Shown here in pieces: positions 1 through 64,000 of a stretch of DNA of 64,000 bases. How positions within the stretch are numbered: position 1 is the stretch's first letter; each line of letters opens with the position of its first letter. A model generated the notes under the pieces. It worked only from the letters and a program-made list of their open reading frames with translations, made no database searches and had not been told where the DNA came from. The stretch is from Nannobrachium achirus (Eukaryota; Chordata; Actinopteri; Myctophiformes; Myctophidae), in assembly GCA_963921795.1 (NCBI GenBank), contig OY997656.1, positions 57,738,827-57,802,826 on the forward strand. Reading direction: 5' to 3'. A program made the translations under genes and the position numbers.

Positions 1-548
1 GGCCAATGTGAGAAGGGTGGCATCTGTTCCTTGGCCTAGTGGGAATGTGTGTGCAAAATCTCACACGCATAGCAGGCTACGTTCATGATTTGAGACATTT
101 TGTTCAAAAAGGAGCAATCCTGCAAACCTTGGAATTCAATGTTAGCCAATTAGATAGAATATGATATCGGACAAATCCGTCATGATTACATCACTGTAGA
201 GATACTGTGTGTACTGATTTGTGTGATTTTCTGATCAAATCTGAAGGAGTAATATCGAAGAATGTGTTTTCGGCCTTCTGGTGGCAGATGTGAAAAATGC
301 AGGGCACAGGTTTTTCCTTGGCCTCTGGGAAGTGTGCATACAACGTTTTACACTAATCGGGGGAGTTATAGGTAAAAGCACAAATTGACCTTTACACAAC
401 ATGTATGCAAAATACTATATGCAACAGACATAAACTGTGATACTATTCACCCAGTTTGATACTGTACATAGTAAGCCTTGCCAAGCCATGAAGACCATAT
501 GACTCGGCTGAGCCATGAGTCTCACAGGGCAGGAGCCTATCTCCTGTT
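1..548. other. Intergenic DNA, nothing recognised
   Basis: AT-rich sequence with no long reading frame, RNA gene or clear repeat that I can support. Confidence 0.5.
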
Positions 549-756
549 TATGTAGCATGAGGCAGCTTGATGTACAAATACACCCCCTGGATGTCGCAGG
601 GACTTACCCCCAATCCAACCCTTGATGCTGAGTGCCAAGCAGGAGGCACTGGGTCCCATTTTGTATAGTCTTTGGTATGACACGACCCGGGTTTGAACCC
701 CGATCTCCCAGTCTCAGGGCAGACACTGAAACCACTAGACCACTGAGCTGGTACAT
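549..756 (-). mobile_element. tRNA-derived SINE, copy 1
   Basis: On the minus strand this carries a tRNA-like head with an A-box-like CTCAGTGGTCTAGTGG and a B-box-like GGTTCAAACCC. The following body contains the words CTTGGCACTCAGCATCAAGG and GGTTGGATTGGGGG. The same body occurs on the plus strand at about 9870-10100, so this is a dispersed element and not a tRNA gene. SINE family assignment is not attempted. Confidence 0.75.
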
Positions 757-935
757 GATATCATTGCAATCCTTGGTCATCACAACATAGGTGTAGACAT
801 CACAGTTTGTATTATAATGCTTGGTTCAGGAGTTATGATGCAAACTACATTATTTAGTAATGGCGGATATTATTATTATTGGGAAGGCTCCATATCAGAC
901 ATTGTTCAAGGATCCAAACTGTAAAGTCTACCAAA

Positions 936-1045
936 TGTCATGATTTTAAGCTTATATCAACCCCAAGCGGGATTCGATCCAACGTCCTTCTGCATGAAAG
1001 GCACATGCCCTGACCACTACACTAGACAGCCACAGGATCTGTTAA
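936..1045 (-). mobile_element. tRNA-like SINE head or tRNA pseudogene
   Basis: Minus-strand reading gives TGGCTGTCTAGTGTAGTGGT (A-box-like) and GGATCGAATCCCGC (B-box-like) about 45 bases apart, with a CTTTCAT anticodon-loop-like stretch between them. A full cloverleaf does not close cleanly, so a SINE head or tRNA pseudogene is more likely than a functional tRNA gene. Confidence 0.5.
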
Positions 1046-3744
1046 CCATGTTTGTTTAAAAAAAAAAAAAAAATTGCACGCACACGCATGCACACACGCC
1101 ACACAGCGAGAGAGCTGCAAGGCCCTTTCCATGGGCAGTGTTTATTATTTTTCCTTTATCTTGAGTTTTGCCTTTTGTTCCTGAGTTCTATTTTTGTCAA
1201 AGTTTATTTTTGCTATTTTTGAATTTTGGGTTTCATTGTAGGCTACAAAATTGCATGGAGGAGGCTGGATAAATGAAAATCTTAAAACACCCCTCTTAAG
1301 CCATTCTTTAGAGCCTATGCCATCAGCCAACTTCACACACTGGTTTAAAAATATTAGAATGCCCAATAAGCAACTATAGTATTTTTAGAGACACAAATTG
1401 CTTATTATAAGCAGACATGGCAACCCAGCTACATTCAGAGCCCAGAGCGCCAACTACTGACACTTTAATGCAAGGACAACAGGAAACCAAATGATGTTTT
1501 TCAGGACAGCTTTTTCAGCCTCCGCCTCTTTCAGGATATGAACAGGATAACGGGGGCGGTGCCAGGAATAACATGAATATATAGAGATAAATACTGAATA
1601 AAAGTACAAAGGTATTGGCATCAACTTGAAATTTTTTGAAAATAGCAGATCTACAAGCTCACAATGCAATGCAACGCATGAGCATTTACTGGAGTAGCCT
1701 AGAAGTAAGAGTATACAAGTGAAGTATAAAATACCTCAAAATTATACTAAGGATAGTATTTGAGTAAATGTACTCAGTTACCTTTACACCACTGGCATTG
1801 TAGACCCAGATGCTTGTGAAACATGATAAAGAAATAGTCATGCAATACTATGAATTTTTGTTTATTTACACAAAGATTTGCAATTGCAAATTATAGCAGC
1901 ATTATTTTCTGTAAGTGGCTAGCAGAGTCAGACTAAACTAAACTTAAATTGTTTTTATTGAAAAAAGTTGAAATTTTCATTTGTCAACAGATCTGAGCTT
2001 CGTGTATCTATTCGGCATCTAGAGTGAATATTTTAACGCAAATAGGCCCATTTACTTTCGGGATCCCTGGAACAAAATATTTTGAGATGGGGTCTGCAGC
2101 TAAATACCTTTTTTTTCTCTTCCATAACTCACTTCAGTGCAGGTCCAACTAACTACCTTGTCTGTCCCTGTGGCCTCCTTTAAATAGAAGTGGACTGTAC
2201 CACAGGACAAAGCCCCAATTAGCAACAATACTTAAATACTTCCAAAATAACCCATTGCCTAAAATTAACCTATACACTAAAAATGCATTATTATTAAATT
2301 GTTTTTATTGGTTTTTCAATTTCACAGCTAAACACATACATGTCACAAAAAAGATGCGTTACTATTAAACAAATATAATTTGGATGGAAACTCATTAACA
2401 ATTTTAACAAACAAATTACTCTGAAACCCTTGAAACCCCTTCTCAGCACTTGGCATGTTCCTATTACTCGAGGAACAGCCCACAGCAGTCCAGGAGAGAC
2501 CCAGGATAAGTGGCCACACCCATTATAACCACCACCCCAATCATTCAATAAACTGGCAGGCATAAACATTAAAATGCATTGGCTTGTAGTTTGGTCCACT
2601 AGCAATTTATACTTTCCCTCTACAAAGCATATGCTACACCCGTTGTTGCAGAAGAAGGTGTTGGTTGGAGGAATTACATTGATGACAACATTAAATAAAA
2701 CTCAAGAGACCAAACTGTATTGCGAGAGATTATATTGAAAAAGGAAAAGGAAAATAAAGCATGAATGCATAGTTGATATTCACATTTGATTCCCAAATAT
2801 CAGTCCGGTCAAAGTTCTTGGTAGTCAAGTCAATCAGAGTGTTCAATGTTCATAAGGCAAAGTGGAGATTGGGATTGAGAGAACTGGGGGGAATGTTTGT
2901 GTATGAGTTGCTGCCGCTGAGTTTCCTACCCATGACCATAGGTGAAACAGGACTGGGATCATACAGGGATTGTACAGGGCTGGCTTGCCATCATTCAGTT
3001 CAGTTCCTAGCCAAAAAACCTGGACTGGATACAGAGAAAAAGGCAAAATGAATATAAAATAAAATGAATACAAAATAACAAATTCAGTTAATCTGCCGAT
3101 CTACCAGCTTAAAAAAATATTCTGCTAATCTGCTGATCTACTTTAAACTCAAAATACATCAATTCAATAATCAATTTAGCAGCTTACATACAAGCATTAC
3201 ATTCAAAAATAAATATTTTTTACATTTAAATCCCAAAGAAACATTACATTACAGAGCACATGGTCACTCACCAAGTCACAATGTTCCTCATTCACACAGC
3301 CAGTGTAGCGAGTGGATCAGGTAGGTATGGTATCTAAAAGTCAAATGATTGCATGGGTAAGTATAAATAATTAATGAATTAAACTGTCAAAAATTGGAAT
3401 AGTTGTTGAAATAAATAAAGAGTACATACCTGCTGCCTGTAACACCTCCAGTGTTGTGCACCACACTGAGCAAGTTACTGCAGAAAAGACTGGCTTTATA
3501 CTGGGTGTGGTTTGATTGCCAATTGCTGGGCAGCTGTTTCTATTCTGCATTAGAGGTGGGATTTATGGCTCTTTGAAGTGAGACAGTACCATCGATCTGG
3601 CTCACTAAAAAGAGCCGTTCAAAAGACTGGCTCATTTGGCTCCTTGTATATTTATATATTTTTAGGAAGAATTTGTTTAAACATGAATCCACAAGGTGGC
3701 ACCACATTCCTCTGCTGACAGTTGAGATCACAATTTAGTAGTAG
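1046..3744. other. Intergenic DNA, mostly unclassified
   Basis: There is a run of A at 1058-1073 followed by CA-rich sequence. The rest is AT-rich with only short unsupported reading frames. One element fragment is listed separately at 1637-1793. Confidence 0.5.
1637..1793. mobile_element. Truncated CAGTGGTGTAAAG-type hAT-like element with half hairpin
   Basis: It begins with one arm of the recurring palindrome (AATAGCAGATCTACAAGCTC at 1641-1660). It ends in a terminal motif, AGTTACCTTTACACCACTGG, that is the reverse complement of the ends of the elements at 14672 and 29776. The second palindrome arm and the other terminus are missing. Confidence 0.55.
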
Positions 3745-4430
3745 TAGTTCATCATGAAAATTTTACTTTGCATGTATGTTTTAGAGGCAGAAGAATAATT
3801 TGCATAATACTTGCAATATTCATTGAATTATTAAAAAAGCATGTTTCAATTTTAAAAAAATCCGATCTGACAGATCTTTAGATATTGGTCCAAAGTTCAT
3901 GTAAAAAAAGTTCCGTGCACGTGACGCGAAAGTTCCGGAATAAAAGCGTGTTTAAGTGTTTTACGAACTGCTCAAAATGGCAGAAAATCTAAGGACGGAG
4001 CTTACTTAACAAAGACACGGATGGCTTCCGCTTGAGTCAAGGCACGCGTGTAACCAAGTTGCATGTCTTTAAACGAAACGAGGCATGACTTAAGCCCCTT
4101 TAAAGTTTGAGTTTTCAAACGCTTCGTATAGCGCCCCCCCTTTGGCCAATTAGAGTAAGATTGCTTTCAGTGATATTTGGACTAACCCTCTACATATTTG
4201 CCAAATGCCATGAACGTGTCACTTTGCAAGTATGATTTAGAGGCAGAAGAATAATTTGCATAAAACTGCAATATAGAGTGAATTATTAAAAAATAATGTT
4301 TCGCTTTAAAAGAAATCCGGCCGCTGTGCGATGACCGCATTGGTCCAAAGTTCATGTAAAAAAAGTTTCGCGCACGTTACGCGAAAATCCCAGGAGGAGA
4401 TAGATTTTTACTGTTTTTCATATAATTCAA
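3745..4430. repeat. Diverged direct duplication
   Basis: Two related blocks lie about 430 bp apart. Both contain TTTAGAGGCAGAAGAATAAT followed by TTTGCATAA, and both contain ATTGGTCCAAAGTTCATGTA, near 3781-3905 and 4208-4355. Each is followed by a GC-rich segment with GCACGT and then a TAGCGCC or CAGCGCC motif. This is probably an ancient dispersed repeat inserted or duplicated twice. Confidence 0.6.
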
Positions 4431-4689
4431 AATGGTGGGAGAAGTAAAGGTCAGAGGTCAAAAGTCAGAGCGTAAAAGTTGTTCGGCATGAGGAGACGCA
4501 TAAGTGTATACAGGTTTCATTGCTGTACCTCAAACACAGAATGAGCTATATCTGTTCAAAGTTTGCACTTTCGAAGGCTTCCTACAGCGCCACCCTTTGG
4601 CCGATTGTTGCGAGCTTCGCGTTTTAGCCGTTTGGCATAGTCCTCTGCCATACTGCCGAGTTTCGTAAAAAGCGACTGCACAGTCTAGC

Positions 4690-4945
4690 CGCTAGAGCAA
4701 AAGTGGCGGAAGAATAATAATAGTGCTGAAGTCCAATATCAATAAGTGGCCTTCGGGCACTTCGTGCCTTGGCCACTAATAATAGTGATGAAGTCCAATA
4801 ACAATGAGTGGCCAAGGCATTGCCACTTCGTGGCCTTGGCCACTAATAATAATAATAGTGATGAAGTCCAATAACAATGAGTGGCCAAGGCATTGCCACT
4901 TCGTGGCCTTGGCCACTAATAATAATAATAATAATAATAAAAACC
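4690..4945. repeat. Tandem hairpin repeat of about 76 bp plus AAT microsatellite
   Basis: Three successive units contain GTGGCCAAGGC and its inverse GGCCTTGGCCAC, separated by AATAATAATAGTGATGAAG. Each unit can fold into a short hairpin. Runs of AAT lie between the units and at the end (about 4909-4940). Confidence 0.7.
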
Positions 4946-5788
4946 CACCTACCCGTTGTGGTACATAGCTGATAGTCACCCTGATAAATTAAATGCCCTT
5001 TTTACATTTATTTTGCTCTGTGTCTTGCATAGTTTACATTTAAGATCTACAGACCAGTCGTTCCCAGAAGTTTTAATTTCAAATTCGAAGAGGATTTCCT
5101 CCTCCATTGGTGTATGAATGTGTGTGTGAATGGGTGAATGTATAATGAGCAATCTATGTAAAGTTTACCATTTACCACTTATGTTTAAAACAGTGACTCA
5201 TAAACCTTTTCAATTACATGGTCGCTCAGTTTGATCAGGCTTCATTCCATAAAACTTTTGGACCCAAATCTACCCTGTAAAATCCTATGTTCATTTAATA
5301 CTGAGAGTACAAATGGAACCAAAAGGACCTGTTTTGTATACTCTCAGAGCCGTATATCTTGCATGGTGCCTTGTCCCTTATGCCTACATGTATTAGCCTT
5401 TTTTTAATAATTTTGGAAAAAAAGTTTCAAATTGTGAACATTGTGAGCTTGTAGATCGTCAATTTTATCTATTATGAAGGCTTTTCAATATAATGAAACA
5501 TTCCTAATAACATTAGGCATTAAGGGATACAGTGCTGGCTGTGCAAGATAGCACCCTCAGAGTTACAGACCCATAAGGGTCCATTTGGTTCCTCCTCACC
5601 ATCAATACATTAATTGGGGATGCACCTGGAACCCCCTCAAGGACCCCATGGTCCTTAAGTAGGAGGTCTTGTAACTTAACTTAAGATCTAGAGGCGTGGC
5701 CAATGCTATTTGGCTGTTTTGAATGGCTACACAGCTTTTGCCACGCGTCCACTTCTTATGTTAAGTCATAAGACGAGACAGCTGGTAC
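4946..5788. other. Intergenic DNA with repeat fragments
   Basis: No gene was seen. An imperfect inverted-repeat fragment around 5290-5600 contains GGAACCAAAAGGACC and GGTCCATTTGGTTCC, a motif that reappears as strong palindromes near 48640-48735 and 56115-56165. A single arm of the AGATCTACAAGC-type palindrome lies at 5440-5462. Confidence 0.45.
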
Positions 5789-6368
5789 CAGGGACGTGCT
5801 GGGCCTCTGATTCAGCCCGGGAAAAAGAGTTGTAGAGGCCCTCATTGCGCGCTATAGAGAGAGATCTCTCTCTATAGCGCTGCTGCTGCTACTCAAAGAT
5901 TTGCCATTTCAGATCATGATAAGTGACAAGCCAGTGGGCCAATTACAGGAGTTATATTTCGTCGTTGTCGGGTGGAAACCTTGTATGTCCAAAACCGTTT
6001 GTTTTGTATTTGTATCATTTAAAAAATGATTTAAACTAGTGAAAACAGCAGATCTACAAGCACACAAAGCCTCTCACCGCGAGGCGTTGTGTGCTTGTAG
6101 ATCTGCTGTTTTCACTACTTTTGTGCGACGGCCTTGTATGATGAAGCAGGGCTTTGCTTTGCGAAAAAAATTACAAATTTGAAACTTGGAGATACGAGGT
6201 TTCTGCCCGACAGTGACGATTTACTTTGTTGGCCGCCCAGCCCCCAAAATGGAACGAAGTCCGACATTTTATTTAAAAGAAATTCTCTAATGGCCGGCCT
6301 GGACCGGCCGGGAATGAACCGGCCGTTCGGGAGTTGTCCCGCTTTTCCCAATGGCCAGCACGTCCCTG
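5789..6368. mobile_element. Non-autonomous hAT-like element with 8-bp TSD and central hairpin
   Basis: Terminal inverted repeats are CAGGGACGTGCTGGGCC and GGCCAGCACGTCCCTG. An exact 8-bp target-site duplication GCTGGTAC flanks the element (5781-5788 and 6369-6376). An 8-bp TSD with CAG...CTG ends is typical of hAT transposons. No transposase reading frame is present. The interior holds a perfect 32-bp palindrome (5849-5880) and the recurring AGATCTACAAGC palindrome (6036-6118). Confidence 0.85.
6036..6118. repeat. AGATCTACAAGC palindrome (hairpin) inside hAT-like element
   Basis: The arms run from ACTAGTGAAAACAGCAGATC to its near-exact reverse complement, around a short GC-rich loop. It is a representative of the recurring hairpin family treated in the findings. 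Confidence 0.9.
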
Positions 6369-6579
6369 GCTGGTACTTAAGACAATCAAAACAGGGCCCT
6401 CACCCTCATTAAGAAATCATTCTGGGAGAGAGAGAGAGAGCTGTAAATGTCTTTAATCTAAACACTAGAGAGTCCCAAGAATTGTGACCATGTGTGTACG
6501 CAGGGAATAAAGTCTTCCACGCACGTTTCACCCCAGTCCACTACAGAGCTGTGGGCGCAGTTTCTCTCTAACGTTCCAC

Positions 6580-8478
6580 TTCTGTCCTTTCTCGTCCTTT
6601 CTGTAAAGAGATCGATGTTTAACGTCACTCTGTCCTTTCTGTTAGGCAGATAATGTGTTTAATGTCACTCTGTCCTTTCTGTTAGGCAGATAATGTGATT
6701 AACGTCCCTCTGTCCTTTCTGTTAGGCAGATAATGTGTTTAACGTCACTCTGTCCTTTCTGTTAGGCAGATAATGTGATTAACGTCACTCTGTCCTTTCT
6801 GTTAGGCAGATAATGTGTTTAACGTCCCTCTGTCCTTTCTGTTAGGCAGATAATGTGTTTAATGTCACTCTGTCCTTTCTGTTAGGCAGATAATGTGATT
6901 AACGTCCCTCTGTCCTTTCTGTTAGGCAGATAATGTGTTTAACGTCACTCTGTCCTTTCTGTTAGGCAGATAATGTGATTAACGTCACTCTGTCCTTTCT
7001 GTTAGGCAGATAATGTGTTTAACGTCACTCTGTCCTTTCTGTTAGGCAGATAATGTGATTAACGTCACTCTGTCCTTTCTGTTAGGCAGATAATGTGTTT
7101 AACGTCACTCTGTCCTTTCTGTTAGGCAGATAATGTGTTTAACGTCACTCTGTCCTTTCTGTTAGGCAGATAATGTGTTTAACGTCACTCTGTCCTTTCT
7201 GTTAGGCAGATAATGTGTTTAACGTCCCTCTGTCCTTTCTGTTAGGCAGATAATGTGTTTAACGTCCCTCTGTCCTTTCTGTTAGGCAGATAATGTGATT
7301 AACGTCACTCTGTCCTTTCTGTTAGGCAGATAATGTGTTTAACGTCACTCTGTCCTTTCTGTTAGGCAGATAATGTGTTTAACGTCACTCTGTCCTTTCT
7401 GTTAGGCAGATAATGTGTTTAACGTCCCTCTGTCCTTTCTGTTAGGCAGATAATGTGTTTAACGTCCCTCTGTCCTTTCTGTTAGGCAGATAATGTGTTT
7501 AACGTCACTCTGTCCTTTCTGTTAGGCAGATAATGTGTTTAACGTCACTCTGTCCTTTCTGTTAGGCAGATAATGTGTTTAACGTCACTCTGTCCTTTCT
7601 GTTAGGCAGATAATGTGTTTAACGTCACTCTGTCCTTTCTGTTAGGCAGATAATGTGTTTAACGTCCCTCTGTCCTTTCTGTTAGGCAGATAATGTGTTT
7701 AACGTCCCTCTGTCCTTTCTGTTAGGCAGATAATGTGTTTAACGTCCCTCTGTCCTTTCTGTTAGGCAGATAATGTGTTTAACGTCCCTCTGTCCTTTCT
7801 GTTAGGCAGATAATGTGTTTAACGTCCCTCTGTCCTTTCTGTTAGGCAGATAATGTGTTTAACGTCCCTCTGTCCTTTCTGTTAGGCAGATAATGTGTTT
7901 AACGTCCCTCTGTCCTTTCTGTTAGGCAGATAATGTGTTTAACGTCCCTCTGTCCTTTCTGTTAGGCAGATAATGTGTTTAACGTCCCTCTGTCCTTTCT
8001 GTTAGGCAGATAATGTGTTTAACGTCACTCTGTCCTTTCTGTTAGGCAGATAATGTGTTTAACGTCCCTCTGTCCTTTCTGTTAGGCAGATAATGTGTTT
8101 AACGTCCCTCTGTCCTTTCTGTTAGGCAGATAATGTGTTTAACGTCCCTCTGTCCTTTCTGTTAGGCAGATAATGTGTTTAACGTCCCTCTGTCCTTTCT
8201 GTTAGGCAGATAATGTGTTTAACGTCCCTCTGTCCTTTCTGTTAGGCAGATAATGTGTTTAACGTCCCTCTGTCCTTTCTGTTAGGCAGATAATGTGTTT
8301 AACGTCCCTCTGTCCTTTCTGTTAGGCAGATAATGTGTTTAACGTCCCTCTGTCCTTTCTGTTAGGCAGATAATGTGTTTAACGTCACTCTGTCCTTTCT
8401 GTTAGGCAGATAATGTGTTTAACGTCCCTCTGTCCTTTCTGTTAGGCAGATAATGTGTTTAACGTCCCTCTGTCCTCT
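6580..8478. repeat. 40-bp minisatellite, about 46 units, starting at the LRRN4CL stop codon
   Basis: The unit is GTTAGGCAGATAATGTGTTT followed by AACGTCCCTCTGTCCTTTCT. The gene-proximal unit overlaps the end of the minus-strand LRRN4CL coding sequence: its AACGTCCCTCTGTCCT is the complement of the last codons and the TAA stop. Two variant positions (C/A in CCCTC or CACTC, T/A in GTGTTT or GTGATT) are mixed at the far end and nearly fixed near the gene. The array would lie in the 3' UTR or just downstream. Confidence 0.95.
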
Positions 8479-9232
8479 CAGGGTGGTCCAGGCTGACCCT
8501 GGCCTCTGCTTTCCTCCTGCGGAGGCGGAGCCTCCAGAGCAGCAGGGCGAGGCACAGCAGCAGCAGGAATCCCAGCGCTCCGCCGATGAGCCCCGCCGTG
8601 AGCTGCGAGGCGCCGCCGCCGTCCGGAGGCCGGTACATGGTGCACGACTCGGCCGCGTCCGCGCCGCTGCTGCCCGCGTCGTTCACCGCCAACACGCACA
8701 CCCGCGACACGTGCTCCACGCGCCCCAGCGCGCCGCTCCTCCGCTCCTTCCCGAACGCGACGCGCTCCTCCCCGCCCACCGTCACCACGTAGCCGCTGAC
8801 CGAGGAGTACGGCGCGCACCACCGCACCGTCACCTCCTCCTCTTCCTCGGAGCCGCCCTCGCCGGACCGGAGCGTCTTCAGGACGGGAGGGTCGGGGGGG
8901 GCGTTGTGGGCGGAGACCCCGGGGCAGAGGCAGCCGCTGGCGGCCGCCAGCTGCTCGCAGGGCGTCTGGTTCTCGCGGCAGACGTCGTAGTCGCAGAGCG
9001 CGGCCGCGCCCGTGGGAGCGACGCGGCGCGTGGCCGTCGGCGCGGGCGGCGTGGACTCGTCGTAGTCCCTGTCGTAGTCCTCCGTGGAGTCCAGGAAGCC
9101 GCGCGGTCGCAGGGGTCGTGCGGTGGCGGCGGTCCCCGCCGGCGCAGCCGAGGACCAGCAGCATCCGAGGAGGCTGCAGAGCGCTAGGATCACCAGCAGG
9201 GGGAGAGGAGAGTCACTGCCGGATGCCATCAT
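8459..9232 (-). CDS. lrrn4cl: LRRN4 C-terminal-like protein (single-pass membrane protein with FN3 domain)
   Basis: This is a 257-residue reading frame in one exon. Residues 1 to about 29 form a signal peptide (hydrophobic PLLVILALCSLLGCC). An acidic Asp/Tyr-rich stretch follows (about 51-60), then a compact Cys cluster (Cys80, 85, 92, 101, 103) with a possible N-glycosylation site NQT at 89-91. A fibronectin type III domain spans about 114-203, including VTVRWCAP and VLAVNDAG. A transmembrane helix lies at about 212-234, followed by a short Arg/Lys-rich cytoplasmic tail. This order and length match vertebrate LRRN4CL, a type I membrane protein of poorly known function. The start is the first of two adjacent ATG codons, placed 11 bases after a good splice acceptor, so the coding region is probably preceded by a non-coding exon. 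The GC content is far above the surroundings. The last codons and the TAA stop form the first unit of the downstream 40-bp minisatellite. Family assignment is by domain layout and remembered resemblance, not by alignment. Confidence 0.85.
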   Translation of the reverse strand: MMASGSDSPLPLLVILALCSLLGCCWSSAAPAGTAATARPLRPRGFLDSTEDYDRDYDESTPPAPTATRRVAPTGAAALCDYDVCRENQTPCEQLAAASGCLCPGVSAHNAPPDPPVLKTLRSGEGGSEEEEEVTVRWCAPYSSVSGYVVTVGGEERVAFGKERRSGALGRVEHVSRVCVLAVNDAGSSGADAAESCTMYRPPDGGGASQLTAGLIGGALGFLLLLCLALLLWRLRLRRRKAEARVSLDHPERTEGR

Positions 9233-9242
9233 TATGCTGGAA

Positions 9243-9263
9243 TCTGCAGATCAGAGAGAGACG
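9243..9263 (-). promoter_or_regulatory. Likely 3' splice site of a 5'-UTR intron of lrrn4cl
   Basis: Read on the minus strand, a CT-rich tract CGTCTCTCTCTGATCTGCAG ends in AG 11 bases before the first ATG. This is what a coding exon preceded by a non-coding first exon would show. The upstream exon was not identified. Confidence 0.55.
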
Positions 9264-9289
9264 TTCACATGTGACTCAACTCAGTTAAA

Positions 9290-9790
9290 ATATAATTATT
9301 GGGGGGTCCCCAGTTAAAATATAATTATTTGGGGGGTCGCGGCCTGAAGGGGTCCGCTCATTGTTCCGCCGGTCGGTTGTTCCGAGTAGGAACTCACCAG
9401 CGTCGGCAGGTTAGTTACAGGTTAGCTAATCACCCGCGTCACAGTTACTGAGTGAGGTTAGGGTTAGGGTTAGGGTTAGGTTTAGGCATAGTTTTACTGA
9501 GGTTAGGGTTAGGGTTAGGTTTAGGCATAGTTTTACTGAGGTTAGGGTTAGGGTTAGGGTTAGGCATAGTTTTACTGAGGTTAGGGTTAGGGTTAGGTTT
9601 AGGCATAGTTTTACTGAGGTTAGGGTTAGGGTTAGGGTTAGGCATAGTTTTACTGAGGTTAGGGTTAGGGTTAGGTTTAGGCATAGTTTTACTGAGGTTA
9701 GGGTTAAGGTTAGGTTTAGTTGGTCGGCATACTGGCCCGTCGGCATATTGACGCGGACCCGGCCTGAAAAGGTTGAGAAGCACTGATGTA
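9290..9790. mobile_element. hAT-like element remnant carrying a telomere-like 39-bp array
   Basis: Fragments of a CAGTGGTTCTCAACC-type element are visible: GGGGTCCCCAGTTAAAATAT near 9304, and GGCCTGAAAAGGTTGAGAAG near the right end. They enclose about seven units of 39-45 bp, each GAGGTTAGGGTTAGGGTTAG followed by GTTTAGGCATAGTTTTACT, at about 9452-9720. Long open frames across the array are an effect of the repeat. Confidence 0.65.
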
Positions 9791-9869
9791 TACGTATGTT
9801 GAGACCAAAACGCTGAATGCTCCGGCTAACAGAATGCACAGAGGATCCAGCTTATAACCACTGAAGTCC

Positions 9870-10100
9870 ACAAGTAGCTCAGTGGCCTTGTGGTTAGAGT
9901 GTCCGTCCTGAGACTGGGAGGTCGGGGTTCAATCTCCGGTGCAGTCATACCAGAGACTATAAGAATGGTACCCTGTGGCAGTGCCTCGCTTGGCTGCTTG
10001 GCACTCAGCATCAAGGGTTGGATTGGCCCATAACTAAGTCTATGTGTCATAGAAGTATCATATCCAGGGTGGGCATTTGAAGCTGCCTCACACTTATAGG
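9870..10100 (+). mobile_element. tRNA-derived SINE, copy 2
   Basis: The head has GTAGCTCAGTGGCCTTGTGG (A-box-like) and GGGGTTCAATCTCC (B-box-like). The body CTTGGCACTCAGCATCAAGG and GGGTTGGATTGG is shared with the inverted copy at 549-756. The shared region extends to AAGCTGCCTCA. Confidence 0.8.
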
Positions 10101-10348
10101 AAATGATGTCTCACACTAAGGAAACAGCTTATAGGAAACAGCTGTCACATGCTAAGGAAACAGGAGTTGACCTCCTGACCTCTGGGCTGACCTCTGGGCT
10201 GACCTCATGACCCGGGAACCACTGTCTCCCAGGGTGCTTACTGCCATGTTGAAGAGAGATGGTGTCGTGTGGTGAAAATAGAAAAGTATAACATTAAAAA
10301 AGTTGATCTGCTATTTTCACTATTTGTACAACATTATTGTTTATACTT

Positions 10349-10700
10349 TGCCCGGGTAGCTCAGTCGGTAGAGCTCTCGCCTTTGTACCGCAAGGTCATG
10401 GGTTCGATTCCGGGCACCGCCAACTCAGCGTATGAGTAGCCTGGCTTGGCAAGTCGTGCGGCAAGTACTGGGAGCTGATGGTAGGTGTGGCGCTCCACCT
10501 CAGCAGTCCATCTCCCAGGGGTCTAGCGCATTGTAACGGGGACAGACTCCATCTCCCAGGGGTCTAGCGCATTGTAACGGGGACAGACTCCATCTCCCAG
10601 GGGTCTAGCGCATTGTAACGGGGACAGACTCCATCTCCCAGGGGTTTAGCGCATTGTAACGGGGACAGACTCCCGCGTGTTACCGGCTGATACCGACAAT
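10349..10700 (+). mobile_element. tRNA-like SINE head followed by a 41-bp tandem repeat
   Basis: A convincing A box (TAGCTCAGTCGGTAGAGC) and B box (GGGTTCGATTCC) lie in a 72-base tRNA-like segment. The T-stem and anticodon stem do not pair fully, so it is not called a tRNA gene. Downstream are four units of CCATCTCCCAGGGGTCTAGC plus GCATTGTAACGGGGACAGACT (about 10508-10670). Confidence 0.65.
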
Positions 10701-11476
10701 AAGCCACTCCCGACCTACTTGTTGTTGTTTATACTGTTTGTTAGTCTACTTTACACTGTAGTGGAGACAATTTTTCCTGGGGTGTGCTTATGGGTACAGA
10801 CCCTCTTCTAGACAGCTGAAGGACCCCTGCTGTTCATGTAAGCTGAATTAGGAGTGATTTTCTTTTGGAGCATGAACCTTTTTCAATTCAGGGACCCCCA
10901 CGTTGATATGCATCAACCATATTGGTCTGGGACCCCACTCTACTCTATAAAACAAACGGTGCCAATAACCATTTGATCCAGACCACAGTAAGTCCTGTAC
11001 TTAGTAGTATTTACTTGTTGCTGTAGAACCTTGTGAGTTTCACTCCACTACTTTTCAAAGAATAAAAGACTGAATACTGAATAAACCACAGAATGAGGTC
11101 CTTTTAAAGAACAGTGACAATAGCGAACGTGTTTTGTGTTTACTGACATCATGGAAATGATGACATCATACTGACATCATACTGACATCATACTGACATC
11201 ATACTGACACATCATACTGACATCATGGAAATGCATCTCTTAGTAAAAACAGAAAATACATTGTCAGGTTGGGATACCAATGTCATCCAATCAGGAGAGA
11301 GCTCCCACAAGCGATAATACAAAAACTATAAGAGGACATGCAGTATTGCCACTGGAACACGGTCCAACTGAATCTGATGAAGGCTGGAGAGACTCCTGGC
11401 TGTTACTGAACACACACTGCTTATTATCATAAGATAGCTCTAGCTTTTTAACCCCAAACTAATTCATCACTGTGAC
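10701..11476. other. Intergenic DNA; short ACTGACATCAT tandem run
   Basis: No gene was seen. A small tandem run of ACTGACATCAT units lies at about 11150-11225. Confidence 0.5.
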
Positions 11477-11807
11477 TAGGGTTGGGTATCGTCGGCGATA
11501 CTTTTAATGGTATCGATTCAATGACGTCGATACTATCGGTATCGGTTCACGTAAAAACGAACGATACCTTGTTTCGATACTTTTGAATGCACCCCTTGCC
11601 AGTCACATCTGTAACCGTAGGGCTACTGAGAGTTTAATGACTGCTTTAGTAGGCTACACTCATTACTGTGAAAATAGCAGAGAATAGCCTATAATGTTTA
11701 TTATTATTATTAAGTATCGAAAATGGTATCGAAAAAGGTATCGTATCGATTCCCAGGTATCGAAAAAGGTATTGTATCGATTAAAAGGTGAACGATACCC
11801 ATCCCTA
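11477..11807. mobile_element. Non-autonomous hAT-like element with exact TSD
   Basis: The termini are TAGGGTTGGGTATCG and CGATACCCATCCCTA. The exact 8-bp target-site duplication ACTGTGAC lies at 11469-11476 and 11808-11815. The interior is rich in GTATCGA-like repeats and has no coding potential. Confidence 0.88.
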
Positions 11808-11879
11808 ACTGTGACACCCCTTTAAGAGAAGAAGTTCTAGCCTTCCAGACCTGTGCAGTATACTTAGAGCATGGCTTTT

Positions 11880-12135
11880 AAAACATTTTTTTGTTGTTGA
11901 CTCTGGCACCCCTGTAAATATCTTTTTCATCCACGGCACCCCTGAATTACATTATTATTTTTTAAACTTATGTCATATTATTCTCCCTAAGATACAGTAT
12001 GTCATGGAGGAATATCTGCTTCAATCATAACTGACTGAAAATAACTTGACGTTTAACCACTCGAATCCCAGCATCCCTATCTACAAGCTCACAAAGCTTC
12101 ACGTTGTGACGCGCTGTGAGCTTGTAGATCGGCGC
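11880..12135. mobile_element. Degenerate hAT-like remnant with AGATC-type hairpin
   Basis: Fragments GGCACCCCTGTAAATATC and CACGGCACCCCTGAATTAC resemble the ends of the element family at 18410. A diverged copy of the recurring palindrome lies at 12079-12132 (TATCTACAAGCTCACAAAGC against GCTGTGAGCTTGTAGATC). Confidence 0.5.
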
Positions 12136-12225
12136 AGTTTTGGTGAAGAGAGTTGGTGTAGATGGAAAAGGAACTCATCAGGTACAGTTCAAATCAGGTG
12201 TGTTTTACTAAGCATAGACTAGAGC

Positions 12226-12640
12226 AGGGGTCGGCAACCCAACATGTTGAGAGAGCCATATTGAAAAAAGAAATCTGTCTGGAGCCACAAAAAATTAAAA
12301 GCCTTATATAATCCTTATAATGAAGGCAACACATGCTGTAAATGTCTATATTAGCTATATTAGCCTACTATCAAAATGAGTAGGCTACAAATACATGATG
12401 AGCACTCAAGATTAAATGTTTATTTTCCCTGCAGCGCATCCTGGAGAGAATGTTGAAAATACATATTTATTCTACACATTTTTACAGCATTGGAAAATGT
12501 TAAGAATGTTTGTGCCATGTCTGTCCTCCTACAGAAACCACAGTACAACTAAAAAGAACATATTTTTCCCCCAATCTTTTTCCATTTTCATACATTTTTG
12601 AAAACACTCCAAGGAGCCACAAGGGTGGCGCTAAAGAGCC
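12226..12640. mobile_element. hAT (Charlie-like) non-autonomous element, degenerate
   Basis: The left end CAGGGGTCGGCAACCCAAC and the right-side GGTGGCGCTAAAGAGCCGCA resemble the common vertebrate hAT termini that carry GAGCCGCATG. The exact right end is unclear and no target duplication was assigned. Confidence 0.55.
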
Positions 12641-12756
12641 GCATGCAAGTAAAGTAAAGTATTCTGAGGCACCACTCTGGCATCACGACACCCCAGGGTG
12701 CCACAGCACCTTTGGGGACTTTTCCACCGGCAAAGAACTGGTTTGGGTTCTTTCTC

Positions 12757-13034
12757 TCCCGCCTATGGGATGAACCAGAGGTTCTTTCTCTCTCCCGCCT
12801 ATGGGATGAACCAGAGGTTCTTTCTCTCTCCCGCCTATGGGATGAACCAGAGGTTCTTTCTCTCTCCCGCCTATGGGATGAATCAGAGGTTCTTTCTCTC
12901 TCCCGCCTATGGGATGAACCAGAGGTTCTTTCTCTCTCCCGCCTATGGGATGAACCAGAGGTTCTTTCTCTCTCCCGCCTATGGGATGAACCAGAGGTTC
13001 TTTCTCTCTCCCGCCTATGGGATGAACCAGAGGA
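12757..13034. repeat. 36-bp minisatellite, about 7.5 units
   Basis: The unit is CGCCTATGGGATGAACCAGA followed by GGTTCTTTCTCTCTCC. Because 36 is a multiple of three, reading frames stay open through it on both strands. These are treated as repeat artefacts. Confidence 0.92.
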
Positions 13035-13178
13035 GAACGAACCTGAACCTGGTTGTTTGCCAGTGGAAAAGGCCCCTGAACGCTGACATAGAGAAGCATT
13101 TGGTATGTGTCTCTGTCAGGCTACAAAGCCTGTTTTCCACTGTCCTGCTTTAATGAATGCCCTCAGCAGCATAAGCTT

Positions 13179-13651
13179 CAGTGGCGTCAGTTCAGAAAAA
13201 GCTAAGGTATGGCAACATGACTGGTGTCTTGCATGCGCGCGAAGGTGCGCGTGCAAGACACCAGTCATGTTGCCATACCTTAGCAACAGACATGATGCAT
13301 TTATTTTAAGAAGTACATTTTATTTTTTCCCCTGTTTAGTTTCTTGGGCTGGATATGGCAGCCTGGAACGGTTGTTCAAGTCCAGCTAAACTTGGCATGT
13401 TAGTAAACGTGCCACAATTAATTAATGGGGAGAATACAAGTGTGGAGAATATAATTATAATACCTTATTAAAGTGACATTTTGTTAAATTTAGCATTTGT
13501 AGTAATTTTACTGTAATTTAACAACATAACCAGCAAAGATAGACAAAGAGACATTCATGGATTTATATTTAAAGGTAACTTTTATTTTCAGCCCCCCTGG
13601 ACCCAGGGTATGGCAGCTGCATACCCCTGCCATACCCAATTGACGCCCCTG
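13179..13651. mobile_element. CAGTGGCGTCA-type hAT-like element with exact TSD (preserves an empty site)
   Basis: The termini are CAGTGGCGTCAGTT and AATTGACGCCCCTG, with the exact 8-bp TSD ATAAGCTT (13171-13178 and 13652-13659). A near-perfect palindrome at 13201-13284 pairs GGTATGGCAACATGACTGG with its reverse complement. Its segment around 13380-13400 (CAGCTAAACTTGGCATGTTA) matches, in inverse orientation, the target of the TTAGGG element at 36091. Confidence 0.88.
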
Positions 13652-14524
13652 ATAAGCTTCAGTGAAAGCGGTGGGCAGCATACTGTAGCTACTGCAGAAT
13701 GAAGCAAGTGGTTTTGTGGACGAGCCTATTCATGTGGAAAGTTCCAAATGTGGCTGAAAGCGTGACGCAAATCTTAAAACAGCTTGGTCCAAGTCCACCC
13801 ATGCTGCCCCTCGAATTCAGCGATGAGCGGGTTTAAAGACTGAATATGTGGGTGGGCATCAAAATGGTTTGAGAAATGATCACTATCATTTATTTGTCCA
13901 AATTATGTGAACAATGTACTAAAAACTGTGTTAGCGTCTCTGTGGAGTGGAAACCTCATAATGTCCAAAAGTGTTACTTTTAGGATTCAACTTGAAAAGC
14001 AGCAAAAGTAGCAGATCTACAAACTCAAAGTGTGTAGCTTGGCGCCCCGTTTCGAGCTTGTAGATCTGCTACTTTGTGTACTTTCGCTGTAGTATGTTCA
14101 AGTAGCGTTAATTCACAGAAGAAACACAAAAAGTTAAAATATGGGGACCTTTGCCCGACAACAACAATATACTTTCTGTCTATTTCTGCTATACTTATTA
14201 TTTCTTGCTATGGTTTATTAATGCTCCTATTCTTTACTCATAATGTTTAGAATTTTAACTCTTATTTTTATGACGTTTTACTCTCATGTTCAGGTGTATA
14301 ATAATAAGACACAGTATTCTGTGGTGACACAGTGACAGTGTGTACTAATACTTTGGGTTCAATCAAAGGTCCTTTTTATGCAGGAACGTACAACACAGCT
14401 GCCACAATACGGCCCGTTAGTGAATGGTTCCTCTGGCACTGCTCCGCATTCCACAGTGGAATCTGGGTTGTTGTGCAACACACTGAACCCTTAACACACC
14501 CAAGACCCTGCTGTCAGCTGCATC
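13652..14524. other. Intergenic DNA with one diverged hairpin (14003-14076)
   Basis: No gene was seen. At 14003-14076 a diverged palindrome pairs AAAGTAGCAGATCTAC with GTAGATCTGCTACTTT around a longer loop. Confidence 0.6.
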
Positions 14525-14632
14525 CACTTACACACACACACACACACACGCACGCACGCACGCACGCACGCACACGCTGTCCGTTTGTCTGTCTGTCTGG
14601 CTGTCTGTCTGTCTGTCTGTCTTTCTATCTGC
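14525..14632. repeat. Compound microsatellite (CA, CACG, TGTC)
   Basis: A run of CA passes into CACG units and then, after a short gap, into TGTC/TGTCTGTC units. Open frames across it are artefacts. Confidence 0.9.
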
Positions 14633-14671
14633 ACTTTCCACTGAATCCATTAATATAAACATACTGGTGCC

Positions 14672-15100
14672 CAGTGGTGTACAGTAACTAAGTATGTTTA
14701 CTTGAGTAGCCTACAGTATTTCCGATTTCCAATACTTTTACTTCTACTCCACTACATCTCAGACTCAGATGATCTAAATATTGTACTTTTACTACACTAC
14801 ATTTATTTGAAAACTTTAGTTACTAGTTACTTAGCAGAAAACATACATTAATCTACTTTAGCCCTATTTTATACCTTGGCTATTAGAAAATAGCACATAC
14901 AAGCTCACAACGCGCCGCGATGCGACACGTTGTGAGCTTGTAGATCTGCTATTTTCAAACATGTTGTACTTTTACTTTTGGTACATTTTGATTACAATAC
15001 TTTCACACTTTTACTCAAGTGCACTTTGAATTCCGGACTTTTACTTGCAGTATTGATACTTTTACTCCATTAAGGCATGTTAGTACTTTTTCCACCACTG
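14672..15100. mobile_element. CAGTGGTG-type non-autonomous DNA element with hairpin
   Basis: It starts CAGTGGTGTACAGTAACTAA and ends TTAGTACTTTTTCCACCACTG, a terminus pair common in teleost repeats. A palindrome at 14885-14959 joins AATAGCACATACAAGCTCAC to GTGAGCTTGTAGATCTGC. A second full copy lies at 29776-30269. Confidence 0.75.
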
Positions 15101-15159
15101 CTGCTGGTACCTGAAATAAGATACCATGCCTAACAAATATGCAGGGTCGGCCCCAACTT

Positions 15160-15700
15160 GAAAACAAAACAACATCAGTAATAATTCTCTTTCCTACAGG
15201 GGCCTGCTGGCCTACCGATCCAGGCACATACCACACAGACCCATTGTAGCCTGACGGCAGGCCGCTGGTTCGAATCCTGATCCCGACTACCTTCACTGCG
15301 TGTCACTCCCCATTTCCTGTCAGCCTACTGTCCTATCAATAAAGACCTGTCAGTCTACTGTCCTATCAATAAAGACCTGTCAGTCTACTCTCCTATCGAT
15401 AAAGACCTGTCAGTCTACTGTCCTATCAATAAAGAGCTGTCAGTCTACTGTCCTATCAATAAAGACCTGTCAGTCTACTGTCCTATCAATAAAGACCTGT
15501 CAGTCTACTGTCCTATCAATAAAGACCTGTCAGTCTACTGTCCTATCAATAAAGAGCTGTACTATCAATAAAGACCTGTCAGTCTACTATCCTATCAATA
15601 AAGACCTGTCAGTCTACTGTCCTATCAATAAAGGCATGAAAGCCCCAATAATTCTCTTTCCTCGCTCTAAGGCAGTGCCTCAGTCTCAAACATTTTAATT
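15160..15700 (+). mobile_element. tRNA-derived SINE with its tail amplified as a 30-bp array
   Basis: A B-box-like GGTTCGAATCC lies at about 15270. The downstream sequence TTTCCTGTCAGCCTACTGTC CTATCAATAAAG is a familiar fish SINE 3' end. The unit CTGTCAGTCTACTGTCCTAT CAATAAAGAC is then repeated about ten times (15317-15635). Each unit carries an AATAAA hexamer. Confidence 0.7.
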
Positions 15701-15925
15701 TCAAGGACCCCCGTAACCTTTAGTGTTATTATGGACCTGTCAGGGTCCATATGGAACCCCCTGAAGGACCCCAGGGGGTCCCTGGATCCCCACCTTTGAG
15801 AACCATTACTCTAAAGGTATTCCCCAAGTTAGTTATAGCAGGAAAAAGACGAGAACAAGAACCCAAATGAATAAAAGATTCCCCCTTTTACCAAATACAA
15901 CAGCTTAAATCCATACAGCCTAACG

Positions 15926-16366
15926 CAGGGGTGCCCAAAAGGTAGATGGTGATCTACCAGTAGATCACCAAGGGTGTGCAGGTAGACCACATGACATGCC
16001 TCTAAAAATATATAATTAAAATATAAAAAGAACATGTCAATATGACATCAAGAAGGGCCTGTCAGCTCCCTTCATGGCTTCCAAAGTAGGCAAACCTCCA
16101 ATGCAATGCTTTGTTCAAGAGTCAGTAGCATTACAAAGAACCCCAAAACCTACCACTTCCATACAGAATGGGATGAAGACATTTCCCCCAGTATTTCCCA
16201 TTTTATTTCCCCCTTACAGTAAGTGTGTTTGTCTAAAACGTAACGCCAGTGCTGCTATTCCAAAGCCCCCCTCAGGCGCTCAGCTAAAACATTGTGGATG
16301 GGTAGATCATGTTGAGATAGTCATTTTAAAAGTGGATCTCACATCAAAAAAGTGTGGCCACCCCTG
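15926..16366. mobile_element. hAT-like element with near-exact TSD
   Basis: The termini are CAGGGGTGCCCAAAAGG and GTGTGGCCACCCCTG. The target duplication is GCCTAACG (15918-15925) and GCCTAATG (16367-16374), one mismatch in eight. No transposase frame is present. Confidence 0.8.
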
Positions 16367-16699
16367 GCCTAATGTATAAAACCAACATGTACATGAAATA
16401 CAGAAAGAAACTTGAGGACTTACCTGTGGTGTGTGAAGGTTCGTAGGCTTGATACAGAATCTTATCTCTTGTAGGTTTTTCTTTCACTTGCTCCCTCTCT
16501 CTTGGTCTCTGCCTCTTTATATGTTTTCACCATCTGTCCAGCAATCCTCCTCCTTCCCAAACCCTCCTCCTCCTCCTCCTCCTCTCTCTGCCTCTCTGTC
16601 TCTCACAGCTCCACCTCCACGAATGCAGGGGCGTCACAAGGGGGGGGGGGGGAAGTGGGACTGGGTTACTAGGGCCCAAGGTGGAGGGAGGGGCCTTAA

Positions 16700-17440
16700 T
16701 TATCGTATACTTTAGCTGTTGAAAAATAGCAGATATACAAGCTCACAGCGCGGCACCGAGTGCCGCGCTGCGAGCTTGTGATTAGCTTTTTTAAATTTTT
16801 ATCCCACGATTTTGCAACCCATTTTCACCCAGTGCCAATTGCCTATGTAATCCTGGGCTCTGCTCTCTCTCTGCCGCGCCTGGGGACTGACCTCATGCTT
16901 CCTTCAATGCATGAGTAGTCCAAGTTGTTTCTTTTCACCTGACAGGGGGGATTTCCCCGGGATGGATGTAGCGCGTGGAAGGAACATGTTATTCCAACCA
17001 GTTCCTTTCCCATCCATCAGGCGCCCCAGCTGGCCAGGGGGAGGCATTATTGAGACCAGGATTACTGCATGTTTTTGTGAGGGTATCAACCCTAGGAGAC
17101 ACGGGGAGAACATGCCAACTCCACACAGAAAGGCCCTATAGATCAGCTATTTTTGAAAAGTTGAGAAAAATGTGTGCAAATCTTTAGAATATAATGTATT
17201 TTTTAAGCGAACATTTGTAACTCAAATTTTGCTTCTGGGGGGGGGGTCCCTGGAACGAGATATTTTGAGATGGGGGTCCGTGGTCTAATACATATCCTTT
17301 TGGGGGTCCTTGACATGAAAAAATGTGAGCACCACTGACATAGAAACATTTTCACGATTTTTCAAAAACAGCAGATCTACAAGCTCGCAGCACGTTGTGA
17401 GCTTGTATCTCTGCTATTTTTCAATAGTTAAAGCATAAAA
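16700..17440. mobile_element. Composite element with two hairpins and a nested dispersed repeat
   Basis: Palindromes lie at 16721-16792 and 17357-17426. They flank sequence shared with 63058-63647 and 60484-60935 (GATGGGGGTCC, CCCTGGAACGAGATATTTTG). Between them, 16790-17120 matches 19255-19505 in inverse orientation (CACGATTTTGCAACCCATTT, CAACCAGTTCCTTTCC) and was probably inserted there. Confidence 0.65.
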
Positions 17441-17939
17441 TGTGAGTGAATCTTTGTACCCAGGGCCCAGAATTTGGTGCGACACCCCTGTATATGTGTG
17501 TGCGGCTGTGCGTGCATGTGTGTGTGTATGTGTGTGCAACCGTGTGCAAGAGTGAGCCATGCTGGAAGAGTTAGTGGGAATTATTACCTAACAGTAACAT
17601 TACCACGAATTACCACATACAGAACTTTACTCAACCAAACACATTCTCAGTCGACTAACAGTCACAGGAATGTGTCGACTAATTAGTTCGTTGGGTTAAT
17701 CACTTCAAACTATTTATACTTTGCTGAGCGGGAGGGGGGGGGGGGTCCCCCAGGGCTCTGTGCTTGAGCCCCCCCCCCTTTCCAAATCTGGTTTCCAGAA
17801 ATAGCCGGTCAGCGAACTCCCCAAAAGCTATTATGATTATGAAACTCCCACAATCATGTAGGCCGTAGGGCTTGATGTTGTGGAGCCCAAAATGTCCACA
17901 TTATAATCACTGTATAACAGAGCACTGTATGTGAATAGG
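17441..17939. other. Intergenic DNA, low-complexity tracts
   Basis: TG-rich and G- or C-run stretches, for example 17731-17780, with no gene seen. Confidence 0.5.
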
Positions 17940-18396
17940 AATTTAATGCTGATCACTTTTAGGGCTGTCACGATTCCCATTCGAATCACGAATCGAACCA
18001 AAAATGTACGTTCGATTCAGTGAATCGAAATCACGACCCGAATCGCGATTCACTTCCGTGCGTGAAGATGTCAGTTGTTAGGGCATAAAACACAACGTTT
18101 ATATTGTTTATGTTAAACCTTTTGATATTCTAATTCTCATTTGTTATTATTCAAGTAAAAGTGACTTATTGAGAAAGTGTTTTTATTTATAAATCAAGAC
18201 CTAGAATAAATCAAGGATATCCTAAATGAATAATTAAAGTCATATACAGTACAGTAGCTCTCAGTGCTGAGAAAAAGGAGTTTTAACAAATAGTATATCC
18301 TATATTGTATCGAAAGTTGATTCGGATCTAATCGTGACCATAGAATCAAAAGTTGAATCGAATCGTGGATTAGGCATATCGTGACTGCCCAAACCC
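17940..18396. mobile_element. hAT-like element with AGGGCTGTCACGAT ends
   Basis: The left end AGGGCTGTCACGATTCC and right end CATATCGTGACTGCCC are imperfect inverted repeats enclosing repeated AATCGAA motifs. No clear target duplication was found. Confidence 0.6.
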
Positions 18397-18409
18397 CTTT
18401 ATACTAGAG

Positions 18410-19002
18410 CAGGGGTTTTCAAAGTGGGTGACGGGGCACCCTGGGGTGCCGCGACGGCAGTCCAGGGGTGCCGCGAGATAATTTGATAATATTTGGAATT
18501 TATTTGGACACTTGGAAAAATATTTAGTATCATTTTAAACTTGAAGTACAAAGTTATTTTCGTCGGTTCCAACCAAAATGGCTATTATCTCAATATTTTC
18601 CTCGCAACATAATCACTAAAATATCGTCACTGTCAGGCTGAAACCTCGTATCTCCAAGTTTCAAATGTGTATGTCTTTATGTAAAGCAAAGCCCTGCTTC
18701 ATCATACAAGACTGTCGCACAAAACTAGTGAAAACTGACGATCTACAAGCACACAACGCCTCACGATGCGAGGCGTTGTGTGCTTGTAGATCTGCTGTTT
18801 TCACTAGTTTAGTACATTTTATAGATGATAAATACAAAATGAACGGTTTTGGACATAGGCCTACAAGGTTTCCACCCGACAACAATGATATGCTATAAAT
18901 ATAAGGTGCGGCAGCGGGGAGTGAAAATTATAATGTAGGGGTGCCTCGCATTAAAAAGATATTCATGGGGTGCCCTGAGACAAAGAAGTATGGGAACCCC
19001 TG
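18410..19002. mobile_element. hAT-like element with exact TSD and central hairpin
   Basis: The element runs from CAGGGGTTTTCAAAGTGGG to TATGGGAACCCCTG. The exact 8-bp TSD TACTAGAG is at 18402-18409 and 19003-19010. The central palindrome 18722-18810 has arms beginning AAACTAGTGAAAAC. Relatives are at 29153-29694, 46328-46641 and 46699-47187. Confidence 0.9.
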
Positions 19003-19254
19003 TACTAGAGTACAGTATGTGCATATAGGTATTTAATTACCACTTAATTAATCACTTCATGTGCTACATGTGTATCGGAATGTAATTCCAATAATTTATA
19101 CATAGCATACAGAATGTGTAAACAGGAAACAGGAAACAATGTCTTTATACATACATTCGACAGGTGATCATTTGCCCCACATTGGTGAGCCGGAGCAACT
19201 ATCAATAATGCATGATTAGTTTTTACCGACATGATTCAAATATAATAAGACATG

Positions 19255-19505
19255 ATTCAATACTGCCTCCTCCTTCTGGGGCGCCAGATGGAGGGGAAAG
19301 GAACTGGTTGGAATAACGTGGTCCTTCCACGCCCTACAACGTCCTACTGGGGAAACTCCCCCCCCCCCCTGTCAGGTGAAAAGAAGCAACTTGGACTCCC
19401 CATGCATAGAAGGAAGTTTGTTGCTCTCCCCAGGTTGGCAGAGGGAGTGTAGCGCCCAGGATTACATTAGACAATTGACACTGGGTGAAAAAATGGGTTG
19501 CAAAA
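19255..19505. repeat. Dispersed repeat, inverse copy of 16790-17120
   Basis: It shares GGAAAGGAACTGGTTGGAA, GTCAGGTGAAAAGAAGCAAC and GGGTTGCAAAATCGTGGGAT, in opposite orientation, with the earlier copy. Family not recognised. Confidence 0.7.
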
Positions 19506-19589
19506 TCGTGGGATTAAAAAGAAATATGTCCTGGTAAGTAGAGTCTCAACCTGAGGTTCTGTGACCATCCTCTGGGAAGGATGTTTTGA

Positions 19590-19950
19590 TGATTGATTTG
19601 AGCTCTATATGGACCCTTTAGAAAAGATTTAGACCCCATGTCCCTCACAAAAATGCGGGCAAAATGTTTGACAGCCAGGGTAATTTTCACTATACTCTAT
19701 AAAGGAACAAAAATTACTCCCAAAAAAATCTGCTTTAGGTGGGATGTGAGGGGTCTAACTAGGGGTTTTTAATTATCTGAATCCATTGCAAGCATTTGTT
19801 TTGCATGAAAAACATTCCTTGGGCTAAAAACGGACCCCAAAAGACTGTGAAAATTGATGACTCATCACTAAAGCCGTTCTTAGTCCAAGGAATGTTTTTC
19901 GTGCAAAACAAATGCTTGCAATGGATTCTGAGTTGAACCTCAGGTTGAGA
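19590..19950. mobile_element. Foldback element, copy 1
   Basis: The arms contain CATTGCAAGCATTTGTTTTGC and its reverse complement GCAAAACAAATGCTTGCAATG, with GAAAAACATTCCTTGG between. They surround a centre with TGATGACTCATCACTA. Another good copy is at 37200-37630, and part of it recurs near 58735-58860. Confidence 0.8.
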
Positions 19951-20104
19951 CTCGGCTATTATGGGTACGCCGCCACTGTGATTGGCTAGCTGGACGCAAG
20001 ATGAAATTAACTCAATAAATAGCACCGCTCACTTCACACTAAGTGTGATTTTCTTCATTTAAAATAAGAAATCCTCTCTGACACTCATGCCAGTGTGCCA
20101 GTGA

Positions 20105-20650
20105 TCACCCCCCCCCCCCTTCCCCTGTGCAATATGGACGAAATGAAGCCATTGGTTTCTATGCAGCGCCAATGGCCCTTTCTACCCCTTGGAATGGGTG
20201 TCGCCATCATAGAATTGTAAAGGCATCAGAGATGCTATTGGCTGCCAACGGTCACGTGCAACGCAGGGATACATGGGAGAATGTGGTCAGAGCCTCCCGA
20301 AATACAGCACACGAAGAAGAACACAGCCGGCTGGTATTAGTTTAGTTGGCCACGCCCCCCCCCCCCCGCAACTTTATCATTTATTTTAAAATACATTGGA
20401 CCACATTTTGACAAAACGAATATGATGGTGATTGAAAGGCATTTTTTTAACTAGCGATAGGAACCATACAGTATTCATGAAAATGTTAATTAAGGTTAGA
20501 AAACGAAAGGGGAAAATGAATGGGATCCAATGGTCGGAAATTCTTTTTGCGATCGGCCGGGGGGGGGGGGAAACAGCGCAACTAGCGGCCAGTCATAGGA
20601 AGTTTTAGTTCCGTATTGGAGTCATTTTAAATCGGCAGAACTATGCCCCT
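20105..20650. repeat. Dispersed repeat, copy 1
   Basis: It shares long blocks with 25706-26160, including GCTATTGGCTGCCAACGGTC, CACGAAGAAGAACACAGCC and TTTTTGCGATCGGCCGGGGG. It ends near AACTATGCCCCTG. A small open frame inside the repeat is not credited as a gene. Confidence 0.75.
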
Positions 20651-20813
20651 GGTGTTGGCACTGTGCCTAAGGGTGCTCTACCCCTGCCTTACAGTATAGG
20701 TGCAGGAATTATAGGAATTATAAATTATAGGAATTTGCAGACAGTTCACCTCAGAATGGGTCTAGTATTGATGCGGGTAAAACCTTTTCAGGTTGATGAT
20801 TCTTATCTTGATT

Positions 20814-21036
20814 CATTAAAGGGATATTTCACTTTCAAAAAGACTTTTGGTAATTTTCTCGTCTAATCAGGCTTTTATGAACACCCTGAACAGCTTGATT
20901 GAATGTTTAGATTTTTGATGTAAATGTTACCAGGCCCTCCAGGCCCAGGGCCTCTCCCCACACACACCCATTGTAACTACAAACTTCTTTTTGGCACCCC
21001 TTCCACTGCTCCCCGTTGAAAGTGGAATATCCCTTA
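20814..21036. mobile_element. TTAA-flanked MITE-like element
   Basis: It begins TTAAAGGGATATTTCACTTT and ends AAAGTGGAATATCCCTTAA, giving inverted termini next to TTAA. TTAA target sites are typical of piggyBac- and Kolobok-type transposition. No coding capacity. Confidence 0.65.
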
Positions 21037-21067
21037 ATGACTAGTGAAGACTGGCCTGGAGATTGTA

Positions 21068-21292
21068 GGCAACAGTCCGCCATTCCGAAACACCGCTATT
21101 CCGAAGCAGGGTTAGGGTTAGGTTTAGGGTTAGGGTTAGGGTTAGGGGTAGGGTTAGGGGTAGGGTTAGGGTTAGTTAGGGTTAGGGTTAGGGTTAGGGT
21201 AAGGGTTAGGGTTAGGGTTAGGGTTAGGGGTAGGGTTAGGGTTAGAAGTCAACGTTCGGAATAGCGGTGTTTCGGAATGGCGGGGTGTAACC
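21068..21292. mobile_element. TTAGGG-bearing inverted-repeat element, copy 1
   Basis: Perfect 29-bp inverted repeats begin CCGCCATTCCGAAACACCGC and flank a run of TTAGGG and TTAGGGG units. The apparent 8-bp TSD AGATTGTA is at 21060-21067 and 21293-21300. Nearly the same element occurs at 36091-36321, and a diverged one at about 26611-26845. Confidence 0.88.
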
Positions 21293-22039
21293 AGATTGTA
21301 GATGGAGTTAGTACATCATGTTCCAGTGAATAATGCATTCAGCATAAACAATGACTCATCAACTCTAACAAAGCCTCTTTCAACAATAAGACCAACATGA
21401 TTGGTTAATGATTAACTAATAGCGGCAGGAATGGAATGTTATTATTTTAGGGGCGAGGCATTACTGTACAGTACAGTACAGTACAGTACAGTACAGTACA
21501 GTAGATGGGCAAGCCCATAATAGAACTATTATTTTATGTTTGCGTAAATAATTATTAAAGCGTTAAATCACTTAAACCCCTTCATCCTTATTAAAGGGAT
21601 AGTTCACTCCCAAATGTTTTTTTTTTTTTTTTTTTTTATTATTATTGATTACTCACTTGAGTCCAATCATATGTTTTTAGTGTGGTCACCCTAACAGGGC
21701 AACCAACCTTTTCTTCCATCTTTCTTCAGGAATCGTGTGCTTTCATTTTGCTAATAAGATATAGTTTAATTGATATTATTAATGTAATTGTGAATTAATT
21801 TTCTCCATTGACTTGAAAGGGAATCTCCCAAATATGGAGATGACTGACCTTATAGATGTCTGACATCATAGACCACGTGAGACTGACACGTGACACAGTA
21901 TGTCCATATATGGGCATTGAGAGCCATACTTTCCAAGTCTCTCGCATCTCCGTCCTGGGTAGACAACATGGTAATGAGAGTGCAGCCACGCCCAAATGTA
22001 GGCGCGACCCATGAGACAAACTGCAGCAAGTTGTCCCCA
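21293..22039. other. Intergenic DNA; CAGTA microsatellite and MITE fragment
   Basis: A GTACA-type run lies at 21469-21503. A TTAAAGGGATAGTTCACTCC fragment followed by poly-T at 21590-21645 resembles the end of a TTAA-type teleost MITE. No gene was seen. Confidence 0.55.
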
Positions 22040-22300
22040 ACATCAAACACCACACACATGCATATCTCCTTATATGGGCCGCTCTGTATGTGATGTCACT
22101 TCTCTCCATACATGGACGTAATGCATATCTCCTTGTATGGGCTGTTCTGTCCGTGATGTCAGTTATCTCCATAAACGGATGTGCGTATCTCCTTATATGG
22201 GCCGCTCTGTACGTGACGTCAGTTATTTCCATACATGGACATGCGTATCTCCTTGTATGGGTTGTTCTGTCTGTGACATCAGCTTTGATGATGTCACTGT
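22040..22300 (+). promoter_or_regulatory. Tandem repeat with CRE-like sites upstream of the EndoG-like gene
   Basis: About four units of roughly 60 bp contain CGTATCTCCTTATATGGGCC and then a CRE-like octamer: TGATGTCA (22091-22098 and 22154-22161), TGACGTCA (22214-22221, perfect), TGACATCA (22274-22281) and TGATGTCA (22289-22296). The array ends about 190 bp before the start codon. Binding by CREB/ATF factors is inference only. Confidence 0.5.
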
Positions 22301-22483
22301 CTCTGCATACTTTCTATGACCTTAGTCTCACACTGCAGACATATAGGAACACACAGACAAAGCCAGACACGCATGAGTGTTCAGCACCGCTCAAAAACGG
22401 GCTTAACATCATTGGTATCAATCAGTACCATAGAGTTATAATAAGTGATCAATCAGTACACGATCGCACTACTGTGTGGTGAA

Positions 22484-23623
22484 ATGCGGTTGGTTTTGAC
22501 GTGGCTGTGGTTTGTGTCCGTGGTGTCGGTGCTAGTTGGAATGGCACTGGGGCCTCTGTTGGCCGGTTTCAGAAGGGACCCGCCGCAACACGAGGACACA
22601 CACACCGGGGGTCTCCTGTGTCCCCCCCCTGTTGTCCCCCCACCCAGTGCAGAGGACACACACACCGGGGGTCTGCAGTGTCCCCCCTCTGTTGTCCCCC
22701 CACCCAGGGTAGAGGACACACACACCGGGGGTCTGCAGTGTCCCCCCTCTGTTGTCCCCCTAGAGGACACACACACCGGTGGTCTCCTCTCACCTCCCCG
22801 TTGTCCCCTTCCAAAGTGTCGAGGACACAAACTCTTCTGCTCTCCTGTCCCATGTCTCCGTTGTCCCCTTCCAAAGTGTCGAGGACACGACGCGCACTCC
22901 AGTAGTCTCCTGTCTCGCGTCCCCTTCGTCCCCGTACCCAGCGAGGAGGCCGGGGCGGCGACGGAGTACGGCTTCCCCTCGTTGGCCGGCGTCAGGACCA
23001 GAAAGTCCTACGTGGTTTCCTACGACCACCGGACCCGCAACGCCTCCTGGGTGCTGGAGAGGTTGAGTCCCTCCGTCACCCAGTATGAGAGGAGGAGGAG
23101 GAACAACCACCGCTTCAAAGAAGACCACAGCGTTCACCCGTACCACCGGGCGACCCACGAAGACTACCGGGGCAGCGGCTTCGCCCGGGGCCACCTGGCC
23201 GCGGCGGGCAACCACAGGTGGAGCCGGGAGGCCGTGAACGACACGTTCTACCTGAGCAACGCCGTGCCACAGGATCCTCACATGAACAAGAACGCGTGGA
23301 ACGACCTGGAGAAGATGTGTCGCTCGCTGACCAAGCGCTACCGCAGCGTCTACGTCTACACGGGACCGCTGTACCTGCCCACCGAGGAGGTGGACGGGAG
23401 GCTGTACGTGAGGTACCAGGTGTTGCTGCCCAACCACGTTGCCGTGCCCACGCACCTCTTCAAGGTGTTGGTTCTGGAGCGCTGGGACGGCGGCGTGGAG
23501 CTACGCTCCTACGTTATGCCCAACGCGCCCGTCGAAGACAGGATCCCCCTGAGACGCTTCCGGGTTCCCGTAGAATACGTGGAGAGAGCCTCGGGACTGC
23601 TGTACGTTCCAAACAAATCATGA
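22484..23623 (+). CDS. endog: Endonuclease G-like DNA/RNA non-specific nuclease
   Basis: The frame has 379 codons plus stop. An upstream in-frame GTG at 22445 is not credited; the ATG at 22484 has a purine at -3. Residues 4-28 are hydrophobic and could be a membrane anchor or mitochondrial targeting segment. Residues about 37-136 are a Pro- and Cys-rich linker built of 20-residue repeats around EDTHTGGL and CPPSVVPPP. The nuclease domain starts near residue 155 (YGFPSLAG) and runs to the end, with EDYRGSGF, HLAAAGNHRWS, DTFYLSNAVPQ and NAWNDLEK, all characteristic of EndoG. The general-base His237 and the metal-site Asn268 are present, but the DRGH motif reads ARGH (Ala234). EndoG acts in mitochondria and can degrade DNA and RNA. 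No intron interrupts this copy, whereas mammalian ENDOG has several exons, so a retrocopy or paralogue is possible. A LINE begins about 22 bp after the stop. Confidence 0.85.
   Translation: MRLVLTWLWFVSVVSVLVGMALGPLLAGFRRDPPQHEDTHTGGLLCPPPVVPPPSAEDTHTGGLQCPPSVVPPPRVEDTHTGGLQCPPSVVPLEDTHTGGLLSPPRCPLPKCRGHKLFCSPVPCLRCPLPKCRGHDAHSSSLLSRVPFVPVPSEEAGAATEYGFPSLAGVRTRKSYVVSYDHRTRNASWVLERLSPSVTQYERRRRNNHRFKEDHSVHPYHRATHEDYRGSGFARGHLAAAGNHRWSREAVNDTFYLSNAVPQDPHMNKNAWNDLEKMCRSLTKRYRSVYVYTGPLYLPTEEVDGRLYVRYQVLLPNHVAVPTHLFKVLVLERWDGGVELRSYVMPNAPVEDRIPLRRFRVPVEYVERASGLLYVPNKS
22592..22895 (+). repeat. Coding minisatellite in the EndoG-like linker
   Basis: Units of about 60 bp (GAGGACACACACACCGGGGG, then CTGTTGTCCCCCCACCCAG) encode the EDTHTGG repeats. 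Later units (TTGTCCCCTTCCAAAGTGTC GAGGACAC) are read in a different frame, as PLPKCRGH. Length changes that are not multiples of three have therefore been tolerated and compensated. Confidence 0.85.
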
Positions 23624-23644
23624 TCTACGACGTCATTCTTTTCC

Positions 23645-23880
<236 letters not shown>

Positions 23881-24330
23881 TACCTTTATTATCCCAAGGG
23901 GGAAAATCAATTGCCCAGAGGCAGCACAGCAGTATAAGGTTATTTACAAAGTTACAGAGAAGTATGAAAAAAAGAGAAAAGAAAAGAAACAAGAACAGAG
24001 TACAGTAAAGAGCAAGTTACATCAAGAGAGTGAACAAATAAAATATAAATATATATATACATAAAGTGTCCAACTATCAAAAAAGTACAGTGTCCATCCA
24101 AATCAAAGTGACCATAGCAGTCAATGCTAGTTAGTTAGTGCAACTAGCACTGAATAGTCTATTGCATCAAAAAAAGTACGGTGTCCAAAACAAAGTGACC
24201 AAAGCAGTCAATGTTAGTTAGTGCAACAAGTATCTCACTATCATGTCAAACACAAGCAAAAATACTCAAAAACTACTAACACAACCTAATAGTGCAGTGT
24301 AAAAAAAAAATCAGTGCGAAAGGGAGTCAC
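23881..24330 (-). mobile_element. LINE 3' end (Rex/CR1-like) with TATC tail
   Basis: Minus-strand sequence ends CCCCCTTGGGATAATAAAGG followed by TATC units, a 3' terminus typical of several fish CR1/L2-group LINEs. The same terminus is at 51055-51260. No reverse-transcriptase frame remains. Related duplicated blocks are seen near 24065-24110 and 24170-24200. Confidence 0.7.
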
Positions 24331-24799
24331 AGCCAGACGCACGTGAGCACCCTCCCTCAAGGTCCTTAGAGGTCAGAGTCAGTACAACTATAGTTCCGTC
24401 ATCCTAGGTTAGGAAGGAATTCCTCGTCGATCGACCTTTGTGTGTCTCGTTGTACAGCTTAAGGGCGGCCGGTACAAAAGACTTTCCTAGTCTGTCGCAT
24501 CTCCGTTCTGGGTAGGCAAAACGGTTGTTTCCTCTCTTACTCCAGTAACTTAAAAGAAATGTCAAAAGATTTCAAATAGAATCGCACCTGTGCATGGTAT
24601 CAAACATGACACGGGTGCATTATCTCCTTGTATGGGCGGCTCTGTCCTTGATGTCAGTTATCTCCTTACATGGACGTAGGAGCGGTTAGCACCGCTCAAA
24701 AATACACTATATATATATTATATATTTAAAAAAAATCATTTTAAGGTATTTTAAAACAAACAAACAAATCTAAGCAATTCCATAAAATATATATATAAT
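24331..24799. repeat. Unclassified sequence with a single copy of the CRE-array unit
   Basis: Block 24490-24530 (GTCGCATCTCCGTTCTGGGT) and block 24620-24680 (ATCTCCTTGTATGGGCGGCT, then TGATGTCAGTTATCTCC) match 21940-21965 and the unit at 22120-22170. Part of the EndoG upstream region therefore has a second copy here, downstream of the gene. Confidence 0.6.
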
Positions 24800-25030
24800 A
24801 ATTAAGAACGATCCACTCGTCCCGGACTCTTCGCCCTCCTGGTCCCCAAACTGTGGAATAAACTCTCCAGTGGGCTGACTCACTCCCTAGCTTCCAACGT
24901 AGTCTGATGACTCACCTCTTCAGACTCCACCTAGGACCATAGAACTTACCCTGGAACTTGCCCACCCTCAATGACCAAACATGCCATTTAGATTAAGAGC
25001 TAAATGCTTAAATTGTAAATTGTAAATGTG
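24800..25030 (+). mobile_element. LINE 3' coding end and UTR fragment (L2/CR1-like)
   Basis: It contains CCAAACTGTGGAATAAACTC, which fits the conserved LWN motif near the C-terminus of CR1/L2 ORF2, followed by CTTCAGACTCCACCTAGG. The inverse motif, GTTTAGGTGGAGTCTGA, occurs at 33610 and 52928 in fragments that carry the same LINE 3' end. Confidence 0.6.
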
Positions 25031-25199
25031 TAGCTGTGGGTTGTCTCCTCATCTCCATATATGGGCACAAAAGGGGGCATGTCCATATATAGCATAGACT
25101 GTATAAAAGATATGGACAAAGCGAAGCCATTGGTTTCTATGCAGCGCAAATGACACAATATGGGTCCTTGATGACACAATAAGGATGTCCATAATTACA
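25031..25199. repeat. Dispersed repeat fragment
   Basis: It carries ATAGACTGTATAAAAGATATGG and GCGAAGCCATTGGTTTCTATG, shared in part with the start of the repeat at 20127. Family not recognised. Confidence 0.5.
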
Positions 25200-25705
25200 A
25201 CACCAGAGGCAGCGCTACAGATCACTTTCAACCCAGAGTCAAAACCAACAAAGGGTCAAACTCTTTTTTCTGCTATACCACCAAAATGTGGAAAGCCTTA
25301 CCGAAGGCCATAAAGGAGTGTGGATCACTAGCATCCCTTAAAATTGCCCTGAAAAACCACTTACAGGCAGCAGCCATTCGCAACTGGTAAAAAAACTAAC
25401 CTAGCCCAACCCTACCCTCCCCTGCCCCTTCTTTGTACTTACTTACTTACTGTTTAGACTCTTTTTTTTTGTTCTCTCATTTTTCTTCTCTTTACATATC
25501 TACTGCATAGTACTGTGTTCTATTCGTCTGTCATTCAATGTTATATGAGATACTTAAATGGTTTCCTGTGGAAATAAGCTTAGTCTTTTCATGGATCTCC
25601 TTTTAGTAGACCTTGTACCAGTGAACTGTACCGTCATGAAACTGTACTTTTTCCTATGCAAACTGACAATAAAGTCTTCAATCAATCAATCAATCAATCA
25701 ATGGC
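25200..25705 (+). mobile_element. LINE ORF2 C-terminus and 3' UTR with ATCA tail
   Basis: A reading of 25245-25390 gives TTKMWKALPKAIKEC and LKIALKNHLQAAAIRNW before a stop. This is the usual C-terminal end of CR1-group reverse-transcriptase proteins. The UTR ends in an AATAAAG signal and CAAT/ATCA tandem repeats (25675-25702). Further fragments of this 3' UTR are at 42163-42305 (inverted) and 42835-43080. Confidence 0.75.
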
Positions 25706-26160
25706 ATGGGGGTTGCCATCATAGATTGTAAAAGCATCAGAGGATGCTATTGGCTGCCAACGGTCACGTGCAACTGCAGGGATACATAGGAGAATGTGGT
25801 CGGAGCCTCCCGAAATACAGCACACGAAGAAGAACACAGCCTGCTGCATAGATATATTAGTTGGCCACGCCCCCTACCAACTTTATCATAAATTTTAAAA
25901 TAAATGGGACCTTATTTTCACAAAACGCATATCATCGTGATTGAAAGGCAATTTTTAACTAGTGATAGGAACCATAAAGTATGTATGAAAGTGTTAATTA
26001 AGGTTAGAAAACGAAAGGGGAAAATGAATGGGGTCCAATGGAGAACAGTTCTTTTTGCGATCGGCCGGGGGGGAAAACAGCGCAACTAGCGGCCAATCAT
26101 AGGAAGTTTTTATTCCGTATTGGAGTCATTTTAAATCGGCGCAACTATGCCCCTGATATA
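25706..26160. repeat. Dispersed repeat, copy 2
   Basis: This is the second copy of the element at 20105-20650, ending AATCGGCGCAACTATGCCCC. It directly follows the LINE tail. Confidence 0.75.
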
Positions 26161-26610
26161 TAGGCATATACTGATGACACCAGGGATCTCCATATATGGG
26201 CATAAAAGGGACATGGAGAAACAGATACAGAGATTTCCATATATGGGCATATCGGTCGGATCGGTGGTGCAACGTCTAAAGCTGTCAAATAACTGTAGTG
26301 GACAAACAAGTACATGTTTTACCTCTGAGATGTAGTGGAGAAGAGTAAAGTATCAAATGACGGAAATACTCTAAATTCGCCCCGATTGTTTCCGATTCCC
26401 AAATGCATTTGGGTCTCCATCCGGAATCAATGGGGGTACATTTATTCTTTTGAATACATACTATACTGTATGTTATCTTCATTATTGATATAAAATATCA
26501 AGTTCTCCTCAAAATGTTGTACCGACAGTACAAAGGCAGGGCCCTCAGCCAATGAGGAGCAGCCAAAGGGTAGATCTTTGTGCCCATACATGGTGTTCCA
26601 TGTGAGCCCG
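26161..26610. other. Intergenic DNA, nothing recognised
   Basis: Contains several CATATATGGGCAT words but no gene or element that I can support. Confidence 0.5.
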
Positions 26611-26845
26611 GTGTCAGACCGCCATTCCGAAACACCTCCATTCCGAAACAGGGTTAGGGTTAGGGTTAGGGTTAGGGTTAGGTTTAGGGTTAGGGTTAGG
26701 GTTAGGGTTAGGGTTAGGGTTAGGGTTGGTTAGGGTTAGGGTTGGGGTTAGGGTTAGGGTTAGGGTTAGGGTTAGGGTTGTTAGGGTTCCTAACAATGGA
26801 AATCAATGTTCGGAATCGCGGTGTTTCGGAATGGCGGGGTGTTGA
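26611..26845. mobile_element. TTAGGG-bearing inverted-repeat element, copy 3 (diverged)
   Basis: Inverted repeats CCGCCATTCCGAAACACC and GGTGTTTCGGAATGGCGG flank about 20 TTAGGG-like units. The inner part of the repeats has diverged and no target duplication was found. Confidence 0.75.
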
Positions 26846-27725
26846 ACTCATGAGTAATCAATAGAAAAAGAGTCATTTAAGTAGGCCACAGTATGAATGA
26901 ATGTGCTTGCTTAATGCTTAGTTTCCACCACAGAGGGTGAGCATCCTCGACATAACGCAGTGTGTGAGTAAACTGCTGGTTAGCTTCACTCACATCTAAC
27001 TATTCATTTACCGAATGTCTGTCTGTCCGTCCGCCGTCTGTCTGCTGGGTGACATCACTGATACTACCATGGTAACAATGCCCAACTGACATCACTGACT
27101 GACATCACTACAGTGCCCAAATTTGGAGATCACATCACAGATTGGCCTGGACACGGAACACCATATGAAATCATTTCTGGTCCACGTCAAACTGATAAGA
27201 AGCTAGATGCGCACGCAGGTCGGTACCAAATAATAGCGATTCAAAACAGTTGTCCTTTAAACCCCACCTCCATTCACCGTCAGAACAGAGGGAGCTCCTC
27301 ATGATCACCAGAGCGTCTACTGCTCGCCCAGCTGCAGTCCATGAAGCATCATTTATGCTCCGTCCTGCGACGGTGTCGCGCGCAGACCTCCAAGCTCAGA
27401 GCTGCTGCATTGGTGAGGCCATGTGAGAGGTTGAATGAACTGAAACCAGCACTCCCCAAAAGGTTTGGGGATCTGTTGGGAATTGATTACATGAAACAGC
27501 CATCTGTGCATTTAGTCTCAATGTTTGTAAACAAGAAATTGGTCTATAATATGGGCATAAAAGAGTGCCAGCCAGACAGACGGATACAGCGGGTATCGCA
27601 CAACTGGACATGGATGGTGACTGTTCTGCCCAACGGGCACTGGTCTGGGTTCTCCAACATTACTTCTGAGACTCCTACATTCAGTCCCTCATGGGCATGG
27701 CACACCCCCGGGCACAGGACTGGTG
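26846..27725. other. Intergenic DNA; no gene supported
   Basis: An open frame of about 130 codons at 27341-27733 has no recognisable motif and ends in the minisatellite. Near 26940-26990, GTGAGTAAACTGCTGGTTAGC resembles the 52-bp array unit that follows and may be a founder copy. Confidence 0.5.
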
Positions 27726-28497
27726 GTTCATAACTCAGTGAGTAAACTGGTGGTGAGCTTCTCTCACAGGACTGGTGGTTCATAACCCAGTGAGTAAACT
27801 GGTGGTGAGCTTCTCTCACAGGACTGGTGGTTCATAACCCAGTGAGTAAACTGGTGGTGAGCTTCTCTCACAGGACTGGTGGTTCATAACTCAGTGAGTA
27901 AACTGGTGGTGAGCTTCTCTCACAGGACTGGTGGTTCATAACTCAGTGAGTAAACTGGTGGTGAGCTTCTCTCACAGGACTGGTGGTTCATAACTCAGTG
28001 AGTAAACTGGTGGTGAGCTTCTCTCACAGGACTGGTGGTTCATAACTCAGTGAGTAAACTGGTGGTGAGCTTCTCTCACAGGACTGGTGGTTCATAACTC
28101 AGTGAGTAAACTGGTGGTGAGCTTCTCTCACAGGACTGGTGGTTCATAACCCAGTGAGTAAACTGGTGGTGAGCTTCTCTCACAGGACTGGTGGTTCATA
28201 ACTCAGTGAGTAAACTGGTGGTGAGCTTCTCTCACAGGACTGGTGGTTCATAACTCAGTGAGTAAACTGGTGGTGAGCTTCTCTCACAGGACTGGTGGTT
28301 CATAACTTAGTGAGTAAACTGGTGGTGAGCTTCTCTCACAGGACTGGTGGTTCATAACTCAGTGAGTAAACTGGTGGTGAGCTTCTCTCACAGGACTGGT
28401 GGTTCATAACTCAGTGAGTAAACTGGTGGTGAGCTTCTCTCACAGGACTGGTGGTTCATAACTCAGTGAGTAAACTGGTGGTGAGCTTCTCTCACAT
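27726..28497. repeat. 52-bp minisatellite, about 15 units
   Basis: The unit is ACTCAGTGAGTAAACTGGTG, GTGAGCTTCTCTCACAGGAC, then TGGTGGTTCATA. Units are nearly identical, differing mainly at CT/CC in AACTCAG or AACCCAG. Confidence 0.95.
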
Positions 28498-28674
28498 GGT
28501 CCCACCGCAGCATTCCTCCTCATGCATTCCTCTGGCGTGTGCTGCTCTAGAGAAACGCTCCACTGAGGGCCTTAATGAGGCTGTTTGTCAGAGCGTTGCA
28601 GGCAACCTGAATAGAACAGAACAGTAGCAGTGATTGTATTGACATTATTAATACCCTGTTATCACCCAGGAGGA

Positions 28675-28772
28675 ACGGGACGGGACAGGACAGGACAGGA
28701 CAGGACAGGACAGGACAGGACAGGACAGGACAGGACAGGACAGGACAGGACAGGACAGGACAGGACAGGAGG
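28675..28772. repeat. ACAGG pentanucleotide microsatellite
   Basis: About 18 units of GGACA with few interruptions. Confidence 0.95.
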
Positions 28773-29048
28773 ACTACTCTGCTGAATGTTCGGCCCATAT
28801 CCTCTCTCAACCCTTCACCTAATTACTCTACTGTACTCTACTGTACTCTACTGCAGGGGTTCCCAAACGTTTTTTGGAGCTGTGTGGAACACAAGCTACC
28901 CTATACGTGGCCGTGTGTGTAGGTATGTGGGTATGTGGGTATGTGGGTGGGTGGGTGGGTCTGTGGGTCTGTATGTAGCCTGTATGTAGTAACCCTGGGT
29001 GACCAGAGAGGTGCTGTTGAGTCTAGCCTGCCCTGAGCATCAACTGCA

Positions 29049-29050
<2 letters not shown>

Positions 29051-29140
<90 letters not shown>
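29051..29140. repeat. AC dinucleotide microsatellite
   Basis: About 45 uninterrupted AC units. A GTGGGTATGTGGG tract precedes it at 28915-28970. Confidence 0.97.
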
Positions 29141-29152
29141 CTCCACTTCGAA

Positions 29153-29694
29153 CAGAGGTTCGATTTTTTGTCTCAGGGCACCCCATGAATATTGTTCTAA
29201 TCCGAGGCACCCCTACATTATAATTTTCACTCCCAGCACCTTATATTTATAGCATATCGTCGTTGTCGGGTTGAAAAAATGTCCAAAACCGTTCGTTTTG
29301 TATTTATCATCTATAAAATGTACTAAACTAGTGAAAACAGCAGATCTACAAGCACACAGATCGGCTGTTTTCACTAGTTTTGTGCGACAGTCTTGTATGA
29401 TGAAGCAGGGCTTTGCTTTACCAAAAGACGTACACATTCGAAACTTGGAGATACAAGGTTTCTGCCCGACAGTGACGATATTTTAGTGATTATGTTGCGA
29501 GGAAAACGTTGAGATAATAGCCATTTTGGTTAGAACTGACTGAAAATAACTTTGTACTTCAAGTTTAAAATGATACTAAATATTTTTTTCAAGTGTCCAG
29601 ATAAATTCCAAATATTATCAAATGATCTCGCGGCACCCCTGGACTGCCGTCACGGCACCCCAGGGTGCCCTGTCACCCACTTTGAAAACCCCTG
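29153..29694. mobile_element. hAT-like element, inverse relative of 18410-19002
   Basis: It reads in the opposite orientation: GTCTCAGGGCACCCCATGAA near the left end and GGCACCCCAGGGTGCCCTG then CAAAACCCCTG-like ends at the right. It carries a shortened palindrome (29324-29380) in which most of the GC-rich loop is lost. Confidence 0.75.
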
Positions 29695-29775
29695 CTCCAT
29701 ACTGTACCAGAGCACTGAGGGGTGACCAGGGTAAGTACAGTATGGGTCTTGAAATAAGACCGGAAGAACACATTT

Positions 29776-30269
29776 CAGTGGTGTAAAGTAACTATAAGTA
29801 CATTTACCTAAGGACAATTTGGAGGTATCTGTACTTTACTTGAGTATTTCCAATACTTTCACTTCTACTCCATTACATCTCGGATCCAAAATATTGAACT
29901 TTTACTCCACTACATTTATTTGAAAACTTTAGTTACTATAGTTACTTTGCAGATATAAATTATGATATCACAAAACATACATTAACGACTTTAGCCCTAT
30001 TTTACACCTAGGCTGTTTGAACATAGCCGATCTACAAGCTCACAACGTGTCGCATCGCCATGCGCTGTGAGCTTGTTGATCTGCTATTTTCAAACATTAA
30101 TAGTACTTTTACTTTTCGTTCTTTAAGTACATTTTGGAGCCAACACTTTCATCCTTTTACTCAAGTACATTTTGAATTCCGGAATTTTACTTGTAACGAA
30201 GTCTATACTGCAGTAGGCCTATTGATACTTTTACTTGAGTAAAATATGTGAGTACTTTTCCCTCCACTG
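29776..30269. mobile_element. CAGTGGTGTAAAG-type element with near-exact TSD and hairpin
   Basis: The element runs from CAGTGGTGTAAAGTAACT to TACTTTTCCCTCCACTG. The target duplication is ACACATTT (29768-29775) and ACACTTTT (30270-30277). The palindrome is at 30014-30095. Confidence 0.8.
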
Positions 30270-30530
30270 ACACTTTTATTGTTGTCAGTAAAAGAGACCG
30301 GAAACCAAATCCATTATTCTTTAGTTTTTAGTTTTTTAGTTTTTTTCAGAAGATTTTCCAATGTGGTTAGTTATTATATTCAGTCAGTCAGATCTTGTTA
30401 ATACTTTCCATGGGTTATATATGTATATAAAACCTACAGACGCTCTTAATCCCTTCACAACCTGGACTCCCTCAGACCCACCATTAGAGGCAAACCAATA
30501 TTCAAACACTTGAAAGAATGGTGGAAATAC

Positions 30531-30955
30531 TATAGCCAATCCACGAGCTCACATAACGCTTTGCTGTGAGACGTTGTGAGCTTGTAGATTGGCTTTTGTC
30601 GCTACTTGTGTGCGACACTGTAAAGGGCAGAGTCATAAAAAGATCACACCGAGTGTGAAGTGAGCGGTGCTATTTATGAGTGGGCGTACAACACACTTTG
30701 GACAACGCTGGATGTAGCTTAGCTCGTTGTGACCCTGGGCGTACAACACACTTTGGACAACGCTGGATGTAGCTTAGCTCGTTGTGACCCTGGACGTACA
30801 ACACACTTTGGACAACGCTGGATGTAGCTTAGCTCGTTGTGACCCTGGGCGTACAACACCCTTTGGACAACACTGGATGTAGCTTAGCTCGTTGTGACCC
30901 TGGGCGTACAACACACTTTGGACAACGCTGGATGTAGCTTAGCTCGTTCCGGGAG
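30531..30955. repeat. Diverged hairpin and a 55-bp minisatellite (about 5 units)
   Basis: A degraded AGATC-type palindrome (CCACGAGCTCACATAACG against GACGTTGTGAGCTTGTAGAT) lies at 30531-30595. From 30685 there are five units of GGGCGTACAACACACTTTGG, ACAACGCTGGATGTAGCTTA, then GCTCGTTGTGACCCT. Confidence 0.85.
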
Positions 30956-31022
30956 CACCGCTCAAAAATCTGAAGATGCCTGAAGAAGGTCTGTTTACAC
31001 CTAAAGTGTAGAATCACTAGAC

Positions 31023-31416
31023 CAGTGTTTCTCAACCTTTTTTCTGCATGAGCTCACTTTTCATGTCCCAAGAATCCATGGGCACACCAACATAATACGG
31101 GGGTGTAAATATCGTCACTGTCGGTGAAGAAACCTTGTATTTTCCAAGTTTCAAATTTGTATGTTTCTTGGCAAAGTAAAGCCCTGCTTCATCATACAAG
31201 GCTGTCGCACAACAGTAGTGAAAACAGCAGATCTGCAAGCACACAACGCCTCGCGGTGCGAGGCGTTGTGTGCTTGTAGATCGGCTGTTTTCACTAGTTT
31301 AAATCATTTTTAAAATGGTAAATACAATACTGGCTTTCAAGCAGTTTCAAGGGGCACACTTGACCCTTCTCAGGGGCACACCAAAGGTCCCCAGGTACAG
31401 TGGTTGAGAAACACTG
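31023..31416. mobile_element. CAGTGTTTCTCAACC-type hAT-like element with hairpin
   Basis: The termini are CAGTGTTTCTCAACC and GGTTGAGAAACACTG. The central palindrome 31215-31300 has the same arms as the element at 18410, and the sequence next to it (GCCCTGCTTCATCATACAAG) is also shared. The flanks CACTAGAC and TCCTAGAA may be a decayed target duplication. Confidence 0.78.
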
Positions 31417-32515
31417 TCCTAGAATGTAGACGGTGTGCGGGTCGTTTTACTGCATTCTAGACGTCTGATCCCTGTCTACGCTCCCGTCTCTGAGCTGGTC
31501 AGGTGTGCATGACATGATATTTACCGCTGTTTAATAAAATCATACGGGGAGCTGTGAGACGGTCTACATTTGTTTTGATCCAGCACCCGTTGTGCATGTG
31601 CGTGTAGGGGATGAAACATATGATATTTCATCATAAAATGATGAAATATGGAGAAACGTGGTTTGTGGCTGACATCAACGATACAGTGTGTGTGCACCAA
31701 CCCACAGATCCATCAGAGACCACTCACTGCAGCGGAAACCATCTAGACCAGACTAGCGGAGGAACTCCCCTCCTCCGCTCGATTGCAAAACAGCTGGGAA
31801 TTTTCATATATATATATTTTTTTTTCTTAGATGGATGTTAAGCTATTAGCCAATTTACAAGCCGGTCACAATGTGTCATGGTGCGTTGATTGATTCATTG
31901 ATTGACTGACTGAGACAAAACCTTTTGTAAAGAGTTGGGATTTGTATTAAACAAATACAATAAATACAAATGTTATTTGTATTAAAACAAATACAATAAA
32001 TTTCACGTCTGTTTCTGTTTTCTCCAGTAACTAAAAATGCCATACTGAACTTATACCTGAACAACTGTAAGATCTATAAAAGGATCTGTTCAAATGACAT
32101 GGACATTTTAATTGCATGTTAAAATGCAATAAAATGCAACAATAGTGAAACGTTGACAGAAGATGATGACACGGTGATATTTAGTGTGATGCATCGATGC
32201 AGCTCATGTTAGTTTCAAGTATCTGCAAGTTGATTCAAACAAACCGTACAAAAATGATAACACTGGCTTCCTCACAGACCAAACACACCGTGTCATGCTT
32301 TGGAAAAATGGTCAATAGTAATGTGAGTCATAAAACATGCAAGATTGCAACATTGGTCTGTCCTGGTAACTGGTCCTTTAACAATAAGGGCCGATGCATA
32401 CTCCACTTTTAGAGACTAATTTATTTTGTTTCAGTTCGGGGAGTCACACTAGCTGGGGATTGAACCAAGAACCTTGATTTCCGATTCCCAAGTGACCGAT
32501 CTACCTCACACTAGG
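31417..32515. other. Intergenic DNA; tRNA-like SINE fragment at the end
   Basis: No gene was seen. A half-arm of the hairpin is near 31850-31880. A minus-strand tRNA-like segment with GAGGTAGATCGGTCACTTGG and GGTTCAATCCCC lies at about 32440-32515 and is probably a SINE remnant. Confidence 0.5.
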
Positions 32516-33003
32516 GCATTAACGACTTGTGATTTTTGCAAGTCGACTCGACTCAGTAAAAAGTTGAGTTGAAGTCGACTTTATCGTTTGATGACGTCAT
32601 CACATCACATCACACACGACCCCCCAATTATTTTGGGGGGTCCCCAGATGATTAACTTAATGTTGCAACATTGTTTTCTCACTCAACAGTAAACAAACCA
32701 ACATATAGTTTAAGTGTATAGATAGAGGGTATCTGCACATTTCTAAAGTGACAATTTAAGGACTTTTTAGTACCTCTAAAATGACAAATGAAACATTGTC
32801 CAAATTGTCGAATATATAGAGGCAGAAATTGTGAAAATAGCAGATCTACATGCTCACAACGCCTCGCAACGAGCATGTAGATCTGCTATTTTCACAATAG
32901 AACGTTTCTTTTCTTCAACTTCGACTTTCGACTTTGTCTGGTGTGAGTCGACTTGTGTAATGAAGTCGACTGATTCGACTTGTCGACTTTTTCGTTATTG
33001 CCC
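32516..33003. mobile_element. TAGGGCATTAACG-type hAT-like element, chimeric interior
   Basis: The ends are TAGGGCATTAACGACTTG and TTTTTCGTTATTGCCCTA, with flanking CCTCACAC and CCTCACAT. The interior (about 32625-32905) is not related to these ends. It matches the inside of the CAGTGGTTCTCAACC family (GATGATTAACTTAATGTTGC, TACCTCTAAAATGACAAAT, hairpin 32828-32899). Confidence 0.78.
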
Positions 33004-33384
33004 TACCTCACATACCGTACAACAATTGCTTCACTTGGGTTAAAAGAACTGGGACATTTTTTATACAAAATCTCATTCAAAGTTCCAATTAAACATGACA
33101 CACCATTTGAGGACCAACTCCCTGAATTCCTACGCACAGAGTTAGTTTTTGGGTCAGTACCCAGTTAGTACTGACAGCCACCACACTGCCTTGACATGTA
33201 TGACATGTTGAATGGGAAAAAACAGAATGACTGCAACAGTAACATCACCAACACCAGTCAGCTAGTTGGAACACTGAGCTCACTGTGGAATATCTGAGCA
33301 ACATTTTACTATGAAATGATTGTACTGTAAGGTGTGATCATTTAGGATCCATTATCTCACATGATTTCCCAAATAGTATCAGTT

Positions 33385-33650
33385 TACAGTTTACAGTTTA
33401 GGCATTTAGCAGACGCTTTTAATCCAAAGCGACTTACAATAAGCAGATAGAACATCACAATAATAAACAGGATAATATGTCAGTACATCAACAGCAATAT
33501 AACAAATACAAATGGATATCTATCTAGGAAAAAACACAACATAATCAAAGTTCTAAAAACCTAAAAAACAAATGCTAACTAGCTTCAATATGGGCATTGA
33601 TTTTTCTGTAGTGCTAAGGGTTTAGGTGGAGTCTGAAAAGGTCAGGGCGT
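33385..33650 (-). mobile_element. LINE 3' end (L2/CR1-like)
   Basis: Minus-strand sequence contains CAGACTCCACCTAAACCC and, at its 3' end, GTCGCTTTGGATTAAAAGCG then TCTGCTAAATGCC, a widespread fish LINE/SINE 3' terminus. Another copy is at 52690-52950. Confidence 0.7.
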
Positions 33651-34848
33651 GTACAGTTCTCTGCAAGTCATATTGTCCATTCTCCCATTTTAGTCCCTCG
33701 GTTACCACAGATGCCACCATCTGTGGCCTGGGTCTGGGGACCCCTGGGGGTCCCCAGACCCCACTTTGAGAACCAGTGCCCTAAAGACTTTAGATTGGTT
33801 CTGCAATATAGTGGTTGTTGTTCTTTTTAAAGCTCTGAATTGTTGGAAGGCGAGGTCGGACCGAAAAGAAAGCGGTCAAAATGAGCTTCAAGCTACTGTA
33901 ACAATACATATTAACAGCGATACGATACGCATGATTTAAAATCATAGAGTAACTATTTCGCTTTTTTATCTGTGTGAAACGAGTGGAGTGTGCATTGTGG
34001 GTTTGTTAAGGGACAAAAATATTATTATGGATATAAATAAGTAAACACAATGATTCTCTGGTAAATACATACAGTATATTTGCACACATATTGACAAACC
34101 CGCATCTTGACATGAACACACAGATTAGCCTACAGACATTTATCAAAACCAAATGTAGCGATATGTAAAATGGCTAAATACAGCGCGCAAATGATTCAAT
34201 CGATTATTTGCATTGCAAAACGATTCCATACGATACAAAGTCAAACGATACGATATTCTACAGTACATTTACATTAGAATGTAATATTGGCCTGTACATT
34301 TACATTAGAATGTAATATTGGCCTGTACATTTACATTAGAATATTCATGTTGGCGTTAGCCATTCCTTCCTCCTACAGTATAATCAATAACGTTAAACCA
34401 CCAACAGAACGTTTGACAGCCCTTAACTGTAAGTATTGGCTAATGCCGTCTTCTTTAACAAGAGAAAGGAAGATCTGGGGTAAATGTAAATATGATACTT
34501 TTAAAGAGGTTTTTGGGGGCCGTTCGTGGAATGTGTTGAGCAACATGATGTGGGTGGTTTATTGGCTAATGAGGCAAGCTGGGAGGGAGTGGGACGGTGT
34601 TTTTTGTTTTCCTGCAGAATAGAGGCTGATGGATGTTCCATGATGGATGGTGCTATAAGACCTTTTAGATAGATACCATGTGCTACGTGCATGCATAGTG
34701 TGTCTGTTAATTAATTTGACACATACACCAATAGGCCTACCTAACTTCAAGCCGCCTTCGTCGATATGTAGGCCTATATACCTTGCATGTCGATACCTCG
34801 ATATCGATACATTTTCGAGCCTTAGCAGGTAGCGATAGATAGATACCG

Positions 34849-34894
<46 letters not shown>

Positions 34895-35371
34895 TAAAAA
34901 ATGAAATCTGTGTTCTAGATCTATACATTCTGTGTTCTAGATCTATACTTTCTATGTGCTTTAGTTCTATATTTTTATGAATTCTGAATTCTGAATGATT
35001 TTATCTGGAGGGCCAAATTGTCATGTGAAGCTTGACCAATCCTCAATTCTGCATGCACGGGACATGTACGGGACAGACAAAGCCTGTTCATTCTGGACTG
35101 GAATGACCATATATGGACATACGGGACACACAAAGCCACTCCTTGGAAGCGGCTTTCACCTCTTAAAAAATCACAACATATATTACACAAACTCAATACA
35201 CACAGATCCCATAATGAGTCGTTTTTATTTCCTTGAGTGATTGTGAGGGATATTGACAGTTTTTTTTTCTTTAATTTTTTTGTGTGTTTATATTGTCTTT
35301 TAGACAGTGGTGATCCCCTTCAAAACACCCTTAAAGGAAACCATATAAAGAGGCATAAAAGGCGCCTTTAG
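33651..35371. other. Intergenic DNA with small repeats
   Basis: There are three 29-bp units GTACATTTACATTAGAATGT AATATTGGC at 34262-34345 and a GATA run at 34845-34892. An ACGATACGATA-rich region at 33900-34255 is probably a decayed hAT-like element. No gene was seen. Confidence 0.5.
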
Positions 35372-35487
<116 letters not shown>

Positions 35488-35762
35488 AGAGGATGAAGTT
35501 TGCATGACCTCACCAGGGCCACTCCCACTCCTTGCCGTTAATGCGTTGACCAGTGTTTCCAAATGACCACCAAACAGGCGGGATGGGCCATCTATCTGCT
35601 ATTTTGTATTTTCCATATTTGTCGTAACTACGAAGTAGGCAATGAGTGGACGAGCGCTTTGCCACGTTCCTGCCTGGTCACAGTGTGACGACAATTCACT
35701 GAATGAAAAGTATCTTACTCACCACACTGAGTGAGATTCATTCAGTCTCTGTGTGGAGAGTT

Positions 35763-36592
35763 CAGGGGCGTCAATTGGGTGTGGCAGGGGTATGCAGCTA
35801 CCATACCCTGGGTCCAGGGGGGGAAATAAAAGTTACTTTTAAATATAAATCCATGAATGTCTCTTTGTCTATCTGCGCTGGTTATTATGTTGTTAAATTA
35901 CAGTAAAATAACTACAAATGCAAAATGTAACAAAATGGTCACTTTAACAAGGTATTATAATTATATTCTCGGTCCACACTTGTATTCTCCCCATCTTAAC
36001 AGAAAGGTATATTCCCAGGTTCCGCAGGTCAGCTGCACAGGTGCAATGCATTGTTGTTAATTGTGGCACGTTTACTAACATGCCAAGTTTGGCAACAGTC
36101 CGCCATTCCGAAACACCGCTATTCCGAAGCAGGGTTAGGGTTAGGTTTAGGGTTAGGGTTAGGGTTAGGGGTAGGGTTAGGGGTAGGGTTAGGGTTAGTT
36201 AGGGTTAGGGTTAGGGTTAGGGTAAGGGTTAGGGTTAGGGTTAGGGTTAGGGTTAGGGGTAGGGTTAGGGTTAGAAGTCAACGTTCGGAATAGCGGTGTT
36301 TCGGAATGGCGGGGTGTAACCGCCAAGTTTAGCTGCACTTGAACAACCATTCCAGGCTGCCAAATCCAGCCCAAGAAACCTGTGTAAAAAACTGTCAAAA
36401 CTTGTTTCTTTTTTTCAGACATTGTGAAAATAGCCGATCTACATACTCACAACGCCTCGCGCTGCGAGGCGTTGTGAGCATGTAGATCTGCTATTTTCAC
36501 AATAGAACCGTGTTATACAAAATGTAATGCCTCTTTTCCATGAGGACTCCCATCTTTGCCATACCCTAGCTTTTGCTGAACTGACGCCACTG
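35763..36592. mobile_element. CAGTGGCGTCA-type hAT-like element carrying a nested TTAGGG element
   Basis: It is in inverse orientation relative to 13179-13651, with ends CAGGGGCGTCAATTGGG and CTGAACTGACGCCACTG. Target duplication is GGAGAGTT (35755-35762) and GGTGAGTT (36593-36600). It contains the nested element 36091-36321 and the palindrome 36421-36504. The stretch CAATAGAACCGTGTTATACA beside the palindrome is shared with the otherwise unrelated CAGTGGTTCTCAACC family. Confidence 0.85.
36091..36321. mobile_element. TTAGGG-bearing inverted-repeat element, copy 2, nested
   Basis: The sequence is almost identical to 21068-21292. The flanking duplication GCCAAGTTT (36082-36090 and 36322-36330) is single in the related transposon at 13179-13651, which gives an apparent pre-insertion allele. 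Confidence 0.9.
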
Positions 36593-37199
36593 GGTGAGTT
36601 GAGTAAGCCTCTGTTCTAATGAATAATGACTCAACACATTCCTGCAGGGCAGCTACATTATTTATTTCCGGAACTGCTGACCATGACACAGCAAACAGAA
36701 CAACCTGTGACCGTGGTGTGACGAAAGCATTTACACAGAAAAAGATCATAATAATAAAACTAGTCAAATATATGACTGATTCATCTTGATCTCATGACCC
36801 GCTAGATAATGTGTACCATGTTAGTAATAGCAAAAAAAGAAGAAGAAAAAAAAATCCAGTCTGGCATAAATAGCCTATGTACAACCTATGTGATTATGGG
36901 CCAAAATGTGAAATGGGCTGTTATAGCGCTAACCATGAGGCCAATTTAAAAAATAAAATAAAACTAGTATCACAGCCGCCTCTACTGGGTTCATTCACTT
37001 CAATGTAAATGCCAATCTCAGCCAATCAGGATGGAATATGGACAAATCAGACAGATCCATGTCGATCCCATGACTGTAGAGATACTGTCTACCGATGTAG
37101 TCAGGGAACATTTGCAGAATACCTGTCAAATCTGGGAATAAATTCCTTACCAAACAATTTCTTCACCAATGTGTTTGTAAAGGTGTCTAGTAACATATC
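36593..37199. other. Intergenic DNA, nothing recognised
   Basis: AT-rich with short A-rich tracts; no supported feature. Confidence 0.5.
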
Positions 37200-37630
37200 T
37201 AACAAAGATTGAAATTCAACATCCCTAGCAAAATGTTTGACAGCTAGGGTAATTCTGGGTCTCATTCACTTACTATACACTGTACTATAAGGGAAAAAAT
37301 CACTCCCCAAAGGGGAGGGGTCTAACTAGGTGTTTTTAATTATTCTGAATCCATTGCAAGCATTTGTTTTGCACGAAAAACATTCCTTGGGCCAAAAATG
37401 GACACAATGGACTTGTGAAAAGTGATGACTCATCACTAAACCATCGTTTTTTTTTCATCTGATTTTGGCCCAATGAATGTTTTTCGTGCAAAACAAATGC
37501 TTGCAATGGATTCAGAATAATGAAAAACACCTAGTTAGACCCCAAACATGCTACTTAAAGCATATTTTTGGGAGTGATTTTTTCCCTTATAGTACAGTGT
37601 AGCCTATAGTAAGTGAATGAGACCAAGGAC
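37200..37630. mobile_element. Foldback element, copy 2
   Basis: Long imperfect arms run from CTTACTATACACTGTACTAT to ATAGTACAGTGTAGCCTATAG. Inner blocks are GCATTTGTTTTGCACGAAAA and TTTTCGTGCAAAACAAATGC, with TGATGACTCATCACTA near the centre. Same family as 19590-19950. Confidence 0.82.
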
Positions 37631-37745
37631 TTAGGGCCTACCTAATAAACTCCTTGATGCAGAGTAGTTTTGCTTTTGAAAAATTAGTTTGGTATATGCA
37701 TATTTTAGTCCAACTCGTAGCGACTGGAAAGACTACACTATAGGC

Positions 37746-38174
37746 CAGGGGTCTTCAACGTTTTCAGGCCGGGGACCCCCAAACTGATGGGGAGATGGAG
37801 CAGGGACCCCCTACCACCTCGTAGGATGGGGGGGTCGGGGCTACGACATATTTTTTATTTTAAACATGTACAAGTTACAGCGAGCAGGGTGGGCCGTACC
37901 ACTACAATTTCTAAACATACTACTTATTAACTGAGAACCAATGTCAATAATATCAACAATCTGTCAATTGCATAGTAATCATGTATTCAAGCTATTCAAA
38001 ATGGATAGAATCATGATTTATTTGTAACATAAATGTGAAAAATGGCAAAAAAAAAAAAAAAAAAAAGATTTGAAATCTTTTTTTTTTTTTTTTTTTTAGC
38101 AGTAATTTTGCGGACCCCCTGCAGTACCTCCGCGGACCCCCTAGGGGTCGCGGACCCCCTGTTGAAGACCCCTG
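37746..38174. mobile_element. hAT-like element with exact TSD and A/T hairpin core
   Basis: The termini are CAGGGGTCTTCAACG and TGTTGAAGACCCCTG. Exact TSD CTATAGGC is at 37738-37745 and 38175-38182. The central palindrome is poly-A, GATTTGAAATC, poly-T (about 38048-38098). Confidence 0.9.
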
Positions 38175-38354
38175 CTATAGGCTACTAGAGCATTTTAATA
38201 GGGATTGGGGAAACAAACGGAGGGAACCAAATCAAAGCGACGCTGCTTCTTCTAGTGGTTTCCTCGTTGGGCGGAAACCAAACGGCCTCTCGTTGGGCGG
38301 AAACCAAACGGCCTGTTGTGAACGAACACCAGGTTTCCCCCAGAAAGCCTGGTA

Positions 38355-38530
38355 GGCAATAGGATTGGTTGTAGCTCTTTTAAGTTTACTTAATGAGTTA
38401 GAGTAAAGATAATTGGGCATCGGGATCTTTAAAGAACCTGATTCAATGTTTCTCCAACTAGGAGACCCCTCCTCTGTATAGTAGAACATTATAGTTCTCA
38501 GCTGTGCTGCCCAATAGTACCACAGCATAT
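38355..38530 (-). pseudogene. Inverted 5' segment of an L1-like ORF2
   Basis: Minus-strand translation gives LWYYWAAQLRTIMFY, then PSWRNIES and LSKLKRATTNPIA, which fit the part of fish L1-group ORF2 just upstream of the segment encoded on the plus strand next door. An inverted 5' piece directly beside a plus-strand 3' piece is the signature of twin-priming during L1 insertion. Confidence 0.7.
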
Positions 38531-38534
38531 TGGG

Positions 38535-39567
38535 GCATTTTAGACATGATTAAGGTCTGGAAAGATGTTCGGAAATATTTGTGCGATATCATCCCCATTT
38601 CTCGCTTGAGCCCGATTTGGGGGAATGACGCATTTGTCCCGGGTAGGGCGGATGGAGGTTTTAAGCTTTGGGCTGGAAAAGGAAGCAAACAACTAAAAGA
38701 TGTTTTTGGCAAAAATAAGACTCTGCTCTCATTTGAAGAACTTATGGCTAAATGTAATATTCCTAGAACACACCTGTTTAAATTTTTCCAACTCAGGGAC
38801 TTTATAAGGTTAAACAAGCACAGTCTCTGACGATTCCTCCTCTGTCGATAATAGAAAGAGCTCTCATCAGGAATCCCTTTGAAAGGGGCATCATATCTGG
38901 GTTTTATACCCTCCTGGTGGACTTCTCGCCTGAAACATCTGAATCTAGATTTAATGCCTGGAACTCTGATTTACAAGGGGAACTGACAATGGATGAGTTT
39001 AACACAGCCTGTGAGGAGGCCCAAGCACAGACTAGTAATACTTGTTTAAAACTGCTGCAATATAATTGGTTGATGAGGGTGTACATCACACCAGAAAAAA
39101 TGAACAAATTTAATTCTAATATCCCGGACACTTGTATCAGATGTAACGATGATAAAGGCACTCTGTTCCATTGTTTGTGGGCATGACCAAGAATAAAGGA
39201 TTTTTGGGAGGAGGTTAGAAAGGAGCTACAACGGATAGGCCTACTACTTATTAACATTGAGCTAGATCCAAAACTCTTCTTATTAGGCCTTTACCCGATC
39301 GGCCATTGGATAAAAAACAACGAGATAAAATCTCTGGATTTTCGGTTCCTACAAGCCAAAAGGGTTATCGCCCTTTCATGGAAAAAGACAGGGAAACCTA
39401 GCATCGCTCAGTGGTTTAGGGAACTGTCTTTGTGCCTTCCATTGGAAAGAATCACATACACTTTCAAAAACAAACAAGAGCTGTTTGAGAAAATATGGGG
39501 GAACTTTATTCAGTATATAAAGGGCAATGACCTTTCCCACTTGATGGAGGAATCGGAGGTGCCCTGA
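38535..39567 (+). pseudogene. L1-like LINE ORF2 C-terminal remnant
   Basis: The plus-strand segment reads KVWKDVRKYL, SPIWGNDAFVPGRADGGF and LLSFEELMAKCNIP, then after a frameshift near 38810, QSLTIPPLSIIERALI and TLLVDFSPE. A CCHC-like C-terminal motif follows (DTCIRCNDDKGTLFHCLWA), in which the expected final Cys codon is TGA at 39184-39186. Reading continues through PRIKDFWEEVRKEL to a stop at 39565-39567. The order matches the C-terminal third of L1/Tx1-group ORF2, downstream of the reverse transcriptase. With a frameshift and a nonsense codon it is inactive. No poly-A tail follows the stop; instead it runs into hAT-like sequence. Confidence 0.8.
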
Positions 39568-39900
39568 CGAGCACTAAGAGTTGATGCATTACATTTTGTA
39601 TAACACGGTTCTATTGTGAAAATAGCAGATCTACATGCTCACAACGCCTTCACAATTTCTGCCTCTAATATTTGACAATTTGGCCAATCTTTAATTTGTC
39701 ATTTTAGAGGTAGGCTTATTAAAAAGTCCTTAAATTGTCACTTTAGAAATGTTCAGATACCCTCTATAGTGTATAGAGTCTATAAACTTAAACTTTATGT
39801 TGGTTTGTTTACTTTTGAGAGAGAAAAAAAACAATGTTTCACATTAAGTTGGGGAGAGTCTGGGGACCCCCGGCCCCTGGGGGGTCCCCAGAAAAAAAGA
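39568..39900 (-). mobile_element. CAGTGGTTCTCAACC-family remnant joined to the L1 end
   Basis: In inverse orientation it contains GACGAGCACTAAGAGTTG, TTGTATAACACGGTTCTATT, one palindrome arm (39614-39655), GTCATTTTAGAGGTA and GGGGGTCCCCAG, matching the interior and left side of 43086-43474. The terminus beyond GACGAGCAC is replaced by the L1 coding end. Confidence 0.75.
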
Positions 39901-39924
39901 AAAACTTCACCAACTCTATGACGC

Positions 39925-40556
39925 TATAATGACGTAATTTACGTGCGACACAAACTTCTTCTTCTCCTCTCCTTCATGATCGTCCAATGAGCAGCCGTTC
40001 TGCAGGAGGATGGGATGCTGGCTTCTAATCTTCATCCATGAAATAACATCATGAAATAACACCCTACCCTGCTACTACATGAGCAGCACCATGGACTGTC
40101 TGTAGACACCCCGAAAACACCCCGAAAACAACCCGAAAACACCCCAGCAGCAGAGCCCTGCAGCCAGCCAGCCAGCCAGCAGGCTAATGCTAATGCTAAC
40201 ACCAGCAGCCAGCAGCAGCCAGAGGCCGACAGAGGAAGCCTCCATCCGGGCTTCAGAGCACAACAACACCGGGCGGCCCTCCTCCTCCGCTAGGCTAAGA
40301 AGAAGAGGCTTGGTTGGCCCTACCGTTCATTCTCTCTACTGGCCTCTATCAATGTGACAAGGCTCGAAACCCCTGGTCGTTATGTCGCGTTCATAAGAAA
40401 AATAAACTAAAAGATAGTAATATTGTGCAACATAACGGTCACTGAAGAGACACGGACTCTCCGAGGCCGGAGCTAGCTTGTTGTGTTAGCTCGGTGCTAT
40501 AAAGCTAACTAGGCTAGCCTAGCTTTAGAGGCTATAGCGGGGTGTTGTTTGGCACC
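39925..40556 (+). promoter_or_regulatory. Probable promoter and 5' UTR of the zinc-finger gene
   Basis: A CRE-like TGACGTAA (39930-39937) next to an inverse TTACGT, and a CCAAT box (39984-39988), lie about 570 bp upstream of the start codon. The sequence then becomes GC-richer with repeated CAGC and GCTAAC words and upstream ATGs, as in a 5' UTR. The transcription start was not located. Confidence 0.5.
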
Positions 40557-40760
40557 ATGTCGTCCCGGAGAGGAGGCTATGCGGCGGGCATGGAGGCCAA
40601 CGGGGCCTCGGGGAGCAGCGGCAGCTCGGCGGTCCACAACAACAGCAGCACCGGAGGATCCAACAGAAAGCAGAGCATCATCAACACCGCCAACAGGAGC
40701 CAGCAGGACTGCTATGAGCGCAAGATGGACAAGAACACTGCTTACCATGGAGCTAACCAG
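40557..40760 (+). CDS. C2H2 zinc-finger protein, coding exon 1 (with gene overview)
   Basis: The start ATG is in a strong context (GGCACCATGT). Exon 1 encodes 68 residues, Ser-, Gly- and Asn-rich (MSSRRGGYAAGM through YHGANQ), and ends in phase 0 at CAG, with donor GTAGGT. Four exons join in frame (204, 159, 409 and 1025 nt) into 598 residues. The layout is a disordered N-terminus, a helical coiled-coil segment (exons 2-3, about 76-150), a Gly-rich linker with a His run, five classical C2H2 fingers (about 406-538) and an acidic C-terminus. This is the pattern of the large teleost family of nuclear zinc-finger proteins with a short coiled-coil head instead of KRAB; such proteins are presumed DNA-binding regulators. 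I do not recognise the orthologue. The last 30 bases of this exon, with its donor, are the unit of the array that follows. Confidence 0.85.
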
Positions 40761-42680
40761 GTAGGTTAATATGAACATTATAAACATTATTAATATAGTT
40801 TATACTTTATACAAGAACACTGCTTACCATGGAGCTAACCAGGTAGGTTACTATTAATATTAATATTATTAATATAGTTTATACAAGAACACTGCTTACC
40901 ATGGAGCTAACCAGGTATTATTAATATAGTTAATATAGTTTATACAAGAACACTGCTTACCATGGAGCTAACCAGGTATTATTAATATAGTTAATATAGT
41001 TTATACAAGAACACTGCTTACCATGGAGCTAACCAGGTATTATTAATATAGTTAATATAGTTTATACAAGAACACTGCTTACCATGGAGCTAACCAGGTA
41101 TTATTAATATAGTTAATATAGTTTATACAAGAACACTGCTTACCATGGAGCTAACCAGGTATTATTAATATAGTTAATATAGTTTATACAAGAACACTGC
41201 TTACCATGGAGCTAACCAGGTATTATTAATATAGTTAATGTAGTTTATACAAGAACACTGCTTACCATGGAGCTAACCAGGTATTATTAATATAGTTAAT
41301 ATAGTTTATACAAGAACACTGCTTACCATGGAGCTAACCAGGTATTATTAATATAGTTAATATAGTTTATACAAGAACACTGCTTACCATGGAGCTAACC
41401 AGGTATTATTAATATAGTTAATATAGTTTATACAAGAACACTGCTTACCATGGAGCTAACCAGGTATTATTAATATAGTTAATATAGTTTATACAAGAAC
41501 ACTGCTTACCATGGAGCTAACCAGGTATTATTAATATAGTTAATATAGTTTATACAAGAACACTGCTTACCATGGAGCTAACCAGGTATTATTAATATAG
41601 TTAATATAGTGTATACAAGAACACTGCTTACCATGGAGCTAACCAGGTATTATTAATATAGTTAATATAGTTTATACAAGAACACTGCTTACCATGGAGC
41701 TAACCAGGTATTATTAATATAGTTAATATAGTTTATACAAGAACACTGCTTACCATGGAGCTAACCAGGTATTATTAATATAGTTAATATAGTTTATACA
41801 AGAACACTGCTTACCATGGAGCTAACCAGGTATTATTAATATAGTTAATATAGTTTATACAAGAACACTGCTTACCATGGAGCTAACCAGGTATTATTAA
41901 TATAGTTAATATAGTTTATACAAGAACACTGCTTACCATGGAGCTAACCAGGTATTATTAATATAGTTAATATAGTTTATACAAGAACACTGCTTACCAT
42001 GGAGCTAACCAGGTAGGTTAATATGAATATTATTAATATAGTTTATACAAGAACACTGCTTACCATGGAGCTAACCAGGTATTAATATTAATATTATAAA
42101 CATTATTAATATAGTTTATACACTGCTTACCATGGAGCTGGGAACCAGGTAGGTTCATATGAATATTATTGATTTGATTGATTGATTGAAGACTTTATTA
42201 GAAGATTGCATAGGAAAAGGTACAGTTTCATGACGGTACAGTTCACTGGTACACTGTCTACTAAAAGGAGATCCATGAAAAGACTAAGCTTATTTCCACT
42301 GGATAGTTTATACAAGAACACTGCCTTCCATGGAGCTAACCAGGTAGGTTACTATTAATATTAATGTTATTAATATAGTTTATACAAGAACACTGCCTTC
42401 CATGGAGCTAACCAGGTAGGTTACTATTAATATTAATGTTATTAATATAGTTTATACAAGAACACTGCCTTCCATGGAGCTAACCAGGTAGGTTACTATT
42501 AATATTAATGTTATTAATATAGTTAATACAAGAACACTGCTTACCATGGAGCTAACCAGGTAGGTTACTATTAATATAGTTTATATACACCCTACCATGG
42601 AGCTAACCAGGTATTATTAACATTATTAATATAGTTTATATACAGCCTACCATGGAGCTGGGAGCCAGGTAGGTTCATAA
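40761..42680 (+). repeat. 61-bp minisatellite copying the exon 1 end and its 5' splice site, about 29 copies
   Basis: The core unit is ACAAGAACACTGCTTACCAT, GGAGCTAACCAG (exon 1 end), then GTATTATTAATATAGTTAAT, ATAGTTTAT. Period 61 holds from the donor at 40915 to 42013; less regular copies precede and follow. Some copies keep the original GTAGGT donor. Extension of exon 1 past the true donor meets TAA within three codons (GTA GGT TAA). A LINE fragment (42163-42305, minus) has been inserted in the distal part. Confidence 0.95.
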
Positions 42681-42834
42681 TATGAATATTATTAACATTA
42701 TTAATATAGTTTATATTGGACAGCCTGCCATGGAGCTGGGAGCCTGCACATTGGTTAATAATATTAATATAGTTTATAATATAGGCCTACAGCCTACCCT
42801 GCAGCTGCTAACCACCAGGTTGGTTTGGTTATTC

Positions 42835-43080
42835 ATATTACAGGCGGCAGCCGCTCGAAACTGGTAACTTTTAAACCTATCCTCACCTCACCCTCACCCC
42901 TCTATTGTAAATACTTTTAAACCTATCCTCACCTCACCCTCACCCCTCTATTGTAAATACTTTTAAACCTAGCCTCACCTCACCCTCACCCCTCTATTGT
43001 AAATACTTTTTTACACAGTTTTTTTGTTCTTCTGTTTACGAGTGCTTCATTTTTTATTTTTGTTGCTGAAGATATCTATC
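42835..43080 (+). mobile_element. LINE 3' UTR fragment with small tandem repeat
   Basis: TTACAGGCGGCAGCCGCTCG followed by AAACTGGTAA matches the LINE end near 25360-25390. A 47-bp segment CTTTTAAACCTATCCTCACC onward is repeated three times. Confidence 0.65.
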
Positions 43081-43085
43081 TACAC

Positions 43086-43474
43086 CAGTGGTTCTCAACC
43101 TGTGGGTCGGGACCCCCAGGGGGGTCGCCAAATTTTTTGGGGGGTCCCCAGATGATTAGCTTAATGTGAAACATTGTTTTCTCACTCAACAGTAAACAAA
43201 CCAACAAAGTTTAAGTGTATAGAGGGTATCTGCACATTTGTAAAGTGACAATTTATTGACTTTTTAATACCTCTAAAATGACAAATTAGACATTGGCCAA
43301 ATTGTCAAATATTAGAGACTGAAATTGTGAAAATAGCTATTTTCACAATAGAACCGTGTTATACAAAATGTAATTCCTCAACTCTAACTCTTAGTGCTCG
43401 TCAGGGTGGGGGGGGTCCCCAGTTAAAATATTATTATTTTGGGGGTCACGGCCTGAAAAGGTTGAGAACCACTG
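43086..43474. mobile_element. CAGTGGTTCTCAACC-type hAT-like element with exact TSD
   Basis: The ends are CAGTGGTTCTCAACCTGTGG and GGTTGAGAACCACTG. Exact TSD ATCTACAC is at 43078-43085 and 43475-43482. The usual hairpin is collapsed to ATTGTGAAAATAG directly joined to CTATTTTCACAAT (43324-43350). This is the reference copy for the family in this window. Confidence 0.92.
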
Positions 43475-43494
43475 ATCTACACAATGGGTGCATT

Positions 43495-45437
43495 ATAATA
43501 CTGTTATAGAGAAATGAAGCTGGGACCCCCAACACTACTACATCATATCCATTATAATACTGTTATAGAGATAGAGAAATGAAGCTGGGACCCCCAACAC
43601 TACTACATCATATCCATTATAATACTGTTGTAGAGATAGAGAAATGAAGCTGGGACCCCCAACACTACTACATCATATCCATTATAATACTGTTATAGAG
43701 ATAGAGAGATGAAGCTGGGACCCCCAACACTACTACATCATATCCATTATAATACTGTTATAGAGATAGAGAGATGAAGCTGGGACCCCCAACACTACTA
43801 CATCATATCCATTATAATACTGTTGTAGAGATAGAGAAATGAAGCTGGGACCCCCAACACTACTACATCATATCCATTATAATACTGTTGTAGAGATAGA
43901 GAAATGAAGCTGGGACCCCCAGCACTACTACATCATATCCATTATAATACTGTTATAGAGATAGAGAGATGAAGCTGGGACCCCCAACACTACTACATCA
44001 TATCCATTATAATACTGTTATAGAGATAGAGAGATGAAGCTGGGACCCCCAACACTACTACATCATATCCATTATAATACTGTTATAGAGATAGAGAAAT
44101 GAAGCTGGGACCCCCAACACTACTACATCATATCCATTATAATACTGTTATAGAGATAGAGAAATGAAGCTGGGACCCCCAACACTACTACATCATATCC
44201 ATTATAATACTGTTATAGAGATAGAGAAATGAAGCTGGGACCCCCAACACTACTACATCATATCCATTATAATACTGTTATAGAGATAGAGAAATGAAGC
44301 TGGGACCCCCAACACTACTACATCATATCCATTATAATACTGTTATAGAGATAGAGAAATGAAGCTGGGACCCCCAACACTACTACATCATATCCATTAT
44401 AATACTGTTATAGAGATAGAGAAATGAAGCTGGGACCCCCAACACTACTACATCATATCCATTATAATACTGTTGTAGAGATAGAGAAATGAAGCTGGGA
44501 CCCCCAACACTACTACATCATATCCATTATAATACTGTTATAGAGATAGAGAAATGAAGCTGGGACCCCCAACACTACTACATCATATCCATTATAATAC
44601 TGTTGTAGAGATAGAGAAATGAAGCTGGGACCCCCAACACTACTACATCATATCCATTATAATACTGTTGTAGAGATAGAGAAATGAAGCTGGGACCCCC
44701 AACACTACTACATCATATCCATTATAATACTGTTGTAGAGATAGAGAAATGAAGCTGGGACCCCCAACACTACTACATCATATCCATTATAATACTGTTG
44801 TAGAGATAGAGAAATGAAGCTGGGACCCCCAACACTACTACATCATATCCATTATAATACTGTTGTAGAGATAGAGAAATGAAGCTGGGACCCCCAACAC
44901 TACTACATCATATCCATTATAATACTGTTATAGAGATAGAGAAATGAAGCTGGGACCCCCAACACTACTACATCATATCCATTATAATACTGTTATAGAG
45001 ATAGAGAAATGAAGCTGGGACCCCCAACACTACTACATCATATCCATTATAATACTGTTATAGAGATAGAGAAATGAAGCTGGGACCCCCAACACTACTA
45101 CATCATATCCATTATAATACTGTTGTAGAGATAGAGAAATGAAGCTGGGACCCCCAACACTACTACATCATATCCATTATAATACTGTTGTAGAGATAGA
45201 GAAATGAAGCTGGGACCCCCAACACTACTACATCATATCCATTATAATACTGTTGTAGAGATAGAGAAATGAAGCTGGGACCCCCAACACTACTACATCA
45301 TAACCATTATAATACTGTTATAGAGATAGAGAAATGAAGCTGGGACCCCCAACACTACTACATCATATGCATTATAATACTGTTGTAGAGATAGAGAAAT
45401 GAAGCTGGGACCCCCAACACTACTACATCATATCCAT
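43495..45437. repeat. 65-bp minisatellite, about 30 units (intron 1)
   Basis: The unit is TGTTATAGAGATAGAGAAAT, GAAGCTGGGACCCCCAACAC, TACTACATCATATCCATTAT, then AATAC, with rare TTGTAGAG and GAGAGATG variants. It starts about 20 bp after the hAT-like element 43086-43474. Confidence 0.96.
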
Positions 45438-45745
45438 TTTATTCCCATTGATTTCATCGATGGCTTCATGGATTGACAGCAATATCATCAGTGTGTTTTC
45501 AGAGCCAGACCTTTTGGGAAGCTTCAATGCTTCCCAAAATTGATTGGCACAATGTGTATAATAATATATACACACGTATCTTTCACACTCTGTTGCTGAT
45601 AAGGAATGCCAAGGGAATGTATTTGTCTGCTCACTGCCATTTGAAAAGATTTAGTGCGGCCATGCAGAGTTGTACTCCTGTACATACAAATGTCTCTGCA
45701 AAATGTGTACTGTATACTAAATGTATATACATTGTGCAGACATTA

Positions 45746-46058
45746 AAGGGGAAGACCACCCATTTTCAATGTTGAACTATGTCATTAATATACCTTAGAG
45801 GAGTGTGTATACCTTAGAGGAGTGTGGAAATTAAAGAAAAAAAGTTCCCCCTCTTCTGTGTTGCCTAGAACTGGAGGATTGATTTTGGGGTTTGTATTGC
45901 AAATCACAACATGATGACATCACACCGTTGTACCTTACAAATACAAACCCCCAAAATCAATCCTCCAGTTCTAGGCAACACAGAAGAGGGGGAACTTTTT
46001 AAAGGTATATAATGACATAGTTCAATATTGAAAATGGGTGGTCTTCCCCTTTAATGTC
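45746..46058. mobile_element. TTAA-type foldback element
   Basis: Nearly the whole element is an inverted repeat. TTAAAGGGGAAGACCACCC pairs with GGGTGGTCTTCCCCTTTAA, and AACTGGAGGATTGATTTTGG with its complement, around a centre with ATGATGACATCAC. TTAA is at both ends. Confidence 0.88.
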
Positions 46059-46327
46059 TCTGTATACTTGGTTGTGCCTTCTACACAGCTTCACTGCTGA
46101 AACGTTTCCTCAGGGGAATTGATCAATGATTATCACCATTCCTTTTTAGCATTCGCTCCAGGCATTCTTTTTTTTTTTTAAATCTCTTTAATTCTTACAA
46201 ATAAAGTCTCCAGACAGTTTTTCGAAACAGTTTTTCCACAATCAAAGCACAAGAGTTCAGTCTGCTGCCAGCTGCAGGCACACTGAACAGTTTTTTAAAA
46301 TGTTTTTTCTTACTTAATACTTTAGTT

Positions 46328-46641
46328 CAGGGGTTTTTAAAGTGGTTGACGGGGCACCCTGGGGTGACGGGGCACCCTGGGGTGCCGCGAGATAATTTGA
46401 TAATATTTGAAATGTATTTGGACATTTAAAAATATATTTAGTATCATTTTAAACTTTAAGTACAAAGTTATTTTTCGTCAGTTCTAACCAAAATGGCTGT
46501 TATCTTGCTTTCCTCGCAACATAATCGCTAAAATATGCTATAAATATAAGGTGCTGAGAGGAATATAATAACGAAGGGGTGCCTCAGATGAAAATGATAT
46601 TTATAGGGGTGCCCTGAGCCAAAGAAGTTTGTGAACCCTTG
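46328..46641. mobile_element. hAT-like element without hairpin, exact TSD
   Basis: This is a shortened relative of 18410-19002, from CAGGGGTTTTTAAAGTGG to TTTGTGAACCCTTG. Exact TSD CTTTAGTT is at 46320-46327 and 46642-46649. The central palindrome has been lost with surrounding sequence. Confidence 0.85.
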
Positions 46642-46698
46642 CTTTAGTTTATATAATGTAGGCATTTAGCAGAGGACAGAGGTATGTATCCTATATGG

Positions 46699-47187
46699 CA
46701 GGGGTTTCAAAGTGGGTGACGGGGCACCCTGGGGTGCCGGGGCACCCTGGGGTGCCGTGAGATAATTTGATAATATTTGGAATTTATTTGGACACTTAGT
46801 GTCATTTTAAACTTGAAGTACAAAGTTATTTTCAGTCAGTTCTAACCAAAATGGCTATTATCTCAACGTTTTCCTTGCAACATAATCACTAAAATATCAT
46901 CACTGTCGGGCAGAAACCTCTGTCGCACAAAACTAGTGAAAACAGCCGATCTACAAGCACACAAATCGCAAGTGTGTGCTTTTAGATCTGCTGTTTTCAC
47001 TAGTTTAGTTCATTTTATAGATGATAAATACAAAACGAACGGTTTTGGACATACAAGGTTTCCACCCGACAACGTCGATATGCTATAAATATAAGGTGCT
47101 GGGAGTGAGAATTATAATGTAGGGGTGCCTCGGATTAAAAAAAATATTTATGGGGTGACCTGAGACAAAAAAAGGAACCTCTGCTTG
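46699..47187. mobile_element. hAT-like element with hairpin, 99 bp upstream of exon 2
   Basis: Same family as 18410-19002. It starts CAGGGGTTTCAAAGTGGG; TSD CTATATGG is at 46691-46698 and 47188-47195, with four additional bases before the right copy. The palindrome is at 46929-47006. Confidence 0.83.
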
Positions 47188-47286
47188 CTATATGGACCCT
47201 AGGAAGACTAGCTGTGGCCTCTTCGCCAGCTAATGATGATTCCTGAAGTCGGTGACGTCGGATGCGTTTTGGGTCTGTGTCCCCAG

Positions 47287-47445
47287 GGTAACATGACGGT
47301 GACGTCCCTGAAGTCTCGGCTGGCGCCCACCATCCAGACGGCCATGTCTGCCTGCGTGGACACCCTGCTGGGGGAGGTGGTCCTGGTGCTCAACGAGACC
47401 CAGCAGGAGCTGCTCAACAAGGAGCAGGAGAACCAGAGGCTCAAG
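47287..47445 (+). CDS. Zinc-finger protein, coding exon 2 (coiled-coil head)
   Basis: The acceptor GTGTCCCCAG is followed by GGTAACATG. The exon codes 53 residues in phase 0 (GNMTVTSLKSRLAPTI ... ENQRLK), amphipathic and rich in Leu, Glu and Gln. It continues as the coiled-coil segment in exon 3. The donor is CTCAAG followed by GTGAGG. The last 15-24 bases and the donor are repeated downstream. Confidence 0.82.
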
Positions 47446-47725
47446 GTGAGGGTTAGGGGAGAGCAGGAGAACCAGAGGCTCAAGGTGAGGGTTAGGGGAG
47501 GTGGTCAACAAGGAGCAGGAGAACCAGAGGCTCAAGGTGAGGGTTAGGGGAGAGCAGGAGAACCAGAGTCTCAAGGTGAGGGTTAGGGGAGGTGGTCAAC
47601 AAGGAGCAGGAGACCCAGAGGCTCAAGGTGAGGGTTAGGGGAGAGCAGGAGAACCAGAGGCTCAAGGTGAGGGTTAGGGGAGGTGGTCAACAAGGAGCAG
47701 GAGAACCAGAGGCTCAAGGTGAGGC
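47446..47725 (+). repeat. Alternating 39/52-bp array copying the exon 2 end and its donor, 7 donors in all
   Basis: Donors CTCAAG plus GTGAGG occur at 47446, 47485, 47537, 47576, 47628, 47667 and 47719. The spacing alternates 39, 52, 39, 52, 39, 52. Each unit carries GAGCAGGAGAACCAGAGGCT (one copy has GAGTCT), the end of exon 2. Use of the second donor would add 13 in-frame residues (VRVRGEQENQRLK). Later donors shift the frame until two 52-bp and further units accumulate. Confidence 0.93.
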
Positions 47726-47772
47726 CTGTCACTGTTCCACACCTGGAAAGGGTTTGGAATTAAACCCATTTT

Positions 47773-47993
47773 AGGAACAAACAAGGTAGCTCGCACTCAC
47801 TTTCTTCGTCGCTCCAATTTTCATTTAGCAAGCAGCAAAAAATAGACGTTTCGACCAGTGAGGTCTTCTTCAGTATCGACACGACCTACTGAAGAAGACC
47901 TCACTGGTCGAAACGTCTATTTTTTGCTGCTTGCTAAATAAAAATTGGAGCGACCAAGAAAGTGAGTGTGAGCTACCTTGTTTGTTCTTAGTA
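47773..47993. mobile_element. Foldback element of about 220 bp
   Basis: Arms pair almost perfectly: GAACAAACAAGGTAGCTCGC with its complement at the far end, and GACGTTTCGACCAGTGAGGT with ACCTCACTGGTCGAAACGTC. The loop is only about 20 bp. No coding capacity. Confidence 0.9.
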
Positions 47994-48543
47994 TTACTGC
48001 ACTGTCAGTTACAGCTCAGCACAGGAGGATGTGCGTTATTTTTTCTCTAAATGTTATTAATCAAATGTCTTGTAAAATAGCAGATGTAGCAAAAGTAGCA
48101 GATCCACAAGATCGAAACGCGCCACGATTTTGATGGGAGGGGGCATGCGTGCAAGTACCTAAATGTGTCTTTTTAGACACAATAAGCAGCTGATTTCTGC
48201 CCATGAAAGATTGCTGTGTGTTTTTGGAATGGTGTCTGAAAAGGCATATTTAGCCACTTGTACGCATGCCCCCCACCCACTGAAATCAAAATCTCTAAAA
48301 TGGCTAAAATGATAGAAAGCAGTGAATGAAAACATTTTAACACTCCTCTTTTCTTTTCTCTCATTACAATCTCAAATATGAACCCTGGTTGTAAAAAGAA
48401 AAAAAAAAAACAAGTTGTCCTTTAACACTGGTTCAAGAGCCTCATTATTGCCCCGTATATGCTTGCTATAGGCCTGGAAATGGGATACAATGCTTTGGAA
48501 ACGAGAAGAAATGTAAGAAATGTCATTGTGGAACACTTTAGGC
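47994..48543. other. Intron 2 sequence, degenerate hairpin and inverted blocks
   Basis: A decayed copy of the palindrome lies near 48071-48126 (AAAATAGCAGATGTAGC, AAAGTAGCAGATCCACAAG). A block near 48160-48260 (TGTCTTTTTAGACACAATAA and a later GCATATTTAGCCACTTGT) resembles the large foldback element at 61915-62850. Confidence 0.5.
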
Positions 48544-48905
48544 TAGGGGTGGGCGATATGGCGATAATTATCGTTGAGACGATACAATGTCTCCATGATA
48601 TGCCTTTTCAGAGGTATCATATATATATAATGTTAACTCTATTATTATTAATATTAACTCTGACAGTATACACATGAAACCAAATGGACCTGTAAGGGTC
48701 CATTTGGTTTCATTTGTATACTGTCAGAGTTACATATTTGTAAAGTTCAATTTAGACCTCCAAAAAGGAACCCAGAGAGTCTAGTTTTTGTCAAGTAACT
48801 TGAAAAATAACCATAAAAACCAACGCGAAAAAGAATCGTGATAAAACCGTGATACAGCTTGGGAAAATATGGTGATATAGTATTTTTCCATATGGCCCAC
48901 CCCTG
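48544..48905. mobile_element. TAGGGGTGGGCGATATGG-type hAT-like element with central palindrome
   Basis: The ends are TAGGGGTGGGCGATATGG and CCATATGGCCCACCCCTG. The central palindrome 48640-48735 pairs AACTCTGACAGTATACACAT and ACCAAATGGACC with their complements. Its right end is the sequence that makes up most of the 40-bp array that follows. The left flank CTTTAGGC resembles CTTCAGGT, the exon 3 acceptor. Confidence 0.8.
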
Positions 48906-48937
48906 GGTTAGGGGAGGTGGTGCTGTATATAAATATG

Positions 48938-50636
48938 GTGATATAGTATTTTTCCATATGGCCCACCCCTGCTTCAGGTGATATAGTATTTTTCCATATG
49001 GCCCACCCCTGCTTCAGGTGATATAGTATTTATCCATATGGCCCACCCCTGCTTCAGGTGATATAGTATTTTTCCATATGGCCCACCCTGCTTCAGGTGA
49101 TATAGTATTTTTCCATATGGCCCACCCCTGCTTCAGGTGATATAGTATTTATCCATATGGCCCACCCCTGCTTCAGGTGATATAGTATTTTTCCATATGG
49201 CCCACCCCTGCTTCAGGTGATATAGTATTTATCCATATGGCCCACCCCTGCTTCAGGTGATATAGTATTTTTCCATATGGCCCACCCCTGCTTCAGGTGA
49301 TATAGTATTTTTCCATATGGCCCACCCTGCTTCAGGTGATATAGTATTTTTCCATATGGCCCACCCCTGCTTCAGGTGATATAGTATTTATCCATATGGC
49401 CCACCCCTGCTTCAGGTGATATAGTATTTTTCCATATGGCCCACCCCTGCTTCAGGTGATATAGTATTTATCCATATGGCCCACCCCTGCTTCAGGTGAT
49501 ATAGTATTTTTCCATATGGCCCACCCCTGCTTCAGGTGATATAGTATTTTTCCATATGGCCCACCCTGCTTCAGGTGATATAGTATTTTTCCATATGGCC
49601 CACCCTGCTTCAGGTGATATAGTATTTTTCCATATGGCCCACCCTGCTTCAGGTGATATAGTATTTTTCCATATGGCCCACCCCTGCTTCAGGTGATATA
49701 GTATTTTTCCATATGGCCCACCCTGCTTCAGGTGATATAGTATTTTTCCATATGGCCCACCCTGCTTCAGGTGATATAGTATTTTTCCATATGGCCCACC
49801 CCTGCTTCAGGTGATATAGTATTTTTCCATATGGCCCACCCTGCTTCAGGTGATATAGTATTTTTCCATATGGCCCACCCTGCTTCAGGTGATATAGTAT
49901 TTTTCCATATGGCCCACCCCTGCTTCAGGTGATATAGTATTTTTCCATATGGCCCACCCCTGCTTCAGGTGATATAGTATTTTTCCATATGGCCCACCCT
50001 GCTTCAGGTGATCTAGTATTTTTCCATATGGCCCACCCTGCTTCAGGTGATATAGTATTTTTCCATATGGCCCACCCCTGCTTCAGGTGATCTAGTATTT
50101 TTCCATATGGCCCACCCTGCTTCAGGTGATATAGTATTTTTCCATATGGCCCACCCTGCTTCAGGTGATATAGTATTTTTCCATATGGCCCACCCCTGCT
50201 TCAGGTGATATAGTATTTTTCCATATGGCCCACCCTGCTTCAGGTGATATTGTATTTTTCCATATGGCCCACCCTGCTTCAGGTGATATAGTATTTTTCC
50301 ATATGGCCCACCCCTGCTTCAGGTGATATAGTATTTTTCCATATGGCCCACCCTGCTTCAGGTGATATAGTATTTTTCCATATGGCCCACCCTGCTTCAG
50401 GTGATATAGTATTTTTCCATATGGCCCACCCCTGCTTCAGGTGATATAGTATTTTTCCATATGGCCCACCCTGCTTCAGGTGATATAGTATTTTTCCATA
50501 TGGCCCACCCTGCTTCAGGTGATATAGTATTTTTCCATATGGCCCACCCTGCTTCAGGTGATATAGTATTTTTCCATATGGCCCACCCCTGCTTCAGGTG
50601 ATATTGTATTTTTCCATCTGGCCCACCCTGCTTCAG
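48938..50636 (+). repeat. 39/40-bp minisatellite copying the exon 3 acceptor, about 42 units
   Basis: The unit is GTGATATAGTATTTTTCCAT, ATGGCCCACCCCTG (right end of the hAT-like element at 48544), then CTTCAG. Units differ by CCCC/CCC and TTTTT/TTTAT. The last unit ends CTTCAG at 50636, directly before exon 3. Any upstream acceptor would give GTG ATA TAG, a stop at the third codon. Confidence 0.96.
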
Positions 50637-51045
50637 GTGCGTCTGGAGGTGTCGGAGCGGGAGCTGAAGACGCTGCAGGAGTGCCTGTGCTCGGCCCAGA
50701 AGCTGATCGACCAGCTGCAGATCACCTACTCCGGGAGCCAGGGCGTGAGCCAGTCTGTGTTCGCCCCGCTCACCTCCATGAGCTCCATGGGCGGGCCGGG
50801 GGGCATGGGGGAGCGGCCCGGGGACCACCAGGGGGCCCGGGGGGGCGGGGGCGGCGGCGTGAACGGGGCCGGCGGCGTGGACCTGGGCGGCCTGGCGGGC
50901 CAGGTGGACGAGAGCCTGCATGGGTTCGAGTCCCGCGACGACTACAAGATGTGTCAGCTGTCCATCCAGCCGGACGGCTCCGTCACCAACCACGCCATGG
51001 ACTCCTACTCCAACGCTCACATGCAGTGTGACGCCAACAGGACAG
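50637..51045 (+). CDS. Zinc-finger protein, coding exon 3
   Basis: It begins GTGCGTCTGGAGGTGTCG in phase 0 and continues the coiled-coil (VRLEVSERELKTLQ ... SAQKLIDQLQ, residues about 122-151). Then come a Met-, Gly- and Ser-rich linker (FAPLTSMSSMGGPGGMG, GGGGGGVNGAGGVDLGG) and a more conserved-looking patch (DDYKMCQLSIQPDGSV, SYSNAHMQCDANRT). The exon ends in phase 1 at GACAG with donor GTACAT. Use of this exon is supported by open frame across both junctions and by the frame fit with exons 2 and 4. Confidence 0.82.
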
Positions 51046-51054
51046 GTACATGTA

Positions 51055-51260
51055 TAGATAGATAGATAGATAGATACCTTTATTATCCCAAGGGGGAAAT
51101 TTAGTTGTCCAGTAGTAGCACAGCAGTATACAGTTATTTACAAAGTTACAGAGACGTAAGAAAGATAGATAAGAGGGGAAAAAAACAAAACAAAGACAAG
51201 AGCAGTACAGTACCAATAAGGAGAAGGTGCATCAATAGAGGGGGCGAATAATATATAAGT
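51055..51260 (-). mobile_element. LINE 3' end with GATA tail, 9 bp after the exon 3 donor
   Basis: The plus strand shows GATA units and then ACCTTTATTATCCCAAGGGG, the same minus-strand terminus as 23881-24330. It lies just inside intron 3. Confidence 0.75.
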
Positions 51261-51282
51261 ATATATATATATATGTATGTAG

Positions 51283-52243
51283 TAGTGTTGCCCGATCCCG
51301 ATCACGTGATCGGATCGGCCGCCGATATGGCCGTTTTTATAAGATCGGAGATCGGGGAAAAAAAATCGAAAAAAAAAAAAAGTTTTTTTTTTTTTTTTTT
51401 TCAAAAAAATATTTTCTGGGAGTACTGAAAGTTACAGGTAAGGTGAATGCGATATGAAATGTAAGCTTACCATAATCACAGTAATCCTTAATCATTTTCA
51501 ATCATATTCAAGGGCTTTTGGAGAAATGAGACAGACAGAGCACTGCAGAGGGAAGGTGATTGTGTCAGACTCTGTGTACAGCTGGCAGCTGATGCCAATA
51601 AGTAGTAATTGGCCCCTTGCTAATGGATCAAAGGAAGGCAATTATGTCTCTGTGCACTGTCAACTAGCTCAGTGGTTCTCAACCTGTGGGTCGGGACCCC
51701 CAGGGGGGTCCTCAAATTATTTTGGGGGGGTCCCCAGATGATTAACTTAATGTGCAACATTGTTTTCTCTCTCAACAGTAAACAAATCAACATAAAGTTT
51801 AAGTGTATAGAGGGTATCTGCACATTTCGAAAGTGAAAAATTAAGGACTTTTTAATACCTCTAAAATGACAAATTAAACATTGGCCAAATTGTCAAATAT
51901 TAAAGCCAGAAATTGTGAAAATAGCAGATCTACATGCTCACAACTCCTCGCGTTGCGAGGCGTTGTGAGCATGTAGATCTGCTATTTTCACAATAGAACC
52001 GTGTTATACAAAATATACTTCCTCAACTCTTCAGGGTCGGGGGTCCCCAGTTAAAATATGATTATTTTGGGGGTCACGGCCTGAAAAGGTTGAGAACCAA
52101 GTGATAGAATGAATAGAATTTTTTTTTTCTTCTTAATGCCTTGCCAAAAGATCGGATCGGGAAAGATCGGGATCGAATCGGAAGCAATAATATTTGATCG
52201 GTATCGGATCGGGAGCAAAAAAACCCTGATCGGGGCATCCCTA
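51283..52243. mobile_element. TAGTGTTGCCCGATC-type hAT-like element with exact TSD and nested element
   Basis: The ends are TAGTGTTGCCCGATC and GATCGGGGCATCCCTA. Exact TSD GTATGTAG is at 51275-51282 and 52244-52251. A CAGTGGTTCTCAACC-family copy is nested inside at about 51670-52099, with the full palindrome 51911-51994. Confidence 0.88.
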
Positions 52244-52680
52244 GTATGTAGTATGTAGTATGTTAGAACACTACTCCAACAGAACAGGTACATGTATGTA
52301 GTATGTTAGAACACTACTCCAACAGGCCAGGTACATGTATGTAGTATGTTCTACAACACTACTCCAACAGGCCAGGTACATGTATGTAGTATGTTCTACA
52401 ACACTACTCCAACAGGCCAGGTACATGTATGTAGTATGTTCTACAACACTACTCCAACAGGCCAGGTACATGTATGTAGTATGTTAGAACACTACTCCAA
52501 CAGGCCAGGTACATGTATGTAGTATGTTCTACAACACTACTCCAACAGGCCAGGTACATGTATGTAGTATGTTAGAACACTACTCCAACAGGCCAGGTAC
52601 ATGTATGTAGTATGTTACAACACTACTCCAACAGGCCAGGTACATGTATGTAGCATGTTCTACAACACTACTCCAACACT
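52244..52680 (+). repeat. Array copying the exon 3 end and its donor, about 9 further donors
   Basis: The unit is CACTACTCCAACAGGCCAG, donor GTACATGTATGTAGTATGTT, then CTACAA or AGAA. It derives from the exon 3 end (TACTCCAAC ... CCAACAGGACAG). In most units the 24 bases between two CCAAC words are deleted, but the last copy near 52670 still has CTCCAACACTCACATGCAGTG, as in the exon. Confidence 0.92.
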
Positions 52681-52689
52681 CACATGCAG

Positions 52690-52950
52690 TGCTCTGACTA
52701 GCAGACGCTTTTAATCCAAAGCGACTTGCAATAAGCAGGTAATACATCACTATAATAAGCAAGATAATATGTCAGTACATCAACAACAATACAACAAATG
52801 CATAGGAATATCAATCTAGAAAAACAATAACATAGGTAGACCACGCACAAAACTTTTCTAAAACCTAAAAATGCTATCTAGCTTCATGTGTGGTCATCGA
52901 GGGAAGGGGAGTGTTAAAGTAGTGCTATGGGTTTAGGTGGAGTCTGACAG
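52690..52950 (-). mobile_element. LINE 3' end (L2/CR1-like) splitting the last array unit
   Basis: Same element as 33385-33650 (CAGACGCTTTTAATCCAAAG, GTTTAGGTGGAGTCTGA). It lies between TCTGAC at both sides. The array unit resumes afterwards as AGACCAGGTACATGG, showing insertion into the array. Confidence 0.72.
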
Positions 52951-53432
52951 ACCAGGTACATGGACAATACTGCTGCCTTCAGTTGTCTTGTCATTTGTTT
53001 ATAGCAAACCTATGACAAATGGGTCACTGATTCTTAAAAAAGGACTGTGAAAATCTCTGTTTTCAACCTGGTGTCTATATTTCGGGCATGTCATTATAGG
53101 CCTTTGCTAGATCAGCTATTTTTCAACATAGGGCTACATACACATGTAATGATTATTATGGGTAATTGATGAGCACAAGCAGTTTTCAACTTAGAGAATT
53201 GCTTTATTTAGAAGTAACAACAGTGTTTAGTTTATTAGCAACTTGTTATGAAAAAGAAAATAGAACAACATATCCAAGAAACAAGATGCTATGCAAAGAA
53301 AGGGAGATTATTTGGAATCCTTTCCCTAATGGAATTAAGTGTTCTGTGATTAACAGGTTGACAGTTAAATAAGCACAACAAGTTAACAAGGGGAGAAGCT
53401 GCGCTATAAAGTGTAAAATATGGATGTAGACA

Positions 53433-53939
53433 CAGGGTTCCCACGGTCATGAAATTCCTGGAAATATTTTGAAATTAGAAAAATATTTTTCCAGTATTGG
53501 AAAAGTTTTGGAATGTATCAAGGGTCCTGGAAGGTCCTGGAAAAAATAGCTATGCATTGTCTTTGGTTATTGATTTTGTTAATACCTCTGAAATTACAAA
53601 TTAAACATTGGCCAAATTGTCTCAGAGGCAGAAATTGTGAAAATAGCCGATCTACATTTTAGATTCAGAATAGCATGTGGATCTGCTATTTTCACAATAG
53701 AACCGTGTTATACAAAATTCCTCAACTCTTAGTGCTCGTCAGGGTGCCGGGGTCCCCAGTTAAAACATGATTATTTCGGGGTCACGGCCTGAAAACACTA
53801 CACTACCTTATCTTTGGGCATTGCACATAGGAGTAAGCGACCTGTTATTGAGCTGAATTATTGTTATATAGTCCTGGAAATTGGGTTAAATATTCTGGAA
53901 AGGTTTTGGAAATGAATTGGTAAAAATGTGTGGGAACCC
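53433..53939. mobile_element. CAGGGTTCCCACGG-type hAT-like element with internal cassette
   Basis: The ends are CAGGGTTCCCACGGTCATG and ATGTGTGGGAACCC, with TSD TGTAGACA at 53425-53432 and 53940-53947. The interior (about 53575-53795, palindrome 53633-53699) is the CAGTGGTTCTCAACC-family cassette without that family's termini. Confidence 0.8.
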
Positions 53940-53984
53940 TGTAGACAGCAGTAGTTTTAACAGGAACACTGCAGCAGTATTAAA

Positions 53985-54456
53985 CCCATTTAGGCCACAG
54001 CGCGGCACCGCGCTGCGAGCTTGTAGATCTGCTATTTTTGAAAAATCATGATATTTCTTTGCAAGTCTTAGAATATACCTATTTAAAAGCGAACATTTGT
54101 AACTCAAATATTTGCTTCTGGGTGGTCCCTGGAACAACATGTTTTGAGATGGGGGTCCGCGGCCAAATACCTGTAATTTTGGGGGTCCTTGACATGAAAA
54201 AGTTTGAGAACAACATGATTTAGAAGAAGGATTTGGAAGTCTGGTCAAAGATCAGGTCAAAGATATTCAAATACTTGCACTCATTTTCACTATTTTTCAA
54301 AAATAGCAGATCTACCAGCTCGCAGCACGGCACTCGGTGCCGCGCTGTGAGCTTGTATATCTGCTATTTTTCAATAGTTAAAGCATAAAATAATGGTTAA
54401 AGTGGTTCAAATCTAACGCGACTCGAGCGCGTTCCAGGTATTTGAGAGTTAACAGG
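53985..54456. mobile_element. Composite element with two hairpins just upstream of exon 4
   Basis: A half-lost palindrome lies at 53996-54050 and a full one at 54291-54376, facing each other around GATGGGGGTCCGCGG sequence. The right end CGTTCCAGGTATTTGAGAGTT is 20 bp before the exon 4 acceptor. Same family as 60484-60935. The sequence TTAACAGGAACACTG flanks it on both sides (53956-53970 and 54449-54463). Confidence 0.72.
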
Positions 54457-54476
54457 AACACTGTGTTGTGTTGTAG

Positions 54477-55501
54477 ATGACAGACAGCAGCAGGCTTCGG
54501 GAGGCGGCGGAGGCTCCAGGTTCGAGATCAAAGAGGAGCAGGGCGGGGCCGGGGGGGTGCAGGGGCAGCAGGCCGGCAGGAAGGACGGGGGGGTGGGGGG
54601 GGGCATGCGGGGGGGCGACGGAGGAGGAGAGCAGGGCGACCTGGGGGGCTACATCCAGCCTAGCGGAGGAGGAGGAGAGGAGGGCCCGTCGTCCCGGTCC
54701 TTCACGTACCCGCTGCGCCACCCCAAGCGCGGCGGCCCCGACGGCGGGCAGAAGCCGCTCGCCGTCTCCAGGACTTCGGCGGCGGGCGGGACGCGGGCGG
54801 ACGGCGTGTCGTCGCCGGGCCGCGCCGCCGCCAACAACCACCACCACCACGACGACTCCTCGGCGTCCTCCAACAAGGGCGGCGAGTCGGACGGCCCCAC
54901 CAGCGACCGGCCGCACCACTGCCTGGAGTGCGGCAAGACCTTCCGCCTCATCTCCTCGCTGAAGAAGCACATCCGCATCCACACGGGCGAGAAGCCCTAC
55001 CCGTGCGGCGTGTGCGGCCGCCGCTTCCGCGAGTCGGGCGCCCTGAAGACGCACCTGCGCATCCACACGGGCGAGAAGCCCTACTCGTGCTCGGAGTGTG
55101 GCAACTCGTTCCGCCACCTGGACGGCCTGCGCAAGCACCGGCGCACGCACACGGGCGAGAAGCCCTACGTGTGCGCCGTGTGCGGCAAGCGGCTGTCGCG
55201 CCTGCAGCACCTCAAGCACCACCAGCTCATCCACACGGGCGAACGGCCCTGCTGCTGCCCCTTCTGCAACCGCAGCTTCAAGGAGCCCGCCGCGCTGCGC
55301 AAGCACGTGCGCACGCACCGCGAGGAGGCGGGCCACATGGGCCTGGTGGGCGGCGTGGGCGGCGGGGAGGACCCCGGCGACGCCGACGCCATGGACGACG
55401 CCATCAACAGCCTGCACCCCGCCGCCCCCTCCCCCACCCAGATGAGGTTCGGGGAGTGGGGTGCCGAGGACGACGACGCCTCCGTGGTCGACTGCGTGTA
55501 G
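54477..55501 (+). CDS. Zinc-finger protein, coding exon 4 with five C2H2 fingers
   Basis: The acceptor TGTTGTGTTGTAG joins in phase 1: the split codon G plus AT gives Asp258. About 145 residues of low-complexity linker follow (Gly-rich, an HHHH run, a possible sumoylation-like FEIKEE). Then five fingers run at about 406-426, 434-454, 462-482, 490-510 and 518-538, each with Cys2-His2 spacing C-X2-C-X12-H-X3-H and TGEKP or TGERP linkers. Examples are CLECGKTFRLISSLKKH and CPFCNRSFKEPAALRKH. All zinc ligands are intact. An acidic tail (EDPGDADAMDD, EDDDASVVDCV) ends at TAG. Fingers of this type bind DNA in the nucleus; the target is unknown. GC content is very high, which opens long antisense frames that are not genes. 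Confidence 0.93.
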
Positions 55502-55601
55502 CGGCGAGAGGGGGGCGGCGACACGCTGGTCGATGGCGGCGGAACCCGCTGTCCCGTCCCTCCCTTCCCTCCGTGATTCTCGTTAAGCGGGAATAGGCTC
55601 T

Positions 55602-56306
55602 CATGCACAGCAGCAGCCATATTGTAAAGAAATTGGGCTTCTTCCTTCACAGGTGTTATCAATGATGCTGATTAAAGCTCTGTTCCATTCTGCTCAGAGT
55701 CAGTGGATGTGTTTACATGGACAGATAGAATCCTCTTTTATTCAGAATGAAAATGCTCGTGTAAACACCTCAGAATGGAATGGAACATTCCATTTCATAC
55801 CGAGTTAATTTTCATTTGTGTTTGGAGGGGTGGTTATATTATATACCGTTTGATTCTGCTCTAACAGAATCACCTTGCTGATAATTGTGTCATGTTGGCT
55901 CACTGGAAACACTCTGCTACACCAAGGGGTTCCGTTCCAAATGACCCTTATGGCCCTAACATAGTACAGTCTGTGGTGATAAGCCATCACTGTGGTGTAG
56001 TTTTCTATAGCCATCACCTAGGCATTGTTATACGTTTTTAGGTGATAGCTAGAAAACAACACCGAGGTGAAGTGATAGCTCTTCACCTTGGACTCCGATA
56101 GAGGCTTTACAAGTCTGTAACAAATGGAACCAAATGGACCCCTATGCGTCCATTTGGTTCCATTATGGTGGTCCCTGAAATCTAAACGTTAGAGAACCAC
56201 TGTGCTAACACTAAATGGAACAGAGCCTTCAACAGAATCATTGGTAACACCTGTGAAGGAAGTAAGAAAGAAGCCCACTTTCTTTACAACATGGCTGCTG
56301 TGCGTG
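55602..56306. mobile_element. Foldback element in the likely 3' UTR
   Basis: Arms of about 90 bp: GCACAGCAGCAGCCATATTG, then TTCCTTCACAGGTGTTA, then CTCTGTTCCATT at 55602-55690, facing their complements at about 56215-56306. An ATTAAA hexamer (55671-55676) in the left arm could serve as a polyadenylation signal. A small ACCAAATGGACC palindrome lies at 56115-56165. Confidence 0.8.
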
Positions 56307-56486
56307 GAGCTTGTTTCTCCAGATGTAAAAACAAGTTTTTAAGAGTCTTCCTTGTATATTTCATACATGTGGTGGAGGAGGAGGATGATGATGCCTGGTT
56401 TACACCTAGTTCTGTGCTGATGTCTGTCGCTGCACCCCCCCCCCCCCCCCCCCCCCCAAGCAGACCGACTGCCCGTCGGCTGCTCG

Positions 56487-56955
56487 TAGGGCATTCACGA
56501 ATAGTGATTTTTAGTATTCTAATTATTCAACCTCAAAGTATTCGAATAGTCAAATAATCGACAGGACTGGCCAAACTGTCAAATATTAAGTAAGCAAGTG
56601 GCGAACATTGTGAAAATATCAGATCTACATGCGTTGTGAGCATGTAGATCTGCTATTTTCACAATATTTATCTGTGGAACTGAGTTACATTAAATGTAAT
56701 TCCTACAATTCCAAGTGCTTGTCTGGGTGGGGGGGCCCCAGTTCAAATATGTTTATTTTGGGGGTCACGGCCTAAAAAGGTTTGAGAACCCCTGGTATAG
56801 AGCATTAACAAATTCATCCACCAGGGGCATTGACAACTCATTCTTATGACTTCCTATCTAGACAACAATAAAAAAATAAAGATAAGCAAATATTCGACTT
56901 CGGTGAACAACGTCGAACAGTGACTTTGATATTCGAATATTGGGTGAATGCCCTA
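56487..56955. mobile_element. TAGGGCATTCACGAATAG-type hAT-like element with nested cassette
   Basis: The ends are TAGGGCATTCACGAATAG and ATTGGGTGAATGCCCTA. The TSD is GCTGCTCG (56479-56486) and GCTGCTGG (56956-56963), one mismatch. The interior carries the CAGTGGTTCTCAACC-family cassette with palindrome 56607-56667 and a right end AAAGGTTTGAGAACCCCTGG. A poly-C tract is just upstream (56436-56457). Confidence 0.82.
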
Positions 56956-57376
56956 GCTGCTGGCGGGTGGCAGCAACAGAACCTTTACTCCAGCGCTCAG
57001 CTACGTGTGAATCACGTTTTTAAGGAAGTGTAGGCTGTGTACTGTACTGTACTGTATATCCCTAGCCTTGGAGTGTTGTTTAATGATCAGGGTAGCCTAA
57101 TCTGCCGTTCTTTGTGTTACAACTTTTGTTTTTGTAGATGTAAAAGTAGCTTTTAGAATAATAGACTTGTACATCCAGTTTTCTTTTTGTTTTTCCTCTT
57201 TTTTTTTCTTTCTTTTGAAGTAACACCAAGTATTGTTTTGTTTTGTTTTGTTACATCACCCTTCTAGAAGAATCCCGTATTGGCAGTAGCTTAAGAGACG
57301 GGGAATGAATTAGCCTGAATCCGTAAACCCCCAAGACGTGCCTCGAGCAAAAGCACTCGACCCTCCTACCATAGGC
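56956..57376. other. Unclassified sequence
   Basis: T-rich, UTR-like sequence with TTTTG repeats (57235-57252). No gene was seen. It could belong to the 3' UTR of the zinc-finger gene, but this is not shown. Confidence 0.4.
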
Positions 57377-57619
57377 CAGTGGTTCTCAACCTGTGGGTCT
57401 GATTAGCTTAAGTGTAACATTGTTTTCTCACTCAACAGTAAACAGACCAACATAAAGTTTAAGTACATAGAGGGTATCTGCACATTTATACAGTGACAAT
57501 TTAAGGACTTTTTAATACCTCTAAAATGACAAATATTAGAGGCAGAAATTGTGAAAATAGCGCCCAGTCAAAATATGATTATTTTGGGGGTCGCGGCCTG
57601 AAAAGGTTGAGAACCACTG
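57377..57619. mobile_element. Internally deleted CAGTGGTTCTCAACC-type element
   Basis: Both termini are present, with flanks CCATAGGC (57369-57376) and CGATAGGC (57620-57627). The deletion removes the palindrome after AATTGTGAAAATAGCG. Confidence 0.83.
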
Positions 57620-58165
57620 CGATAGGCCTACTCTCCTACAAATACTCCTACGATAGGCCTACTCTCCTACAAATACTCCTACGATAGGCCTACTCCTACA
57701 CATGTGCTGTAGCAAAGTGGGTAGCAGACAGCTCCAAGTCCCCCCAGAGTTAGAATCCTAGCCTAGTCAGTTAATAATAATGATTATGATCCCTGCATGC
57801 ACATTAGGCATAGATTGAATTAGCTAACAGTGTTTTTTATTATTAGTACTGATGCAACACTTTGTACAACTCCCACTTATATTTTATTTGTAGTGAATGT
57901 ATGCCTGCTGAGTTAATGGTGCATGCTAGCTCCATCACCAAGCGTATTATTATTATTATTATTTTTATTGAGGGGTGATCACATAGTTTCTGTGGTTCTG
58001 TGTGTATGCCGTCTTGGTTCTCTTTATATATTTAAACACAATAAGGTTTATTTTTTCCATGCAGGATAAAATGCGCGGAGAGAACGGCATACATTATTAA
58101 CCATTAGTCTGTGTAGGACGGGCTGGGTCGGCCCAAATAGAGGGACGTGAGAATGGTCATCAGCT
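57620..58165. other. Unclassified sequence with short tandem repeat
   Basis: Two to three units of CGATAGGCCTACTCTCCTAC (about 57620-57700) probably grew from the target-site duplication of the preceding element. The rest shows nothing I can name. Confidence 0.5.
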
Positions 58166-58570
58166 AGGCATGGGACCATATGAAAATGTCATGTCACGAT
58201 TATTGTGACAAAAGAAAACGCAATTATCGCGATAATCAAATTCCATTATCCTGGGGCGGAACATTTGCCAAAAATAATAGATCTACAAGCTCACAACTTG
58301 TGAGCTTGTAGCTTGGCCATTTTTTTGGCAAAAAACATTTGATAGAGATTGAAAAAAAGACTTAGCAAGTATGTATATTATAAGTACCTTTTACCCATTA
58401 TAGAGGGTTTAAGTGGTACCGCATATGCAGCTCGGAAAAAAATAAAGGTGAATTGATCCCAGTGCATGACGGAGGATGATTTCACAATACTTTAAACCTC
58501 CACAATACGATTATCGTGAGTGTTTTTTAATCACGATAAACGCTAATATGGCTTATCGTCCCATCCCTAA
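58166..58570. mobile_element. hAT-like element with hairpin
   Basis: The left end TAGGCATGGGACCATATG and right end ATGGCTTATCGTCCCATCCCTA enclose ACGATTATCG motifs and a palindrome at 58265-58332 (AGATCTACAAGCTCAC with GTGAGCTTGTAGC). No target duplication is clear. Confidence 0.6.
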
Positions 58571-58587
58571 TCTTTCTGCCTCCGCTG

Positions 58588-59033
58588 TACATGAGTTACC
58601 TCTTAGTCCATGGGCCATACGAGATGTCGGTATCCAAAAGGTGGCAAAGGTTATCATGCATTTTTGAAAAGCTCTATATCTGTAGATTATAATTTGGTAT
58701 GATAACCCTTTCTCACTTGTGGGTGGCCGTTTTAGCCCAAGGAATGTTTTTTTATGCAAAACAGATGTTTGCAATGGATTTAGAATAATGAAAAACCCCT
58801 AGATAGACCCCTCATATTATGCTACTTAAAGCAGATTAATTTTTTGCTTTTTTTCCCCCTGTAATGTAAAGTTAATGGGACATAAACTATAGCGGCTGAT
58901 AACACCAATTTAGCCGTGTCTCAAAATATAATCTACAGATATAGAGCTTTTCAAAAATGCATGGTAACCTTTGCCACCTTTTGGATACCGACATCTCGTA
59001 TGGCCCATGGACTACTGTACATGAGTTACCTCA
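58588..59033. mobile_element. Foldback element with part of the 19590 family inside
   Basis: The left arm (58588-58695: TGTACATGAGTTACCTC, GAGATGTCGGTATCCAAAAG, AAAAGCTCTATATCTGTAGA) is repeated inverted at 58926-59033. Between the arms is half of the foldback sequence seen at 19590 and 37200 (TTTGCAATGGATTTAGAATA). Confidence 0.82.
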
Positions 59034-59053
59034 ACCCCGTCTTTCTGCCTTGG

Positions 59054-59195
59054 ATCACCTTCTGCCCTGTTACTGTTAGGATCCCACAGAGATCACATGG
59101 ATCACCTTCTGCCCTGTTACTGTTAGGATCCCACAGTGATCACATGATCACCTCCTCCCTGTTACTGTTAGGATCCCACAGTGATCACATGCAGC
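59054..59195. repeat. 47-bp tandem repeat, three units
   Basis: The unit GATCACCTTCTGCCCTGTTA, CTGTTAGGATCCCACAG, then TGATCACATG is repeated three times, the last shortened. Confidence 0.9.
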
Positions 59196-60483
59196 CTCAT
59201 CGCTCCCGTTTTCAGACAGTATTTTAACATCTTGAACCCTCTTAAAAGCCTACTTAGTTTACCCAGGTCCCCCAGGGCTCAGTACTACCAGGTTCTACTT
59301 GTATTTCCCTCCACATCAAGATCTCTTGGCTGTGGAAATGGACCATCTATTAAATAAAGCTCCAGATGTCTTAACTCCAGGTTATGTGGCCTCTTGGCCT
59401 GTCTAGCTCTAAATAACAGTGCTGACCTCTGTCCTGGTAAATGTTGGTGTGTTTGAGTCTTCAGACGAGCTGTGTATGGAGTATAGAGTCGACCAGGGAA
59501 CACAGAACTGTGCACAGTATCAACTCTAAAAAGTGTCTATTTTAATCACTTAATCCCTAACTACTAACTCGTAACGAGAAATAGTGAAAATAGTCCATCT
59601 ATAAGCCCACAACAAGGCTTATTAGAGCTGCTATTCTATAAAGATTTTTATTTTTATAAACACTTTCTTGGCCAAAATAGGAATGCCAGAGATGATGCAG
59701 TTAAAAGCTACACAGCTGTAAGTTGTATGTGTGGTTGTCTGTCTCCCTCTCCTGGCAGAAAGAGGCAATTGCAACGACGTGGCCAATGCTGTAGAATAGA
59801 GACATAACAAACAGACCTAATGTGGTCTGACTTAAAACAACTTTATTGACGTTGTCAACCAATGTCAACCATCATGGGCGTCCATCTGGCGTTTCATTAC
59901 AGACCTCTGAACATATGTTAGATGCATTGTAATGTTAAGAAGTTAAAGTGGTGCTCATTAAAATAACACTATTTGGAGGTTAAGATATTCTTTTAAATAT
60001 TTTCCTAAAATGCTCTACCATACAGATTGGCTTTCAAAATCAAAATGCTATTCATTAAAATAAAATTAGTGCCGGATCTTATCTTGACAAGTCCATTTTT
60101 ACCCTGTTCAGAGTTAAATTAACGTTGAGTTTTAGATAAAACTCATAAGAGTTTAAATGCAGTTTCTCAGCACTTGAACCCTGAACACCAGGCGTTGGTT
60201 CCTATTCTGGGCAACTTGCAGCGAAAACTTCCAATCTACACGCTCACAAAGCGTCTCCACGTGTGAGCTTGTCAATCCGCATATTTTAGTTTTTGGGACC
60301 CTTAAGAATTGTAACGATGCAGGTTTCATTAATTGTAATTACATATCAGAGATCCAAGTCCACATAACAGCTCTGAACAGTGTTGATAAAAACAGTTATG
60401 GAAATGGTTACACGTAATGGAACCAATTCTGTTGTTTTATCCTCGATGTGTCTACGGTATATCTACCAGCGTCTGTGCATACT
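59196..60483. other. Unclassified sequence with two decayed hairpins
   Basis: Diverged palindromes lie near 59583-59640 and 60221-60288 (AATCTACACGCTCACAAAGC against GTGTGAGCTTGTCAATCC). No gene was seen. Confidence 0.5.
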
Positions 60484-60935
60484 TTTAGTATTAACCCTCA
60501 AATACTTGAAACACGCCTGAGTCGCGTTAGATTTTAACCACTTTAACCATTAATTTATGCTTTAACTATTGAAAAATAGCAGATATACAAGCTCACAGCG
60601 CGGCACCGAGTGCCGCGCTGTGAGCTTGTAGATCAGCTATTTTTGTCTTTGCACTTGTCCTCTAAATCAGCTGTTCTCCAAACCTTTCACGTCAAGGACC
60701 CCCAAAATTACATGTATTTGGCCGCGGACCCCCCCCCCCCCCCATATCAAAATATGTTGTTCCAGGGACCCCCCAGAAGCAAAGATTTGAGTTACAAAGG
60801 TTTGCTTTGAAAACTATTTATTGAAAAATGTGCTCTCATTTTCACGATTTTTCAAAAATAGCGGATACACAAGCTTGTAGATCTGCTATTTTTCAATAGG
60901 TAAAGCATTCAATAATTCTACCTAAATGGCGTAAC
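60484..60935. mobile_element. Composite element with two hairpins
   Basis: It begins AACCCTCAAATACTTGAAAC and carries palindromes at 60569-60646 and 60849-60898 around a GGACCCCCAAAATTACATG segment with a poly-C run (60727-60743). Same family as 53985-54456 in inverse orientation. Confidence 0.72.
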
Positions 60936-61579
60936 ATGACTCCAGTTTTCAGAGTGAAAATGGGGAAGGGGATCTTGGTTTGGAGCCCTGGGGAATCTGG
61001 TCAACTGAAGTAGAGCCTTTTTAAAGTGGTTCAACGAAACAAAAACTAGTTTTGCTCCTTGTATTTATGATTCAGTGTTGAAGTTCTCCTCGTTCTTGTA
61101 TATCGGACCATAACCTCAACCCATAGCATTCCTTTCATCCTACCAGCCGGTGCATGATGCGTACAAGTCTGTTTGATTTTTTTCTTCCCTTTTATACTTC
61201 AAATACTGTAAGATAACCGGCTGTGTGTATGAACGTGTGCGCGTGTGCATGATGTGTGTGTGTGTGTGTGTAGCTCTCCCAAGCACTGTTTTTATTTCTT
61301 TGCTGTAAATAAATGTTTTTTTTTTCTTATCTTATCATGGTTATATAAGGGTAAAAATCTTGTGTGGAAAAAGGTTGATGATGTGCAACAGAGTTTAACC
61401 ACTTGAGCTTCTTGTTTTATACTTTTACGTAGGGCTGTGTGTGTCGCACGGGGCAGGAAAACATAGAGCTCAGCTCCATATATGGACATCTAAGTGATGA
61501 TCCAGTCATCTCCATGTATGGATATCCAGGGTTTGATGTGTTCTGACGTCACATGACTGCCAAGACTGCCGACGACTCA
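60936..61579. other. Possible 3'-UTR-like sequence
   Basis: A TG run (61253-61272), T-rich sequence and an AATAAA hexamer (61308-61313) look like the end of a long 3' UTR. Whether it belongs to the zinc-finger gene 6 kb upstream cannot be decided here. Confidence 0.35.
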
Positions 61580-61880
61580 TCACCTGGGGTCAGCTATAGA
61601 CATTGAGGCGGGACGGACGGACGGACTGACGGACAGGATCTGCTGGTTTTCATAGTAAACTGCCCCCGTCTGGGAGATCGGCTCTCTCGTCTCCGCCTCT
61701 CTTTGCTGATGCGCTGGAAACAGGGACGACGTTGCATTTCCTCTCGTCTCCGCCTCTCTTTGCTGACGCGGTGGAAACAGGGACGACGTTGCATTTTCCT
61801 GGCGTTGCGTGCGCACCTGCTTGCGCAGCGCGGCCTGCTCCTTGAAGTTGTGGGCTGCAGGAGGGGCAGAAGAAACCTTT
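61580..61880 (-). pseudogene. Degenerate C2H2 zinc-finger fragment with 57-bp repeat
   Basis: On the minus strand, CCCTCCTGC, then CTTCAAGGAGCAGGCCGCG, CTGCGCAAGCAGGTGCGCAC parallels the fifth finger of the gene at 54477-55501 (CPFCN, FKEPAALRKHVRTH). Relative to that finger it has a one-base insertion after the second Cys, and both zinc-binding His codons are Gln (RKQVRTQ). The frame then stays open through two 57-bp units (ENATSSLFPPRQQREAE, GNATSSLFPAHQQREAE) to a stop. It is probably a pseudogene copy of the neighbouring finger; an active exon with altered ligands is less likely. Confidence 0.6.
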
Positions 61881-61914
61881 TTTTAGAGTCGTAAGTATCA
61901 GTATAATAACTAGC

Positions 61915-62850
61915 CAGCCCTGAAACATGACGATCGTATCTTAACCACCCGCTGTGGTTCCGGATTTGACGTGATTTCGGGCAGAGCGACTTAATTTGCC
62001 GCTTAACAGCTACACCAAACATTCAGTTTTCACAAACAAAGTACTTGAAGGACAACTTTGTTTTTTTAGAACAAGGGTTCATATTTAGATTGTAATTAGA
62101 GAAAAGAAAAATTGAGTGTTAAAATGTTTTCATTTGCTTGGTTCTATTGTTTTATCGCGTTTACTTTGCTAAAATGTGGGGCATGCGTAGTTTGCGTACG
62201 CATGTGGGCATGCGTACAAGTGGCTAAATATGTATTTTTAGACACAATAAGCAAGCCGTTTCTTTATTGCTATTTACAGTAACACTTCTAGCCCCCATAA
62301 GTCACATCCAACCATGAAAGGTTGCGTTTTATCTTGGGAATGGGTTTATTCTGTGTAAAATGACATATTTAGCCACTTGTATGCATGCCCCCAACCACCT
62401 TTAATCAAGGCTCACGCCTGTCTAAATAACAGTGTGTTCTATAATTATCTGTATCCTCTGTGCTTTAATAAGAAGCCTTTTTATCCGATCGTTTTCTGTT
62501 GCCCTGTTATTCACGTATTGACGTATTCACGTATCGCGTCACCTCTGTTCACTTCCGTGAGCGGAGATGACGCGACTCCAATACATGCAGGGCTCTGGGG
62601 CAAACCAGGAGATACAAGGAAACAGAAAACCATCTGATAAAAAGGCTTCTTATTAAAGAACACGAAGATACGGGTAATTATAGTAGGGCGTACCGTATTT
62701 AGACACGCGTGAGCCTTGATTAAGCACTTTTGTTTGTGAAATCTGAATGTTTGTGTAGCTGTAAGCGGCAAATTAAGTCGCTCTGCCCGAAACCCTGTCA
62801 ATCCGGAACCATGACGGTCGTTAAGATACGACCGTCATGTTTCAGGGCTA
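61915..62850. mobile_element. Large foldback element, about 935 bp
   Basis: Arms of about 120 bp: AGCCCTGAAACATGACGATC, then GGGCAGAGCGACTTAATTTG at the left, and their complements at the right (CAAATTAAGTCGCTCTGCCC, then CGACCGTCATGTTTCAGGGCT). A second inverted pair lies inside (TTAATCAAGGCTCACGCCTG, AATAAGAAGCCTTTTTATC). No coding frame is supported. Confidence 0.85.
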
Positions 62851-63057
62851 AATAACTACCATGCTATGTAAATATGTAATCCTATTTCCACTTGGCTTCC
62901 CCCATAATGCAAAAAAAAAAATCTGTTTTTGCCAGAAGAGAAGCTCACACGGACACACACAACGTTGACGGAGTTTATGGGAAAGGACTGAAGTGCCGGA
63001 GCATAGATAGATCTTTATATCCGTTTATCCTTGAGCTTTAGAACGTGTCTGGGATTT
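62851..63057. other. Unclassified spacer
   Basis: No supported feature. Confidence 0.5.
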
Positions 63058-63647
63058 ATCAACCCATTTAGGCCTCGGATTATTGAATGCTTTAACTATT
63101 GAAAAATAGCAGATATACAAGCTCACAGCGCGGCACCGAGTGCCGCGCTGCGAGCTTGTAGATCTGCTATTTTTGAAAAATCGTGAAAATTAGAATTTTT
63201 GACCCGATTCTATAAGTGTCTTTTGAGTCCTTCTAAGGTTTTTTTTTTTTTTTATGTTTCTATTTCAGCAATCTGGCCAGCCATCGTCAAAGAAAAGGTC
63301 CTTTTCACTTCAACTGGAGCTCAGTTAGTCTGTTCTTGAGAGACTATTATGTCAGTGGTTCTCAAACTTTTTCAAGTGAAGGACCCCCAAAATGATATTT
63401 ATTTGGCCATGGACCCGCATCTCAAAATATCTAGTTCCAGGGACCACCCAGAAGCAAAATTTGAGTTACAAACGTTCGCTTTGAAAATACATACATTCAA
63501 AGATTTGCACACATTTTCATGACTTTTTCAAAAAATAGCAGATCTACAAGCTCGCAGCGCGGCACTCGGTGCCGCGCTGTGAGCTTGTATATCTGCTGTT
63601 TTTCACTGGTTAAAGCATTCAATAATTCTAGGCCTAAATGGGTTAAT
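63058..63647. mobile_element. Composite element with a hairpin in each terminal repeat
   Basis: It starts AACCCATTTAGGCCTCGGAT and ends ATTCTAGGCCTAAATGGGTT. Palindromes at 63099-63177 and 63526-63605 lie in the left and right terminal repeats, both with the GCGCGGCAC/GTGCCGCGC loop type. The middle contains CTCAAACTTTTTCAAGTGAA and GGACCCCCAAAATGAT. Confidence 0.82.
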
Positions 63648-64000
63648 TCTCTTCAACTTGTATACATACAGTACATAACTACTATATTCAGTCTTCTTCA
63701 GTACAAACTATTAAAACCTTGTACATTTACCTGGCGTCCAGCCATTTTAAAATACTGAACATAACTTCACTGTACACACCATGAAATGAAATGTTCTTTT
63801 TAGTTTGTTTTCGTTTTGAGTTATTTTTCCAAGGTTGTCTTAACGCCAGATATCATGAGTTTTATTGTTTTATACCACAGGGGAGGGGTGGTGGGGGGAA
63901 GGCCTTTGCACGTTTAAGTTGAGATGAAATGATAAATGTCCTTCCTTGCCGAAAAAAATGAAAGAAAGAAAGAAAGAAAGAAAGGTGAATTTGGTGTAAA
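63648..64000. other. Unclassified sequence; GAAA microsatellite
   Basis: GAAA units lie at 63957-63982. No gene was seen. Confidence 0.5.

Follow-up and report, generated by a model that had tools for sequence, protein, structure and literature searches.

The window, a stretch of 64,000 nucleotides from the myctophid fish Nannobrachium achirus, harbors on its plus strand a zinc-finger gene of four coding exons with GT/AG borders, which upon joining and translation yield a single frame of 599 amino acids:

40557..40760, plus strand: exon 1, whose donor AACCAG/gtaggt is the seed of the first array
47287..47445, plus strand: exon 2, joining in frame
50637..51045, plus strand: exon 3, joining in frame
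54477..55501, plus strand: exon 4, with the C2H2 fingers and the stop codon

A whole-genome search with exons 1-3 recovered these exons themselves plus a single weak match, and no paralog. The window is situated in a contig of 61.7 Mb, with about 3.9 Mb separating it from the contig end, in an assembly of 1.66 Gb. Its 64 kb hold 22 tandem arrays (17.5% of the sequence), whereas a comparison set of 20 stretches, spread over six contigs and totaling 200 kb, holds 17 (3.8%).

Arrays at the splice junctions of the zinc-finger gene

We counted six arrays in the gene, which together make up 44% of its length; two of these, with units of 65 bp and 46 bp in intron 1, lie away from all junctions. The junction-associated arrays and the larger counter-example are as follows:

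40858..42752, plus strand: donor-1 arrays (Tandem Repeats Finder, TRF, rows 40858-42084, 42303-42577 and 42542-42752; units of 61, 72, 55 and 75 bp)
43506..45438, plus strand: intron-1 array, 65-bp unit, about 30 copies, touching no junction
47406..47724, plus strand: donor-2 array, 39/52-bp unit with GGGTTAGGGG; 7 donor copies reading AAG/GTGAGG
48937..50639, plus strand: array adjoining acceptor 3, 39/40-bp unit, mostly the end of a dispersed repeat; 43 copies of CTTCAGGTG including the true one
52251..52678, plus strand: donor-3 array, 43/45-bp unit, 9 copies of CAGGTACATG, 1.2 kb past the exon

Copy numbers were obtained as counts of anchors inclusive of the exon's own copy. There are 30 anchors at donor 1 (spaced mostly by 61 bp, but also by 72 bp and other distances), 7 at donor 2 (spacing alternating between 39 and 52 bp), 43 at acceptor 3 (39/40 bp) and 11 at donor 3 (one at the exon, nine in the array and one at 52953), which, with the TRF rows, bears out the copy numbers of about 29, 7, about 42 and about 10 given in a preliminary description of this locus. 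In their makeup these are ordinary minisatellites: head-to-tail units of about 15-100 bp in several homogenized copies, with 97-98% matches in the main rows and 95% at donor 3. Dispersed repeats accompany them, both inside the donor-1 arrays (near 42166-42305) and in the 1.2-kb gap between exon 3 and the donor-3 array.

As read from the sequence, the exon contributes about 32 bp to the donor-1 unit, 24 to about 37 bp to the donor-2 unit, and about 17 bp to the donor-3 unit, where 24 bp of exon are absent between two CCAAC repeats. Hence, the earlier claim that every unit holds an exon edge stands for the three donors. It fails at acceptor 3, since the 40-bp unit there is mostly the end of a dispersed repeat (about 33 bp) plus CTTCAG, with GTG at most as its exon content; one copy of this element lies outside the array near 48873-48909, and a 31-bp match at 93.5% occurs in another of the loci sampled below (L021). 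The preliminary description was nevertheless right that minisatellites originated separately at several junctions of this gene. The pattern of a donor at the exon border in each unit is seen at donors 1-3 and, beyond this gene, at L049, L050, L051, L064, L083, L089 and L090.

The outermost donor 1 has a G at position +5, whereas 20 of the 29 further copies have lost it and read CAGGTATTA; 6 keep it as CAGGTAGGT, and 3 were offset and hence not properly scored. This loss from most internal copies is expected if the outermost donor alone is used; the copies of donors 2 and 3 display no comparable change. Translation past donor 1 meets an immediate stop, and past donor 3 a stop within at most 7 codons. 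At donor 2, use of the second copy keeps the frame and adds 13 amino acids, while the third is out of frame and a stop follows; an upstream acceptor-3 copy begins, by reading, GTG ATA TAG. The working junction is probably the outermost copy. Tolerance of the arrays via this junction, as suggested earlier, is plausible, with the early stops at donors 1 and 3 pointing the same way: with splicing at the outermost junction intact, the arrays would be tolerated, and the internal copies would be free to drift because the copy next to the intact exon still yields the full protein.

The further claim, that chance placement of these arrays is unlikely, survives only for their seeds. When six unit-length seeds are placed uniformly in the 14.9 kb of the gene, 0.12 are expected to fall on junctions, with P = 1.6e-4 for three (the exon-derived donors) and 2.3e-6 for four (adding acceptor 3), with no correction for the choice of this gene. 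In contrast, upon rotating the arrays round the gene, at least 3 of the 6 junctions were covered in 47% of the trials (mean 2.6; P = 0.47), a result that lends the claim no support. As indicators of seeding, coverage and rotation were discounted, since arrays extend into introns whatever their origin.

Exon edges and coding sequences beyond the zinc-finger gene

In three batches of 20, we examined 60 kinase and myosin exon loci, drawn as profile matches from three protein families and taken mostly with 300-350 bp of flanking sequence. The second batch included five loci (L049-L053) picked for their nearness to chromosome ends; the other 55 were hand-chosen, as a partial selection, from partial-domain rows mostly devoid of internal stops, skipping repeated identical rows. 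The 127 edges counted are profile-internal, with domain-end edges excluded; among the latter is the acceptor of L033, where an array stops 5 bp short of the AG. Arrays of at least 100 bp include 7 of the 127 edges, comprising 5 of 63 donors and 2 of 64 acceptors; lowering the threshold to at least 45 bp raises this to 9 of 127, the extra two (L053 and L056) being 20-bp repeats. By reading, the units are constituted thus:

L049, myosin exon: one 125-bp array across the acceptor (78 bp of exon) and one 44-bp array across the donor
L050, tyrosine-kinase donor: about 62 bp of exon together with a CA run
L051, kinase donor: about 29 bp of exon
L064, myosin donor: 27 bp of exon together with a telomere-like run
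L069, kinase acceptor: about 17 bp of exon
L083, kinase donor: 14 bp of exon and a telomere-like run

When each unit is placed uniformly within its own locus, 1.82 of 11 arrays are expected to span an edge, as against 7 judged to do so when the sequences were read (P = 4e-4). Limiting each locus to a single array gives 6 of 8 (P = 6e-4), and removing the five near-end loci gives 3 of 5 (P = 0.028); the size of the effect depends on 60 loci of three families that were partly hand-read. Array coverage within introns, at each offset of 100-250 bp from the edge, is 8 of 127 versus 7 of 127 at the edges themselves, i.e., without an excess at edges.

Whole-genome searches for three donor motifs spaced by 30-60 bp gave 2767 matches for CAGGTRAG versus 1591 for its mirrored form, and 1466 for AAGGTRAG versus 1825 mirrored, i.e., no excess for the latter; these counts settle nothing because they tally copies rather than arrays. 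Among the CAGGTRAG matches listed there are five distinct places, of which we examined the flanks of four: two are coding exons and two noncoding. The fifth has a unit common to the two noncoding places. Of the two coding cases, one is an exon of a tetraspanin (PF00335, 6.6e-7, which falls short of the curated cut-off; tetraspanin-10 in the PDB, 1.8e-11) and has about 80 copies of the donor; the other is a BTB exon with about six (PF00651, 2.5e-8). Together with the 7 of 127 edges, these two exons make the preliminary restriction of the phenomenon to one gene too narrow, and we reject the zinc-finger gene as a special case.

Array births look denser close to chromosome ends. Edge arrays occur at 3 of the 8 loci that lie no more than 6.5 Mb from a contig end, versus 3 of the 52 farther in (P = 0.027), the near-end loci having been partly picked. 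Likewise, 10 of the 22 distinct AAGGTRAG places counted by eye on two contigs (3 of 10 on C1 and 7 of 12 on C3) lie less than 5 Mb from the end, with 2.66 expected (P = 1e-4).

Two further arrays of the window involve coding sequence away from any splice junction:

6616..8476, minus strand: 46.5 copies of a 40-bp unit that takes in about 15 coding bases, along with the stop codon, of ORF 8462-9250 on that strand
22592..22888, plus strand: 60-bp array in frame within a nuclease ORF (PF01223); TRF gives 2.8 copies at 22592-22760, plus weaker rows

The minus-strand ORF, for which a search of Pfam returned no match, we take to be LRRN4CL-like. An additional array (27713-28496) comes after an ORF without a Pfam match. 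The stop-codon array and the in-frame nuclease array show that the phenomenon is wider than splice junctions, to which it had initially been confined.

Origin and persistence of the arrays

A telomere-like 9-mer occurs in 3 of 10 exon-derived arrays, as compared to 0.29% of the 60-bp segments of the 20 comparison stretches and 2% of those in the window; the search took in the whole array span for 7 of the 10, and L089 and L090 are not among the ten. The other 7 arrays are devoid of this filler. At L064 and at donor 2 of the zinc-finger gene, the copies, by reading, restart at two different exon positions after an identical filler.

On balance, we lean towards the view that minisatellites are often born at exon edges, mostly at 5' splice sites, by duplication of the break-repair type, and are tolerated through the outermost junction. 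Under this proposal, a short stretch across the edge, made up of some intron and, by reading, about 14 to 78 bp of exon sequence, would first undergo tandem duplication through inaccurate break repair or template switching, and in some cases telomere-like filler would be left at the point of duplication. Ordinary minisatellite growth, through slippage or unequal exchange, might then carry the duplicate further into the intron. The copy next to the intact exon would remain the functional junction giving the full protein, while internal copies drift, and no function for the arrays need be invoked.

Several other explanations merit consideration. Minisatellites might arise anywhere in array-rich chromosome ends, without any preference for edges, with those that include an edge surviving via the outer junction. 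The window, being about four times richer in arrays than the 20 spread stretches, agrees with this, as do the similar coverage at edges and in introns, the rotation result (P = 0.47) and the lack of an AAGGTRAG excess over the mirrored motif; we nonetheless judge it unlikely, though a serious contender, given that 7 of 11 arrays span edges where local uniform placement predicts 1.82, and that three or four of six seeds lie on junctions in the zinc-finger gene where 0.12 are expected. Rather less probable, in our estimate, is seeding linked to transcription or splicing, whereby R-loops, polymerase pausing or structures in the nascent RNA at 5' splice sites lead to breaks or slippage. Donors are indeed ahead (5 of 63 versus 2 of 64 acceptors, and three donors in the zinc-finger gene), but their lead is small, and the stop-codon and in-frame coding arrays of the window need no splicing.

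That the trains of spare splice sites are functional decoys, tuning splicing or varying the protein, strikes us as very improbable: most internal donor-1 copies are weak, read-through at donors 1 and 3 soon meets stops, and copy numbers and units vary widely. This is despite all donor-2 copies scoring as strong on a simple matrix, the second of them being in frame, and the tetraspanin array being open in one frame over the stretch read. Finally, long arrays are often misassembled, and ours are known from a single assembly; yet, their units are gene-specific, point variants distinguish the copies, dispersed repeats lie within or next to them, and the cases are spread over seven contigs (C1, C2, C5, C8, C15, C19 and C21), so that an assembly artifact has in our view hardly any likelihood.

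Our favored reading, duplication at exon edges by break repair, can be extended to a bolder version, which we put forward tentatively as falling short of probable: about 1 in 20 exon edges genome-wide may have turned into a minisatellite, the edges, chiefly 5' splice sites, being hotspots of breaks or template switching whose repair, sometimes adding telomeric repeats, duplicates the junction. If so, trains of spare splice sites would stand beside a single working site in thousands of genes. Such arrays would directly supply genes with new splice sites and variable repeats, and would let introns grow from their borders. Tandem duplication with hotspots at exon edges would tie the origin of minisatellites to splicing signals and to break repair.

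Relationship to known systems

A minisatellite of the human 6-16/IFI6 gene, reported by Turri in 1995, is said to provide several splice donors. The likeness is that its units too furnish donors at an exon border, a single-gene precedent already in print; unlike that one-gene case, the arrays described here occur in many genes and at acceptors too. In the literature on arrays at splice sites, surveyed mostly outside subscription journals, we found no account of genome-wide recurrence, and the available portions of papers on chicken MUC2 and the earthworm describe no arrays of the exon-edge type.

Among fishes, Nothobranchius furzeri has a high tandem-repeat content (PMC2688266) and resembles N. 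achirus in having a minisatellite-rich genome; that account, in its accessible part, concerns centromeric repeats and not exon edges. As for the filler, telomeric repeats are inserted at double-strand breaks in mammals (PMC2246262; also PMC7215372 and PMC8537989, each in its accessible part), with flanking duplication in rodents at 6 of 130 loci and in primates at 4 of 25, according to a table in the first of these. A telomere-like insert at a repaired break would be the common feature, the break in our case being presumed from the sequence; unlike the mammalian insertions, the insert here belongs to an amplified exon-edge unit and is present in only 3 of 10 arrays. Another parallel is offered by the model of intron gain through tandem duplication of AGGT-containing stretches, as set out in the available text of PMC4974935: in both, pieces of exon are copied in tandem with an AG/GT junction. 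However, tandem genomic duplication in that model creates a new intron, whereas in N. achirus existing introns lengthen from their edges.

Arrays at coding ends and within coding sequence

The habit of forming arrays from exon edges is repeated at a coding end that is not a splice site, namely the first of the following arrays of the window, in whose unit a minus-strand ORF has its stop codon:

6616-8476, minus-strand ORF: 46 copies of a 40-bp unit including the ORF's stop codon
27713-28496: 15 copies of a 52-bp unit, starting with an ORF's final codons and stop
22592-22888: in-frame coding array of a 60-bp unit, close to where an endonuclease ORF with a single exon (PF01223) begins

The ORF whose end begins the 52-bp array is without a Pfam match.

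Arrays containing or lying beside splice-site motifs elsewhere in the genome

At L033, a kinase exon locus sampled outside the window, a 35-bp pyrimidine-rich array (L033 1-240) ends 5 bp upstream of the acceptor of an exon that we take to be LATS-like. Among the matches listed for the donor motif, one and the same 55-bp unit, which contains a donor, forms arrays at three sites on another contig (G000:C1:5545517, 5897661 and 6051608). This unit looks like a dispersed repeat that brings along its own array, because both fetched flanks (L091 and L092) are noncoding.

Other tandem arrays in the window

Telomere-hexamer (AGGGTT) runs of about 23 copies apiece occur thrice:

21108-21245: AGGGTT run
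26650-26779: AGGGTT run
36131-36274: AGGGTT run

By reading, two further arrays (15316-15633 and 10507-10673), one of which carries AATAAA in every unit, resemble the tails of tRNA-like SINEs.
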